37,427 nucleotides of DNA from a virus. This document shows, one piece after another, positions 1 through 37,427 of this stretch. The notes under the pieces are model-generated. The model was not told where the DNA came from, made no database searches, and was given only the letters and a program-made list of their open reading frames with translations. Position numbers and translations under genes: made by a program. Numbering within the stretch: position 1 is the first letter of the stretch; each line of letters starts with the position of its first letter. The stretch covers positions 1 to 37,427 of IMG/VR virus record IMGVR_UViG_3300028800_000201. One strand, 5' to 3'.

Positions 1-138
1 AAGCTTGGGTAATAAACTTCAGTCATTGTTATTTGGAAGGCCTTACAACGTTGCCGTTCTAAGAAAATTCTTTGTTGGATTACGTTCCCCATTCCGCCGT
101 AAGGAGTCGTGCCATCTCCCCCGTAATAAGGATCAAGA
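1..138. repeat. Terminal redundancy, left copy
   Basis: Bases 1-138 match 37290-37427 over the whole 138 bp except at position 11 (a, versus c at 37300) and position 130 (g, versus t at 37419). Each mismatch lies about 10 bases from a contig end, where read-end errors are common. The overlap joins the two halves of one open reading frame in phase, so it marks a circular or circularly permuted genome of about 37,289 bp, not a duplicated element. Confidence 0.95.
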
Positions 139-2969
139 CCGTAAGCGTAGTTAAAATTATTCGGAGTGATAAGATCGTATTGAGAAGGACTAGAATTGTA
201 GTCATAGGCAATTGTTGTTTGTAGTTTGAATGGTGTTAAGTAAGTTCCCAACGGGAAGAAGAAGTATCCCCGTTGATATCCGCGTAACCCTGCCAAATTG
301 AGCCACGATGTTACAAAAGAAATTAGGACTGGATTGGACCCGTCTAGGTAAGTTCCAGGCAGCTCTTGGGACACTTGGCCATATTGATTGACGATAGTAT
401 GAAGATCATTATACAGCGTTGCTGAGACAGAGGGAATTCCCTGGAATTCTCCCCACTGTCCTACAAAATAATCGTACATAAGCATTTCGCCATTACTTAT
501 CGCGAAACGCACTTGAGTAGTTCCAGGGATCACGGTTGCCGAAGTCACGACATATTGGTTGAACGCTTCAACCTCTGCACCGATGTATTGCATTTGTAGA
601 TCACGCCCCAAAAGCCAAATGCCTTTGTCGGACTGAAACATTAATCCGCTTGGAATTAGTGCGATGGATCGTGGGTTATCGCATCCAACAGTTCCAGGAA
701 TAAAAATCGGCTGGCTATACTGATTATTAGATCCAGTATTATCGGGTCCAGAACCGTTAATATAATACGCAGCATTCTTTTTAAAAATTATGAGTTTATC
801 ATCCATCGGAAAAAGCGCGGTTATTGGGCCTGTAGATGATTGAGCTCCAATCGTTGGCGCCACGTAGAAGGTAAAAAGGTCCGACATTTCTACGGGCGTT
901 GCCTCAATAACCTGCTTTGAGAACCAAAGAAGATTGGTATCTTCGGCATCTACTAGCCAAAGCCTGTCGTCAAAAAGAGTCGTGATGCTAGAAGATGGCG
1001 CATTAACATCTTCAATAACGCCGCCCGTGGTATAAATTAGGTTGTTCCCAAGGATTGTTGCATCGGCTAGCGTGTCAGTAATAGCTACCGAATCGGTTGT
1101 TGTGCTATTGATAGTTGGAGTTGTAATAGAAGTGACTTGATAATAGCTTTGCTGGGCTGTGCTCCAGCGGTAGACCACAATTTTAACTGGATTTGCAATT
1201 TTGTAAGTGAGGCGCAACATGGGAACATTGATTGTATTGGTTGAAGTTCCGCCGCCAGAAGTTGTTACCGACACCGGAATACTTGGGGCACTTCTAAAAG
1301 CGTTGCCCTGGTTATCGGTCCATTCATATGTGACTTGGTAAAAATATTGTTGATCTGCGAGATTCCCGCCAGAAGTCGAGGTTGAAACTTCCACGTTATC
1401 GGGCCAAACAAAGAAATTCTGTTCAACCGGAAGATAGCCGTCATACCCCCAAAGAAAACCGCCAGTAAGATTTAGATTATTCCCAATCTCAGTTGACTGA
1501 AGGCCCGTGGTATCAAAGTTGAAAGTGACTGAATTGATCCCAGTCTGAGAATAGATTCCTGCGACTTGCGATCCAGAAGGGACATTGGTGTTTTTGTTAA
1601 CGGCTTGAATTAAATCCTTAAACAAATATGGGATTTCGACTTGCGTTCCAGACACCACAACATTGGGAAGGCCTTTTGTTAGGTATCCGCCGCCATTTCC
1701 GTAAGCAAGCTTTGCGACAATAATCGGGTTAGCCTGCCTAGATGTGGAACCATCTATTAGAAAATAGGTTGGCTGATAAGTAGAAGAGTAAGCAGAAAGA
1801 TAATAAATTGTTTCATCGACGATGAATGCCTTACTGGCGAGTCCGACAGAACGGATCGAAACAGTCGGAGATCCAACGGTGCCGCTTTGAGTGATAGTGT
1901 TCGTATCGATAAAGTGGGTTGGTATGGAGGAATCGTAGCCATAGTTGTTTGAAACCTCATAGAAGACCGTGTTAACCGAATTCTGAACTGCAGAAGTAAG
2001 GTTTAAAACCGTCCCGGATGAAATTATCTGAGTTGGTGATAACACGGAGTTTAAATTGCTGTCTACAGCTAGAGTGTATCCAGTGCTTGTGCCAGAATTA
2101 TAATAAGTTGCCCAAATAACAGGCGTTGATTGTGTTAGATCTGCCGACACACTCATCAAAGTCGAGAAATGTGAAGCGTCTACAACAACCGTAGACGACA
2201 CGGTTAAGTTGGATTGGATAAAGGACATTTTGATTCCAGATGTAGATGCTCCATTCCACGCAAGATATAAATTTCCGTTTGCAACAAAGCCATCAAATGC
2301 CAATGTTGTTGAAGGCGTAAAAGAAGTTGATATGCTGGTATTTGCTGTAACTATCGTTGGATTCGCCGTCGAGATGGCAATGAATTGAAGATTTGGCGTT
2401 GCAGAAATAAGATTTTCAAATACGATTACGAAATAATTCCCCAATAAGAACACTCGCGGCGCATTTGTAACCGTTCCAGTTGCAACAGGGATTACGGTTG
2501 GGGAAACAATGTTTTGCCCAGTGCCGCTATCCGCAATAGCATATTTGTATTGTGGCGTGCCCAAAGAGCTTGGGGTTTGATCTGTATAAACCGTGCAAAT
2601 AAGACCATTCGCAGCTATTGCGGTATCGCATTGGCTTTGATTCGTGGAATTTCTGATTAGGGTTTTTGTTGAAAGTCTTATGGGATAAGTGGAACCTTTT
2701 TGAATCCACGTTTTTTGTCCAGGGGCATAAGCCAGGAGATTATTTCCAATCGCCTGCAAATCTTCGCTGAAGGTCGTTAGGTAAGAAGTGTTCACATTCG
2801 GCAATGGGGTCAACATCGGAAAGCCATTCCGTTTTGTGAGCCTTCCCAAAGAATCAAAAACGGAATTCACCAAAGAAAAGAACTTACCGGCAGGAATTTG
2901 ATATGGATCTGTCTTGCGGTCTATGCCGCTTCGAAAATTAATATTAATGGGCGTCTTTTGAAGCTCCAT
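1..2969 (-). CDS. Giant tail hub/nozzle-like protein, N-terminal 989 codons (runs off the left end)
   Basis: The frame opens at ATG 2969, directly after the TAA of the upstream gene (2970-2972). It stays open to base 1 and continues in phase across the redundant ends to TGA 37187-37189. The total is 1023 aa. The N-terminus reads MELQKTPININFRSGIDRK, followed by many short Ser/Thr/Asn-rich beta repeats. Around the last third come stretches such as DDRLWLVDAED and DDKLIIFKK, typical of beta-propeller-like tail proteins (P22 gp10 stabilisation protein, T7 gp12 nozzle). I infer a tail-tip/nozzle role from these motifs and from its place between fibre-like and ejection genes. It is longer than both named relatives, so an extra receptor-binding or enzymatic domain may be present. 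The start has no strong ribosome site and is probably coupled to the upstream gene. Confidence 0.8.
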   Translation of the reverse strand, partial: MELQKTPININFRSGIDRKTDPYQIPAGKFFSLVNSVFDSLGRLTKRNGFPMLTPLPNVNTSYLTTFSEDLQAIGNNLLAYAPGQKTWIQKGSTYPIRLSTKTLIRNSTNQSQCDTAIAANGLICTVYTDQTPSSLGTPQYKYAIADSGTGQNIVSPTVIPVATGTVTNAPRVFLLGNYFVIVFENLISATPNLQFIAISTANPTIVTANTSISTSFTPSTTLAFDGFVANGNLYLAWNGASTSGIKMSFIQSNLTVSSTVVVDASHFSTLMSVSADLTQSTPVIWATYYNSGTSTGYTLAVDSNLNSVLSPTQIISSGTVLNLTSAVQNSVNTVFYEVSNNYGYDSSIPTHFIDTNTITQSGTVGSPTVSIRSVGLASKAFIVDETIYYLSAYSSTYQPTYFLIDGSTSRQANPIIVAKLAYGNGGGYLTKGLPNVVVSGTQVEIPYLFKDLIQAVNKNTNVPSGSQVAGIYSQTGINSVTFNFDTTGLQSTEIGNNLNLTGGFLWGYDGYLPVEQNFFVWPDNVEVSTSTSGGNLADQQYFYQVTYEWTDNQGNAFRSAPSIPVSVTTSGGGTSTNTINVPMLRLTYKIANPVKIVVYRWSTAQQSYYQVTSITTPTINSTTTDSVAITDTLADATILGNNLIYTTGGVIEDVNAPSSSITTLFDDRLWLVDAEDTNLLWFSKQVIEATPVEMSDLFTFYVAPTIGAQSSTGPITALFPMDDKLIIFKKNAAYYINGSGPDNTGSNNQYSQPIFIPGTVGCDNPRSIALIPSGLMFQSDKGIWLLGRDLQMQYIGAEVEAFNQYVVTSATVIPGTTQVRFAISNGEMLMYDYFVGQWGEFQGIPSVSATLYNDLHTIVNQYGQVSQELPGTYLDGSNPVLISFVTSWLNLAGLRGYQRGYFFFPLGTYLTPFKLQTTIAYDYNSSPSQYDLITPNNFNYAYGLDPYYGGDGTTPYGGMGNVIQQRIFLERQRCKAFQITMTEVYYPS

Positions 2970-4082
2970 TTATCTCGGTCCCATAACAATAAAAGAAAAC
3001 GGAACATCGGAAACATTGTTTGGGGAAATCGTTCCGGTTGTTACCGTGAAAGAAGTCAATTCCACGTCTGTGATAATGGCCAAGATATTTCCGTTGTATC
3101 CACCAGCATCATAAACAGAGCAAACAGCGGTGGGTAGCGCACTAAACGCGGTATTAAATGTAACAAGATAAGATCCAGTGCCACCCGTATGCGTTATTGA
3201 ATATCCCTCACCGATTAAATTGGTTCCGTTCGCGTTAATAACGCCGCGATATGTTTGCATGCTGGTCGTAGAGTTGACCGCTGACACAACGACATTCTGA
3301 CCGTTCTCTTGAACTGTGTTGCCAGGCAAATTGATATTAGAAACAATTTGCGTTCCGGTGATTGTCGCATTGGCGATTTCGGTAGCAGTAATGGTTTGGC
3401 TTGCAATGTTAGCTGCCGTGATTCCATGGCTTGTGGCAATCGTTGCCGCAAAGTTTCCGGACGTGTCTAAGGACGTAAAGCTTGTAGCGCCTGGAAGACC
3501 CGGCAACGTTAACGAATAGCCGGAAGAAATGGAGCTGGGCACTTGAAGAGCTATCCAATTTGTTCCGGATGGAGTCGGATAACTTCCGGGATATCTCAGA
3601 ATAGCGGTTGCAAAATCCATGTTTGCGGCTAGGGATGCGGTCGCCTTCCAAACAAATGTCGACGTTGCTGAAACCCAGGTTGCAGAAGCGGGTGATACAA
3701 GACCCGAAATAGATCCAGGCGTTCCAACAACGCCGCCGGATGCCGTTATTTGGATTTTATTCCCAACTAAATCATTCCAATAGAGATCTCCATTCGTCCC
3801 AATTGCGGAAATGCAAGTGAGATCCGTCCCCCCAGAAAGAGGACTTGCTTCAACTAAATATCTTGTTGATCTCAATCCAATGGCACCATTCCCATTAAAT
3901 GGAAGATCTGTATTAATGTTAATTCCGGCAGGAGTAATTTGAATTCCGCTGCCTGGCGCGTGAGTATGGGAATCAAGAATGGAAATATCTGTATTTAAAT
4001 CCTGCGCCCACGTTGGTGACGGCTCGGTGCCGATACCAGGTTCGATAAGGCTCATATTTGGGGTGATTACATTTCCAGCCAT
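2970..4082 (-). CDS. Tail fibre-like / tail appendage protein
   Basis: The protein has 370 aa, with ATG 4082 after a good AAGGA ribosome site. Residues about 24-50 (WAQDLNTDISILDSHTHAPG) fit a segment common near the N-terminus of podovirus tail fibres, roughly 'DLN..L...D.H.H..G.G.QI'. This is followed by NGDLYWND and Ser/Thr/Ala-rich beta repeats such as ATEIANATITGTQIV that look like a trimeric fibre shaft. The C-terminal 80 residues look like a compact beta tip. It lies immediately before the giant tail protein and abuts its start, so the two are co-translated. I infer a structural appendage or chaperone-like tip; the receptor is unknown. Confidence 0.7.
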   Translation of the reverse strand: MAGNVITPNMSLIEPGIGTEPSPTWAQDLNTDISILDSHTHAPGSGIQITPAGININTDLPFNGNGAIGLRSTRYLVEASPLSGGTDLTCISAIGTNGDLYWNDLVGNKIQITASGGVVGTPGSISGLVSPASATWVSATSTFVWKATASLAANMDFATAILRYPGSYPTPSGTNWIALQVPSSISSGYSLTLPGLPGATSFTSLDTSGNFAATIATSHGITAANIASQTITATEIANATITGTQIVSNINLPGNTVQENGQNVVVSAVNSTTSMQTYRGVINANGTNLIGEGYSITHTGGTGSYLVTFNTAFSALPTAVCSVYDAGGYNGNILAIITDVELTSFTVTTGTISPNNVSDVPFSFIVMGPR

Positions 4083-4091
4083 ATCAATTCC

Positions 4092-4427
4092 TTAAAAAAC
4101 CCAGAGGTCTACAAGAACGGGGTTCGTTGAAGTTCCTTGGGATGAAGTTAGGGTTAAAGTTAGTTCGGGCGTTTGATTAGAATCTTGAGTGTCGTAAATA
4201 TCGTAAGCCGTAGGAGTTCCCGTGACTTTGAATTGCCTGCGTCTGGTGACATACCAGCCGATAAGTTTTCTTTGCAGCTTGTGATTGACAGGATTTGATC
4301 CCGAAACCAAGGGAACGGATTGCAAAAGCTGTCCTTGCGTTAACAAGTTGGCAAGAAGCGGATTTAAAGTTCCAGACCAATTGGTCAACATCTGAGGATA
4401 TGGGAGTTTAGTCGGAAGTGCTGGCAT
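4092..4427 (-). CDS. Small conserved phage structural protein
   Basis: The protein has 111 aa, starting at ATG 4427 with an AAGGAAGG ribosome site. The middle reads VNHKLQRKLIGWYVTRRR. I recognise this 'NHxLxRxLxGW' pattern from small proteins encoded beside neck and tail genes in many podovirus-like phages. The C-terminus is beta-rich (ELTLTLTSSQGTS). It overlaps the 3' end of the kinase-like gene by 20 bp. No biochemical role is established; a small adaptor or tail-tube accessory is the likely job. Confidence 0.65.
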   Translation of the reverse strand: MPALPTKLPYPQMLTNWSGTLNPLLANLLTQGQLLQSVPLVSGSNPVNHKLQRKLIGWYVTRRRQFKVTGTPTAYDIYDTQDSNQTPELTLTLTSSQGTSTNPVLVDLWVF

Positions 4428-4836
4428 CGGGCACCTTCCTTAAGAATTCTAGAACCTCTGTGCTTTTTCCGCCAAAAGCACCCCATTCGCTGGCACGGTT
4501 TTTAATAGAAATTGAACGAGTAATATGTTGGCTTGGGATTGGCCGTTGTTCGCGGGCTTCATAACGTTTTCTAACGGTTTGGCCGTCTTCTAAAACAAAA
4601 ACTGGTATAACTTCGCAGCCCGCACGTTCAAGTCTATCGCGAAGATCGCGCTCCGCAAAAGGGCATGTTGCAAGAATCGCTTTAGGTGCGTTTCTAGATT
4701 CTTTGATGAGTTCCGCGCCATAATCATTTCCGATGTAATCGTCATTCTCGCAATAATGGAATTTATCTCGGAGCTGGGTTGCAACCCAAGTCTTTCCACT
4801 TCCAGGGACTCCGCAAAGAAGGAAAATCTTTTGCAT
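4408..4836 (-). CDS. P-loop kinase / small ATPase
   Basis: The protein has 142 aa. I take ATG 4836, which overlaps the TAA of the neck gene (TAATG); an upstream extension would lie inside that gene. The N-terminus is FLLCGVPGSGKTW, a clear Walker A motif (residues 9-16) of the polynucleotide/adenylate-kinase type. Asp/Asn-rich CENDDYIGNDY follows, then ILATCPFAERDLRDRLERAG and VIPVFVLED, consistent with a kinase fold in which Arg residues contact phosphate. It has the length of a minimal phage nucleoside or polynucleotide kinase. Its place inside a structural operon is odd. The substrate cannot be read from the sequence. Confidence 0.75.
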   Translation of the reverse strand: MQKIFLLCGVPGSGKTWVATQLRDKFHYCENDDYIGNDYGAELIKESRNAPKAILATCPFAERDLRDRLERAGCEVIPVFVLEDGQTVRKRYEAREQRPIPSQHITRSISIKNRASEWGAFGGKSTEVLEFLRKVPDASTSD

Positions 4837-5921
4837 TAGAATCCCCTCCCGCCTTGTTGATTCCAACCGTCGCCGCCATCGGGACCGATGCCGCAAGCGC
4901 CCCTGGTATCAGAAATGGTGTCGGCTTGGCCTTCATCGCGATTTGGAGCGGATTCTTCGATTCGAGTTTTTAGGTAAAGAATTTGCGCATCAAGCTTATC
5001 AGTGTTCGACTCTTCTTTATCAAGCGCGTACTTAGCCGCTCTTTTGATAATGTATTCTGTCCAGCCATTGAAGCCATCTGCAACGTCGTTGTCTTGGAGG
5101 AGCTGTGGGCGTCTCGGAATATACCAAAGACCGATGGGTTGGTTCGAGGACGGTTGGGGGATAAATCGGATTGAATAACCAACAAATCTATATTGTAACC
5201 CAAATACTCCATAGATAGTGGAAGCCGTATTGGGGAAAACATATCGGTTTCGGTCGATGAAGTTGTATTTTTGGACTGTGACGAATCCGTTGGCGGCATT
5301 GTTTAATCCTAGGTCAATTCCTGAGAGTTTGTAAATAGGCGGGGGAACAATGTTCTGTCCTGCCGCATTTTGAAAAGTAGAAACGCCATCGGGCATCGGA
5401 TAAGACTGCAAAGAGCCTTGGGTCGTAAAATAAATCGGCTCATACATGTTGTAATCGTCATAGACCGATGTGATTAGGTCATAGAGCTCATCGCCAGCTA
5501 GATTGATGAATGTGTTCCATTCAGGAAGGGTAACGAAATTCGAATTGACCCTGTCTGCGCATTGCTGAGCGTTTAATCGAATCTCTTGAAGCGACTTTAA
5601 TCCCGCCACACACGGAACAACTGAAGATGGGGTTGGCGCAACATAACCTGACGTTCCAAAGCTATTAACTGACGCGACTTGATACCAGTATTGCGTTCCT
5701 TGGCTTACAACGCCAATGACTCCTGGAAATGCAGGAGAAACCGCAGTGTCTAGATATTTATTGATTGCAGGAGTCGCAATCGTTGTGAAATTAATTCCAT
5801 CCGTGGATCGTTGGACTGAATAAGACGTGGCTCCTGGAACTGCATTCCAAGATAAGAAATTCTGTCCATTTCCTTGCTGAAGATAAACCGTATTTAAATT
5901 TGGCGGCGCTGCAATTGGCAT
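4836..5921 (-). CDS. Head-tail neck/adaptor protein with N-terminal FN3 domain
   Basis: The protein has 361 aa from ATG 5921; a GTG two codons earlier is possible. Residues about 8-105 form a fibronectin type III domain (LSWNAVPGATSYSVQRSTDG, then YWYQVASVNSFG). Residues about 110-330 contain LNAQQCADRVNSNFVTLPEW and a helical region that fit the tail-tubular-A/neck class of podoviruses, and aromatic beta stretches follow (YIPRRPQLL). The C-terminus is Gly-rich. FN3 domains on virion proteins commonly sit outside the particle and may aid weak carbohydrate binding. The position, after head genes and before tail genes, supports a connector role. Confidence 0.65.
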   Translation of the reverse strand: MPIAAPPNLNTVYLQQGNGQNFLSWNAVPGATSYSVQRSTDGINFTTIATPAINKYLDTAVSPAFPGVIGVVSQGTQYWYQVASVNSFGTSGYVAPTPSSVVPCVAGLKSLQEIRLNAQQCADRVNSNFVTLPEWNTFINLAGDELYDLITSVYDDYNMYEPIYFTTQGSLQSYPMPDGVSTFQNAAGQNIVPPPIYKLSGIDLGLNNAANGFVTVQKYNFIDRNRYVFPNTASTIYGVFGLQYRFVGYSIRFIPQPSSNQPIGLWYIPRRPQLLQDNDVADGFNGWTEYIIKRAAKYALDKEESNTDKLDAQILYLKTRIEESAPNRDEGQADTISDTRGACGIGPDGGDGWNQQGGRGF

Positions 5922-5934
5922 ATACACCCAATAT

Positions 5935-5965
5935 GGAAGACCCAGTGTTTTATGCTGGGCCTTCC
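5935..5965 (-). promoter_or_regulatory. Strong intergenic hairpin before the neck gene
   Basis: On the minus strand GGAAGGCCCAG pairs with CTGGGTCTTCC (11 bp including one G-T pair) around the loop CATAAAACA. It lies in the 81-bp gap just upstream of the neck gene start. No T-run follows, so it is a poor terminator. An mRNA-processing site or a translational brake on the downstream gene is more likely. Confidence 0.45.
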
Positions 5966-6002
5966 ATCATTTCCCGTAAGGCAAAAGGGACGACAGGAGG
6001 AA

Positions 6003-6677
6003 TTATTGACCCTTTACCGTCACAGAAGAATTACTCAAATAGAAGCTCAACCCTACGACTGAACCATCCGCGGGAGCTGAAACCACGTGAGCTTCGAAAC
6101 AATTTAGAATGATGATTCCGCCGCCGTTTACTGGGCTATTTTGCAAAGAGAGCGTTGTATTTGGATCGCCCATAACTTCAAGGTGATCAACGGCACTTCC
6201 TGCGGCAGCTACAACTTCAACTGCGGCACTTCCGCCGATTGTTCCAGTTGCGATCGCTATAAAAGTTACGCCAACCGCTGGAGTGACTCCGACCGGAACG
6301 CCTGCAGCAACCCATTGAGCAAGAGTTGCGGTTCCCAATGAAACGATTGTGTATGCGGTATGAGCGGTTGTGGACGTGAGCGGTGTTCCGCTTACGGGAG
6401 AAACGCGCCCGTCAAATCCGCCAAGATAGCGGTTATAGTTATCTTGGAGTTGAACCATGATAACGCCAGCGGCGGGATTTGGATTTAGAAAACCGCCGTT
6501 ACCTTTTCCAGGTGTGGCGCTTGTGTGCATGAATACGTTTAGGATTCCGGCACCTTTTAAAGAGCGCAGTCCGAGACCATTGCCGTTTGCGGCGTCTACG
6601 ACGAAATTACAAGAGAGGAGAACTGGATAAGCTTCAAATTGATAAAGCTTATTCGACATGAAATTGCGGTTTGCCAT
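6003..6677 (-). CDS. Head-associated structural protein (decoration or minor head protein)
   Basis: The protein has 224 aa, ATG 6677, with AAGGA seven bases upstream. It contains NGNGLGLRSLKG, VFMHTSATPG and VQLQDNYNRYLGGF, a pattern I recognise in proteins encoded right after the capsid gene in many podovirus-like phages. An Ala/Val/Gly-rich insert (VGVTPAVGVTFIAIATG) follows, and the C-terminus is beta-rich. It is the first gene after a terminator and a copy of the 16-bp motif, so it opens the tail-side late operon. A capsid decoration role is inference. Confidence 0.6.
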   Translation of the reverse strand: MANRNFMSNKLYQFEAYPVLLSCNFVVDAANGNGLGLRSLKGAGILNVFMHTSATPGKGNGGFLNPNPAAGVIMVQLQDNYNRYLGGFDGRVSPVSGTPLTSTTAHTAYTIVSLGTATLAQWVAAGVPVGVTPAVGVTFIAIATGTIGGSAAVEVVAAAGSAVDHLEVMGDPNTTLSLQNSPVNGGGIIILNCFEAHVVSAPADGSVVGLSFYLSNSSVTVKGQ

Positions 6678-6773
6678 TTGTTTGTCCTTGAGAGTGCCTG
6701 TTAGTTTTACCCAGCAACGAAGACAGGCGCTTCGGCGAGTCGTGTCCCAAGGACAATCCTAGGGCTACAACAT

Positions 6774-6789
6774 TGTGTAATTGAGACAA
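6774..6789 (-). promoter_or_regulatory. 16-bp conserved motif, copy A (candidate late promoter)
   Basis: The minus strand reads TTGTCTCAATTACACA, identical in all four strict copies in the genome. Here it starts in the T-run of the capsid terminator and lies about 100 bp before the start at 6677. Downstream AATGTTG and TAGCC are shared with copy B. No sigma70 -10 box is correctly spaced. Confidence 0.75.
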
Positions 6790-6822
6790 AAACGCCCCGG
6801 AACCATAGGTCCACGGGGCGTT
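6786..6822 (-). terminator. Rho-independent terminator after the capsid gene
   Basis: On the minus strand AACGCCCCG (6822-6814) pairs with CGGGGCGTT (6799-6791) around a 14-base loop, followed by TTTTTG. It lies 23 bp after the capsid stop and should end or attenuate capsid transcription. The next transcription motif follows at once. Confidence 0.85.
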
Positions 6823-6844
6823 AATGCGCTTAGGAGAACTTCTT

Positions 6845-8161
6845 TTAGGCTGAGAGAATGATTCTCAAGTTCCAGCCGGGAGCGTTACAAACGTAGTTGT
6901 AGTAGCAGCCGACACGGACTTCGAGAGCGTCAGAATTTCCGACGCGTAATCCTTCGAGTCCCTCGAGTCCATAAGTAAGGATATGAGGCGCCTTACCGAG
7001 AGACCGAAGTTTCCAAGTATCCATTGTCAAACAAAGACCGACGTTGGATCCTGTGACGTAGTTAGCGTTGCGATCTGCGAAAACAGTTACATAGCCATAG
7101 GCGCTATGGAATCTGATTCCTTCAAATGCCACATCTGCTTCGTCATGGTGGATATCGACATATTGTACTTTTGCACCGAGCGCGTTTTCCAAAGCCGTGT
7201 AGCTCTGGAAAGAAAGTACCATCGTGTCCGGATCAGCACCTTCGCGGTTTGCAAATCCAAGTCCGTTCGTAACGCCTTCTTCTATACTGTAAGAGCTGGC
7301 ATCAAAACGGAGGCCTGCCAATCTGGTTGGATCAGTCGATCTATTCACGCCCCAGAAGCTATCTGTCAAACCTGGATCTGTTGCAGGAAGCCATGCACTG
7401 AATCCCGAAGCTGCCAAATAAGATCCCGAAGAACCGAGTGGGCCTGAGCCTGTTCCGCCAGTTGTTGGAATATCACCTTGGACAGTGATGAAATCCGTGA
7501 TTGCCCAGTTGGTTTGAGGAGCACCGCTTAATACTGTGAATTGGATAACGCCAGTAGAACGGTTAACCGAACTTACTGTTCCCAAGTCTGTTCCAGCATT
7601 GATTGGAGCGCCGCCATCTGTAGCGGAAGCTTGAATTGTCATTCCAACTTCGAAATTGACCACGTTCTGTGGGTTTGCGAGGGTGAATTGATAAATCGAG
7701 CCTGAAGGATTCGTGATTGCAGAACCAATAACACCACGGGTTGCAGTTCCCGAACCGAACTGTTCAAACGCCATGTTGTTAGACAAGTTCTTGATGCCGC
7801 CATCCATTTCACGCTTCATTTCGTCAACGAATGCGCCAGCGTTCGATTTAGTTTGCTCGATAAGCAAATTTGTAATCGTGACTAACTGATAATCTTGGAT
7901 GATATAGACAAAGAACGAATCGTATTGATTCGGAGTCTGGTTTCCCTGTGCATTTGCAAAGGTGTGTGACCGACCCATAGGATCAGCAAACTGGATGGGC
8001 ACAGGAATATATTTTCCCGCTAGCCCTTCGGAACTCTCATTTTTTGGAATTAAAGCGAAACTCGGATTTTTTGCATAGACCAAATCCTTCATATAGTCGG
8101 AATTGTCTACGTACAGTTCTTTCAAAACTGCAATCGAGCTCGCACTTGTTGCGAAACTCAT
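6845..8161 (-). CDS. Major capsid protein
   Basis: The protein has 438 aa, ATG 8161, with an AAGGGG ribosome site. It follows the scaffold directly (3-bp gap) and is followed by a strong terminator. The N-terminal part has a long helix and YIPVPIQFADPMGRS. Residues about 90-135 hold the EQTKSNAGAFVDEMKREMDG spine-like helix. Residues about 145-240 are a Gly/Thr/Ser-rich beta insertion, and the rest (FRDRNANYV-like and WKLRSLG segments) fits a HK97-fold capsid protein of podoviruses. Gene order portal-scaffold-capsid supports the call more than any single motif. Confidence 0.85.
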   Translation of the reverse strand: MSFATSASSIAVLKELYVDNSDYMKDLVYAKNPSFALIPKNESSEGLAGKYIPVPIQFADPMGRSHTFANAQGNQTPNQYDSFFVYIIQDYQLVTITNLLIEQTKSNAGAFVDEMKREMDGGIKNLSNNMAFEQFGSGTATRGVIGSAITNPSGSIYQFTLANPQNVVNFEVGMTIQASATDGGAPINAGTDLGTVSSVNRSTGVIQFTVLSGAPQTNWAITDFITVQGDIPTTGGTGSGPLGSSGSYLAASGFSAWLPATDPGLTDSFWGVNRSTDPTRLAGLRFDASSYSIEEGVTNGLGFANREGADPDTMVLSFQSYTALENALGAKVQYVDIHHDEADVAFEGIRFHSAYGYVTVFADRNANYVTGSNVGLCLTMDTWKLRSLGKAPHILTYGLEGLEGLRVGNSDALEVRVGCYYNYVCNAPGWNLRIILSA

Positions 8162-8164
8162 AAA

Positions 8165-9259
8165 TTACCCCTTTTCGGCCATTCGTTTTTCGACAGCCAT
8201 AATTGCGCGTTCCCGCGCAGTAAGGGCCCGTTGTACGGACCCCTGGTTTGTTAAAGTTGTTTGTTTTGGCTGTGGCTGCAGGGGACTTGCTTCTTCCGGA
8301 ATCTCTGCCGGAGGTGCCAGGCGCGACTTGATTTTGGCAAGTTTTCCAAGGGACTCGAATCTTTTGAACTCGCGGTCCACAAGTTTTTCTTCAACAAGAC
8401 GGGCGGCTTCTTCTACAGGAAGAACTTCGCCTTCTGCGTTGAAGACTTGCTTAATCAGTTCCACTACGTGCTCGGTTTGACCCGTGGCCTTAATGGTTTC
8501 AAACGCTGGATCGGAGTCGACCAAAAGCTTAGCGTCTCGTCTAATCTGATTAACTGCGGCGTCATATTGTTGAGAATCCCGTTTAGTGAATTGCTCATCA
8601 ACGCCAGCAAGTCTTGCTTCCAGAGATGCAATCTTGTCCAAAAGGGCTTGATTGGGATCTGGGGCAACTTGGTTTAACTGTAATTCAACCAAGCGATCGT
8701 AAGTGACGCCTGCTTCGGTAAGGGCTTTTAATGGGTCAGAAGTTAGAAGTGATTTTGGGACGTACTCAGCCTCACGTTGCTTCAAGGCGTCTTCGCGCAT
8801 TTTGAGCTCTTGCCGGGCTCTCCGTATCGCCTTCTCTTGTTTTGCGAGAGCGACGAATTGAGGACTCAGGGGTTGGCTGGTTGCTTCAACCTGTGCCGGA
8901 GGCTCAACATTATTGTTTGATTGAGACAATTCTGGTGCGACGGCTCCGGGTGCTAAGCCTGAAGGCTGCGGGGGAAATTCAGTTGGCGCTTCTTGCCGCG
9001 CGGAGGTTCTGCCTTGCGGTTGGGGAGTTGGAAATTTTTGAAGAGCGGCATATTCTTCAGCGCGCGCAGAGCTCCCAGCGCGTCTGGGAGCCTGTGGTGT
9101 TGGAGGCGGAGCTTTTGACAGTTTGTCTTTAAGAGCTGCGACTCTTGCCGAACTTGTTGTGGGTTTTCCATAATTCACTTGTGGCCGCGCCGGGGGCGTT
9201 GCGACAGGTTGTGGATTTGATGGATTACTCTTAGCTTTGGGCGTGATGTTTAGCGCCAT
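8165..9259 (-). CDS. Capsid scaffolding protein
   Basis: The protein has 364 aa, ATG 9259, with AAGGAAG ahead. The first 130 residues are a Pro/Gln/Ala-rich disordered region. Residues about 132-167 form a charged coiled coil (ALAKQEKAIRRARQELK). The C-terminal third is helical and ends in a basic helix (ALTARERAIMAVEKRMAEKG), as in many scaffolds that bind capsid protein through a basic C-terminal helix. It sits between portal and capsid. No protease gene is visible, so release rather than cleavage of the scaffold is likely. Confidence 0.8.
   Translation of the reverse strand: MALNITPKAKSNPSNPQPVATPPARPQVNYGKPTTSSARVAALKDKLSKAPPPTPQAPRRAGSSARAEEYAALQKFPTPQPQGRTSARQEAPTEFPPQPSGLAPGAVAPELSQSNNNVEPPAQVEATSQPLSPQFVALAKQEKAIRRARQELKMREDALKQREAEYVPKSLLTSDPLKALTEAGVTYDRLVELQLNQVAPDPNQALLDKIASLEARLAGVDEQFTKRDSQQYDAAVNQIRRDAKLLVDSDPAFETIKATGQTEHVVELIKQVFNAEGEVLPVEEAARLVEEKLVDREFKRFESLGKLAKIKSRLAPPAEIPEEASPLQPQPKQTTLTNQGSVQRALTARERAIMAVEKRMAEKG
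8915..8930 (-). promoter_or_regulatory. Degenerate copy of the 16-bp motif inside the scaffold gene
   Basis: The minus strand reads TTGTCTCAATCAAACA, 14 of 16 bases equal to the motif, followed by AATAATGTTGAG, close to the flank of copy B. It lies in the scaffold coding sequence about 750 bp before the capsid start and could boost capsid expression. It may also be chance, since it encodes Leu-Ser-Gln in frame. Confidence 0.3.
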
Positions 9260-9307
9260 AGGTAACTTCCTTGTGGTTTAAACGTCGCTTCGTTTTGGTT
9301 TTTGAAA

Positions 9308-11236
9308 TTAGGCGGCAGCTTGTGTTTGAGGCAGCATTGGGCTTTGTGGAAGAGATTGCGGGACAGCAAGTCCATTTGCTGGCTGCGGCGGCTGAGCCGA
9401 GGCTCCCATTGGAGGGGGCGGCATAGCTGCGGTTTTTAAATCCTGTAATTTTGTCCACCAATCGCGAAGCTTCTGCATCTTCGTCTCTTCAAGTTTGCAG
9501 GTTGCGTAGAGGTTGATGTATTGGGTCACGATAGTTTCGCATTTGGGAATAAACATGAATTCATCGGGCGGCTCAAATTTCCCCGTCTCAACTATGTCGT
9601 CCAACTGACAATAAATTCTTTCTTGCATCGCATTCTTTAATGTCTCGATTTGACCAAGGTCCGGGAAATCGAGAAGGCGCATGCCGTCTTCGATTGAGAC
9701 CATGTTGGATTGAATCCATTCCGTGACCGTTGCGAGTCTTCCCGCTGGATCCTTTGGAAGTGAGGATTCCGAATAGGCCTGAATGACGAATGGATCTTCT
9801 AGGAGTGTGAGCTTTGGCAAATCAATCGACTTGGTTCCTTTTCGGCGGTCTGTGTAGATCGTTTGATAGGCACCGAACTCTTCTGCGATGTCTTTTGCCT
9901 CGTCAATGACGTGATAAGCTAAGTCCACGTAAAAATTAGAATATCTGCGCTCCAAAGCTGCAAACCGTTCTGCGTTCACGTCGTTGTAAACTCTTTGCGC
10001 TTCGCCCGAATTTAAACCGGCGGGTTTTTGAGAAGTTGCGGATAGCATCGAGAGGCCTTCTTGCTGGAAGCCGTATTTAATGATGCGATCTCTTTCTTCA
10101 TAAAGGTCTTCGGCATTAGAAGGTGCGGTGTGGAAAATCGGGGCGGATCCTCTGTATGGGATGCAAGTACCGATTTTATTGTTGAAGTTGGCCTTATTGA
10201 TTTTTGAGCCTTCTTCATAGAACACACGTGGAACGCCGCAGAGTTTAATGGATTTGGAAATGGTATCCAGAAGTGAGTTCAGCTCTAACTGCGTTCCCAT
10301 CAACGCTTCGCCAGTTCCCTTACTCCAGAATCCTAATTGACGCTTGTGGTGATGAAGGAAGACAAATGGGAAATCGGGTTTATCCCAAACTTCTCCGAAA
10401 AGTTCGCCTGAGCTACAAGCAATCGAGTGGTAACCGTCGCCAGAATTTTCACCGGAGGGAAGGGACCAACCTTCAACAACCATGACTAGGTCTGATACCG
10501 TTTTGGAGGCGTCGGTTGAACTATCGATTGTCGCCTTCTCCGCGGTTTCAGCCTTTTTCTTGTCTTTCGGGAAGGTTGCTTCAAGGACGGACCTATCCCA
10601 AAGTTGGACTTGATAGAGACGTCTTGGATCGCCAAAGGCAGATTCTTGAAGGTCTACAAAGAGTTCCGTGAGAAGAACTCTCGAGATTGCGACTTTTTTT
10701 CTATCTTGAGAGCGGTGAATTTTAAGGCAGCCAGTCCCCTGAACAAGTGCATCGGTTAGAATGTACTCGCCAACTTCATAGGCCTTGGTCTGATAAAACT
10801 CCCCAAGGATGAAGTTATTTAGTTTCTTTGCAAGATTTCTTTCTTTGTAATCAGAATTGTCAGTCAAAAAGACGGGCGTGGGGCGGTTCTGTGTGAGGCG
10901 GCTAACGAGGGTATCGACGACACTTGAAACCAAGTTGAACGTCGGTCGGTTTGGGGGAAGGGTTGACTGGGAATCTAGCTTTGAAAGATTTGCTCCAACA
11001 AAAGAATAAAGGGACTGGCCGCCATAAAGTCTTGCAAATTGCGCGGCTTCTCTTTGTCGCCAGGCTTGGCCTTGTTTAAGATATGCGACAGTTTTGCAAA
11101 GTTCTTCGGCGCGCTGAGTATCATCCTTAGCTTCCCACCAACGAAAGCCCTTATTGCCAATAAACATCGAGTCTTTTGTCTTGTAAGTCTTTGAGACTCT
11201 CTCGGGCTTTTGCTTTATGGAGGTTTTTAGCGCCAT
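9308..11236 (-). CDS. Portal protein
   Basis: The protein has 642 aa, ATG 11236. It is the usual size for podovirus portals, with mixed helical and beta content: FNLVSSVVDTLVSRLTQNRP (membrane-free helix), then a beta clip (AISRVLLTELFVDLQESAF), then GFWSKGTGEALMGTQLELN. LNSGEAQRVYNDVNAERF fits a portal crown/stem helix. The last 40 residues are Pro/Gln/Met-rich (MPPPPMGASAQPPQPANG) and probably disordered. The gene order terminase, portal, scaffold, capsid is conserved here apart from the inserted plus-strand block. Confidence 0.85.
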   Translation of the reverse strand: MALKTSIKQKPERVSKTYKTKDSMFIGNKGFRWWEAKDDTQRAEELCKTVAYLKQGQAWRQREAAQFARLYGGQSLYSFVGANLSKLDSQSTLPPNRPTFNLVSSVVDTLVSRLTQNRPTPVFLTDNSDYKERNLAKKLNNFILGEFYQTKAYEVGEYILTDALVQGTGCLKIHRSQDRKKVAISRVLLTELFVDLQESAFGDPRRLYQVQLWDRSVLEATFPKDKKKAETAEKATIDSSTDASKTVSDLVMVVEGWSLPSGENSGDGYHSIACSSGELFGEVWDKPDFPFVFLHHHKRQLGFWSKGTGEALMGTQLELNSLLDTISKSIKLCGVPRVFYEEGSKINKANFNNKIGTCIPYRGSAPIFHTAPSNAEDLYEERDRIIKYGFQQEGLSMLSATSQKPAGLNSGEAQRVYNDVNAERFAALERRYSNFYVDLAYHVIDEAKDIAEEFGAYQTIYTDRRKGTKSIDLPKLTLLEDPFVIQAYSESSLPKDPAGRLATVTEWIQSNMVSIEDGMRLLDFPDLGQIETLKNAMQERIYCQLDDIVETGKFEPPDEFMFIPKCETIVTQYINLYATCKLEETKMQKLRDWWTKLQDLKTAAMPPPPMGASAQPPQPANGLAVPQSLPQSPMLPQTQAAA

Positions 11237-11239
11237 ACT

Positions 11240-11470
11240 TTATTGCTCTTGTGGAACCGTTGGAACTGGACCGCCTGAGGAGTAGTACATCTTTTCCTCG
11301 TCGGTCATTTCGTCCCAGGTTTTTTCTTGTGGCGCGCTAGAAGATTCCTGCGAAGACCTGGACTCGGGCACCATTTCGGAAAGTTCTAATTTGAGATCTG
11401 AACTCTCGTATTTCAAAACGCCTTGGGCGCGCAAAAGCTTTAAAAGCTCTTTCAATTCTTTTGTGGTCAT
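11240..11470 (-). CDS. Small acidic protein before the portal gene
   Basis: The protein has 76 aa, ATG 11470, overlapping the previous stop by one base (TAATG), with AAAGGCGG upstream. It has an N-terminal amphipathic helix (TKELKELLKLLRAQGVLKY), a Ser/Gln linker, and an acidic tail (WDEMTDEEKMYYSSGG). I do not recognise a family with a known function. The position three bases before the portal gene suggests an assembly or packaging accessory. Confidence 0.6.
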   Translation of the reverse strand: MTTKELKELLKLLRAQGVLKYESSDLKLELSEMVPESRSSQESSSAPQEKTWDEMTDEEKMYYSSGGPVPTVPQEQ

Positions 11471-12132
11471 TATGACCGCCTTTTCATTTTTCTTTCTTTA
11501 AGGATTTGGCCAACGAGGGATTGATCGTCCAGGGAGCTGGACTCTACGTCGTGCTCTTCATCTTCGCGGGTATGGACGGGTTCCATATTGATGCGCGTTT
11601 CAAAATCATCGCTTACGGGCTCTGTGACATATCCGCCTTCGGCAAGCTTTCGGCGTTTTCTATCGTCAAGAATTTGCTGCAGAATACTGGGCTCTGCGTG
11701 ATCGTCTGCTTGTGCCTCTTCTAATTGTGTTTGGCGGACATCCTTTTGGATGTATCCGCCCTGAGCATATTTGGCTTTATCGGATTGCGGCATTCCAACT
11801 TTTCTGGCTTCTACTTCTCCGCCCGCATAGTAAACGTCTTCATCTTCTTCATCGCGTTCCATTTCCATTGTGTCTCTGGCATCGTCTTCATCGATGTGGC
11901 CGCCGTGGGCAAGCTTTGCGACTTCTGATTGGTTGTCGCCAGGGGAATATTCGATTTTCTCATCGCGCATCATGTCCGAAGGCATCGACTCTTCATGCTC
12001 AGGATGCATTTCCTCATTAACTTCTCCGCCGTGGGCCATACATTTTCCGCCCTTAGCCATGCAATCGGGGCATCCGACTTTTCCTTTTTTCTTCATGTTG
12101 TAGGCCATAGCCAAGTCCGGTCGGTTTTTCAT
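11470..12132 (-). CDS. Gly-Gly repeat acidic protein in the packaging/head module
   Basis: The protein has 220 aa, ATG 12132 (ATGA overlap with the previous gene). It is very rich in Asp/Glu, His and Met. It carries five spaced repeats of the form (A/E/Q)-x0-1-GG-x-(V/I): AHGGEV, AHGGHI, YAGGEV, AQGGYI and AEGGYV. The N-terminus has CPDCMAKGGKC, a possible metal-binding pair. Proteins with 'YAxGGxV' repeats are frequent upstream of portal genes in uncultured phages, but no function is known to me. A flexible virion or packaging component is a guess. Confidence 0.6.
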   Translation of the reverse strand: MKNRPDLAMAYNMKKKGKVGCPDCMAKGGKCMAHGGEVNEEMHPEHEESMPSDMMRDEKIEYSPGDNQSEVAKLAHGGHIDEDDARDTMEMERDEEDEDVYYAGGEVEARKVGMPQSDKAKYAQGGYIQKDVRQTQLEEAQADDHAEPSILQQILDDRKRRKLAEGGYVTEPVSDDFETRINMEPVHTREDEEHDVESSSLDDQSLVGQILKERKMKRRS

Positions 12133-12362
12133 TCGTCACCCTCTTCGTCTTCTTCGTTAGGGCCCTCTTCATGGGGCATGGAATCTAAAAGGTAGAAAGC
12201 GCTCTCAAGCGCCAGGGCGACAGAGCGTGCGTCCTTAGCTTCGACGGCTCGCATAAGTTCGGCTGAAGCCTCAAGAAGGCCCGGACTGACTGCTTCCGCA
12301 AATCTGTGATCGACTGCGACTCCGACTTGCGTTTTTTTCTTCAAAAATGGAAGAACTGGCAA
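12129..12362 (-). CDS. Small protein opening the portal operon (TTG start likely)
   Basis: No ATG is available. TTG 12362 is preceded by GAGG five bases away and gives 77 aa. A second TTG at 12386 would touch the 16-bp motif and has no ribosome site. The protein has a helical core (GLLEASAELMRAVEAKDARS, then VALALESAFYLLDSM) and an acidic tail (EEGPNEEDEEGDE). It ends in an ATGA overlap with the next gene. The function is unknown. Confidence 0.6.
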   Translation of the reverse strand: MPVLPFLKKKTQVGVAVDHRFAEAVSPGLLEASAELMRAVEAKDARSVALALESAFYLLDSMPHEEGPNEEDEEGDE

Positions 12363-12389
12363 AAAAACCTCGATATATTGGTTCAATAC

Positions 12390-12405
12390 TGTGTAATTGA
12401 GACAA
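12390..12405 (-). promoter_or_regulatory. 16-bp conserved motif, copy C (candidate late promoter)
   Basis: The minus strand reads TTGTCTCAATTACACA, then GTATTG, at the head of the portal operon. If it is a promoter, transcription would begin near 12380 and leave a short leader with GAGG before the TTG start at 12362. Confidence 0.75.
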
Positions 12406-12415
12406 AACGGTGCGG

Positions 12416-12444
12416 TTGACGAATTAAGTGCATTGCATTACGTT
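12416..12444 (+). promoter_or_regulatory. Possible sigma70-like promoter for the plus-strand micro-gene operon
   Basis: TTGACG (12416-12421), 17 bases, then TACGTT (12439-12444). The -35 box is good and the -10 weak. It faces the 20-gene operon that begins at 12565, and it lies back to back with motif copy C. Confidence 0.4.
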
Positions 12445-12467
12445 ATGGGCTTCGCCAGTGCCCATAA
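12443..12467. promoter_or_regulatory. Perfect 8-bp stem hairpin in the divergent control region
   Basis: TTATGGGC (12443-12450) pairs with GCCCATAA (12460-12467) around the loop TTCGCCAGT. On the plus strand GTTTTGGAGCC and seven Ts follow, separated from the stem, so it could be an attenuator. It could also protect a 5' mRNA end or bind a regulator between the two divergent operons. Confidence 0.5.
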
Positions 12468-12564
12468 GTTTTGGAGCCTTTTTTTGATGAGAAAGAATTC
12501 CGATTCATCCGTGGGTTAAATGTCTCGGGAAGGTTACCGGCTGGCGAATCGTTTGGGGGAGAAT

Positions 12565-12864
12565 ATGAAACCTCTTTACTACATCTTAGATGAAAACCAC
12601 AACGTCGTTGTAGAGCCAGACGTTCACAAATGGGCGAAACAGTTTGAGGATATAGGGGCCCGAATAGTAAAAAAGACTAATCTCGCAGATTGCCAAGTGA
12701 GCACAGTGTTTTTAGCCATCGATCATTCCTTTCTTGATGATCAGCAACCAGTTCTTTTTGAGACAATGGTGTTTGGCGGCGAGTATGACGGCGAACAATT
12801 CAGATATCATACTTGGGATGAAGCGGTTGAAGGTCATAAAAAAACCGTGGAGAAATGTAAATGA
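12565..12864 (+). CDS. Conserved phage protein of unknown function, first micro-operon gene
   Basis: The protein has 99 aa from ATG 12565, where GGGGGAGAAT provides the ribosome site; the longer upstream frame lacks one. The sequence MKPLYYILDENHNVVVEPDV, then KWAKQF, VSTVFLAIDHSF and LFETMVFGGEYDGE, is a pattern I recognise from many unrelated phages, always small and without a known role. Soluble, one domain. It starts a chain of genes joined by 4-bp overlaps. Confidence 0.75.
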   Translation: MKPLYYILDENHNVVVEPDVHKWAKQFEDIGARIVKKTNLADCQVSTVFLAIDHSFLDDQQPVLFETMVFGGEYDGEQFRYHTWDEAVEGHKKTVEKCK

Positions 12865-13040
12865 CTCCACAAGAAGAACTACAGCGCATCGCGGAGAAGC
12901 AGGCCGATATGATTTTCAAACTTGAGCAAGACTTAAAAACCGCAGACAAGATTATCGAGTATATCGGCGGCTGCATGGTTTTTCTTGGCGGCGCTCTTAT
13001 TTGGTTTGTCGTAGCCCAGATTCATGCGGGGAAGATGTGA
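12861..13040 (+). CDS. Small membrane protein with N-terminal coil
   Basis: The protein has 59 aa, ATG 12861 in an ATGA overlap. Residues 1-36 are a charged helix (PQEELQRIAEKQADMIFKLE). Residues about 38-54 are hydrophobic (IGGCMVFLGGALIWFVV), one membrane helix. It resembles small phage membrane proteins with a cytoplasmic coil and could be an accessory holin or exclusion factor. The function is not readable. Confidence 0.65.
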   Translation: MTPQEELQRIAEKQADMIFKLEQDLKTADKIIEYIGGCMVFLGGALIWFVVAQIHAGKM

Positions 13041-13366
13041 AGTTCAAAATCGGCGATAAAGTTGTGGTGTATATGAGTTCAGAAGGAATTCCGGTAAGAC
13101 TTTTAGGAGTTGTAACAGATATACAACGATTACCATCACGAGCCCCATTAGATACAGAATATTTATTGGTAGACTACGGTCGTGGAAGTGTAGCATTTCA
13201 CCCCAAACAATGCCGTCTCTTGAAGAAGAAAGAGCGGAAGAGGGTTTGGATGGACCCAGCATCATATAAATCGTTTTATAACGGACTGGATTCATGGCAG
13301 GTTTGGAATAGGAATACCAAGCAAGAGAAAGATTGGATTGAATTCATCGAGGTGAAGAAGAAATGA
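13037..13366 (+). CDS. SH3-like small basic protein
   Basis: The protein has 109 aa from GTG 13037 (GTGA overlap, GGGGAAG upstream). The N-terminus, FKIGDKVVVYMSSEGIPVRL, followed by GVVTDIQRLPS and YLLVDYGRGSVAFHPKQCRL, looks like a small SH3/KOW-type barrel. The C-terminal half is Lys/Trp-rich (DSWQVWNRNTKQEKDWIEF). It could bind nucleic acid; that is inference. Confidence 0.6.
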   Translation: MKFKIGDKVVVYMSSEGIPVRLLGVVTDIQRLPSRAPLDTEYLLVDYGRGSVAFHPKQCRLLKKKERKRVWMDPASYKSFYNGLDSWQVWNRNTKQEKDWIEFIEVKKK

Positions 13367-13470
13367 ACTATACGTATGTCTGCCAAGATTGTTGGAACAA
13401 AGGGATAAAAGCTAAACATATTAGCCAAGGAGTTTGTGAAGCCTGTGGCTCTCCAAACAAAAAGAAATGA
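13363..13470 (+). CDS. 35-aa zinc-ribbon micro-protein
   Basis: ATG 13363 (ATGA overlap). The sequence has CQDC, 15 residues, then CEAC, a C-x2-C / C-x2-C ribbon. It contains no other domain. Placement in an unbroken chain of overlapping genes and the paired Cys support real coding. Confidence 0.65.
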   Translation: MNYTYVCQDCWNKGIKAKHISQGVCEACGSPNKKK

Positions 13471-13682
13471 AATGGCTTAATAAGAAAAATAAAGAGGAGC
13501 TGGTTGCTAGACAGAATTGGGAAATATCAATGGAGTTAATAAAAACCAAAACCGAATCTGAAATGTGGAAAGAACGCGGAAACAGGTGGCAAATTTCTTT
13601 TGAAGAGTTAAGACAAGAAAACCAGCGCTTAAGAGAATTTATTCTTAAATTATCCGAAACTAATTTAAAAAGGATGCCATGA
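13467..13682 (+). CDS. Small coiled-coil protein
   Basis: The protein has 71 aa, ATG 13467 (ATGA overlap). Almost the whole length is a charged helix (WEISMELIKTKTESEMWKER, then ISFEELRQENQRLREFILKL) with heptad-like spacing. It is probably an oligomeric coil. The function is unknown. Confidence 0.6.
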   Translation: MKWLNKKNKEELVARQNWEISMELIKTKTESEMWKERGNRWQISFEELRQENQRLREFILKLSETNLKRMP

Positions 13683-13927
13683 GACGATTCCGATTCAAGC
13701 CAGAGGATTTTGATGTTTACTGCACCGAAATAGGAGACAGGGATAATAGCCAATGCATAGAGGCTGCCAATAAAGCCAACGAACTCTTAGAAGCGCATGA
13801 GAAGACGTTGCCGAGGGTGTATGGAATTCCAGAACCCGCAGAAGGTTGGAATGGGTACAATGTTTGCACAGATACCCACACCGCATTGTTATACAACGTT
13901 GAACAGATTGGGGAGGAGATAAAGTGA
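13679..13927 (+). CDS. Small unknown protein
   Basis: The protein has 82 aa, ATG 13679 (ATGA overlap). It contains NKANELLEAHEKTLPRVYG, then GWNGYNVCTDTHTALLYNVE. The N-terminus MRRFRFKPEDF resembles small proteins of other phages, but I cannot name a function. Three Cys are unpaired. Confidence 0.55.
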   Translation: MRRFRFKPEDFDVYCTEIGDRDNSQCIEAANKANELLEAHEKTLPRVYGIPEPAEGWNGYNVCTDTHTALLYNVEQIGEEIK

Positions 13928-14010
13928 AAAAAGCCAAGTGTTACATTTGTGGAGCAGAGTCAATTGGAAATTTATACTGCAAAACTTGTGGGGCCATTTT
14001 ACCCAAATGA
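13924..14010 (+). CDS. 28-aa zinc-ribbon micro-protein
   Basis: GTG 13924 (GTGA overlap). The sequence is MKKAKCYICGAESIGNLYCK followed by TCGAILPK: two C-x2-C knuckles 11 residues apart, and nothing else. It is the first half of a gene pair that is repeated in tandem downstream. Confidence 0.6.
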   Translation: MKKAKCYICGAESIGNLYCKTCGAILPK

Positions 14011-14258
14011 AATCCCCACTACAAATTGCAAAAGAACTTCAAGAATTGCTTATTTTTTCGGATGGCCGGTTTGGCACTAGATATGAAAATCAAAATCCAG
14101 CAAACACAAGATTACATGATTTTTTAACGAGAACAATACTTAAAATCCTCGCCGAAGCCGTCGTGAAGCTGACGGAGGAGAATGAAGAGCTTAAAAAAGT
14201 CGTAGACCAACGGCCGTGGGATGAAAAGTGGAATGTGCAAAGCATTGGTGAAGAATGA
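14007..14258 (+). CDS. Small helical protein, paralogue of the 14353 gene
   Basis: The protein has 83 aa, ATG 14007 (ATGA overlap). It starts MKSPLQIAKELQELL and ends with AEAVVKLTEENEELKKVVDQ and a WDEK motif. The latter stretch is shared almost exactly with the next-but-one gene. It is mainly helical and soluble. Function unknown. Confidence 0.6.
   Translation: MKSPLQIAKELQELLIFSDGRFGTRYENQNPANTRLHDFLTRTILKILAEAVVKLTEENEELKKVVDQRPWDEKWNVQSIGEE
14148..14228 (+). repeat. 81-bp direct repeat, copy 1
   Basis: This copy is 79/81 identical to 14473-14553. The only changes are t/c inside a Leu/Pro codon and c/t inside an Arg/Trp codon. It encodes the shared AEAVVKLTEEN...WDEK segment. Confidence 0.9.
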
Positions 14259-14356
14259 TTAGAATGAAATGTCCAGGCTGCCAAGAAATAGTTTTTATTA
14301 TCTATAAACCATTTGGTTTTTGTTTTGGGTGTGAAAGCACGAGAATTAAACAATGA
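14255..14356 (+). CDS. 33-aa zinc-ribbon micro-protein
   Basis: ATG 14255 (ATGA overlap). MIRMKCPGCQEIVFI, then CFGCEST: C-x2-C, 14 residues, C-x2-C. The tail is basic. It is the zinc partner in the second copy of the duplicated gene pair. Confidence 0.6.
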   Translation: MIRMKCPGCQEIVFIIYKPFGFCFGCESTRIKQ

Positions 14357-14772
14357 AATCCGCACTCGAAATTGCGAAAGAAGTTTTGGACGCAAGAAAG
14401 TCTCGGGCACTTGATACCTTTCCTGAATCCGGGAACTACAATGACTGGTATCCGTTCTCTTGTGTTTTTGACCTCGCCGAAGCCGTCGTGAAGCTGACGG
14501 AGGAGAATGAAGAGCCTAAAAAAGTCGTAGACCAATGGCCGTGGGATGAAAAGGACGGCGGGTGGTTCATCATAAAGAAAAAAGGTGTCCCAGCAGCGGC
14601 AGAAGCATTTTTATTGGAATTTAAACAACAATCCCAAGCCCTGAAAGAAGCTATGGGAATTGTGAGAATGGCGGCATCTACTCAAGCAGATCCGAAGCAC
14701 GATAGACCGATTTATCCACATCTAATCGAATGCGCACAAGAATGGCTCGAGAAATACGGAACAAAGAAATGA
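14353..14772 (+). CDS. Helical protein, longer paralogue of the 14007 gene
   Basis: The protein has 139 aa, ATG 14353 (ATGA overlap). It starts MKSALEIAKEVLDARKS, similar to the 14007 product, and has the shared AEAVVKLTEEN block. It then has a unique region (GGWFIIKKKGVPAAAEAFLL) and ends HLIECAQEWLEKYGTKK. The ordering shows a duplicated gene pair followed by divergence or fusion of the second copy. Function unknown. Confidence 0.65.
   Translation: MKSALEIAKEVLDARKSRALDTFPESGNYNDWYPFSCVFDLAEAVVKLTEENEEPKKVVDQWPWDEKDGGWFIIKKKGVPAAAEAFLLEFKQQSQALKEAMGIVRMAASTQADPKHDRPIYPHLIECAQEWLEKYGTKK
14473..14553 (+). repeat. 81-bp direct repeat, copy 2
   Basis: Second copy of the 81-bp segment at 14148-14228, with two substitutions. 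The near identity indicates a recent duplication or gene conversion inside the micro-gene block. Confidence 0.9.
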
Positions 14773-14864
14773 CCTACGCAAAAGTATGCGCGATTTGCAA
14801 TAAAACCTATGTAAAGGAAACGGGTAAACCTTACCTAAGAATTTGTGAGAAATGTAAGAAATGA
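14769..14864 (+). CDS. 31-aa zinc-ribbon micro-protein
   Basis: ATG 14769 (ATGA overlap). The sequence carries CAIC, 15 residues, then CEKC, with Lys-rich flanks. It is one of at least five ribbon proteins of under 70 residues in this operon. Confidence 0.6.
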   Translation: MTYAKVCAICNKTYVKETGKPYLRICEKCKK

Positions 14865-14953
14865 AAGACCACTTCCTCCAAGTCACCTGCATCATAGGAA
14901 TCATTGGCTGGGGTGTATTTCTATTCTGGCTATTAGGCGGAGGATACTCGTGA
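14861..14953 (+). CDS. 30-aa single-pass membrane peptide
   Basis: ATG 14861 (ATGA overlap). After MKDHF, residues 6-26 (LQVTCIIGIIGWGVFLFWLL) form one membrane helix. The C-terminus is GGGYS. It is tiny, with no soluble domain; it may modulate a membrane protein. Confidence 0.55.
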   Translation: MKDHFLQVTCIIGIIGWGVFLFWLLGGGYS

Positions 14954-15144
14954 GCGAAAGACCCACCCATTTTAAATGTGATATGTGTAATACTCTTCAC
15001 GAAAAGAATTGGGATGCCGAAGATGCTATGCGTGAAGAAGCTAGAAAGAATTTCGGTGAAGATTTCTTTGAAAGAGATGATCAAGCCAGTGTTTGCGACG
15101 ATTGTTATAACCAATTAAAAATAGAACACCCAGAACTTTTATGA
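14950..15144 (+). CDS. 64-aa Cys-pair protein with acidic spacer
   Basis: GTG 14950 (GTGA overlap). CDMC and CDDC lie 36 residues apart, separated by a charged helix (DAEDAMREEARKNFGEDFFE). This is a split zinc ribbon. I recognise the style 'CDxC...EEARxNFG...CDDCY' from other phage proteins without known function. Confidence 0.65.
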   Translation: MSERPTHFKCDMCNTLHEKNWDAEDAMREEARKNFGEDFFERDDQASVCDDCYNQLKIEHPELL

Positions 15145-15254
15145 AACACATTTGGATTAGATGGAAGGCGGGATACAAGGCGTGTAAGAATTGTCTTATT
15201 GTAAAAAACGCTTATCCTAAAATAACCAAAACATGTCCGGGGAAGCCGAAATGA
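15141..15254 (+). CDS. 37-aa basic Cys peptide
   Basis: ATG 15141 (ATGA overlap). It has CKNC and a single later Cys (KTCPGKPK), and is very basic. It may be a degenerate zinc ribbon or bind nucleic acid. It overlaps the next ATG. Confidence 0.5.
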   Translation: MKHIWIRWKAGYKACKNCLIVKNAYPKITKTCPGKPK

Positions 15255-15553
15255 AGCTAGAAGATTGGTTAGATACGTTACATATTGAACTACTGATTAA
15301 GCGTTATCCCGCTCAAGATAATCGGTATAGTGCTTGGTTTGGAGTCTTCAATGGAGAATTTTCATGGGAAACCGGGGAATTTAAACAACATGTTGGTGAC
15401 CCGATGCTTCGAGGCAAATATGGCAATGGAAAAACTCCTTCAGAAGCGGTCCAGAATTTCTTAAAAGAAGTTGGAGGAATGATCTTAATTTTAAAACCTT
15501 ATGGGGAAGATCGCAGACAACATATAGTGCCGAAGAATCTGGAATATCCATGA
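15251..15553 (+). CDS. Unknown 100-aa protein
   Basis: ATG 15251 (ATGA overlap), taken instead of an upstream alternative inside the previous gene. It contains YSAWFGVFNGEFSWETGEF and GKTPSEAVQNFLKEVGG. The second segment resembles the short 'G.T..EAV..FL' helix found in many small antitoxin-like or HicB-like folds, but no partner toxin is visible, so I make no functional call. Confidence 0.6.
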   Translation: MKLEDWLDTLHIELLIKRYPAQDNRYSAWFGVFNGEFSWETGEFKQHVGDPMLRGKYGNGKTPSEAVQNFLKEVGGMILILKPYGEDRRQHIVPKNLEYP

Positions 15554-15750
15554 CCGCCATCACGTGGTTCTTCCAGCTCTTCAGGGATGGCCATTGCCGC
15601 ATACAGACAATCCCTTTGGGCTATGAGGTTTTCGCGGACGACAGAGTCATGCACTACCAGGGTGATTCAGTTGAAGAAGCCGTGCTACAATTCTTAGGCT
15701 GGTATTTGAAAGATTTAAAAGAACAGAATTTAATTTCGACCCGAGGCTGA
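15550..15750 (+). CDS. Unknown 66-aa protein
   Basis: ATG 15550 (ATGA overlap). MTAITWFFQLFRDGHCRIQT, then a C-terminal helix (SVEEAVLQFLGWYLKDLKEQ) similar in style to the previous protein's 'EAV..FL' helix, hinting at distant relatedness of the two neighbours. It ends the first run of overlapping genes. Confidence 0.6.
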   Translation: MTAITWFFQLFRDGHCRIQTIPLGYEVFADDRVMHYQGDSVEEAVLQFLGWYLKDLKEQNLISTRG

Positions 15751-15766
15751 CAGCACGGGATTGATA

Positions 15767-15804
15767 GCCGCCGGGCGATTAATGTGAAGAGTCGACTCGG
15801 CGGC
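15767..15804 (+). promoter_or_regulatory. Intergenic stem-loop and palindrome
   Basis: GCCGCCG (15767-15773) pairs with CGGCGGC (15798-15804), and the loop contains the 10-bp palindrome GAGTCGACTC (15789-15798). GACTTTT follows. It sits in the only gap of the operon, before a strong GGAGG site, so it may be a partial terminator or mRNA-processing point. Confidence 0.45.
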
Positions 15805-15820
15805 GACTTTTGGAGGATTC

Positions 15821-16225
15821 ATGGAAAAAGAAGCAAAGATAGCGATAAGCTACATCTCAGTTGTTTTCATGTTGTTGTGTGGATTAATCTCGCTTTGCAT
15901 GTGGGGATGCCCGAAGTATCAAGTGTATAGCTCTAGACAAGAAGGAATGGCGCAACTTGCTCATGCCTCGTTTTCGCGAGAGGTTGCGGTAGCAGAAGCG
16001 AAAGCAAAGATGGAGGCGGCAGAACTTCTAGCTCAAGCCGATGTAAGTCGCGCTAAGGGAGCCGCTCAAGCCAACAAAATAATCGGCGATAGCTTAAAAG
16101 GTAACGAGGCATATCTCAGATATCTTTGGATTCAAAACCTTGAAAACTCCAAAGAGCATCAAGTTATCTACGTTCCAACTGAAGCAGGCCTTCCCATCCT
16201 AGAAGCTTCGAGGCTTAAGAAATGA
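15821..16225 (+). CDS. Membrane-anchored SPFH/prohibitin-like tail protein
   Basis: The protein has 134 aa, ATG 15821, with TGGAGGA upstream. A membrane helix occupies residues about 8-29 (AISYISVVFMLLCGLISLCM). It is followed by an Ala/Lys/Glu helix (AVAEAKAKMEAAELLAQADV, then SRAKGAAQANKIIGD) and YLWIQNLENSKEHQVIYVPT. The helix and the 'W...L....VIYVP' end match the C-terminal part of band-7/prohibitin (HflC-type) proteins, without the band-7 domain itself. Known phage versions are of unknown role; interference with host FtsH-HflKC is a possibility only. Confidence 0.65.
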   Translation: MEKEAKIAISYISVVFMLLCGLISLCMWGCPKYQVYSSRQEGMAQLAHASFSREVAVAEAKAKMEAAELLAQADVSRAKGAAQANKIIGDSLKGNEAYLRYLWIQNLENSKEHQVIYVPTEAGLPILEASRLKK

Positions 16226-16410
16226 AAACACTAATATTAGTATTTTTAGTATTTGTGGGATGTGACTGCAATAAGAAGAGCTCTTTTATCCTTCAATCAG
16301 GCGAAAAGGTTTCATGCCACTATTACTATCACAACTGTGGTATGGAACTACTCCATTGCGACAATGGCATGCAGTACAGTTGCGTTATTAACGCGAAGAG
16401 GATTCAATGA
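16222..16410 (+). CDS. Small Cys-rich lipoprotein
   Basis: The protein has 62 aa, ATG 16222 (ATGA overlap). MKTLILVFLVFVGCDC is a short lipoprotein signal with Cys14 as the likely lipid site. The mature part has Cys pairs (SCHYYYHNCGMELLHCDNG) that could form disulphides in the periplasm. It probably sits in the outer or inner membrane leaflet. A superinfection-exclusion role is possible but unproven. Confidence 0.6.
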   Translation: MKTLILVFLVFVGCDCNKKSSFILQSGEKVSCHYYYHNCGMELLHCDNGMQYSCVINAKRIQ

Positions 16411-16613
16411 GCGTTACCTGTGGACCCCACGGCTGGCGTCACGCTTATCAACAATGTCCTTCATGCGCACCTTTAATGGGGCAACAGACCCATCCTGGCT
16501 GGCAGAACCAACAAATTCCACAGAGACAAGACCAATCCAATTACGAATACCAGATTCTCTGCAAGCTTGATGAGATTTTAAGTCTACTTCGACAGATTAT
16601 TAAAAAGCCATGA
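16407..16613 (+). CDS. Small Cys/His protein with coil
   Basis: The protein has 68 aa, ATG 16407 (ATGA overlap). It begins CGPHGWRHAYQQCPSC, a Cys/His knuckle seen in other small phage proteins. The middle is Gln-rich and the C-terminus is a helix (LDEILSLLRQIIKK). Function unknown. Confidence 0.6.
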   Translation: MSVTCGPHGWRHAYQQCPSCAPLMGQQTHPGWQNQQIPQRQDQSNYEYQILCKLDEILSLLRQIIKKP

Positions 16614-16975
16614 CCGAAGCCGAAGCAATCGATGTTGTTTCGAAATTAAAATATAAGCCCGGCTCGAGATTCAATTGTTGGCGAGCGGATGGCATGGACG
16701 CCATCCAAATCACTATATCTTTACAAGTTGAAGATGCTTGTTATTGGAAAGAAAAGGAAAAGCCAGTAATCCCGATTCTCACACAAGCCTTTCTTGTATA
16801 TGAAGCTTTAAATGGAATGACCGAAAGAGATTTTTTAGATTGGATAAAATATCAAACACATCTTATGGAACGGCATGAATCAACTGAGTGGTTGCGGTTT
16901 GATGGAAAATTGTTAGAAGACCCACATCCCGGTATCGCTAGGTACATGGGCTCCGTTAAGCTCGACCTCGACTAA
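16610..16975 (+). CDS. Unknown 121-aa protein ending the micro-gene operon
   Basis: ATG 16610 (ATGA overlap). It contains GSRFNCWRADGMDAIQITIS, then IPILTQAFLVYEALNGMTER and DFLDWIKYQTHLMERHE. The pattern of an N-terminal sheet and C-terminal helices is familiar from small phage proteins of unknown role. Its stop codon overlaps that of the convergent minus gene by 4 bp (16972-16975), so there is no room for a terminator between the two operons. Confidence 0.65.
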   Translation: MTEAEAIDVVSKLKYKPGSRFNCWRADGMDAIQITISLQVEDACYWKEKEKPVIPILTQAFLVYEALNGMTERDFLDWIKYQTHLMERHESTEWLRFDGKLLEDPHPGIARYMGSVKLDLD

Positions 16976-17502
16976 TCCCTCTTAAACGCGCAGCCGTTCT
17001 CATGGCCGTTCAGGATTGAGACGCAATGGCAATCGTCGGAGCCTGGAATTCTGCCCCGTTTGATTCCATACAAAGTGGAATCTGCCGATGCCGCAGCTTT
17101 ATCAAGACACTCCTGACACCAGCCTGGCGCTTCATCGCAGGAGAAAGGTTTCTTGCAATCATGGCAAGCGAAGGGGTGTGCATGAAACGCATTCGGACGC
17201 TTAGCGGGTTGCGCGAAATCCCTACTTTGTAAACACTTCCTGCATTCCGCTCTGTCTGCGGAGACAGGCCGGAAATCATGTATGCAATCGACCATCACGG
17301 CTCTGATAAAACTCTCCCGAATCGCGGACCAAGGGCGCATGTACTTTTTTACCCGAAAAATCTGAGCGCCTTTATTCGTAATGGTATGCGTTTTCTTTGA
17401 TTTCGGATAGTAGATTTCTAAATCCTTCTCATCAATCCTAGGATTGGTGAAGGCTTCATTTGGAATGTTTGCCCTCTTCCAAGCGTCAGTAAAAGTACAC
17501 AC
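16972..17502 (-). CDS. Cys-rich zinc-binding protein downstream of terminase
   Basis: The protein has 176 aa, GTG 17502, which overlaps the terminase TAG by one base, with GGGGAGG upstream. The N-terminal half holds FRVKKYMRPWSAIRESFIRA. The C-terminal half has CRKC, CHDC, CDEAPGWCQEC and CHC, enough for two zinc sites. Translational coupling to terminase suggests a packaging accessory or nuclease. The HNH motif is not clearly present. Function unknown. Confidence 0.65.
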   Translation of the reverse strand: MCTFTDAWKRANIPNEAFTNPRIDEKDLEIYYPKSKKTHTITNKGAQIFRVKKYMRPWSAIRESFIRAVMVDCIHDFRPVSADRAECRKCLQSRDFAQPAKRPNAFHAHPFACHDCKKPFSCDEAPGWCQECLDKAAASADSTLYGIKRGRIPGSDDCHCVSILNGHENGCAFKRD

Positions 17503-18884
17503 TAGTCGTCCTCCCCATTTTCTATCTTTGAAATTCTTTCAAACTCGCCGTCGAACATTTCATCTTCTTGTTGTTTAAAGTATTCCGAGGTTCCCGGCTT
17601 TGGCGAGTCCGGCTTCTTTTCAAACGCGTAAGCATACGCTTCCTTCCACGCGTACACCACGGCGTCACAAATATCAGAATGAAATCTGTCAGAGATAATC
17701 TTTTTGTCAGGCGTTGATTTATCACGGTCCCATTCTACCTTATTGCAATCTTGAGAGAGCTTTGAAAAGGGTTTCGCTTTAAACTTACCATTCCTTAGCG
17801 TGTCGTTAAAGAGCTCTATATACTCAAGCTTTCTACTCTTATCGGCAGGAATCATGGGAATCTTATAACGCTTTGATATCTCTTCAGTAATCTTTTTGCC
17901 TAGCCCTGCCGTGTCGATTACTATTCGAGAGAAGTCGTATTTCTTTTGAAGCTTGTCTATCTGTTTTCTAAGAGAGGTTATGTCTTGGTGAGGCGTTATC
18001 ATTTCTTCGACGAGATAGGTCGTGTCACCGAACTCCTGATAGGCGAGAACCGCCAAGGCGTCCGCGTCGTCAAAACCAAGGTCTATCCCAAGGATAAAAG
18101 TCCACTCAGCTTTTGGCAGCTCCGTGTAATCGTTGATGGCGCTATCGTATTGGAATACGAGACTTGTTCTATCGATGACCCATTTCCCAAACCACTCTCT
18201 TTGGATTGATGGATCCTTTACGGTGACGCCTCTACGCTTTAATTCGCGATCTAGCATTCCAGGCGGGATGTAAGGATTTTCCTTCCACGACCAAAAGTGG
18301 TGAGACCACTCTGGATTCTTTGTTAGGTCATAGAAATAACCAACGGGAACGGGGCCGGGAGTTCCAATCACGCAAAGAGTTCCCGCATGGTCCATGAGAG
18401 ATGGCCCAATCACATCGTCGATTAGGTCTTTGATGTAGGCCGGAAAACTTTGGGTTTCGTCAAGGTATGCCTTCTTCACGGGAAGTCCGCGCATATCTTC
18501 AATGGAGGAGCGATCTTTAGCGCCGAGCAGATAAATCACAGAGCCATTCAAATAGGTTATTGAAAGGTCCGACTCGTTGGGGATTCCCCGAAGATGGAAT
18601 TTCTTGTTCAGCCGTTTAAATTCTGGCCAGACAAGGCGCTTGGCATTCTTTCGAGAGAGAGTAATGTAGAGGCAAACTGAATTAGGATTATCAACGGCAG
18701 TGAAAGTCAGGTCTGCAACGCAAGAAGTAGATTTGCCTGCCCTGCGGGTAGTGACCGCAATCTTGAACGGAGCAGGATCTTGCACAAAAGCCAACTGCTC
18801 CCTAAAGAGATATTCCTTAAGAGCAAATGGAACAGAGACGCCGTGGCGTTTTTGTAATTCTCGAAAGAGGGATGTTTTGTCCAC
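17502..18884 (-). CDS. terL: Terminase large subunit
   Basis: The protein has 460 aa from GTG 18884 (AAGGA eight bases upstream). The packaging ATPase domain has Walker A TTRRAGKST (45-53), Walker B KKAYLDETQ (D142/E143) and the coupling motif VIGTPGP. The RNase H-like nuclease domain shows GIDLGFDD (D268), VIDTAGLG (D324) and DRFHSDICDA (D404/D407). It cuts concatemeric DNA and drives it through the portal. Small overlapping genes precede it, one of which may be the small subunit. Its separation from the portal by a plus-strand block is unusual. Confidence 0.95.
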   Translation of the reverse strand: MDKTSLFRELQKRHGVSVPFALKEYLFREQLAFVQDPAPFKIAVTTRRAGKSTSCVADLTFTAVDNPNSVCLYITLSRKNAKRLVWPEFKRLNKKFHLRGIPNESDLSITYLNGSVIYLLGAKDRSSIEDMRGLPVKKAYLDETQSFPAYIKDLIDDVIGPSLMDHAGTLCVIGTPGPVPVGYFYDLTKNPEWSHHFWSWKENPYIPPGMLDRELKRRGVTVKDPSIQREWFGKWVIDRTSLVFQYDSAINDYTELPKAEWTFILGIDLGFDDADALAVLAYQEFGDTTYLVEEMITPHQDITSLRKQIDKLQKKYDFSRIVIDTAGLGKKITEEISKRYKIPMIPADKSRKLEYIELFNDTLRNGKFKAKPFSKLSQDCNKVEWDRDKSTPDKKIISDRFHSDICDAVVYAWKEAYAYAFEKKPDSPKPGTSEYFKQQEDEMFDGEFERISKIENGEDD

Positions 18885-18887
18885 ATG

Positions 18888-19070
18888 TTAGTCCTTAAGG
18901 CCAAAGGCCATTCTTAGGAGTTTTCGTTTCTCTTCTTTCCGATCAACCCATGGCTTTCTAACCCAGCCAGTTTTCTTAATATGTAGTTCTCGCCAGAAAG
19001 CACGCAGTCCCCATTTGAGATCTTCTTTGTCTTGTCTTGTAAGCTCGCTTCGAATCTTTCTACGGCTCAT
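18888..19070 (-). CDS. Small basic protein upstream of terminase
   Basis: The protein has 60 aa, ATG 19070 (ATGA overlap). It is rich in Arg/Lys/Trp (MSRRKIRSELTRQDKEDLKW, then WVDRKEEKRKLLRMAFG). It is likely a nucleic-acid-binding helical peptide. It ends three bases before the terminase start. Confidence 0.6.
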   Translation of the reverse strand: MSRRKIRSELTRQDKEDLKWGLRAFWRELHIKKTGWVRKPWVDRKEEKRKLLRMAFGLKD

Positions 19071-19255
19071 TGTTTCCCTTCTTCTTTTACTCGATAGAAT
19101 TCATTTTCAGCCTTGAGACGGCCATTTTCTGAGCTTAGTTGCATAAGAACTCTCGCCCAATAAGCGGGAAGTGGTTCCGCTATGGCATCTTCGGAAAGAG
19201 AACAAGTGTGGGAGTTACCGATGTAATTCATATGACAGTCTGGACAGTAATTCAT
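19067..19255 (-). CDS. Small zinc-knuckle/coil protein
   Basis: The protein has 62 aa, ATG 19255 (ATGA overlap). CPDC, then HTC within MNYCPDCHMNYIGNSHTC, give a possible C-x2-C-x-H zinc site, and the C-terminal helix (VLMQLSSENGRLKAENEFYR) is a likely coiled coil. Function unknown. Confidence 0.6.
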   Translation of the reverse strand: MNYCPDCHMNYIGNSHTCSLSEDAIAEPLPAYWARVLMQLSSENGRLKAENEFYRVKEEGKQ

Positions 19256-19623
19256 TTCTTCCCCTTCTTTAGAAGTTCCTTCAGTTGCTTTTCTATTTCA
19301 TCGTCGGACATTACTTCGCGGGCCTTTGCTTCTGCGGCTTCTCGAATCGCGTGAAGGTCCAATTGTTGTTTCTTCACTTCGCCCAAGAGCTTTACGTAAG
19401 CAACAAGGTCCGAAGCATCCTTTGAATCGAGCTTTGAACCAATCACTCGAAGCTTTAAATGCTTCAATTCCTTCGAAACAATCCCCATTGCAGTCCCATA
19501 AAGACGCTTGATTTGGGGCGAAACCCCATCAAAAGATGGGTTTTTTGCACTGTGCGCTGGTTGCAACATCTTGATATCCTTAGATTCCCTGCCTGATTTT
19601 GGGGGCTTTTTTCCCCCGGTCAT
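19252..19623 (-). CDS. Helical protein, candidate terminase small subunit
   Basis: The protein has 123 aa, ATG 19623 (ATGA overlap). It has a basic N-terminal tail, a central helical region (VSKELKHLKLRVIGSKLDSK, then DLVAYVKLLGEVKKQQLDL) and a C-terminal coil (DDEIEKQLKELLKKGKK). Size, basic start, coil and place just before terL are compatible with a small terminase, but no helix-turn-helix is obvious and I give this only as the best candidate. Confidence 0.5.
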   Translation of the reverse strand: MTGGKKPPKSGRESKDIKMLQPAHSAKNPSFDGVSPQIKRLYGTAMGIVSKELKHLKLRVIGSKLDSKDASDLVAYVKLLGEVKKQQLDLHAIREAAEAKAREVMSDDEIEKQLKELLKKGKK

Positions 19624-20087
19624 GCGTCTAGCTTTCTCCGCCCGCTAGGTTGATCCCCGTCGGGCTGATTCATGATCTCAGTTAATTTTTCTTCATGTTT
19701 TTTTCTTTTGTCTAACCATTCCAGAATTTTGAATTCCGAAAGTTCTTCAGGGCTCATCAACATTATTTTTTCGCCGTATTCGGTTTGTTGTTGTTTTCGT
19801 TTCTCTCGTCGCGCATCTGCTTCTGCAATTTTCTGTGCAACTTCTTGTTTTCCTTCAACTCCAAATTTGGCTAGCGTTACAGTTGCTTCGCCTAATCTGT
19901 ATTGATCTCCTTCTTTCAAAAGAGAATGGAATTCATACCGGGCGCGGCGCTTCTGTTCAAATAGCTGCCACCATGATGCAGAATTTTTTATTACGATGCC
20001 GCTCTTCTTTGTGCCCTTGATTTTTCCTACGACAACGGAAACAAAAAGAGGGAGAAGACTTATGAATGTTTTGATTCTTTTAAGCAT
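19620..20087 (-). CDS. Membrane-anchored Glu/Lys-rich coil protein
   Basis: The protein has 155 aa. ATG 20087 is chosen since it overlaps the previous stop region; a longer frame would start inside that gene. A hydrophobic stretch (FISLLPLFVSVVVG, residues 7-20) precedes a soluble coil (KIAEADARREKRKQQQTEYG). It could tether an assembly or packaging complex to the membrane. Function unknown. Confidence 0.6.
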   Translation of the reverse strand: MLKRIKTFISLLPLFVSVVVGKIKGTKKSGIVIKNSASWWQLFEQKRRARYEFHSLLKEGDQYRLGEATVTLAKFGVEGKQEVAQKIAEADARREKRKQQQTEYGEKIMLMSPEELSEFKILEWLDKRKKHEEKLTEIMNQPDGDQPSGRRKLDA

Positions 20088-20334
20088 CTTTTTTCTTTTT
20101 GAATTGTTCTTTTGGCTCACTTGATTCGTCTTCGAGAACAATTGACTGGAAGTTAACGTAAGGAAGAATGAACCTTGTTCCGTTATATTTGCAGTTTACG
20201 CCAGCAAATCCCAATTCCATTTCAATTCCTGGGAATGTTTGTTGGTCTAAAGCTTTCTCAACGTGTTTTTTTAGTCCAGGAACAAATCCTGTTTGATGCA
20301 TGTGAGCGTATTTTACTTTTTCGTTTTCTTTCAT
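20080..20334 (-). CDS. Unknown 84-aa protein
   Basis: ATG 20334 (ATGA overlap with the GNAT-like gene). It contains GLKKHVEKALDQQTFPGIEM, then a beta strand-rich core (LGFAGVNCKYNGTRFILPYV) and an acidic/lysine tail. It is a small soluble domain that I cannot assign. Confidence 0.6.
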   Translation of the reverse strand: MKENEKVKYAHMHQTGFVPGLKKHVEKALDQQTFPGIEMELGFAGVNCKYNGTRFILPYVNFQSIVLEDESSEPKEQFKKKKDA

Positions 20335-20651
20335 TTATCCTCCAAGGATTTTAATAGTTTTTCAGAAATGCTTAGTTTTGGGTCTCGCCATGCGAGTTTT
20401 AAATAGCTGAATGGCTTTTCGCCATCTTGAAATGCATAGCCAAGAATTACGTCTGGGGATTCAGAAAGGCAGGCGACTTTTACTTTTTGAGTTTCTAGGA
20501 CTTTTTCCAGTCTCTTGTGTTGGAGCGCCATCCAGGTGTGCTTCTTTAGAGTCGTGCCTTGGGTTTTGGAATACCAATAGTTTTTTAGGTAGGTTGAGAA
20601 CAGGAATGGGTGATCGTCTGGCTCGGCATCCCTTATTTGAATGTGTGTCAT
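20331..20651 (-). CDS. GNAT-like acetyltransferase fold, truncated
   Basis: The protein has 106 aa. ATG 20651 is preceded by GAAGG; the frame extends further upstream but without a ribosome site. IQIRDAEPDDHPFLFSTYLK and VKVACLSESPDVILGYAF match the first half of a GNAT-like family found in podoviruses. The acetyl-CoA loop (R/Q-x-x-G-x-A) normally following is absent: LAWRDPKLSISEKLLKSLED. It may have lost catalysis. The 16-bp motif copy D lies 28 bp upstream of its ATG. Confidence 0.6.
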   Translation of the reverse strand: MTHIQIRDAEPDDHPFLFSTYLKNYWYSKTQGTTLKKHTWMALQHKRLEKVLETQKVKVACLSESPDVILGYAFQDGEKPFSYLKLAWRDPKLSISEKLLKSLEDK

Positions 20652-21096
20652 TGTCGCTTCCTTCAGTCGCTTCTTTTTTGTGTAATTGAGACAATCTGAG
20701 CCCAAATTGCGATTGCAGCCGATTGATAGCGTATGCTGATTGCCTCTGCGTCAAGTCTAGCTCTTTGGCTATTTGTCTTGTTGAAAGCCCGTCACAATGG
20801 AGCTTCCATATTTCTTTATGCTTCTTTGATTTAAACTTTCCCGTGTGAAGAACTTGTCCGGCAGCTCTGTAATAGTCTTGTTGGGATTCTTTCCATATTA
20901 AGGAGCTATATCCAGCGCTTCCTGAATACCGCGGCTCTAGTCCGTTTATCCGAGCGGAAATAGTTCCAGACCAAGCTTTTAAAAGCCCAGTCTTACGATC
21001 TTCAATGTCTTCAAATCCGGATTCTGCAAGTTTTTTGTCCCAATACTCAAGTTGCTGCGCAAGGTCCGTTTTCTTTTTCTTTCTTCTGTTCTTCAT
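20461..21096 (-). CDS. Helix-turn-helix DNA-binding protein with anomalous C-terminus
   Basis: The frame gives 211 aa from ATG 21096. Residues 1-130 match a family frequent in phages: YYRAAGQVLHTGKFKSKKHK, then IWKLHCDGLSTRQIAKELDL and QRQSAYAINRLQSQF, a clear helix-turn-helix at about 103-128. Relatives usually end soon after this. Here the frame runs 63 codons out of phase through the next gene, with low-complexity Ser/Pro/Lys content. An A6 run after codon 138 would, with one extra A, stop at TGA 20665-20663 and give about 143 aa. It may regulate late genes and could act at the 16-bp motif, which lies in its own 3' end. Confidence 0.65.
   Translation of the reverse strand: MKNRRKKKKTDLAQQLEYWDKKLAESGFEDIEDRKTGLLKAWSGTISARINGLEPRYSGSAGYSSLIWKESQQDYYRAAGQVLHTGKFKSKKHKEIWKLHCDGLSTRQIAKELDLTQRQSAYAINRLQSQFGLRLSQLHKKEATEGSDNDTHSNKGCRARRSPIPVLNLPKKLLVFQNPRHDSKEAHLDGAPTQETGKSPRNSKSKSRLPF
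20679..20694 (-). promoter_or_regulatory. 16-bp conserved motif, copy D (candidate late promoter)
   Basis: The minus strand reads TTGTCTCAATTACACA, inside the 3' part of the helix-turn-helix gene and 28 bp before the ATG at 20651. It is followed by AAAAAAG instead of the AATGTTG seen in copies A and B. It would start the operon ending with terminase. Confidence 0.75.
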
Positions 21097-21349
21097 CTAG
21101 AAGTTTCAATGCTTCAGACGCAACTTGATTTGCTGCGGCCTTTTTCAATTGGTTCGCAAGTCTTCTTTTTGGAAATCGAGCCATATCTGGCGGTAAAGAA
21201 AATATGAATTGAGAGATTACAGCTCTAAGCTTGTTGTTATCGGGAAGTCCGGAAAGCCAAGCCACATCTGCAACAAAGATATTAAACTCTGTCATTCCTT
21301 GTGGAAGGGTCGACGGGAAAAAGGATCGCAGCCATTTAATGAATCTCAT
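21047..21349 (-). CDS. Unknown 100-aa protein
   Basis: ATG 21349 (overlaps the coil gene by 14 bp). An N-terminal basic/aromatic stretch (MRFIKWLRSFFPSTLPQG) is followed by FNIFVADVAWLSGLPDNNKL and helices ending in a Lys/Glu tail. The pattern 'F..F..DV..L..LPDN...R.AI' is known to me from small phage proteins without function. Its 3' end overlaps the helix-turn-helix gene by 50 bp. Confidence 0.6.
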   Translation of the reverse strand: MRFIKWLRSFFPSTLPQGMTEFNIFVADVAWLSGLPDNNKLRAVISQFIFSLPPDMARFPKRRLANQLKKAAANQVASEALKLLDEEQKKEKENGPCAAT

Positions 21350-21581
21350 TAGGCGTCTCCGTTTTCTCTTCTCCCTGAGAAATCTTGTTCACGACTTCTT
21401 GTTTAACCTTTGCGCGGAGCTCTTTGCCCTTTTTCTCAAGTTGTTCCATTTCGTTTAGAACTCTATTGATTGAGGTTTCGATTTGTCTCTTTTGAAAGTT
21501 TAGGTTGCCGATATGAAGTGCCCTTAGATCGAATTCTCTTTCGAGCTCTTGAATGCTCAGAGAAACCTTCTTTTTGAACAT
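21336..21581 (-). CDS. Coiled-coil protein
   Basis: The protein has 81 aa, ATG 21581. Residues 10-70 form one long charged helix (ELEREFDLRALHIGNLNFQK, then RVLNEMEQLEKKGKELRAK). No other domain. Possibly a dimeric regulator or assembly factor; function unknown. Confidence 0.6.
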   Translation of the reverse strand: MFKKKVSLSIQELEREFDLRALHIGNLNFQKRQIETSINRVLNEMEQLEKKGKELRAKVKQEVVNKISQGEEKTETPNEIH

Positions 21582-21653
21582 TTATCCCCCTAGAATGATT
21601 GAGAGTAGTAAAAGGACTAAAACGATAGCCAGGAAAACGAAGTCTTTATCCAT
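21582..21653 (-). CDS. 23-aa single-pass membrane peptide
   Basis: ATG 21653 to TAA 21582-21584, ending directly before the next ATG. The peptide is MDKDF followed by a hydrophobic run VFLAIVLVLLLLSIILGG. AAGG lies upstream at loose spacing. Too short for usual gene calls; accepted because of its tight packing and a plausible membrane helix. Confidence 0.4.
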   Translation of the reverse strand: MDKDFVFLAIVLVLLLLSIILGG

Positions 21654-21675
21654 GTTGTGCGGAGCCTTAATCATA

Positions 21676-22011
21676 TCACATAGGCATTGAGCGTTTAGGA
21701 CGCTGCGAGTTACATTGCATGCCCGCTTCTTCAATCACTGAAGAGAGCTCAAACCGGCGCCTATTCTCACTTTCAATACGCACTAAAAAGCGGCCTATTT
21801 TGAACGCCTGTATAAGTCCGGCTTCCCGCAGGCAAAGAAGGATTTCCCTTAATTTGTACGGTTTAACCACATTTCGAGCGATCGCCGTGGGGATAAAGCT
21901 TGTTTCTGTTTTATTCACCCTTTCCCTATCGGCATCGAGAAAGGCATACTTAAAGGGCTCAGCGGCATGGATAGACATGCACATTAGGTTGCGCGGAAGA
22001 ATTAACTTCAT
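21676..22011 (-). CDS. Possible winged-helix regulator
   Basis: The protein has 111 aa, ATG 22011. Residues about 52-82 (KPYKLREILLCLREAGLIQA then FKIGRFLVRIE) look like a winged-helix DNA-binding unit with a beta wing. It is the first gene of the left-going operon and faces the divergent recombinase/lysis operon across a 180-bp control region. Such a place suits a regulator. No close family is recognised. Confidence 0.5.
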   Translation of the reverse strand: MKLILPRNLMCMSIHAAEPFKYAFLDADRERVNKTETSFIPTAIARNVVKPYKLREILLCLREAGLIQAFKIGRFLVRIESENRRRFELSSVIEEAGMQCNSQRPKRSMPM

Positions 22012-22189
22012 CTTAGGGGCGGCTTCTAAACCATTCGGCGCTGTCCCAGCCTGGATACCAGATAGCGTGAGTCCGAAGGATCGTGGAGCGGCCGATCACA
22101 CGCGACCTCGGTAAGAAAGTCGGGCCTGGGCATAAACTAGACAAATCGTTGAATTGTCCTGTTTTCTAAAATCTGCCGATAAGCCTTAC
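22012..22189. promoter_or_regulatory. Divergent control region with several small hairpins
   Basis: Between two divergent operons. It includes CTGG-ATA-CCAG, TCC-GAA-GGA, and GATCG...CGATC nested within GCGTG...CACGC. These may be operators, a structured RNA or the recombination (attP-like) site of the adjacent recombinase. No tRNA fits. Confidence 0.4.
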
Positions 22190-22762
22190 ATGAAAGGCTG
22201 TAGACCCTTAACTGACGCAGAGATACAAGGATGCTTGGCGGTTCTTTCTAAGGGCTCTCATCCCGAACGCGATACCGCTCTTTTTCATTTGGGTTTACGG
22301 ACGGGCTTCAGGATATCTGAAATCCTCTCTTTAACGGTTGGCGACGTTTATCAAAATGTCCAGATCGTCGATGAAGTCTATGTTGCCCGCAGGAATATGA
22401 AAAAGAAACGAGAGGGGCGAAGAATCAAACTTCATGAAGAGGCCCGCTCTGCAATAAGCGCTTTGGTGAGTTCTTTAGAAGTTTTTTATCCGGCTAGTCC
22501 TCTTTTTCAGAGTCAGAAAGGCGGAGCTCTCAATAGAAAAAGCGCCTGGTTGATGCTTCGAAAGGCATACGCCGCCGCAGGCTTAAATGGAAAGCTCGGG
22601 ACTCATTCCATGAGAAAGACCTTCGCCAAACGAATCTATGAGAAACTTGGAAAGGATCTTCTTAAAACCCAAAAGGCTCTCGATCACGCAAGCGTCACTT
22701 CAACTGCAGCCTACCTTTCCTTTAACCAAGATGACATTGATGACGCAATCCTAAAGTCATGA
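22190..22762 (+). CDS. Minimal tyrosine recombinase (catalytic domain only)
   Basis: The protein has 190 aa from ATG 22190; a TTG at 22154 would add 12 residues. All catalytic parts are visible: Arg41 in TGFRISEIL, Lys region 71-74, His139-x-x-Arg142 in GTHSMRKTF, His166 in LDHASV and nucleophile Tyr175 in AAYLSF. The N-terminal core-binding and arm-binding domains of phage integrases are missing; FimB/FimE have similar size. It joins DNA strands at a specific site. It may integrate the genome, resolve dimers or invert a segment. It overlaps the next lysis-side gene by ATGA. Confidence 0.85.
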   Translation: MKGCRPLTDAEIQGCLAVLSKGSHPERDTALFHLGLRTGFRISEILSLTVGDVYQNVQIVDEVYVARRNMKKKREGRRIKLHEEARSAISALVSSLEVFYPASPLFQSQKGGALNRKSAWLMLRKAYAAAGLNGKLGTHSMRKTFAKRIYEKLGKDLLKTQKALDHASVTSTAAYLSFNQDDIDDAILKS

Positions 22763-22971
22763 AAAGAAACATAGAAATCCCGCAATGGTTTATTGGACTT
22801 CTCACCGCGTGGGCCATATGGGTCTCGAAGGGCATGGTGACCTTACAAAATGAGGTTGCCGTGCTAAAATACAAGAACTTCAACACTGTGACCCAAAAAG
22901 AACCAGATAAAAAATACAATTTAGATGCAGACATGAATTTTCTTCAATTTCTTGAAAGGAAAAAACAATGA
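22759..22971 (+). CDS. Membrane-anchored protein, spanin- or holin-like candidate
   Basis: The protein has 70 aa, ATG 22759 (ATGA overlap with the recombinase stop). One hydrophobic segment (WFIGLLTAWAIWV, residues 10-22) is followed by a soluble charged tail (LQNEVAVLKYKNFNTVTQKE). One N-terminal membrane helix with a short coil fits either an inner-membrane spanin or a class III-like holin. Its position next to the lysozyme cassette supports a lysis role. Confidence 0.5.
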   Translation: MKRNIEIPQWFIGLLTAWAIWVSKGMVTLQNEVAVLKYKNFNTVTQKEPDKKYNLDADMNFLQFLERKKQ

Positions 22972-23162
22972 ACCTCTCAGCCCTATTAAGTGTTTTACTT
23001 CCAGCTCTTAAACCGCTTCTCGCCGATTTCGTCGAAGGGGTTGTAAAGCCACAACTTCAAAAATATGAATCCCAAATCGGATCCGCTGAACTTCAATCCC
23101 TTCTTGTTGGCCTAACATCTTCAGCCGAAGCTTGGGTTGAGGCCGAGATCGCAAAACTCTAA
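22968..23162 (+). CDS. Small hydrophobic/amphipathic lysis-cassette protein
   Basis: The protein has 64 aa, ATG 22968 (ATGA overlap). The N-terminus is a Leu/Ala/Pro-rich amphipathic stretch (LSALLSVLLPALKPLLADFV), followed by a helical region. It could be a pore-forming (holin) candidate, though no classic pair of membrane helices is visible. It is adjacent to the lysozyme gene. Confidence 0.5.
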   Translation: MNLSALLSVLLPALKPLLADFVEGVVKPQLQKYESQIGSAELQSLLVGLTSSAEAWVEAEIAKL

Positions 23163-23410
23163 TGGGACTTCTTTCGGCAGCTCTTTCTTCTTTGTCCCCA
23201 GTCGATATGGCAAAGATCATCGTTGAATATGGGCCTTGCTTGGAGGCCCTTATTCAATTCATCGAACTTCAAGAGGATGAAAAGAAAAGAGCTCTTGCCA
23301 TGACCGATATAACCAGGGGTCTTCAATATGCGAAACAGACCGGCGACACCTCACAATTGGAAGCTTCTATTCGTGCCCACTGCGGTGCTAATGGCTGCCG
23401 TCTACCTTAA
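23162..23410 (+). CDS. Unknown 82-aa lysis-region protein
   Basis: ATG 23162, overlapping the TAA of the previous gene by one base. It has two short hydrophobic helices (LLSAALSSLSPVDMAKIIVE; CLEALIQFIELQEDEKK) and a C-terminal Cys pair (AHCGANGC). The last 83 bp overlap the start of the downstream lipoprotein in another frame, an arrangement typical of Rz/Rz1 pairs, but this protein has no obvious anchor. Confidence 0.5.
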   Translation: MGLLSAALSSLSPVDMAKIIVEYGPCLEALIQFIELQEDEKKRALAMTDITRGLQYAKQTGDTSQLEASIRAHCGANGCRLP

Positions 23411-23609
23411 TAGTTGTGCGACTAAAGGAGACTTAGCTTTAAGCAAACCTGCATGCTCTTGGGAACTGTGGCAGGGAAATCCTCATCTGAATGCAATCAC
23501 AAGACTCCAATCTATAACTCCGATAACTTGTTCCGATCCAGAATTCGCAAATTATACTTGTCTCACTTCTAGCGATCTTAAAAATCTTCTGACCTGTGGT
23601 GGTAAATGA
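23328..23609 (+). CDS. Lipoprotein, o-spanin (Rz1-like) candidate
   Basis: The protein has 93 aa, ATG 23328 with AGGGG nine bases upstream; it starts inside the previous gene. The signal MRNRPATPHNWKLLFVPTAV, then LMAAVYLNSC, gives a lipid-attachment Cys (about residue 30). The mature part is Cys-rich (ACSWELW, ITCSDPEF, YTCLTSS, LLTCGGK), which may form disulphides. The embedded start, the lipobox and the lysozyme directly downstream suggest an outer-membrane spanin. Confidence 0.6.
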   Translation: MRNRPATPHNWKLLFVPTAVLMAAVYLNSCATKGDLALSKPACSWELWQGNPHLNAITRLQSITPITCSDPEFANYTCLTSSDLKNLLTCGGK

Positions 23610-24088
23610 CCATAAGTGATTCGGGAATAGATTTAATCAAAGACTTCGAAGGACTTCGACTAAAGCCTTATTGCGATATTCGCGGACGTTGGACCATTGG
23701 ATGGGGACACACTCAAGGGATCACTGCGGGAAGCGCGCCTATTGATCAAGCGCAAGCCGAGTCCTATCTTTGGGACGACATCGAATGGGCAGAAAAATGC
23801 GTGACCGATAACGTCGCCATCACAATGACCCAATGTGAATTTGACGCCCTTGTTTCTTTTACTTTCAATGAAGGCTGCGGAAAATTCAAAGGCTCTACTC
23901 TTCTTCAGAAGCTAAACAAAGGCGATCGCCGGGGAGCCGCAAAAGAATTCGATCGATGGGTTTATTACAAAGACCAAGAGACCGGGGAAGAGCTTGTTTC
24001 CGAAGATTTACAAAAACGGCGAGAACTGGAAAAAACTCTTTTCCTTCAAGACTACGATGCCATTGCCTCACTTAGCCAAGACGGCTGA
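23606..24088 (+). CDS. Endolysin, T4/P22-type lysozyme (GH24)
   Basis: The protein has 160 aa, ATG 23606 (ATGA overlap). The N-terminus shows the family triad: Glu15 in DFEGLRLKPYCD, Asp24 and Thr30 in RGRWTIGWGHT, with the characteristic 8- and 5-residue spacings. FDALVSFTFNEGCG and the substrate-binding helix region (GDRRGAAKEFDRWVYY) follow. It cleaves the glycan bond of murein. It has no signal peptide, so it needs a holin. Its stop is adjacent to the convergent repressor gene's stop, with no terminator between. Confidence 0.95.
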   Translation: MTISDSGIDLIKDFEGLRLKPYCDIRGRWTIGWGHTQGITAGSAPIDQAQAESYLWDDIEWAEKCVTDNVAITMTQCEFDALVSFTFNEGCGKFKGSTLLQKLNKGDRRGAAKEFDRWVYYKDQETGEELVSEDLQKRRELEKTLFLQDYDAIASLSQDG

Positions 24089-24289
24089 TCATTCGTCCTT
24101 ATTCCAATCAACCATAAAAAGCTCAATCACTCGAGAAGCCGCAACCCCATGCTTCGCGCACAATTCCATGAATTTGGAATGGATATCGGCATCTATTAGA
24201 AAGCCTACCTTGACCTTCTTTTGCTCTTTATCTTGTTGAATTTGTTCAATAATTCCTTTTACGCTCATTTTTGCAGGTTTTTTTTTCAT
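24089..24289 (-). CDS. Ribbon-helix-helix regulator
   Basis: The protein has 66 aa from ATG 24289; a TTG at 24304 is less likely. KVKVGFLIDADIHSKFMELC, then AKHGVAASRVIELFMVDW, fits a ribbon-helix-helix fold (Arc/ParD/MetJ type). The N-terminal tail is basic (MKKKPAKMSVKG). It is transcribed away from the 24384 gene, and it probably represses the promoter between them. No partner toxin is visible. Confidence 0.7.
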   Translation of the reverse strand: MKKKPAKMSVKGIIEQIQQDKEQKKVKVGFLIDADIHSKFMELCAKHGVAASRVIELFMVDWNKDE

Positions 24290-24336
24290 AGTCCCATCAT
24301 ACAACTAATCTTCATAATTTGTCTAGAACTTTTATC

Positions 24337-24365
24337 TTGACTATTATAACGCGTTGGGTTATTAT
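24337..24365 (+). promoter_or_regulatory. Sigma70-type promoter before the exonuclease operon
   Basis: TTGACT (24337-24342), a 17-base spacer, TATTAT (24360-24365), with GGAGG and ATG 24384 downstream. It is the best sigma70 match I see in the genome and likely serves early genes through the host polymerase. The divergent RHH protein may bind here. Confidence 0.7.
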
Positions 24366-24383
24366 TAAGACATTGGAGGACAG

Positions 24384-24509
24384 ATGAAAAAGAACAAAAC
24401 AAAAGACCCAGTAAAAGATGTGATTAAAGAAGCCGTCGCCAAGGCAATCAAAACGAAGAAGCCAGTAAAAATCTTGGGCGGAAAAGTAGAAATTATTCCA
24501 ATCAAATAG
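24384..24509 (+). CDS. 41-aa Lys-rich peptide
   Basis: ATG 24384 with GGAGG upstream. MKKNKTKDPVKDVIKEAVAK, then a short beta end (VEIIPIK). Very basic (about a third Lys), probably nucleic-acid binding. It is the first gene of the early operon; short but well supported by promoter and ribosome site. Confidence 0.6.
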   Translation: MKKNKTKDPVKDVIKEAVAKAIKTKKPVKILGGKVEIIPIK

Positions 24510-24517
24510 GTGTGAAT

Positions 24518-24817
24518 ATGAAAAAGGACAAAGTCGTAAAGTTGAAAGTAAAAGCTATCGACGACGTTGGGAACAAATTTCAGGTGACGTTAGAGCGCGG
24601 AGAACAAGGAATTGTGCTTAGTATCGAGAAGACTCCTGGAAGATGGTACATGAGTTCTCTTCTGAATTTAGAGGCTCTTCCTAATAGAGGGGCTGGTGGA
24701 GCTCGGCTGGAACTACCTAATGAATTGGCAATAGATTTTGGTGCCAAATGGTATTGCGTGAACATGAAAAGTGTTATGAAGGCGGCCCTAAAACGAATTT
24801 GTGAGGGTGGTTTATGA
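24518..24817 (+). CDS. Unknown 99-aa protein before the exonuclease
   Basis: ATG 24518 (AGGTG upstream; a GTG two codons earlier is possible). A beta-rich core (NKFQVTLERGEQGIVLSIEK, GRWYMSSLLNLEA) is followed by a helix (SVMKAALKRICEGG). It overlaps the exonuclease ATG. Since exonucleases of this type often pair with a single-strand annealing protein, it could be a partner, but I see no family signature. Confidence 0.6.
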   Translation: MKKDKVVKLKVKAIDDVGNKFQVTLERGEQGIVLSIEKTPGRWYMSSLLNLEALPNRGAGGARLELPNELAIDFGAKWYCVNMKSVMKAALKRICEGGL

Positions 24818-25494
24818 AGATCGTCAAGGTTGCAAACTATAAGGAATGGCTTGAATGGCGAATGACTGGCATCGGGGGATCAGATGCCCCAGCCGTAATG
24901 AACGCCTGTAAGTTCCAGACCAAAAAGGAATTGTGGGCCCGCAAGCTCGAGCTCATGTTGCCTCCCAAAGTTTCATTCCGAATGAAACGCGGAAAGCGTA
25001 TGGAAGACCAAGCCCGCGAAGAATATGAGCATATGACTGGTATTAAGATGCCAAAAGCCTTGGTTCAGCACGACAAATACGACTTCTTAATTGCTTCAGT
25101 TGATGGGATGAACGTTGAAGTGGGTGGGGCCTTAGAAATTAAATGTCCAGGAGCAGAAGATCACGCACTTGCTCTTAAAGGTGAGATTCCAAAACATTAT
25201 ATGTGGCAATTGGTTCACATCCTAATGGTCACTGGACTTCCTTGGATTGATTACTTCTCGTTTGATGGAACATCGGGAACCATCGTTACCTTCAAACGCG
25301 ATCTCAAAAAGGAAGAACTATTAAAGAAGATGTGTAAGGACTTCTGGCGTTGGGTTTTAAAAGCGGAATATCCTGAACCCGTGGTTCTTAAGAAAAAAGA
25401 GATTTTCCCCGTTAGAAAAAACAAATATGAAATGGCAGCACGCGCTCGATCAAAACAATATTCTAATGTCTTTCAATTGAGGAATTACAAATGA
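24814..25494 (+). CDS. YqaJ-type (lambda-exonuclease-like) recombination nuclease
   Basis: The protein has 226 aa, ATG 24814 (ATGA overlap). TGIGGSDAPAVMNACKF, then MKRGKRMEDQAREEYE, SVDGMN (Asp98), ALEIKCPG (Glu108, Lys110) and YMWQLVHILMVTG (Gln132) form the full motif set of the PD-(D/E)xK YqaJ/alkaline exonuclease family. It chews 5' DNA ends to give 3' single strands for annealing, and is the only clear DNA-metabolism enzyme of the genome besides terminase and recombinase. It overlaps the next gene by ATGA. Confidence 0.9.
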   Translation: MKIVKVANYKEWLEWRMTGIGGSDAPAVMNACKFQTKKELWARKLELMLPPKVSFRMKRGKRMEDQAREEYEHMTGIKMPKALVQHDKYDFLIASVDGMNVEVGGALEIKCPGAEDHALALKGEIPKHYMWQLVHILMVTGLPWIDYFSFDGTSGTIVTFKRDLKKEELLKKMCKDFWRWVLKAEYPEPVVLKKKEIFPVRKNKYEMAARARSKQYSNVFQLRNYK

Positions 25495-25718
25495 AAAACC
25501 AACAAACAAGCGAAATTATCGCAATCCTGCAAGAAGCCCTTGATAAAATTCAAGAGGTTCTTCACTCAGAAGAAAAAGAAGAACGCAGACAAGAGCGCAG
25601 AGATATAAAAGCTGAAGGAGACTGCGAAAAGTGCGGCACACCTTTGATTAAAGGCCCTTGGGGTGATTATTGCAAACCTTGTTATTTAGACCGTAAAGAA
25701 TCAAGAAGAAGGAGATAG
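25491..25718 (+). CDS. Coil plus zinc-ribbon protein
   Basis: The protein has 75 aa, ATG 25491 (ATGA overlap). Residues 1-42 are a charged helix (SEIIAILQEALDKIQEVLHS, then EEKEERRQERRDIK). Residues 45-65 form a ribbon (CEKC, CKPC). The C-terminus is Arg-rich. It may bind DNA or the nuclease; function unknown. Confidence 0.65.
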   Translation: MKNQQTSEIIAILQEALDKIQEVLHSEEKEERRQERRDIKAEGDCEKCGTPLIKGPWGDYCKPCYLDRKESRRRR

Positions 25719-25720
25719 TT

Positions 25721-26092
25721 ATGAAACATTACATCCGTATCTTAGTTGTTATGTTTATGGTCGTATCCGAAACATCTGCTTTCGCGGATTGGTTCTGTAC
25801 TGAGGAGGCTGCTGAACGCAAAGGCAACGCTATCTATGCATGTGGCGTTGGCCAAGATGAAGACGAGGCAGAGGCTCGCCATAACGCTCTTGCAACGGCT
25901 CAGATTGAATTTCAAAATATCTGCGGAATGTCCTCAGATTGCCAAGGGCATGAAATCATCACAGAGCCAGGACGAACTGAATGTGTGAAACACGGGAAAG
26001 AATTAAAATGTTTCCGGTTGGTGATTTTCAGAATCGGAGACGAGAACAAGAATTTCCAAATGCCCAGAGCTTATCGACATTACAAGTTCTAA
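25721..26092 (+). CDS. Secreted/periplasmic Cys-rich protein
   Basis: The protein has 123 aa, ATG 25721 with AGAAGGAGA upstream. A signal peptide covers MKHYIRILVVMFMVVSETSA with a likely cut after FADW or just before it. The mature region has ACGVGQDEDEAEARHNALAT, AQIEFQNICG and four further Cys. The 'GxGxDExEARxNALxxAQxE' pattern resembles LPP20-like or periplasmic host proteins. It may alter the host envelope (exclusion, lysogen trait). It is the last gene of its operon, like a lysogenic-conversion gene. Confidence 0.6.
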   Translation: MKHYIRILVVMFMVVSETSAFADWFCTEEAAERKGNAIYACGVGQDEDEAEARHNALATAQIEFQNICGMSSDCQGHEIITEPGRTECVKHGKELKCFRLVIFRIGDENKNFQMPRAYRHYKF

Positions 26093-26098
26093 AAATAA

Positions 26099-26134
26099 GA
26101 ATCCCCGCGGGATGCGCCCCACGGGGATCTCATA
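26099..26134 (-). terminator. Hairpin terminator between convergent operons
   Basis: On the minus strand ATCCCCG pairs with CGGGGAT around a 14-base loop, then TCTTATTTTT. It suits termination of the minus operon ending at 26152. The stem also works for the plus operon but lacks a T-run there. Confidence 0.65.
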
Positions 26135-26151
26135 CTGATTACAATTTCCGA

Positions 26152-26388
26152 TTAAGCTTCAACCGGAGAAATGAAACCCTGACACCATTCAATGCTTTTT
26201 ACATAACCATAAAGGTTACCAACGCGTTGAACTAATGTTGTTTTGTGCTTTCCGTTCGGAAGAGCATTGAGATCCTTTTGCGTTGCCGCAAATTCTGCAT
26301 CAATAACTGCAGAACTTACTTGGCCATGACCAAGATTGAAAATTCCGCCAGATGTGCGTGCATACGACTTTGGTGTTTTAGTTTTCAT
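26152..26388 (-). CDS. Unknown 78-aa protein
   Basis: ATG 26388 is chosen, since GAGG lies nine bases upstream; longer frames would begin inside the previous gene. A polar N-terminus (MKTKTPKSYARTSGGIFNLG) precedes two helices (VIDAEFAATQKDLNALP; LVQRVGNLYGYVKSIEW). The end, CQGFISPVEA, is followed by the hairpin terminator. Function unknown. Confidence 0.55.
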   Translation of the reverse strand: MKTKTPKSYARTSGGIFNLGHGQVSSAVIDAEFAATQKDLNALPNGKHKTTLVQRVGNLYGYVKSIEWCQGFISPVEA

Positions 26389-26596
26389 TGATTTTTTCCT
26401 CATAGTTTTTTTTTCTCTTCTTATTGGTGATAATGAGATGCCGTAAATATTGGGAATAATCCAACCCCTCAGATCGAGCTTCTTTTTCAAGCTGCTCTCT
26501 TTCTTCGGGTTCCATGCGGAGGGTCATCTGCACGGATTTCTTTCGTGGTCTTGGTGCTCTTATCACAATGGATAAGACTAAACCCAAAAGTATCAA
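26378..26596 (-). CDS. Ribbon-helix-helix regulator (TTG or GTG start)
   Basis: The protein is 72 aa from TTG 26596, which overlaps the previous stop as TTGA, or 62 aa from GTG 26566. KSVQMTLRMEPEEREQLEKE, then ARSEGLDYSQYLRHLI, fits a ribbon-helix-helix fold. The tail is Lys/Asn-rich. It probably represses its own operon or the neighbouring one. Confidence 0.6.
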   Translation of the reverse strand: MILLGLVLSIVIRAPRPRKKSVQMTLRMEPEEREQLEKEARSEGLDYSQYLRHLIITNKKRKKNYEEKINEN

Positions 26597-26835
26597 CGTG
26601 CAAGTGAAGTTATCTTACAAAGTCCAGAGCCTTGGCAAAATCTACAAAACCCAAATCCCAAAGGATCTATTCCGGTTCCATCACAAGGCGTACATTTATC
26701 AAGCTGGGCGATTATCTTTCCGCCTGGATCTTGTGTGTCTGAAAAATCAGGTGAGATTCTATTTCTAAGCTCCAAGGAACTTCGATAATGAAGAAGGCTT
26801 CCAATCACATAAGAAATCCGCATTGGAGAATGCAT
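26593..26835 (-). CDS. DnaJ-type CxxCxGxG zinc-knuckle protein
   Basis: The protein has 80 aa from ATG 26835 (or 26823). CTPCDGTG and CRFCQGSG are two CxxCxGxG repeats of the DnaJ zinc-finger type, followed by Leu-Cys-Lys. The N-terminal half is basic and aromatic (MRISYVIGSLLHYRSSLELR). It lies in the minus operon with a regulator. The role may be to bind zinc and a partner protein; unknown. Confidence 0.6.
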   Translation of the reverse strand: MHSPMRISYVIGSLLHYRSSLELRNRISPDFSDTQDPGGKIIAQLDKCTPCDGTGIDPLGFGFCRFCQGSGLCKITSLAR

Positions 26836-26852
26836 TGTTTTATTGTATCAAA

Positions 26853-27161
26853 TCAGGCTGCCTTTTCGTCTTCAAGGCCCTTAAATACGGTTCTAATTTG
26901 CGTGAATTTGGAGGTTGTAATGAAGGGAGCGAGAGTTCTGCCATCTATTTTTTCTTTGGCGGCAGACAGCTTAAAATTCTCTCTTTCGGTTTCAACGAGA
27001 GAAAATTTCCATCCATGAAGCTCGGCAGTTTGGTCTTTTTGAGTAAAAAGCCAAGGCTTGAGAACGTCTCCCATCTCTTCTTTTTTCTTTTCTAGTTTGG
27101 CGATCCTATTTTTCAAAGAGATGTAGTCTTTTGCGGCTTTTTCGATTGGTTTGTTTCGCAT
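26853..27161 (-). CDS. Coil protein of unknown function
   Basis: The protein has 102 aa, ATG 27161. Residues 1-35 are a coil (KDYISLKNRIAKLEKKKEEM). DVLKPWLFTQKDQTAELHGW and KFSLVETERENFKLSAAKEK follow, a beta-helix pattern. I recognise the general form from phage proteins encoded beside nucleases, but no enzyme motif is present. Confidence 0.6.
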   Translation of the reverse strand: MRNKPIEKAAKDYISLKNRIAKLEKKKEEMGDVLKPWLFTQKDQTAELHGWKFSLVETERENFKLSAAKEKIDGRTLAPFITTSKFTQIRTVFKGLEDEKAA

Positions 27162-27274
27162 GCAGACTTATCGGCATAGGTTATGCCGAAATTGAATGCG
27201 GCGTGTCGCATTCGAAAATACTCAAATTCGAAGATCTTCTTGTTAACCGTTCCGCTTCGCTCCACTCCGAACAT
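27113..27274 (-). CDS. Possible 53-aa protein (overlaps the 26853-27161 gene)
   Basis: ATG 27274 with AAGGA just upstream; TGA 27113-27115. The sequence has MFGVERSGTVNKKIFEFEYF, then RMRHAAFNFGITYADKSACE. It overlaps the downstream gene by 49 bp in another frame. The first part repeats the sequence of the adjacent 26-aa frame, so one may be a degraded copy. No family recognised. Confidence 0.45.
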   Translation of the reverse strand: MFGVERSGTVNKKIFEFEYFRMRHAAFNFGITYADKSACETNQSKKPQKTTSL

Positions 27275-27279
27275 CGTCC

Positions 27280-27360
27280 TTACTCGAATTTCACGATCTT
27301 CTTATTAGAAGTTTCCTTATGGATGAATCTTTGGATCCGGGGAAAGTCTTTCCAGGCCAT
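27280..27360 (-). CDS. Possible 26-aa micro-peptide
   Basis: ATG 27360 with GGAAAGAAG upstream; TAA 27280-27282. MAWKDFPRIQRFIHKETSNK, then KIVKFE. The 3' end (AATAAGAAGATC...GAGTA) is a near copy of the sequence in the adjacent 53-aa frame. Evidence is the ribosome site and codon content only. Confidence 0.35.
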   Translation of the reverse strand: MAWKDFPRIQRFIHKETSNKKIVKFE

Positions 27361-27696
27361 CCACTTCTTTCCGGAATTCTGGTTATTGGGTGGTGTAGTG
27401 ACTAAACCGCACTAGATGTTTTGTCCCCGCTTCGCGGGTCCAACCATCTCACCCCCCTCTCGGGGGCAACGTTTATTGTGCGTCTTCAGTTTCGCTTCGC
27501 TTCACTGAATCCGAACATTACTGACAAAAGAAAAACAGTAAAAAGAAAGTCGGAGCGTAAAAAAAATACGTGCCTACGTCAATGCGATATTTTTAATCGT
27601 ATGATTACAACGCACTTATACGGAGCGCATACAGGAAGGGAATCTGATTTTTGCGAAAACAGCGTCGTATAATTTCGTGTAATAATTACACGTCAA
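27361..27696. other. Gene-free stretch with hairpins and repeats
   Basis: No convincing gene on either strand. It contains CCCGC-TTC-GCGGG (27426-27438), CCCCC-TCTC-GGGGG (27453-27466), TTCAGT...ACTGAA (27485-27509) and the palindrome at 27662-27705. GCGAAGC, a sequence that forms very stable DNA mini-hairpins, occurs at 27429-27435 and 27494-27500 and just outside at 27254-27260 (minus strand). Candidate origin, recombination or packaging site, or a decayed gene region. Confidence 0.5.
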
Positions 27697-27705
27697 CTAC
27701 GACGC
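27662..27705. terminator. Nested palindrome at the end of the tail-fibre operon
   Basis: GCGTCGTA...TACGACGC encloses CGTGTAAT-A-ATTACACG. On the minus strand it begins with the last codons and TAG of the 27697 gene and is followed by TGTTTT. It may terminate the long late operon or act as an operator or origin site. Confidence 0.55.
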
Positions 27706-27999
27706 GCCTTCCAATTGCTCATAAGCTGGGCCAACCACAGTCGGCGGGAAGTGCTTTCCAATCAAATCCTTAGCCTTCGCAACCTCTTCAATGGATAAGT
27801 CGACTTCGGAATCCGCACACTGAACCTTCATCGCGAGCTTGTAGCGGCTGAATTTCTCGGCTCCATTGATGTTTTCGCCCTGGAATACAGCGCACATAGC
27901 TTCGGTTATTGCCCATTTCAATGTCGCAACCTTTTCAGGCCCGAGTTTCAATGGTTCTTGATTGATGGCTAAAAGCGGTTTGGTGACGTTAAGTTTCAT
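27697..27999 (-). CDS. Conserved phage protein of unknown function
   Basis: The protein has 100 aa, ATG 27999 with a strong GGAGGAACC site. LNVTKPLLAINQEPLKLGPE, then KWAITEAMCAVFQGENINGA and YKLAMKVQCADSEVDLSIEE, fits a small family I recognise in many phages, ending VVGPAYEQLEG. No function is established. It is the last gene of the fibre operon and may have its own promoter at 28019-28027. Confidence 0.7.
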   Translation of the reverse strand: MKLNVTKPLLAINQEPLKLGPEKVATLKWAITEAMCAVFQGENINGAEKFSRYKLAMKVQCADSEVDLSIEEVAKAKDLIGKHFPPTVVGPAYEQLEGAS

Positions 28000-28018
28000 G
28001 GTTCCTCCGTTTGGAATT

Positions 28019-28027
28019 ATTATATCA
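28019..28027 (-). promoter_or_regulatory. Extended -10 promoter candidate
   Basis: The minus strand reads TGATATAAT, an extended -10 box built from the stop codon of the upstream gene. The GGAGG-preceded ATG 27999 is about 20 bases beyond. No clear -35. Confidence 0.4.
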
Positions 28028-28219
28028 GGTAGCTAAGGTGATCGTGGTGCCGTCCCAATTTATGGGAACTACTTTGCCTTTCAGACCGATAGATGCGGGC
28101 CATTGAGGCTGATTGTCAGAGGTTATAGCTGGAAAAGAAGACACATCTGGATTGCTTTCCATAAAAGCTTTTATCGCTGCAAGTAGAATTTTTTGATTTG
28201 GGATCGTGTTTGCCATCAT
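28025..28219 (-). CDS. Small protein following the tail fibre
   Basis: The protein has 64 aa, ATG 28219 (ATGA overlap; the next ATG three bases on is equivalent). ANTIPNQKILLAAIKAFMES (helix) and LKGKVVPINWDGTTITLAT (beta). Small proteins after tail fibres often are assembly chaperones; that is inference here. Confidence 0.55.
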   Translation of the reverse strand: MMANTIPNQKILLAAIKAFMESNPDVSSFPAITSDNQPQWPASIGLKGKVVPINWDGTTITLAT

Positions 28220-30840
28220 GCGGGCCACCATTGAGTTAGATTAGAACTCCAGCGATATCGTATTACTCCATTGTTTCCTGCCACTAAAGTTGTGGGCGGA
28301 GTGAATAAAAAAGTTTGGCCTGAATTTGGCGACAAAGTAAGCGAGGTGATTGTATGACTAGTTGAAATTGTGACTGCCTGGCTGTCTGTAGGATTGGCAG
28401 GCATCTTAACAGTAAGAGTTGCCAGTGTCCCGGAGGGATTCATTCCGTAATAGCTAGTTAGATCCCCTATGGTTATGTTGTCTCCAGAAGCGGGATTTAC
28501 AAATTCATATCCTACCGCTCCGGTTTGTAATACGGCCGCAACAGTTGGTGACGAGGTATATCCTTGGTCCGCCAACATCTGGGAAGATAACTCTGAAAAA
28601 CTGATGCTTAAAGCACCTGTGAAGTTGCTTTGAAGAGAGCTAACACTGGCGCCTGCGCTTGCTGCGAAGACCAAAACAGAAGTTGTTCCATCGTCTCGAA
28701 CAGCATTACTATTAAAGGTTGCAACTTCTTCCAAATAAATGAGCATCGATGCGGAATTTATTTGATTAAAGCACTCATAATTTCCGCCGTTAATGGCAGA
28801 TGCCGTAATCAAATAAGCCAGTATTGATCCGCCATCATTTTTGATGAATTCGATTGAGCCTTGATTGCTTATAGCTCCAGAGCGATCAATAAACCAATTA
28901 CGTGTATCGGTAACAGTGATCACCGGGACGCTGGCATTACTGGCTACCAAACTAATATTATAAAGTGATGGCAAATCATCGAAGGTTGTTGGATCTGTTA
29001 AATCAACCTCGATTGGTCCAAGTTGCAACATGCTGGCGCCATAAAACGACACGCCGGTAGCGCCAGTATAATTGCCCGCCGGAATTACGATGGGATCTTG
29101 GAAGGTATTATCAAATAATATGTTTCTAACGCCTTCGTTAGCATTGACCGCAGCCCACAATGCGGACCAACTGGTATAAACATTTTTTGATACCGTTCCG
29201 CCAGGCTGATATACGACTGTTGTTTTTGAAAATGATGTTGGCAAATCCGCAGCAACCAACGCCCTGAATGCTGGCGTTGCCGCCGATCCGGTTGTAGGCC
29301 CAGCAAAAACCGTATTTGCGGTTTGAGTTGTAAAGGCCCCAGTTAATGTTCCAGTCGAAGTTACGGGACTTCCGCTCACCGAAAATACGCTTGCTGGAAG
29401 AGCTAGGGCGACGCTTGTAACTCCCGTTGCAGGAAGGGACGAGCTTACCCAGGTTGTTCCATTACTGGTTAAAACATTTCCAGAAGTTCCGGGAGCAACA
29501 AAATTTGGAGCGCTTGCGCCATTGCCCAAAATAACGTTGTTAGCCGTTAATGTAGAAAGCCCGGTTCCACCATGAGCCACGCCAACAATTCCGGTGCTCG
29601 TTAGATTTTTATTGGCATCTGTGAATACCGGCAATGAGGCGGTCAATGAAGTAAGATTAAAAAGACCGTTGTAATCAAGATATGCCTGAACCGTTCCCGC
29701 GTGATCAACCCATCCCTGAATGGCGGGAAATCTTGTAAGCGTTTGAGCGGATCCAGAAAGATTTGTGAGGGTTGTTATTGAAGAATTACTTCCAATAGCA
29801 GAAATGAAAGCCGTTGTTCCAGGAGCGCTTACCGTTGCCACAATATCAGCCGGGGCCAAATCTTGGCTGGCTAGTGTTCCCGTTCCAGTTCCAGTTGCTC
29901 CTGAAAAACTCCAAGTTCCAGGGACAGTTTGGCTATTGAGTCCGAATACAGTTAGTGAATTATTACTCCCTCGCCCAGAAGTTTTTCCAATTCCTACACC
30001 CAGCCCTCTAACAGTGTTTTGGAATTGAGAAAAACTTGATTGGAACTCTACCAATCCGGGTATGGTTGCGCTAGTTTGAGAAGCTCCAAAAACCTGGAAA
30101 TTGGCGGCGCCAGCTTGGCCTCCGACATTGAGAGTGAAATCAACATTGGGTGATTGGCCGTTTGCCAATGTCATGGCGGTAGGGCCGGTTGCTCCAAAAA
30201 TCAGGAAGCTCGCGGCATTGCCGGAAGCGGTAGAAATTCTAAGTAGATTCGTTGTTCCGGCGCCATCATATATATAAAAATGAGAGTTATCGAAACTCCC
30301 AACGGCTTTTCCAACGGATGCAAACCAAAGATTAAAGCTAGAATCAGTGAATTCTCCGGCGCCGTGAGTTCCATCGCCAACTAAATCAATTAGAGGAGAT
30401 GCGCTAGTGCCTTTTGCCGATGCAAAATTTTGAAATTGGAGCTCGCCGTTAGTTCCCTGCTTCCAATTAGAATTTCCGATAGCAGTTGAAGAAGTCCAAA
30501 TAGGTAAGAAATTTGTGGTTCCTGTTCCGGTAACTCCACTTGCCGAAGGAGTTGCCCATTTCAACCCAAGCGCTTGCGTGCTATCAGCCGTTAGAACTTG
30601 GCCATTTGTTCCAATTGGAATCCGGGCGTCAGTTGTAGAGTATCCCCAAACATCGCCCTTTGTAGTTAACGGGCTTGTTGTTCCGGGGTTTGTATTTGTT
30701 ATTGTGGTTGTTCCGCCGATGGAACTCACAGAAATACCAGTTCCGCCAACAATTAGTTGAGCTGAAACAGTAGACCCATTGATTGAGAGGATTCCGCCAG
30801 TTCCGCCTTCAACCGGCAAATCTATGTAGCCATCTGCCAT
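28216..30840 (-). CDS. Long tail fibre / receptor-binding protein
   Basis: The protein has 874 aa, ATG 30840 with AAAGGA. The N-terminal half has TTSPLTTKGDVWGYSTTDAR and GTNGQVLTADSTQALGLKWA, modules found in many phage fibres; the middle repeats GVAHGGTGLSTLTANNVILG, then LTSNGTTWVSSSLP. The C-terminal third, from about residue 545, is unlike the repeats and contains beta-solenoid-like and FIKNDGGSILAYL segments, a likely receptor tip. It is Ser/Thr/Gly-rich. It recognises the host surface; the receptor is unknown. Confidence 0.75.
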   Translation of the reverse strand: MADGYIDLPVEGGTGGILSINGSTVSAQLIVGGTGISVSSIGGTTTITNTNPGTTSPLTTKGDVWGYSTTDARIPIGTNGQVLTADSTQALGLKWATPSASGVTGTGTTNFLPIWTSSTAIGNSNWKQGTNGELQFQNFASAKGTSASPLIDLVGDGTHGAGEFTDSSFNLWFASVGKAVGSFDNSHFYIYDGAGTTNLLRISTASGNAASFLIFGATGPTAMTLANGQSPNVDFTLNVGGQAGAANFQVFGASQTSATIPGLVEFQSSFSQFQNTVRGLGVGIGKTSGRGSNNSLTVFGLNSQTVPGTWSFSGATGTGTGTLASQDLAPADIVATVSAPGTTAFISAIGSNSSITTLTNLSGSAQTLTRFPAIQGWVDHAGTVQAYLDYNGLFNLTSLTASLPVFTDANKNLTSTGIVGVAHGGTGLSTLTANNVILGNGASAPNFVAPGTSGNVLTSNGTTWVSSSLPATGVTSVALALPASVFSVSGSPVTSTGTLTGAFTTQTANTVFAGPTTGSAATPAFRALVAADLPTSFSKTTVVYQPGGTVSKNVYTSWSALWAAVNANEGVRNILFDNTFQDPIVIPAGNYTGATGVSFYGASMLQLGPIEVDLTDPTTFDDLPSLYNISLVASNASVPVITVTDTRNWFIDRSGAISNQGSIEFIKNDGGSILAYLITASAINGGNYECFNQINSASMLIYLEEVATFNSNAVRDDGTTSVLVFAASAGASVSSLQSNFTGALSISFSELSSQMLADQGYTSSPTVAAVLQTGAVGYEFVNPASGDNITIGDLTSYYGMNPSGTLATLTVKMPANPTDSQAVTISTSHTITSLTLSPNSGQTFLFTPPTTLVAGNNGVIRYRWSSNLTQWWPA

Positions 30841-30841
30841 T

Positions 30842-31204
30842 TTAGAATCCTTTAGTGCACGCCTTAGCGCTTAATGTTCCCGAATCGCCGGTGGCATGGG
30901 TGTAGATCAATCGGAAAAACATATAATTGGAAGTCGCAACATTCCATGTGAATGAACCGGCGCCAGTCAAAACAACTGGGCTATTTGTAATGGTATCGAA
31001 ATGCCCTTGAAACAGGATATTCCCTTCATTGTCTTCAACATGATCGACAGATGCTTGGAGGGCTAAGGTTCCACCCAATGTTCCAGACGTTGAATAAACC
31101 GCTTGAACGGCATACCCAAAAACCTGATTGATTGGAATTGCCTTACTAGTAATATCGGCTGCCATGCTTTGATTTACGACAAACTGAATTGGTGCATATC
31201 TCAT
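30842..31204 (-). CDS. Small beta-sandwich structural protein, paralogue 1
   Basis: The protein has 120 aa from ATG 31204, one base after the previous stop (a longer frame exists inside that gene). VQAVYSTSGTLGGTLALQAS, then VLTGAGSFTWNVATSNYMFF and RLIYTHATGDSGTLSA, is parallel to the upstream gene. It is probably a virion or fibre-attachment protein. Its position between ejection genes and the fibre suggests an adaptor. Confidence 0.65.
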   Translation of the reverse strand: MRYAPIQFVVNQSMAADITSKAIPINQVFGYAVQAVYSTSGTLGGTLALQASVDHVEDNEGNILFQGHFDTITNSPVVLTGAGSFTWNVATSNYMFFRLIYTHATGDSGTLSAKACTKGF

Positions 31205-31205
31205 G

Positions 31206-31589
31206 TTAAGCAACCTTTCCGGCAATCGTTGCGTTCATGGCTCCAGAACTTCCGCCAGTATGAACAAACCTTAAACGAATCCAAGCCGCCGCAATGTTTG
31301 AGACATTAAAATATTTATTGCCAGCTCCGCTTACCGTTAAAGGCGCGGGCGTTGTGAGAGCTTCCCATGTTCCAGAATTTGAAGGATACGGATCAACGCC
31401 ATTTGGGGTCGGTTGATAGTTATTGCTTACTTCCACTTGAAGAGTTCCAGCCGCGCCGGATCCAGTCCAAACTGCCTGGTAAGAAACCAGAGAAATCATG
31501 TTGATGTAGGTTGGGAGACTGACTACATCTGCCGATAGATCGCCAGCGATAATAACGGGTTGTTGTTTTAGAAGGGGGCGCGAAGACAT
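31206..31589 (-). CDS. Small beta-sandwich structural protein, paralogue 2
   Basis: The protein has 127 aa, ATG 31589 with AAGGACG. VSYQAVWTGSGAAGTLQVEV, then LTVSGAGNKYFNVSNIAAAW and IRLRFVHTGGSSGAMNA, matches the next protein in order and spacing of strands: a tandem gene duplication with divergence. First gene after motif copy B. Confidence 0.65.
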   Translation of the reverse strand: MSSRPLLKQQPVIIAGDLSADVVSLPTYINMISLVSYQAVWTGSGAAGTLQVEVSNNYQPTPNGVDPYPSNSGTWEALTTPAPLTVSGAGNKYFNVSNIAAAWIRLRFVHTGGSSGAMNATIAGKVA

Positions 31590-31635
31590 AATTTACGTCC
31601 TTATGGGTTATGGCCCTTATGAGGCTACTCAACAT

Positions 31636-31651
31636 TGTGTAATTGAGACAA
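31636..31651 (-). promoter_or_regulatory. 16-bp conserved motif, copy B (candidate late promoter)
   Basis: The minus strand reads TTGTCTCAATTACACA, then AATGTTGAGTAGCC. It lies in the 68-bp gap between the last ejection gene and the two small beta proteins, and so would drive the fibre operon. Confidence 0.75.
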
Positions 31652-31657
31652 AAGCGC

Positions 31658-33796
31658 TTAGGCTTTTCGACGATCAGATTCTCTGGCTTGTGCTGGGGTC
31701 TCTGCTATTGTACTAAATTTTGACAATGGTGCGGTGCTCTTTTTCGGCTTAGCGGCCTGTGGTTGCGATCCCGATGATTCGGGAGACAGGAAGGTTGCTT
31801 GTGCCGCCATGATTGATTGCGGCGTAAGAGTCGAATCGAGTGGTTCCCCAAGGAAAAGGCTTAATCCCATCCGTGATTTATAGGGAATGGTTCCGTCTTT
31901 GGAAACATGAGAAATCATTGAATCGTAAACCTTTGTTTTTAATCCCTCATAAAGATGAGGGTATATCGCTTGAAGATCCTGGACATCCTTTGAATGAAGA
32001 GTCCCATCCTTTATGTGCTGCATGACCGTCAATGGTTGCTGGGCAATTTCAAGGGTTCGATTATATTTTGCGATCTGTCCCTTGTTTGGCTTAATTTCTA
32101 CGTCTAACGGACCGTTTTTTGTCGCTTTTGGTTTTTGGGAACTTAAGTATTGGAGCGCATTAGAAACCGTTTCTCCTGCAGCCGTTTGATGCGAAGGCAT
32201 GTAATGACCTAAATCGCCACCGACATTAATTAAATTTCCGGGATGTTGATTTGTATCATCAATTTTTTTATCAAGTTTATCCAAATCTTTTTGAGTCGCG
32301 ACTCGAGAAGACGGCAGAACATCTTTTCCTGGGTCAAAAATAGCGTTTGCCGCTTTTGATGCTAGATAGCCGCCCTTAATTACATCAAGTCCATATTCTG
32401 TAACGGCTTTAAGGCTTGAGGCCGATGGGATGTTTTGCAAAATTGGTTTTATGATCGATGGAAGAACCGATTCAACTAGAGGGGTCATGGCCTGTTCTGA
32501 TACAAGTGCGCTTATTATGGGAGGAAGTCCTAAGACACGGCCAAACGCGGCACCTGCACTTGCTGCCATGCCTTGCGCAGTAAGCTTCTTCAAGATGCCC
32601 TTCTTTATCATGAAATCCGCAAGCTTTGTCCCGGCCGATAATTTCGTCGGTGCTTCTTCGGAGCTCGCGGGAATAGCCTGTTCAACTGGCGTTGTTGCGG
32701 CGGGTTCAGCAATAAACTTTTTGGCCTCAGAATCATATGGAAGATTTTTAAACTGCTCCCATCCTGTTTTTTTGGGAGTAACTTCTGGCTTAATTGCCGT
32801 TGAGGAATCTACGGGTTCGGCAATTTCCGGGTTGATCTTTTGGGTTGGTTGCTCTTTATACCAGAATGGTCTTGGCTTATCTGAATATCCACTTCCCTTT
32901 TTTATAGTCGGTTTTTCTTGGGGAATTATCGCTTCCGGTTCTTCAGTAAGAAATTTCTTGTTTTTAGAATCATAAGGAAGATCTTTAAATTGATCCCATC
33001 CTGATCTTTTAGGCGCAGCGGTTGGCGACTCTGGTTGAGCTGCAACTTGTGGCTCGGCTGGAGCGGCAACGGCTTCTTCTGCGACTTCTGGAACTCCAAG
33101 ATATTCCTGAACTCTCGTTTTAAAATCAGAAATTAGTTGACCGACCTTTGTTTCAGATCCCGCTTTCCATAATGGACTTACCGCACCTAAAGCACCTCCC
33201 GAGGCACCTCCGATAAGACCTGCAAGTCCGATATTGATTGCCGCAGTTTGCAATGACTGATTAGGATCTTCGGAAAGCATTTTAGAAACTTCATCGCCGC
33301 CCTGAAAAAGGCCGAGCTCCGCAGCGTTCTTTAAGCCGCCTTGAGCAATAGCTGAAACAATTCCTTCGCCTTCTGGGCCTAGCTTTGCGGCAGCTTTCCC
33401 AAGCTTAGCCATTTGAGCTGCGGCAGATAATTCATGAAGCGCTTCACCTTCCCCAAGACCGGGAATAATGGAGCTCGCAACAAGCCCTGCGCCTTGTCCT
33501 AATGCATGGGGAACGGGATTAACCTCTCTGCGCAATCTAATATCTTCGGGTTTTACTCCGAGCGCCTTTTCTGCAGCCGTTGAAAGACCAAAAGAGCCTG
33601 CCTCTGCGGCGCCTTCAAGGCCCGTGATCGCTTGCTGTCCTAAAGAACCATATTTATCTTCGTCGGAAACAAATTGAGAATCGGGGATAAAATCAGGCGC
33701 ATTGTTTGGCCCTGGTTGCGTTGGAGCTGCAACCTGAGGGGTAGAAGGTGCCCCTTGATCTGGCGTAAATTCCGAATCTGGAATGATATCGGCCAT
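31658..33796 (-). CDS. Internal virion / DNA ejection protein (largest)
   Basis: The protein has 712 aa, ATG 33796 with AGAGG. The N-terminus repeats IIPDSEF and FIPDSQFVSDEDKYGS, motifs seen in large podovirus ejection proteins. Hydrophobic Gly/Ala-rich stretches (LAGLIGGASGGALGAVS, ASAGAAFGRVLGLPPIISAL) could insert into membranes. Residues 263-286 and 342-364 repeat the unit GW(D/E)QFK(D/N)LPYDS. No lytic transglycosylase motif is evident. Likely injected with the DNA to form the trans-envelope channel. Confidence 0.65.
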   Translation of the reverse strand: MADIIPDSEFTPDQGAPSTPQVAAPTQPGPNNAPDFIPDSQFVSDEDKYGSLGQQAITGLEGAAEAGSFGLSTAAEKALGVKPEDIRLRREVNPVPHALGQGAGLVASSIIPGLGEGEALHELSAAAQMAKLGKAAAKLGPEGEGIVSAIAQGGLKNAAELGLFQGGDEVSKMLSEDPNQSLQTAAINIGLAGLIGGASGGALGAVSPLWKAGSETKVGQLISDFKTRVQEYLGVPEVAEEAVAAPAEPQVAAQPESPTAAPKRSGWDQFKDLPYDSKNKKFLTEEPEAIIPQEKPTIKKGSGYSDKPRPFWYKEQPTQKINPEIAEPVDSSTAIKPEVTPKKTGWEQFKNLPYDSEAKKFIAEPAATTPVEQAIPASSEEAPTKLSAGTKLADFMIKKGILKKLTAQGMAASAGAAFGRVLGLPPIISALVSEQAMTPLVESVLPSIIKPILQNIPSASSLKAVTEYGLDVIKGGYLASKAANAIFDPGKDVLPSSRVATQKDLDKLDKKIDDTNQHPGNLINVGGDLGHYMPSHQTAAGETVSNALQYLSSQKPKATKNGPLDVEIKPNKGQIAKYNRTLEIAQQPLTVMQHIKDGTLHSKDVQDLQAIYPHLYEGLKTKVYDSMISHVSKDGTIPYKSRMGLSLFLGEPLDSTLTPQSIMAAQATFLSPESSGSQPQAAKPKKSTAPLSKFSTIAETPAQARESDRRKA

Positions 33797-33797
33797 T

Positions 33798-35498
33798 TTA
33801 TTTTAACCTCTTCCAACCGCCTGGAACTTTTTGATGGGGAACTCCGCCCATGTTTTGAATGACGGGCCTTGGAGTATATTTCGGAACTGGAACTTGAAAC
33901 TTTTCAAGGGTTGCAGTTCCCGGCGCTTGTGTGTCTGCTAAGCGATGTAGTCCATCTCTCATTTCTGCTACCGTCGCCTTATTGCTTTTTAGGCCCGGAA
34001 CAAGTGGCTCCAACATCTTATCCAAAACTTCGGGAGTTAGTCTGTGGGATTCATCTAGCTTTTGAATGATTGGATAAAATTGAGCCTTTAAAGCGGCGGC
34101 TCTTTGCGGAGCCTGAATCGGGCTTCCAATGCGATTTGCCAAAGTTTCTTCGGAGGCCATTTTATCAATCAATTCATCGATAGACTTATGAGCTTCCAAA
34201 TTCTTTTGAACTCCGTTTAATTCCTTTGTAGCTTCGGTCTGATCTCCTGGCGTCGCGCCGCGAGCCGGGCTCACAAGATATCTAGAAAGAACCGCAGTTT
34301 TTTGAATCGGATTTTCTTCATTCTGGCTCATTTTTCCGGCAGCTTCTAGCGCCGCATTCGTTTGAAGTAATGGCGCGTATTTCTCCTGCATCTGTCCTTT
34401 AAATTGTTGGGCTATTGCTGGCGCCTGCTTAGAAGCTGATTTCGCAGCGGCCTGATCCACTTGATCAGTTAAAATGTTTGCGCGAATAGCCCGAAACATA
34501 TTGTCTCTTACAGTTGCGTTGTGATACTGGTTTTGCAGCGCAGATAGTAAGTTGTTCTTTCTTCCAAGTTCAGCTTTTTGTCCCTCAAGATCTCTTTCTA
34601 TCTGCGAATTTAGAAACTTCATTACAGGGTTTTCTTGATGAAGAAGGCCGCCTCCGATTCCGCCGAGAATAAGACCAATAGCCGTAGAAATTTTCTTTCC
34701 CGCATCCATGCTTTCAAGATAATGGTTCGCATTGATATGGCCCGCTCTAACATCATTAGTCGCCTCGCGAACCTCATCTGTCATGTTTTGATATTCTGCG
34801 CGTTGCTGATCCAAAATATGTTGTTCAGAAGCGGCGGCATTTCCTCTTAACCCGGCTTCTGTATTTGCTTGCTCGGCTCTTGCCTGTTCTTGACCCGCTT
34901 CGCCTGCTATCTGATTTTGATAACCGGGAAGAGCATTCATCGGATCGGATGGATTTTGAGCGGATTGAAAAGGTGTTTGACCTTGATTGGGAGTTGTTGA
35001 AGGCGGCTGAGGGGCAGCTTCGGGTTGAGCTGCAACTTGTGGCTGCGCTGGAGGAGGAGCACCCAAAGAATTTGGCGCCACACGAGCCGCCGTTGCCGCA
35101 GCTCTTTCTTGTGCTGCCTTATCTTGCATCGCAGCCTTTTCTTTCAACGCCGCTTCGCCAGTATTTGCTTGTTTAATTGCGGCTAAATTTCCGCCCACGT
35201 CTTGGACTGGATTTCCAGCCGCATCTATTTGTCCTTGCGGTTGGGCGGGACCGCTATTCACGTTAACTACAACTGGCGCCTGTTGCGCGGGCTGATCAGT
35301 GGATTGCTGATCATCTTCTGCCGTGTCTTGTACCGGCTCTTCCGGATCCGATTGATGTAAGGGAAGTTTTGAAAGTTGTTTTCTATATTCTGGGGAAAGT
35401 CCTGATTTAACAATCTGCAACTTGTGCCCATTCTCATGGGCCATCGTTACCGTTTTGTCGTCCTCTTGAACCTTCTTAAATCCTTTTGATAAATTCAT
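33798..35498 (-). CDS. Internal virion / DNA ejection protein, Ala/Gln-rich
   Basis: The protein has 566 aa, ATG 35498 (ATGA overlap). Residues 50-190 are Gln/Pro/Ala-rich disordered sequence. Residues 190-265 are a coil (EQARAEQANTEAGLRGNAAA). Residues 268-287 are hydrophobic (GKKISTAIGLILGGIGGGLL), and another coil follows (FLNSQIERDLEGQKAELGRK). The layout suits an injected protein. The linker shares a 22-bp exact repeat with the neighbouring large gene (33033-33054 and 35023-35044). Confidence 0.65.
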   Translation of the reverse strand: MNLSKGFKKVQEDDKTVTMAHENGHKLQIVKSGLSPEYRKQLSKLPLHQSDPEEPVQDTAEDDQQSTDQPAQQAPVVVNVNSGPAQPQGQIDAAGNPVQDVGGNLAAIKQANTGEAALKEKAAMQDKAAQERAAATAARVAPNSLGAPPPAQPQVAAQPEAAPQPPSTTPNQGQTPFQSAQNPSDPMNALPGYQNQIAGEAGQEQARAEQANTEAGLRGNAAASEQHILDQQRAEYQNMTDEVREATNDVRAGHINANHYLESMDAGKKISTAIGLILGGIGGGLLHQENPVMKFLNSQIERDLEGQKAELGRKNNLLSALQNQYHNATVRDNMFRAIRANILTDQVDQAAAKSASKQAPAIAQQFKGQMQEKYAPLLQTNAALEAAGKMSQNEENPIQKTAVLSRYLVSPARGATPGDQTEATKELNGVQKNLEAHKSIDELIDKMASEETLANRIGSPIQAPQRAAALKAQFYPIIQKLDESHRLTPEVLDKMLEPLVPGLKSNKATVAEMRDGLHRLADTQAPGTATLEKFQVPVPKYTPRPVIQNMGGVPHQKVPGGWKRLK

Positions 35499-36811
35499 GA
35501 CTTTTGCCTTTTAAGAGATTGTTTTGCCAGAATTGCGGCCACAAATTTTTGAGCGTTCTTAGCTGGATCCTTTGATTGCATGACGCTATTGGGAATAACG
35601 ACGCCGCCCGTTTCAAGTTTCGCCGGAACAACGTCATTCTTTAAGGAGTCGCCTTTTACCTTTGGTTTTCCAGGAACGCGCTTGGCAATTTCCAAGGGTT
35701 TCGCTTCTCCCTTGGCAACTTTTTTAACATCTGTAGGATCAAGAATTCCTTCGCCTGGGCTTACCATTGCGGGAACTTTACCGCCCCTAGCATATGCCGG
35801 GCCCATTGCATCGGGATTTCCGGAAGTAAAAGAACCGATACCAGAAGCGGATCCAGGAGCCGTTGGCCCCATTCCAAGTTGTCCGGAAGACTTCAGCGTA
35901 TCATAGCCTTCAGATTTATTTCCGCCGAAAAGATTTCCGATTCCGTTAACAACGGCGCCGACTCCGGCACCCACTAAACTTCCGACCCCAGAATTCAATC
36001 CCATTGCAGAAGAGTCATTACTTCCGCCATTAAGAAACTTTCCGACATTACTGGATGGGGCGGCGACTCCGCCATAAGCATAGCTTTTGGGCTGTAAATC
36101 GTTTGGAACCATGCCGCCTTTTGCCGCAAGTCCAATGGCTGATCCAACGCCGCCAAGAACACCACCAAGAATTCCTTGCTGTCCCTTGGCATTTTCCTGA
36201 GCAATGCTGGCATTTGATGAATTCTGACTTGCAACATTTGAAACATTGGCATTATTTTGCTGGGCAATTGAGTTTAAAATGTTTGATTGTTCTCCTTGTG
36301 CTGCCTGATTCTGTGCAGTCGTTGCTCCTTGTACTTGACCAATTTGCCCGGCTGATAAATTTGCAAGTGCGTTTTGCGCGGCCAATTGTTGGTTAGCTTG
36401 CAAGACGGCCGACTGTCCAACCGCTTGTTGTTGAATCCCGGCTCCTTGTTGGCCGACTTGGCGGGCAATCAATCCGACATTTGATCCAGCTCCGCGTTGA
36501 CCCGCAGCAAGTGCCGCTTGATTGGCGACGTTTTGACCCGTGGTTGCATTAAGGGCGGCTTGCGCGGGATTTGGACCTTGCCCCTGTGCCTCTGCATTTA
36601 ATTGGTTTGCAAGAAACTGTTGATTCGCAACGGCCCCCGGGGTTTGGTTCTGAACCGCATTAACAAAAGCCTGTTGCTGCAATAGGGCTTGCTGGGCCTG
36701 ATCGTTCGAATTGTTTGCTTGTTGCTGGCTTGTCGCGTTTACAATTGGAGCGCCTTGCGCTTGAAAGCCGGAACCAGTCTTACTTCCGAATAGTCCTGAA
36801 ACGAAACTCAT
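35495..36811 (-). CDS. Internal virion / ejection protein, Gln/Asn/Ala-rich
   Basis: The protein has 438 aa, ATG 36811 with GGAG. Residues 20-210 are very Gln/Ala/Asn-rich helices. A Gly-rich hydrophobic patch (GILGGVLGGVGSAIGLAAKG) follows. The C-terminus has two copies of the 'VPA.(V/L)..GE/GG..(L/I)P' motif known from phage structural proteins (about residues 347 and 395). It probably forms part of the ejectosome. Confidence 0.65.
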   Translation of the reverse strand: MSFVSGLFGSKTGSGFQAQGAPIVNATSQQQANNSNDQAQQALLQQQAFVNAVQNQTPGAVANQQFLANQLNAEAQGQGPNPAQAALNATTGQNVANQAALAAGQRGAGSNVGLIARQVGQQGAGIQQQAVGQSAVLQANQQLAAQNALANLSAGQIGQVQGATTAQNQAAQGEQSNILNSIAQQNNANVSNVASQNSSNASIAQENAKGQQGILGGVLGGVGSAIGLAAKGGMVPNDLQPKSYAYGGVAAPSSNVGKFLNGGSNDSSAMGLNSGVGSLVGAGVGAVVNGIGNLFGGNKSEGYDTLKSSGQLGMGPTAPGSASGIGSFTSGNPDAMGPAYARGGKVPAMVSPGEGILDPTDVKKVAKGEAKPLEIAKRVPGKPKVKGDSLKNDVVPAKLETGGVVIPNSVMQSKDPAKNAQKFVAAILAKQSLKRQKS

Positions 36812-36812
36812 A

Positions 36813-37190
36813 CTAAAACTCCTTCACAATAATCATTTGTGCATTTGGCTCAAACCCATGACGAAATGCGCGCTCTAAAATGCAGGGCTCTTTCGTGTGG
36901 GCTAAAACAGATTTAAAACCAAGTTCCTTGGCCTTTTCAAAAATAGTTTCGGTCAATTTGTCTAAAGCCTTGTTTCTCACTTCTCCGGGAGCTGATTGAT
37001 CGGAGGCCATCGAATCCAAAAAACACATGGTCCCTTCCATTAACCTCAAGCCAGCTATCGCAATAATTTTTCCAGAGTAAAGAGCGCAAAACGTATGTCC
37101 CGGAAGTTGATCGGCCGTTACAGGAAAAGGCATCCATCCATTTATGTCGGCAAGATCCTGTTTCTTGTCTATGAGCTTGATATCCATCAT
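36813..37190 (-). CDS. GNAT-like protein in the tail module
   Basis: The protein has 125 aa, ATG 37190 (ATGA overlap with the giant tail gene). HTFCALYSGKIIAIAGLRLM, then VRNKALDKLTETIFEKAKEL and GFKSVLAHTKEPCILERAFR (then HGFE), follow the GNAT pattern with a family-like end. Similar folds occur next to podovirus ejection genes. Whether it acetylates a virion protein, modifies a host target or is structural is unknown. Confidence 0.65.
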   Translation of the reverse strand: MMDIKLIDKKQDLADINGWMPFPVTADQLPGHTFCALYSGKIIAIAGLRLMEGTMCFLDSMASDQSAPGEVRNKALDKLTETIFEKAKELGFKSVLAHTKEPCILERAFRHGFEPNAQMIIVKEF

Positions 37191-37427
37191 CCGACACTCC
37201 TTGATGCGGAAATCGGAGCGTATGCTTTCTTAAATCCGAGCATTGCATTGATTCCAGAAAGAGTGAGACCCGCTCCAGCAACCACGCCAAAGCTTGGGTC
37301 ATAAACTTCAGTCATTGTTATTTGGAAGGCCTTACAACGTTGCCGTTCTAAGAAAATTCTTTGTTGGATTACGTTCCCCATTCCGCCGTAAGGAGTCGTG
37401 CCATCTCCCCCGTAATAATGATCAAGA
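37187..37427 (-). CDS. Same tail hub/nozzle-like gene, C-terminal part (enters from the right end)
   Basis: This is the end of the 1023-aa gene whose start is at 2969. The frame is shared through the 138-bp redundancy and ends with SASRSVG and TGA at 37187-37189. The stop overlaps the ATG of the next gene as ATGA, so the two are translationally coupled. The final 40 residues contain a Gly/Ala-rich patch (FGVVAGAGLTLSGINA), possibly a membrane-active or packing segment. Confidence 0.85.
   Translation of the reverse strand, partial: LDHYYGGDGTTPYGGMGNVIQQRIFLERQRCKAFQITMTEVYDPSFGVVAGAGLTLSGINAMLGFKKAYAPISASRSVG
37290..37427. repeat. Terminal redundancy, right copy
   Basis: This is the right-hand copy of the 138-bp overlap. 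The changes alter residues of the tail gene: Asp here versus Tyr in the left copy, and His here versus Pro in the left copy. Asp (from this copy) and Pro (from the left copy) are the more likely true residues, because each lies away from its own contig end. Confidence 0.95.

Follow-up and report, generated by a model that had tools for sequence, protein, structure and literature searches.

Small-gene arrays and accessory regions in known phages

Small genes packed into tight stop-start overlaps are known from several phages. The nin regions of lambda and P22 (ren, ninB-ninI; ninA-ninZ) are delayed-early and mostly dispensable. The P22 ea genes (eaA-eaI) are small accessory early genes with four-base overlaps. 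An ATGA-type chain of 11 genes is located near the terminase at the left end of mycobacteriophage Marvin. Phage morons, or regions of genomic plasticity, are cargo inserted between genes that are adjacent in relatives, and their content differs from phage to phage (PMC4378225). In the Salmonella phages epsilon15 and SPN1S (Uetakevirus), an opposite-strand gene lies between terminase and portal.

Herein, an array of 20 small genes (the block) was analyzed in the viral record IMGVR_UViG_3300028800_000201. The window is the whole stretch of 37,427 nucleotides, and all positions refer to it. The block has the place and orientation of the epsilon15 and SPN1S gene, and in SPN1S the gene is homologous to gene 17 of the block; however, those phages carry one gene there, not twenty. 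Like morons, the block is cargo between genes that are adjacent in relatives, with content that differs for each phage. Unlike morons, which comprise one to six genes with their own promoter and terminator, it holds twenty.

Layout of the block and length of the chain

The block consists of 20 tiny frames on the + strand, directed against the structural (late) genes of the phage. The first chain (12565-15750) contains 16 genes of 28-139 codons joined by 15 four-base overlaps (12 ATGA and 3 GTGA). The second chain (15821-16975) contains 4 genes joined by 3 ATGA overlaps, and a 70-bp gap (15751-15820) separates the two. All 20 frames were verified to be open, and their starts, stops and junctions are those given in the initial annotation. 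The -4 stop-start overlap that marks a coupled operon is present at 18 of the 19 junctions.

The length of the chain was compared with shuffled and natural DNA by counting ORFs of at least 25 aa linked by NTGA. The longest such chain in each of 100 dinucleotide shuffles of the window had 3-5 members. In natural DNA, represented by 1.90 Mb from 128 loci, most of it from phages, no chain exceeded the 11 genes seen in Marvin, and the next longest had 8. Four-base overlaps are frequent elsewhere in the same phage as well (11 of 40 same-strand junctions), but the rate in the block is still higher (Fisher p = 8e-7). The chain had been singled out as remarkable from its sequence, and this judgment is borne out by both comparisons. 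It is the longest stop-start chain in this survey, and it provides a natural system for testing over what distance ribosomes can be carried by translational coupling.

Coding potential of the 20 frames

A codon model trained on the other non-structural genes of the phage was applied to all six frames of the block. The annotated frames summed to +233.7, and the other five frames gave -42.8 to -142.9. The annotated frame ranked first in 16 of the 20 genes (binomial p = 9e-10); the weak ones (genes 4, 9, 12, and 18) are all short. When gene 17 was compared with its homologues, the differences at the three codon positions were 0.34, 0.24, and 0.67, which indicates purifying selection. These data show that the block is real coding DNA. 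The initial annotation had named two findings that would refute its reading, an absence of synonymous-site bias in these frames or a lack of conservation of the short frames in relatives. Coding bias is present; conservation is seen for gene 17, with distant relatives for genes 1 and 20, and fails for all the others. Since the bias is present even though most of the short frames are not conserved, the frames are real and lineage-specific.

Spurious frames or an assembly artefact would account for the scarcity of homologues, and the sequence is indeed a metagenomic contig. The chain length far above that of shuffled windows, the six-frame test, the clear selection on gene 17, and the presence of the genome's own repeated motif beside the block (described below) all argue against this explanation. 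It is highly improbable and has already been largely refuted.

Products of the first chain

Gene 1 (12565-12864, 99 aa) has a strong SD (-8.4) and ranks first in the frame test. Distant relatives were found in phages of Rhizobium, Mesorhizobium, and Pseudomonas, among them large phages of Rhizobium and Pseudomonas, with a tblastn E of 2e-10 in phiK7B1. It is followed by gene 2 (12861-13040, 59 aa, ATGA junction), with one membrane helix predicted by hydropathy, and by gene 3 (13037-13366, 109 aa, GTGA junction), which ranks first in the frame test. Gene 4 (13363-13470, 35 aa) is zinc-ribbon-like with two CxxC motifs and has a weak Pfam match to DZR_2 (E 3.5e-4, below cut-off). Gene 5 (13467-13682, 71 aa, ATGA junction) is charged, probably helical, and has no SD. 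Gene 6 (13679-13927, 82 aa, ATGA junction) again ranks first. The zinc-ribbon-like gene 7 (13924-14010, 28 aa, GTGA junction) has the strongest SD of the block (-11.4).

Gene 8 (14007-14258, 83 aa) is a partial paralogue of gene 10 (14353-14772, 139 aa), which is also supported by the frame test. The two share an 82-nt stretch that is 98% identical, which points to a recent duplication or conversion event within the chain. Between them lies gene 9 (14255-14356, 33 aa), zinc-ribbon-like and with the weakest coding score. Gene 11 (14769-14864, 31 aa) is zinc-ribbon-like as well, and gene 12 (14861-14953, 30 aa) has one predicted membrane helix and ranks second in the frame test. Gene 13 (14950-15144, 64 aa, GTGA junction, SD -9.5) has two CxxC motifs, and gene 14 (15141-15254, 37 aa) is basic with one. 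Gene 15 (15251-15553, 100 aa) and gene 16 (15550-15750, 66 aa), the end of the chain, are supported by the frame test. Paired CxxC motifs are found in genes 4, 7, 9, 11, and 13, and a single one in gene 14; membrane helices are predicted in genes 2, 12, and 17.

Family searches with all 20 proteins gave a clear placement only for genes 17 and 20, and all other matches were below the cut-offs. Ten of the proteins were compared with an anti-phage defence library, with a single weak match of gene 13 to PD-T7-4 (E 0.0075). This match was taken as a zinc-ribbon coincidence. Scans of viral contigs found no relatives of genes 10 and 20; with gene 1 they found two loci, neither with a comparable array.

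The gap and the second chain

Within the 70-bp gap, the SD of gene 17 is accompanied by a GC-rich hairpin (fold -23.8 kcal/mol, z -2.1). This is the only hairpin found for the block, and it is possibly a terminator, an attenuator or a processing site.

The product of gene 17 (15821-16225, 134 aa) has a membrane helix at the N-terminus and a long coiled coil similar to the C-terminus of stomatin/prohibitin. It belongs to phrog_11227 ('protease', E 2.9e-50), a family whose phage members are labeled protease, membrane protease subunit or stomatin-like. The resemblance to prohibitin is confined to the C-terminal helix (profile E 0.005). The predicted structure is a long helix (pLDDT 74) with no fold match in the PDB, and Pfam did not find an SPFH (band 7) domain. 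The label protease therefore finds no support in these results. Gene 18 (16222-16410, 62 aa, ATGA junction) has a lipoprotein-like signal as judged by eye, followed by gene 19 (16407-16613, 68 aa, ATGA junction). Gene 20 (16610-16975, 121 aa) belongs to the phrog_1540 family (E 4.4e-10).

A variable seam between terminase and the portal-side genes

The terminase large subunit (17502-18884, - strand; phrog_979, E 1.3e-12) marks one side of the seam. Directly after it lies a gene for a 176-aa Cys-rich protein (16972-17502, - strand), which is convergent with gene 20. No family match and no homologue in the relatives searched were found for this gene, and it is possibly also cargo. The other side is marked by the first portal-side late gene (12129-12386, - strand), homologues of which lie between terminase and portal in relatives. 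The block is located between the terminase, together with 16972-17502, and the small conserved portal-side genes. The initial annotation stated that it splits the terminase-portal neighbourhood. It does lie between the two; however, terminase and portal are never neighbours in this lineage, as 2-3 small conserved genes (11240-12386 in the window) are always found between them.

Relatives were collected by a portal search (61 loci) and a capsid search (27 loci). Their conserved order is terminase, the 12129-12386 homologue, a gene of the 11470-12132 type, portal, scaffold, and capsid. The interval from terminase to the 12129-12386 homologue is about 0 to 2.5 kb in 52 relatives and 5.1 kb in the window, and its content varies among relatives. 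RtcB and a DUF7448 gene are found on the opposite strand in L036, endonuclease VII in L030, HNH in L041, SSB in L049, and in L042 a series of about ten small chained genes that are oriented like the late genes. The close relatives L144 and L145 carry a phosphoesterase and an opposite-strand papain-family lipoprotein (Peptidase_C1, E 1e-47) directly beside a promoter-like motif. In L130, whose capsid protein is 84% identical to that of the window, the seam is empty, and the block is thus inserted between genes that are adjacent in a relative. These results show that the seam is a variable cargo site between terminase and the promoter-like motif before the portal-side genes.

The window is syntenic with relatives on either side of the block, though not inside it. 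None of the block proteins except gene 17 was found in 64 loci of relatives, 37 whole records, and 27 capsid-protein relatives. Gene 17 recurs in only two relatives, away from the seam; beyond it, only distant relatives of genes 1 and 20 are known. The window has no direct DNA similarity to known phages. A host search with the portal profile gave one distant match, a Polyangiaceae MAG, which is too little to name the host.

The block might also be an early or middle gene region of the phage that was moved to the seam rather than acquired there. It lies on the same strand as the early-type genes of the phage (22154-25718), and its codon usage fits the phage's own non-structural genes. The early region of a syntenic relative contains a DNA-polymerase-like gene together with 8 chained small ORFs at the place taken by integrase, lysozyme, and a YqaJ exonuclease in this phage. 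However, the early region is still in its usual place, and no block gene except gene 17 occurs in the early regions of relatives. A move of this kind is unlikely.

A late-promoter-like motif at the seam

The motif TTTTGTCTCAATTACACA (12390-12407, - strand) separates the block from the portal-side late genes. Allowing up to two mismatches, 4 copies are present in the window (6774, 12390, 20679, and 31636), all on the late strand, and none of 100 shuffles had as many. In several relatives, a repeated motif of their own lies at the seam and recurs within the scaffold gene and behind the capsid gene. Repeated motifs are enriched at the seam: 10 of 37 seams have one, against 9 of 421 random windows (p = 2e-7). 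Some of these ten (L017, L030) resemble repeats due to coding or to chance. The motif sequence varies from phage to phage around a loosely shared YCATT core; the copies of L130 at 5641 and 11349 resemble that of the window. A search of viral contigs for the motif gave no hits.

On the straightforward reading, the motif is a putative late promoter. A single-subunit RNA polymerase that might read it was not found in a search whose positive controls did not score, and the long ORFs of three relatives included no obvious candidate. For the block itself, neither a sigma-70-like promoter nor a clear terminator was detected; consensus promoters and terminators are fewer there than in shuffles.

Translation starts and coupling

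SD-like pairing at the block starts (mean -4.9) is stronger than at random block positions (-2.3, p = 1.6e-4), and it is not significantly less than in the other genes of the phage (p = 0.14). Good SD sites precede genes 1-4, 6, 7, 13, 15, and 17-19, about half of the starts. Four-base overlaps favour termination-reinitiation (PMC6728339, PMC10666635). If an efficiency of 50% per junction is assumed, the 15 steps of the first chain leave about 3e-5 of the starting ribosomes, which makes pure reinitiation unlikely. Reinitiation, the mode of translation put forward in the initial annotation, is plausible but not exclusive. Because half of the starts have good ribosome-binding sites, the block is probably translated by coupling together with independent initiation. 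Coupling would matter most for genes 8-12, 14, 16, and 20.

The block had also been described as a dedicated takeover or accessory system. A dedicated host-takeover system would have mini-proteins that act jointly and are made in a fixed ratio from one coupled message. The near-perfect chain over 16 genes and the five or six zinc-ribbon-like mini-proteins scattered among larger proteins are consistent with such a system, and in cells, subunits of complexes are overrepresented among genes with coupled overlaps (PMC10666635). However, no conserved unit was found in relatives, independent SD sites are present, and genes 8 and 10 reflect a recent internal duplication. Lambda can form plaques without nin, a comparable array (PMC10695390). 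A takeover system is improbable on this evidence. Still less credence is given to the specific version in which the 16 genes of the first chain are translated as a single unit and their mini-proteins, with the interleaved zinc ribbons, form in set ratios a multi-part early takeover complex. The dedicated takeover machine is without support beyond the chain itself, and the heterogeneous content of the block also argues against it. The accessory part of the description is well backed by the unrelated or missing cargo at the seam of relatives.

A probable accessory cassette at the cargo seam

The block is most likely an accessory (moron- or nin-like) cassette of a podovirus-like phage, composed of two adjoining sub-cassettes (16 + 4) that were probably acquired piecemeal at the cargo seam. 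The chain, the coding bias, the variable seam, and the repeated motif are the observations on which this reading builds. In G+C content, the block (41.4-43.0%) is below the adjacent portal-side late genes (47.6%) but equal to the terminase side (43.3%) and to the remaining early-strand genes, and composition thus gives no proof of a foreign origin. Small non-structural genes would have been gained piecemeal and packed into near-unbroken stop-start overlaps. At a seam between terminase and the promoter-like motif, cargo of either orientation could be kept without stopping capsid gene expression: the motif, if it is a late promoter, precedes the portal-side genes, and cargo upstream of it would therefore spare portal-capsid expression. 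Translation would most likely begin at genes 1 and 17, whose ribosome-binding sites are strong, spread by stop-start coupling, and be topped up at the internal sites of genes 2, 3, 4, 6, 7, 13, 15, 18, and 19. The products (zinc-ribbon mini-proteins, small membrane proteins, and a stomatin-like membrane coiled-coil protein) probably exert an early effect on the host, and each is probably dispensable by itself. A cargo seam after the terminase, bounded by a promoter-like motif that is conserved in position and variable in sequence, points to the place in which new accessory genes may be sought among these uncultured phages.

Comparison with known systems

The takeover module of SPO1 was considered as an analogue and rejected; its small genes are mostly spaced, and its longest chain is 2. 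The nin regions resemble the block in their small genes with tight stop-start overlaps. By the same program, their longest ATGA-type chains have 7 genes in lambda (including P and ren) and 6 in P22, shorter than that of the block. Unlike the block, nin is flanked by the replication genes and Q and is oriented like its neighbours. It shares no homologous genes with the block; the only match, gene 4 to NinF, was below cut-off (E 0.07). The P22 ea genes likewise are small and accessory with four-base overlaps, but their chain is shorter, their location is different, and no homology was found. The Marvin array has an ATGA-type chain near terminase and includes gp6, the relative of gene 20; however, it lies upstream of the terminase on the same strand, and only this one gene is related. 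In its manner, the block is closest to the nin and ea regions of lambda and P22 and to the left-end array of Marvin. It is an unusually long case of a known kind of phage accessory cassette, not a new system, and it is exceptional in its chain length and its inverted position.

Cargo at the seam and early-strand genes

The interval between the terminase large subunit gene and the portal-side late genes carries other cargo in several relatives. In L036, an RtcB RNA ligase (1812-2993, minus strand) and a DUF7448 gene form opposite-strand cargo at the seam where the window has its block of chained small genes. In L144 (4032-4880) and L145 (3950-4798), a minus-strand gene encodes a lipoprotein whose cysteine protease domain is of the papain family (Peptidase_C1, E 1e-47), an uncommon cargo for a phage. 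The first of the early-strand genes of the window encodes a short tyrosine integrase of 202 aa (22154-22762); a long polymerase-like gene, found at the early-strand head in relative L099, is absent there in the window.

Insertions in the major capsid gene

The major capsid gene of the close relative L143 is broken by four short insertions of 169-208 nt (6283-6451, 6746-6935, 7569-7752, and 7993-8200), each frame-breaking, and three of them resemble one another. Only the last is present in L132 (3686-3893) and L138 (845-1052), and none in L129; L144 is also listed among the loci for these insertions. By eye, the words GAACGACTGACAAGG ... GATACAGTC in the L143 insertions look like a group I intron core. 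Nothing in Rfam matched the insertions at threshold.

Repeated promoter-like motif

Copies of a promoter-like motif lie on the minus strand of the window at 6774-6791, 12390-12407, 20679-20696, and 31636-31653, with a further site listed at 8918-8929. The repeated motif is also listed for relatives L029, L031, L032, L033, L041, L042, L046, L051, L065, and L130. Its positions are constant in many relatives (ahead of the portal-side genes, within the scaffold gene, and past the capsid gene), although its sequence differs from phage to phage, as would happen if a promoter and the factor that reads it diverged together. A search for a phage single-subunit RNA polymerase as reader, run without a positive control, found none, and the long ORFs of three relatives held no obvious candidate.

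Gene 17 family

Gene 17 of the block (15821-16225) belongs to the widespread phage family phrog_11227, named 'protease'. Speculatively, its protein could disturb host HflKC/FtsH; the family resembles a stomatin/prohibitin C-terminus that is anchored in the membrane and has no SPFH domain.
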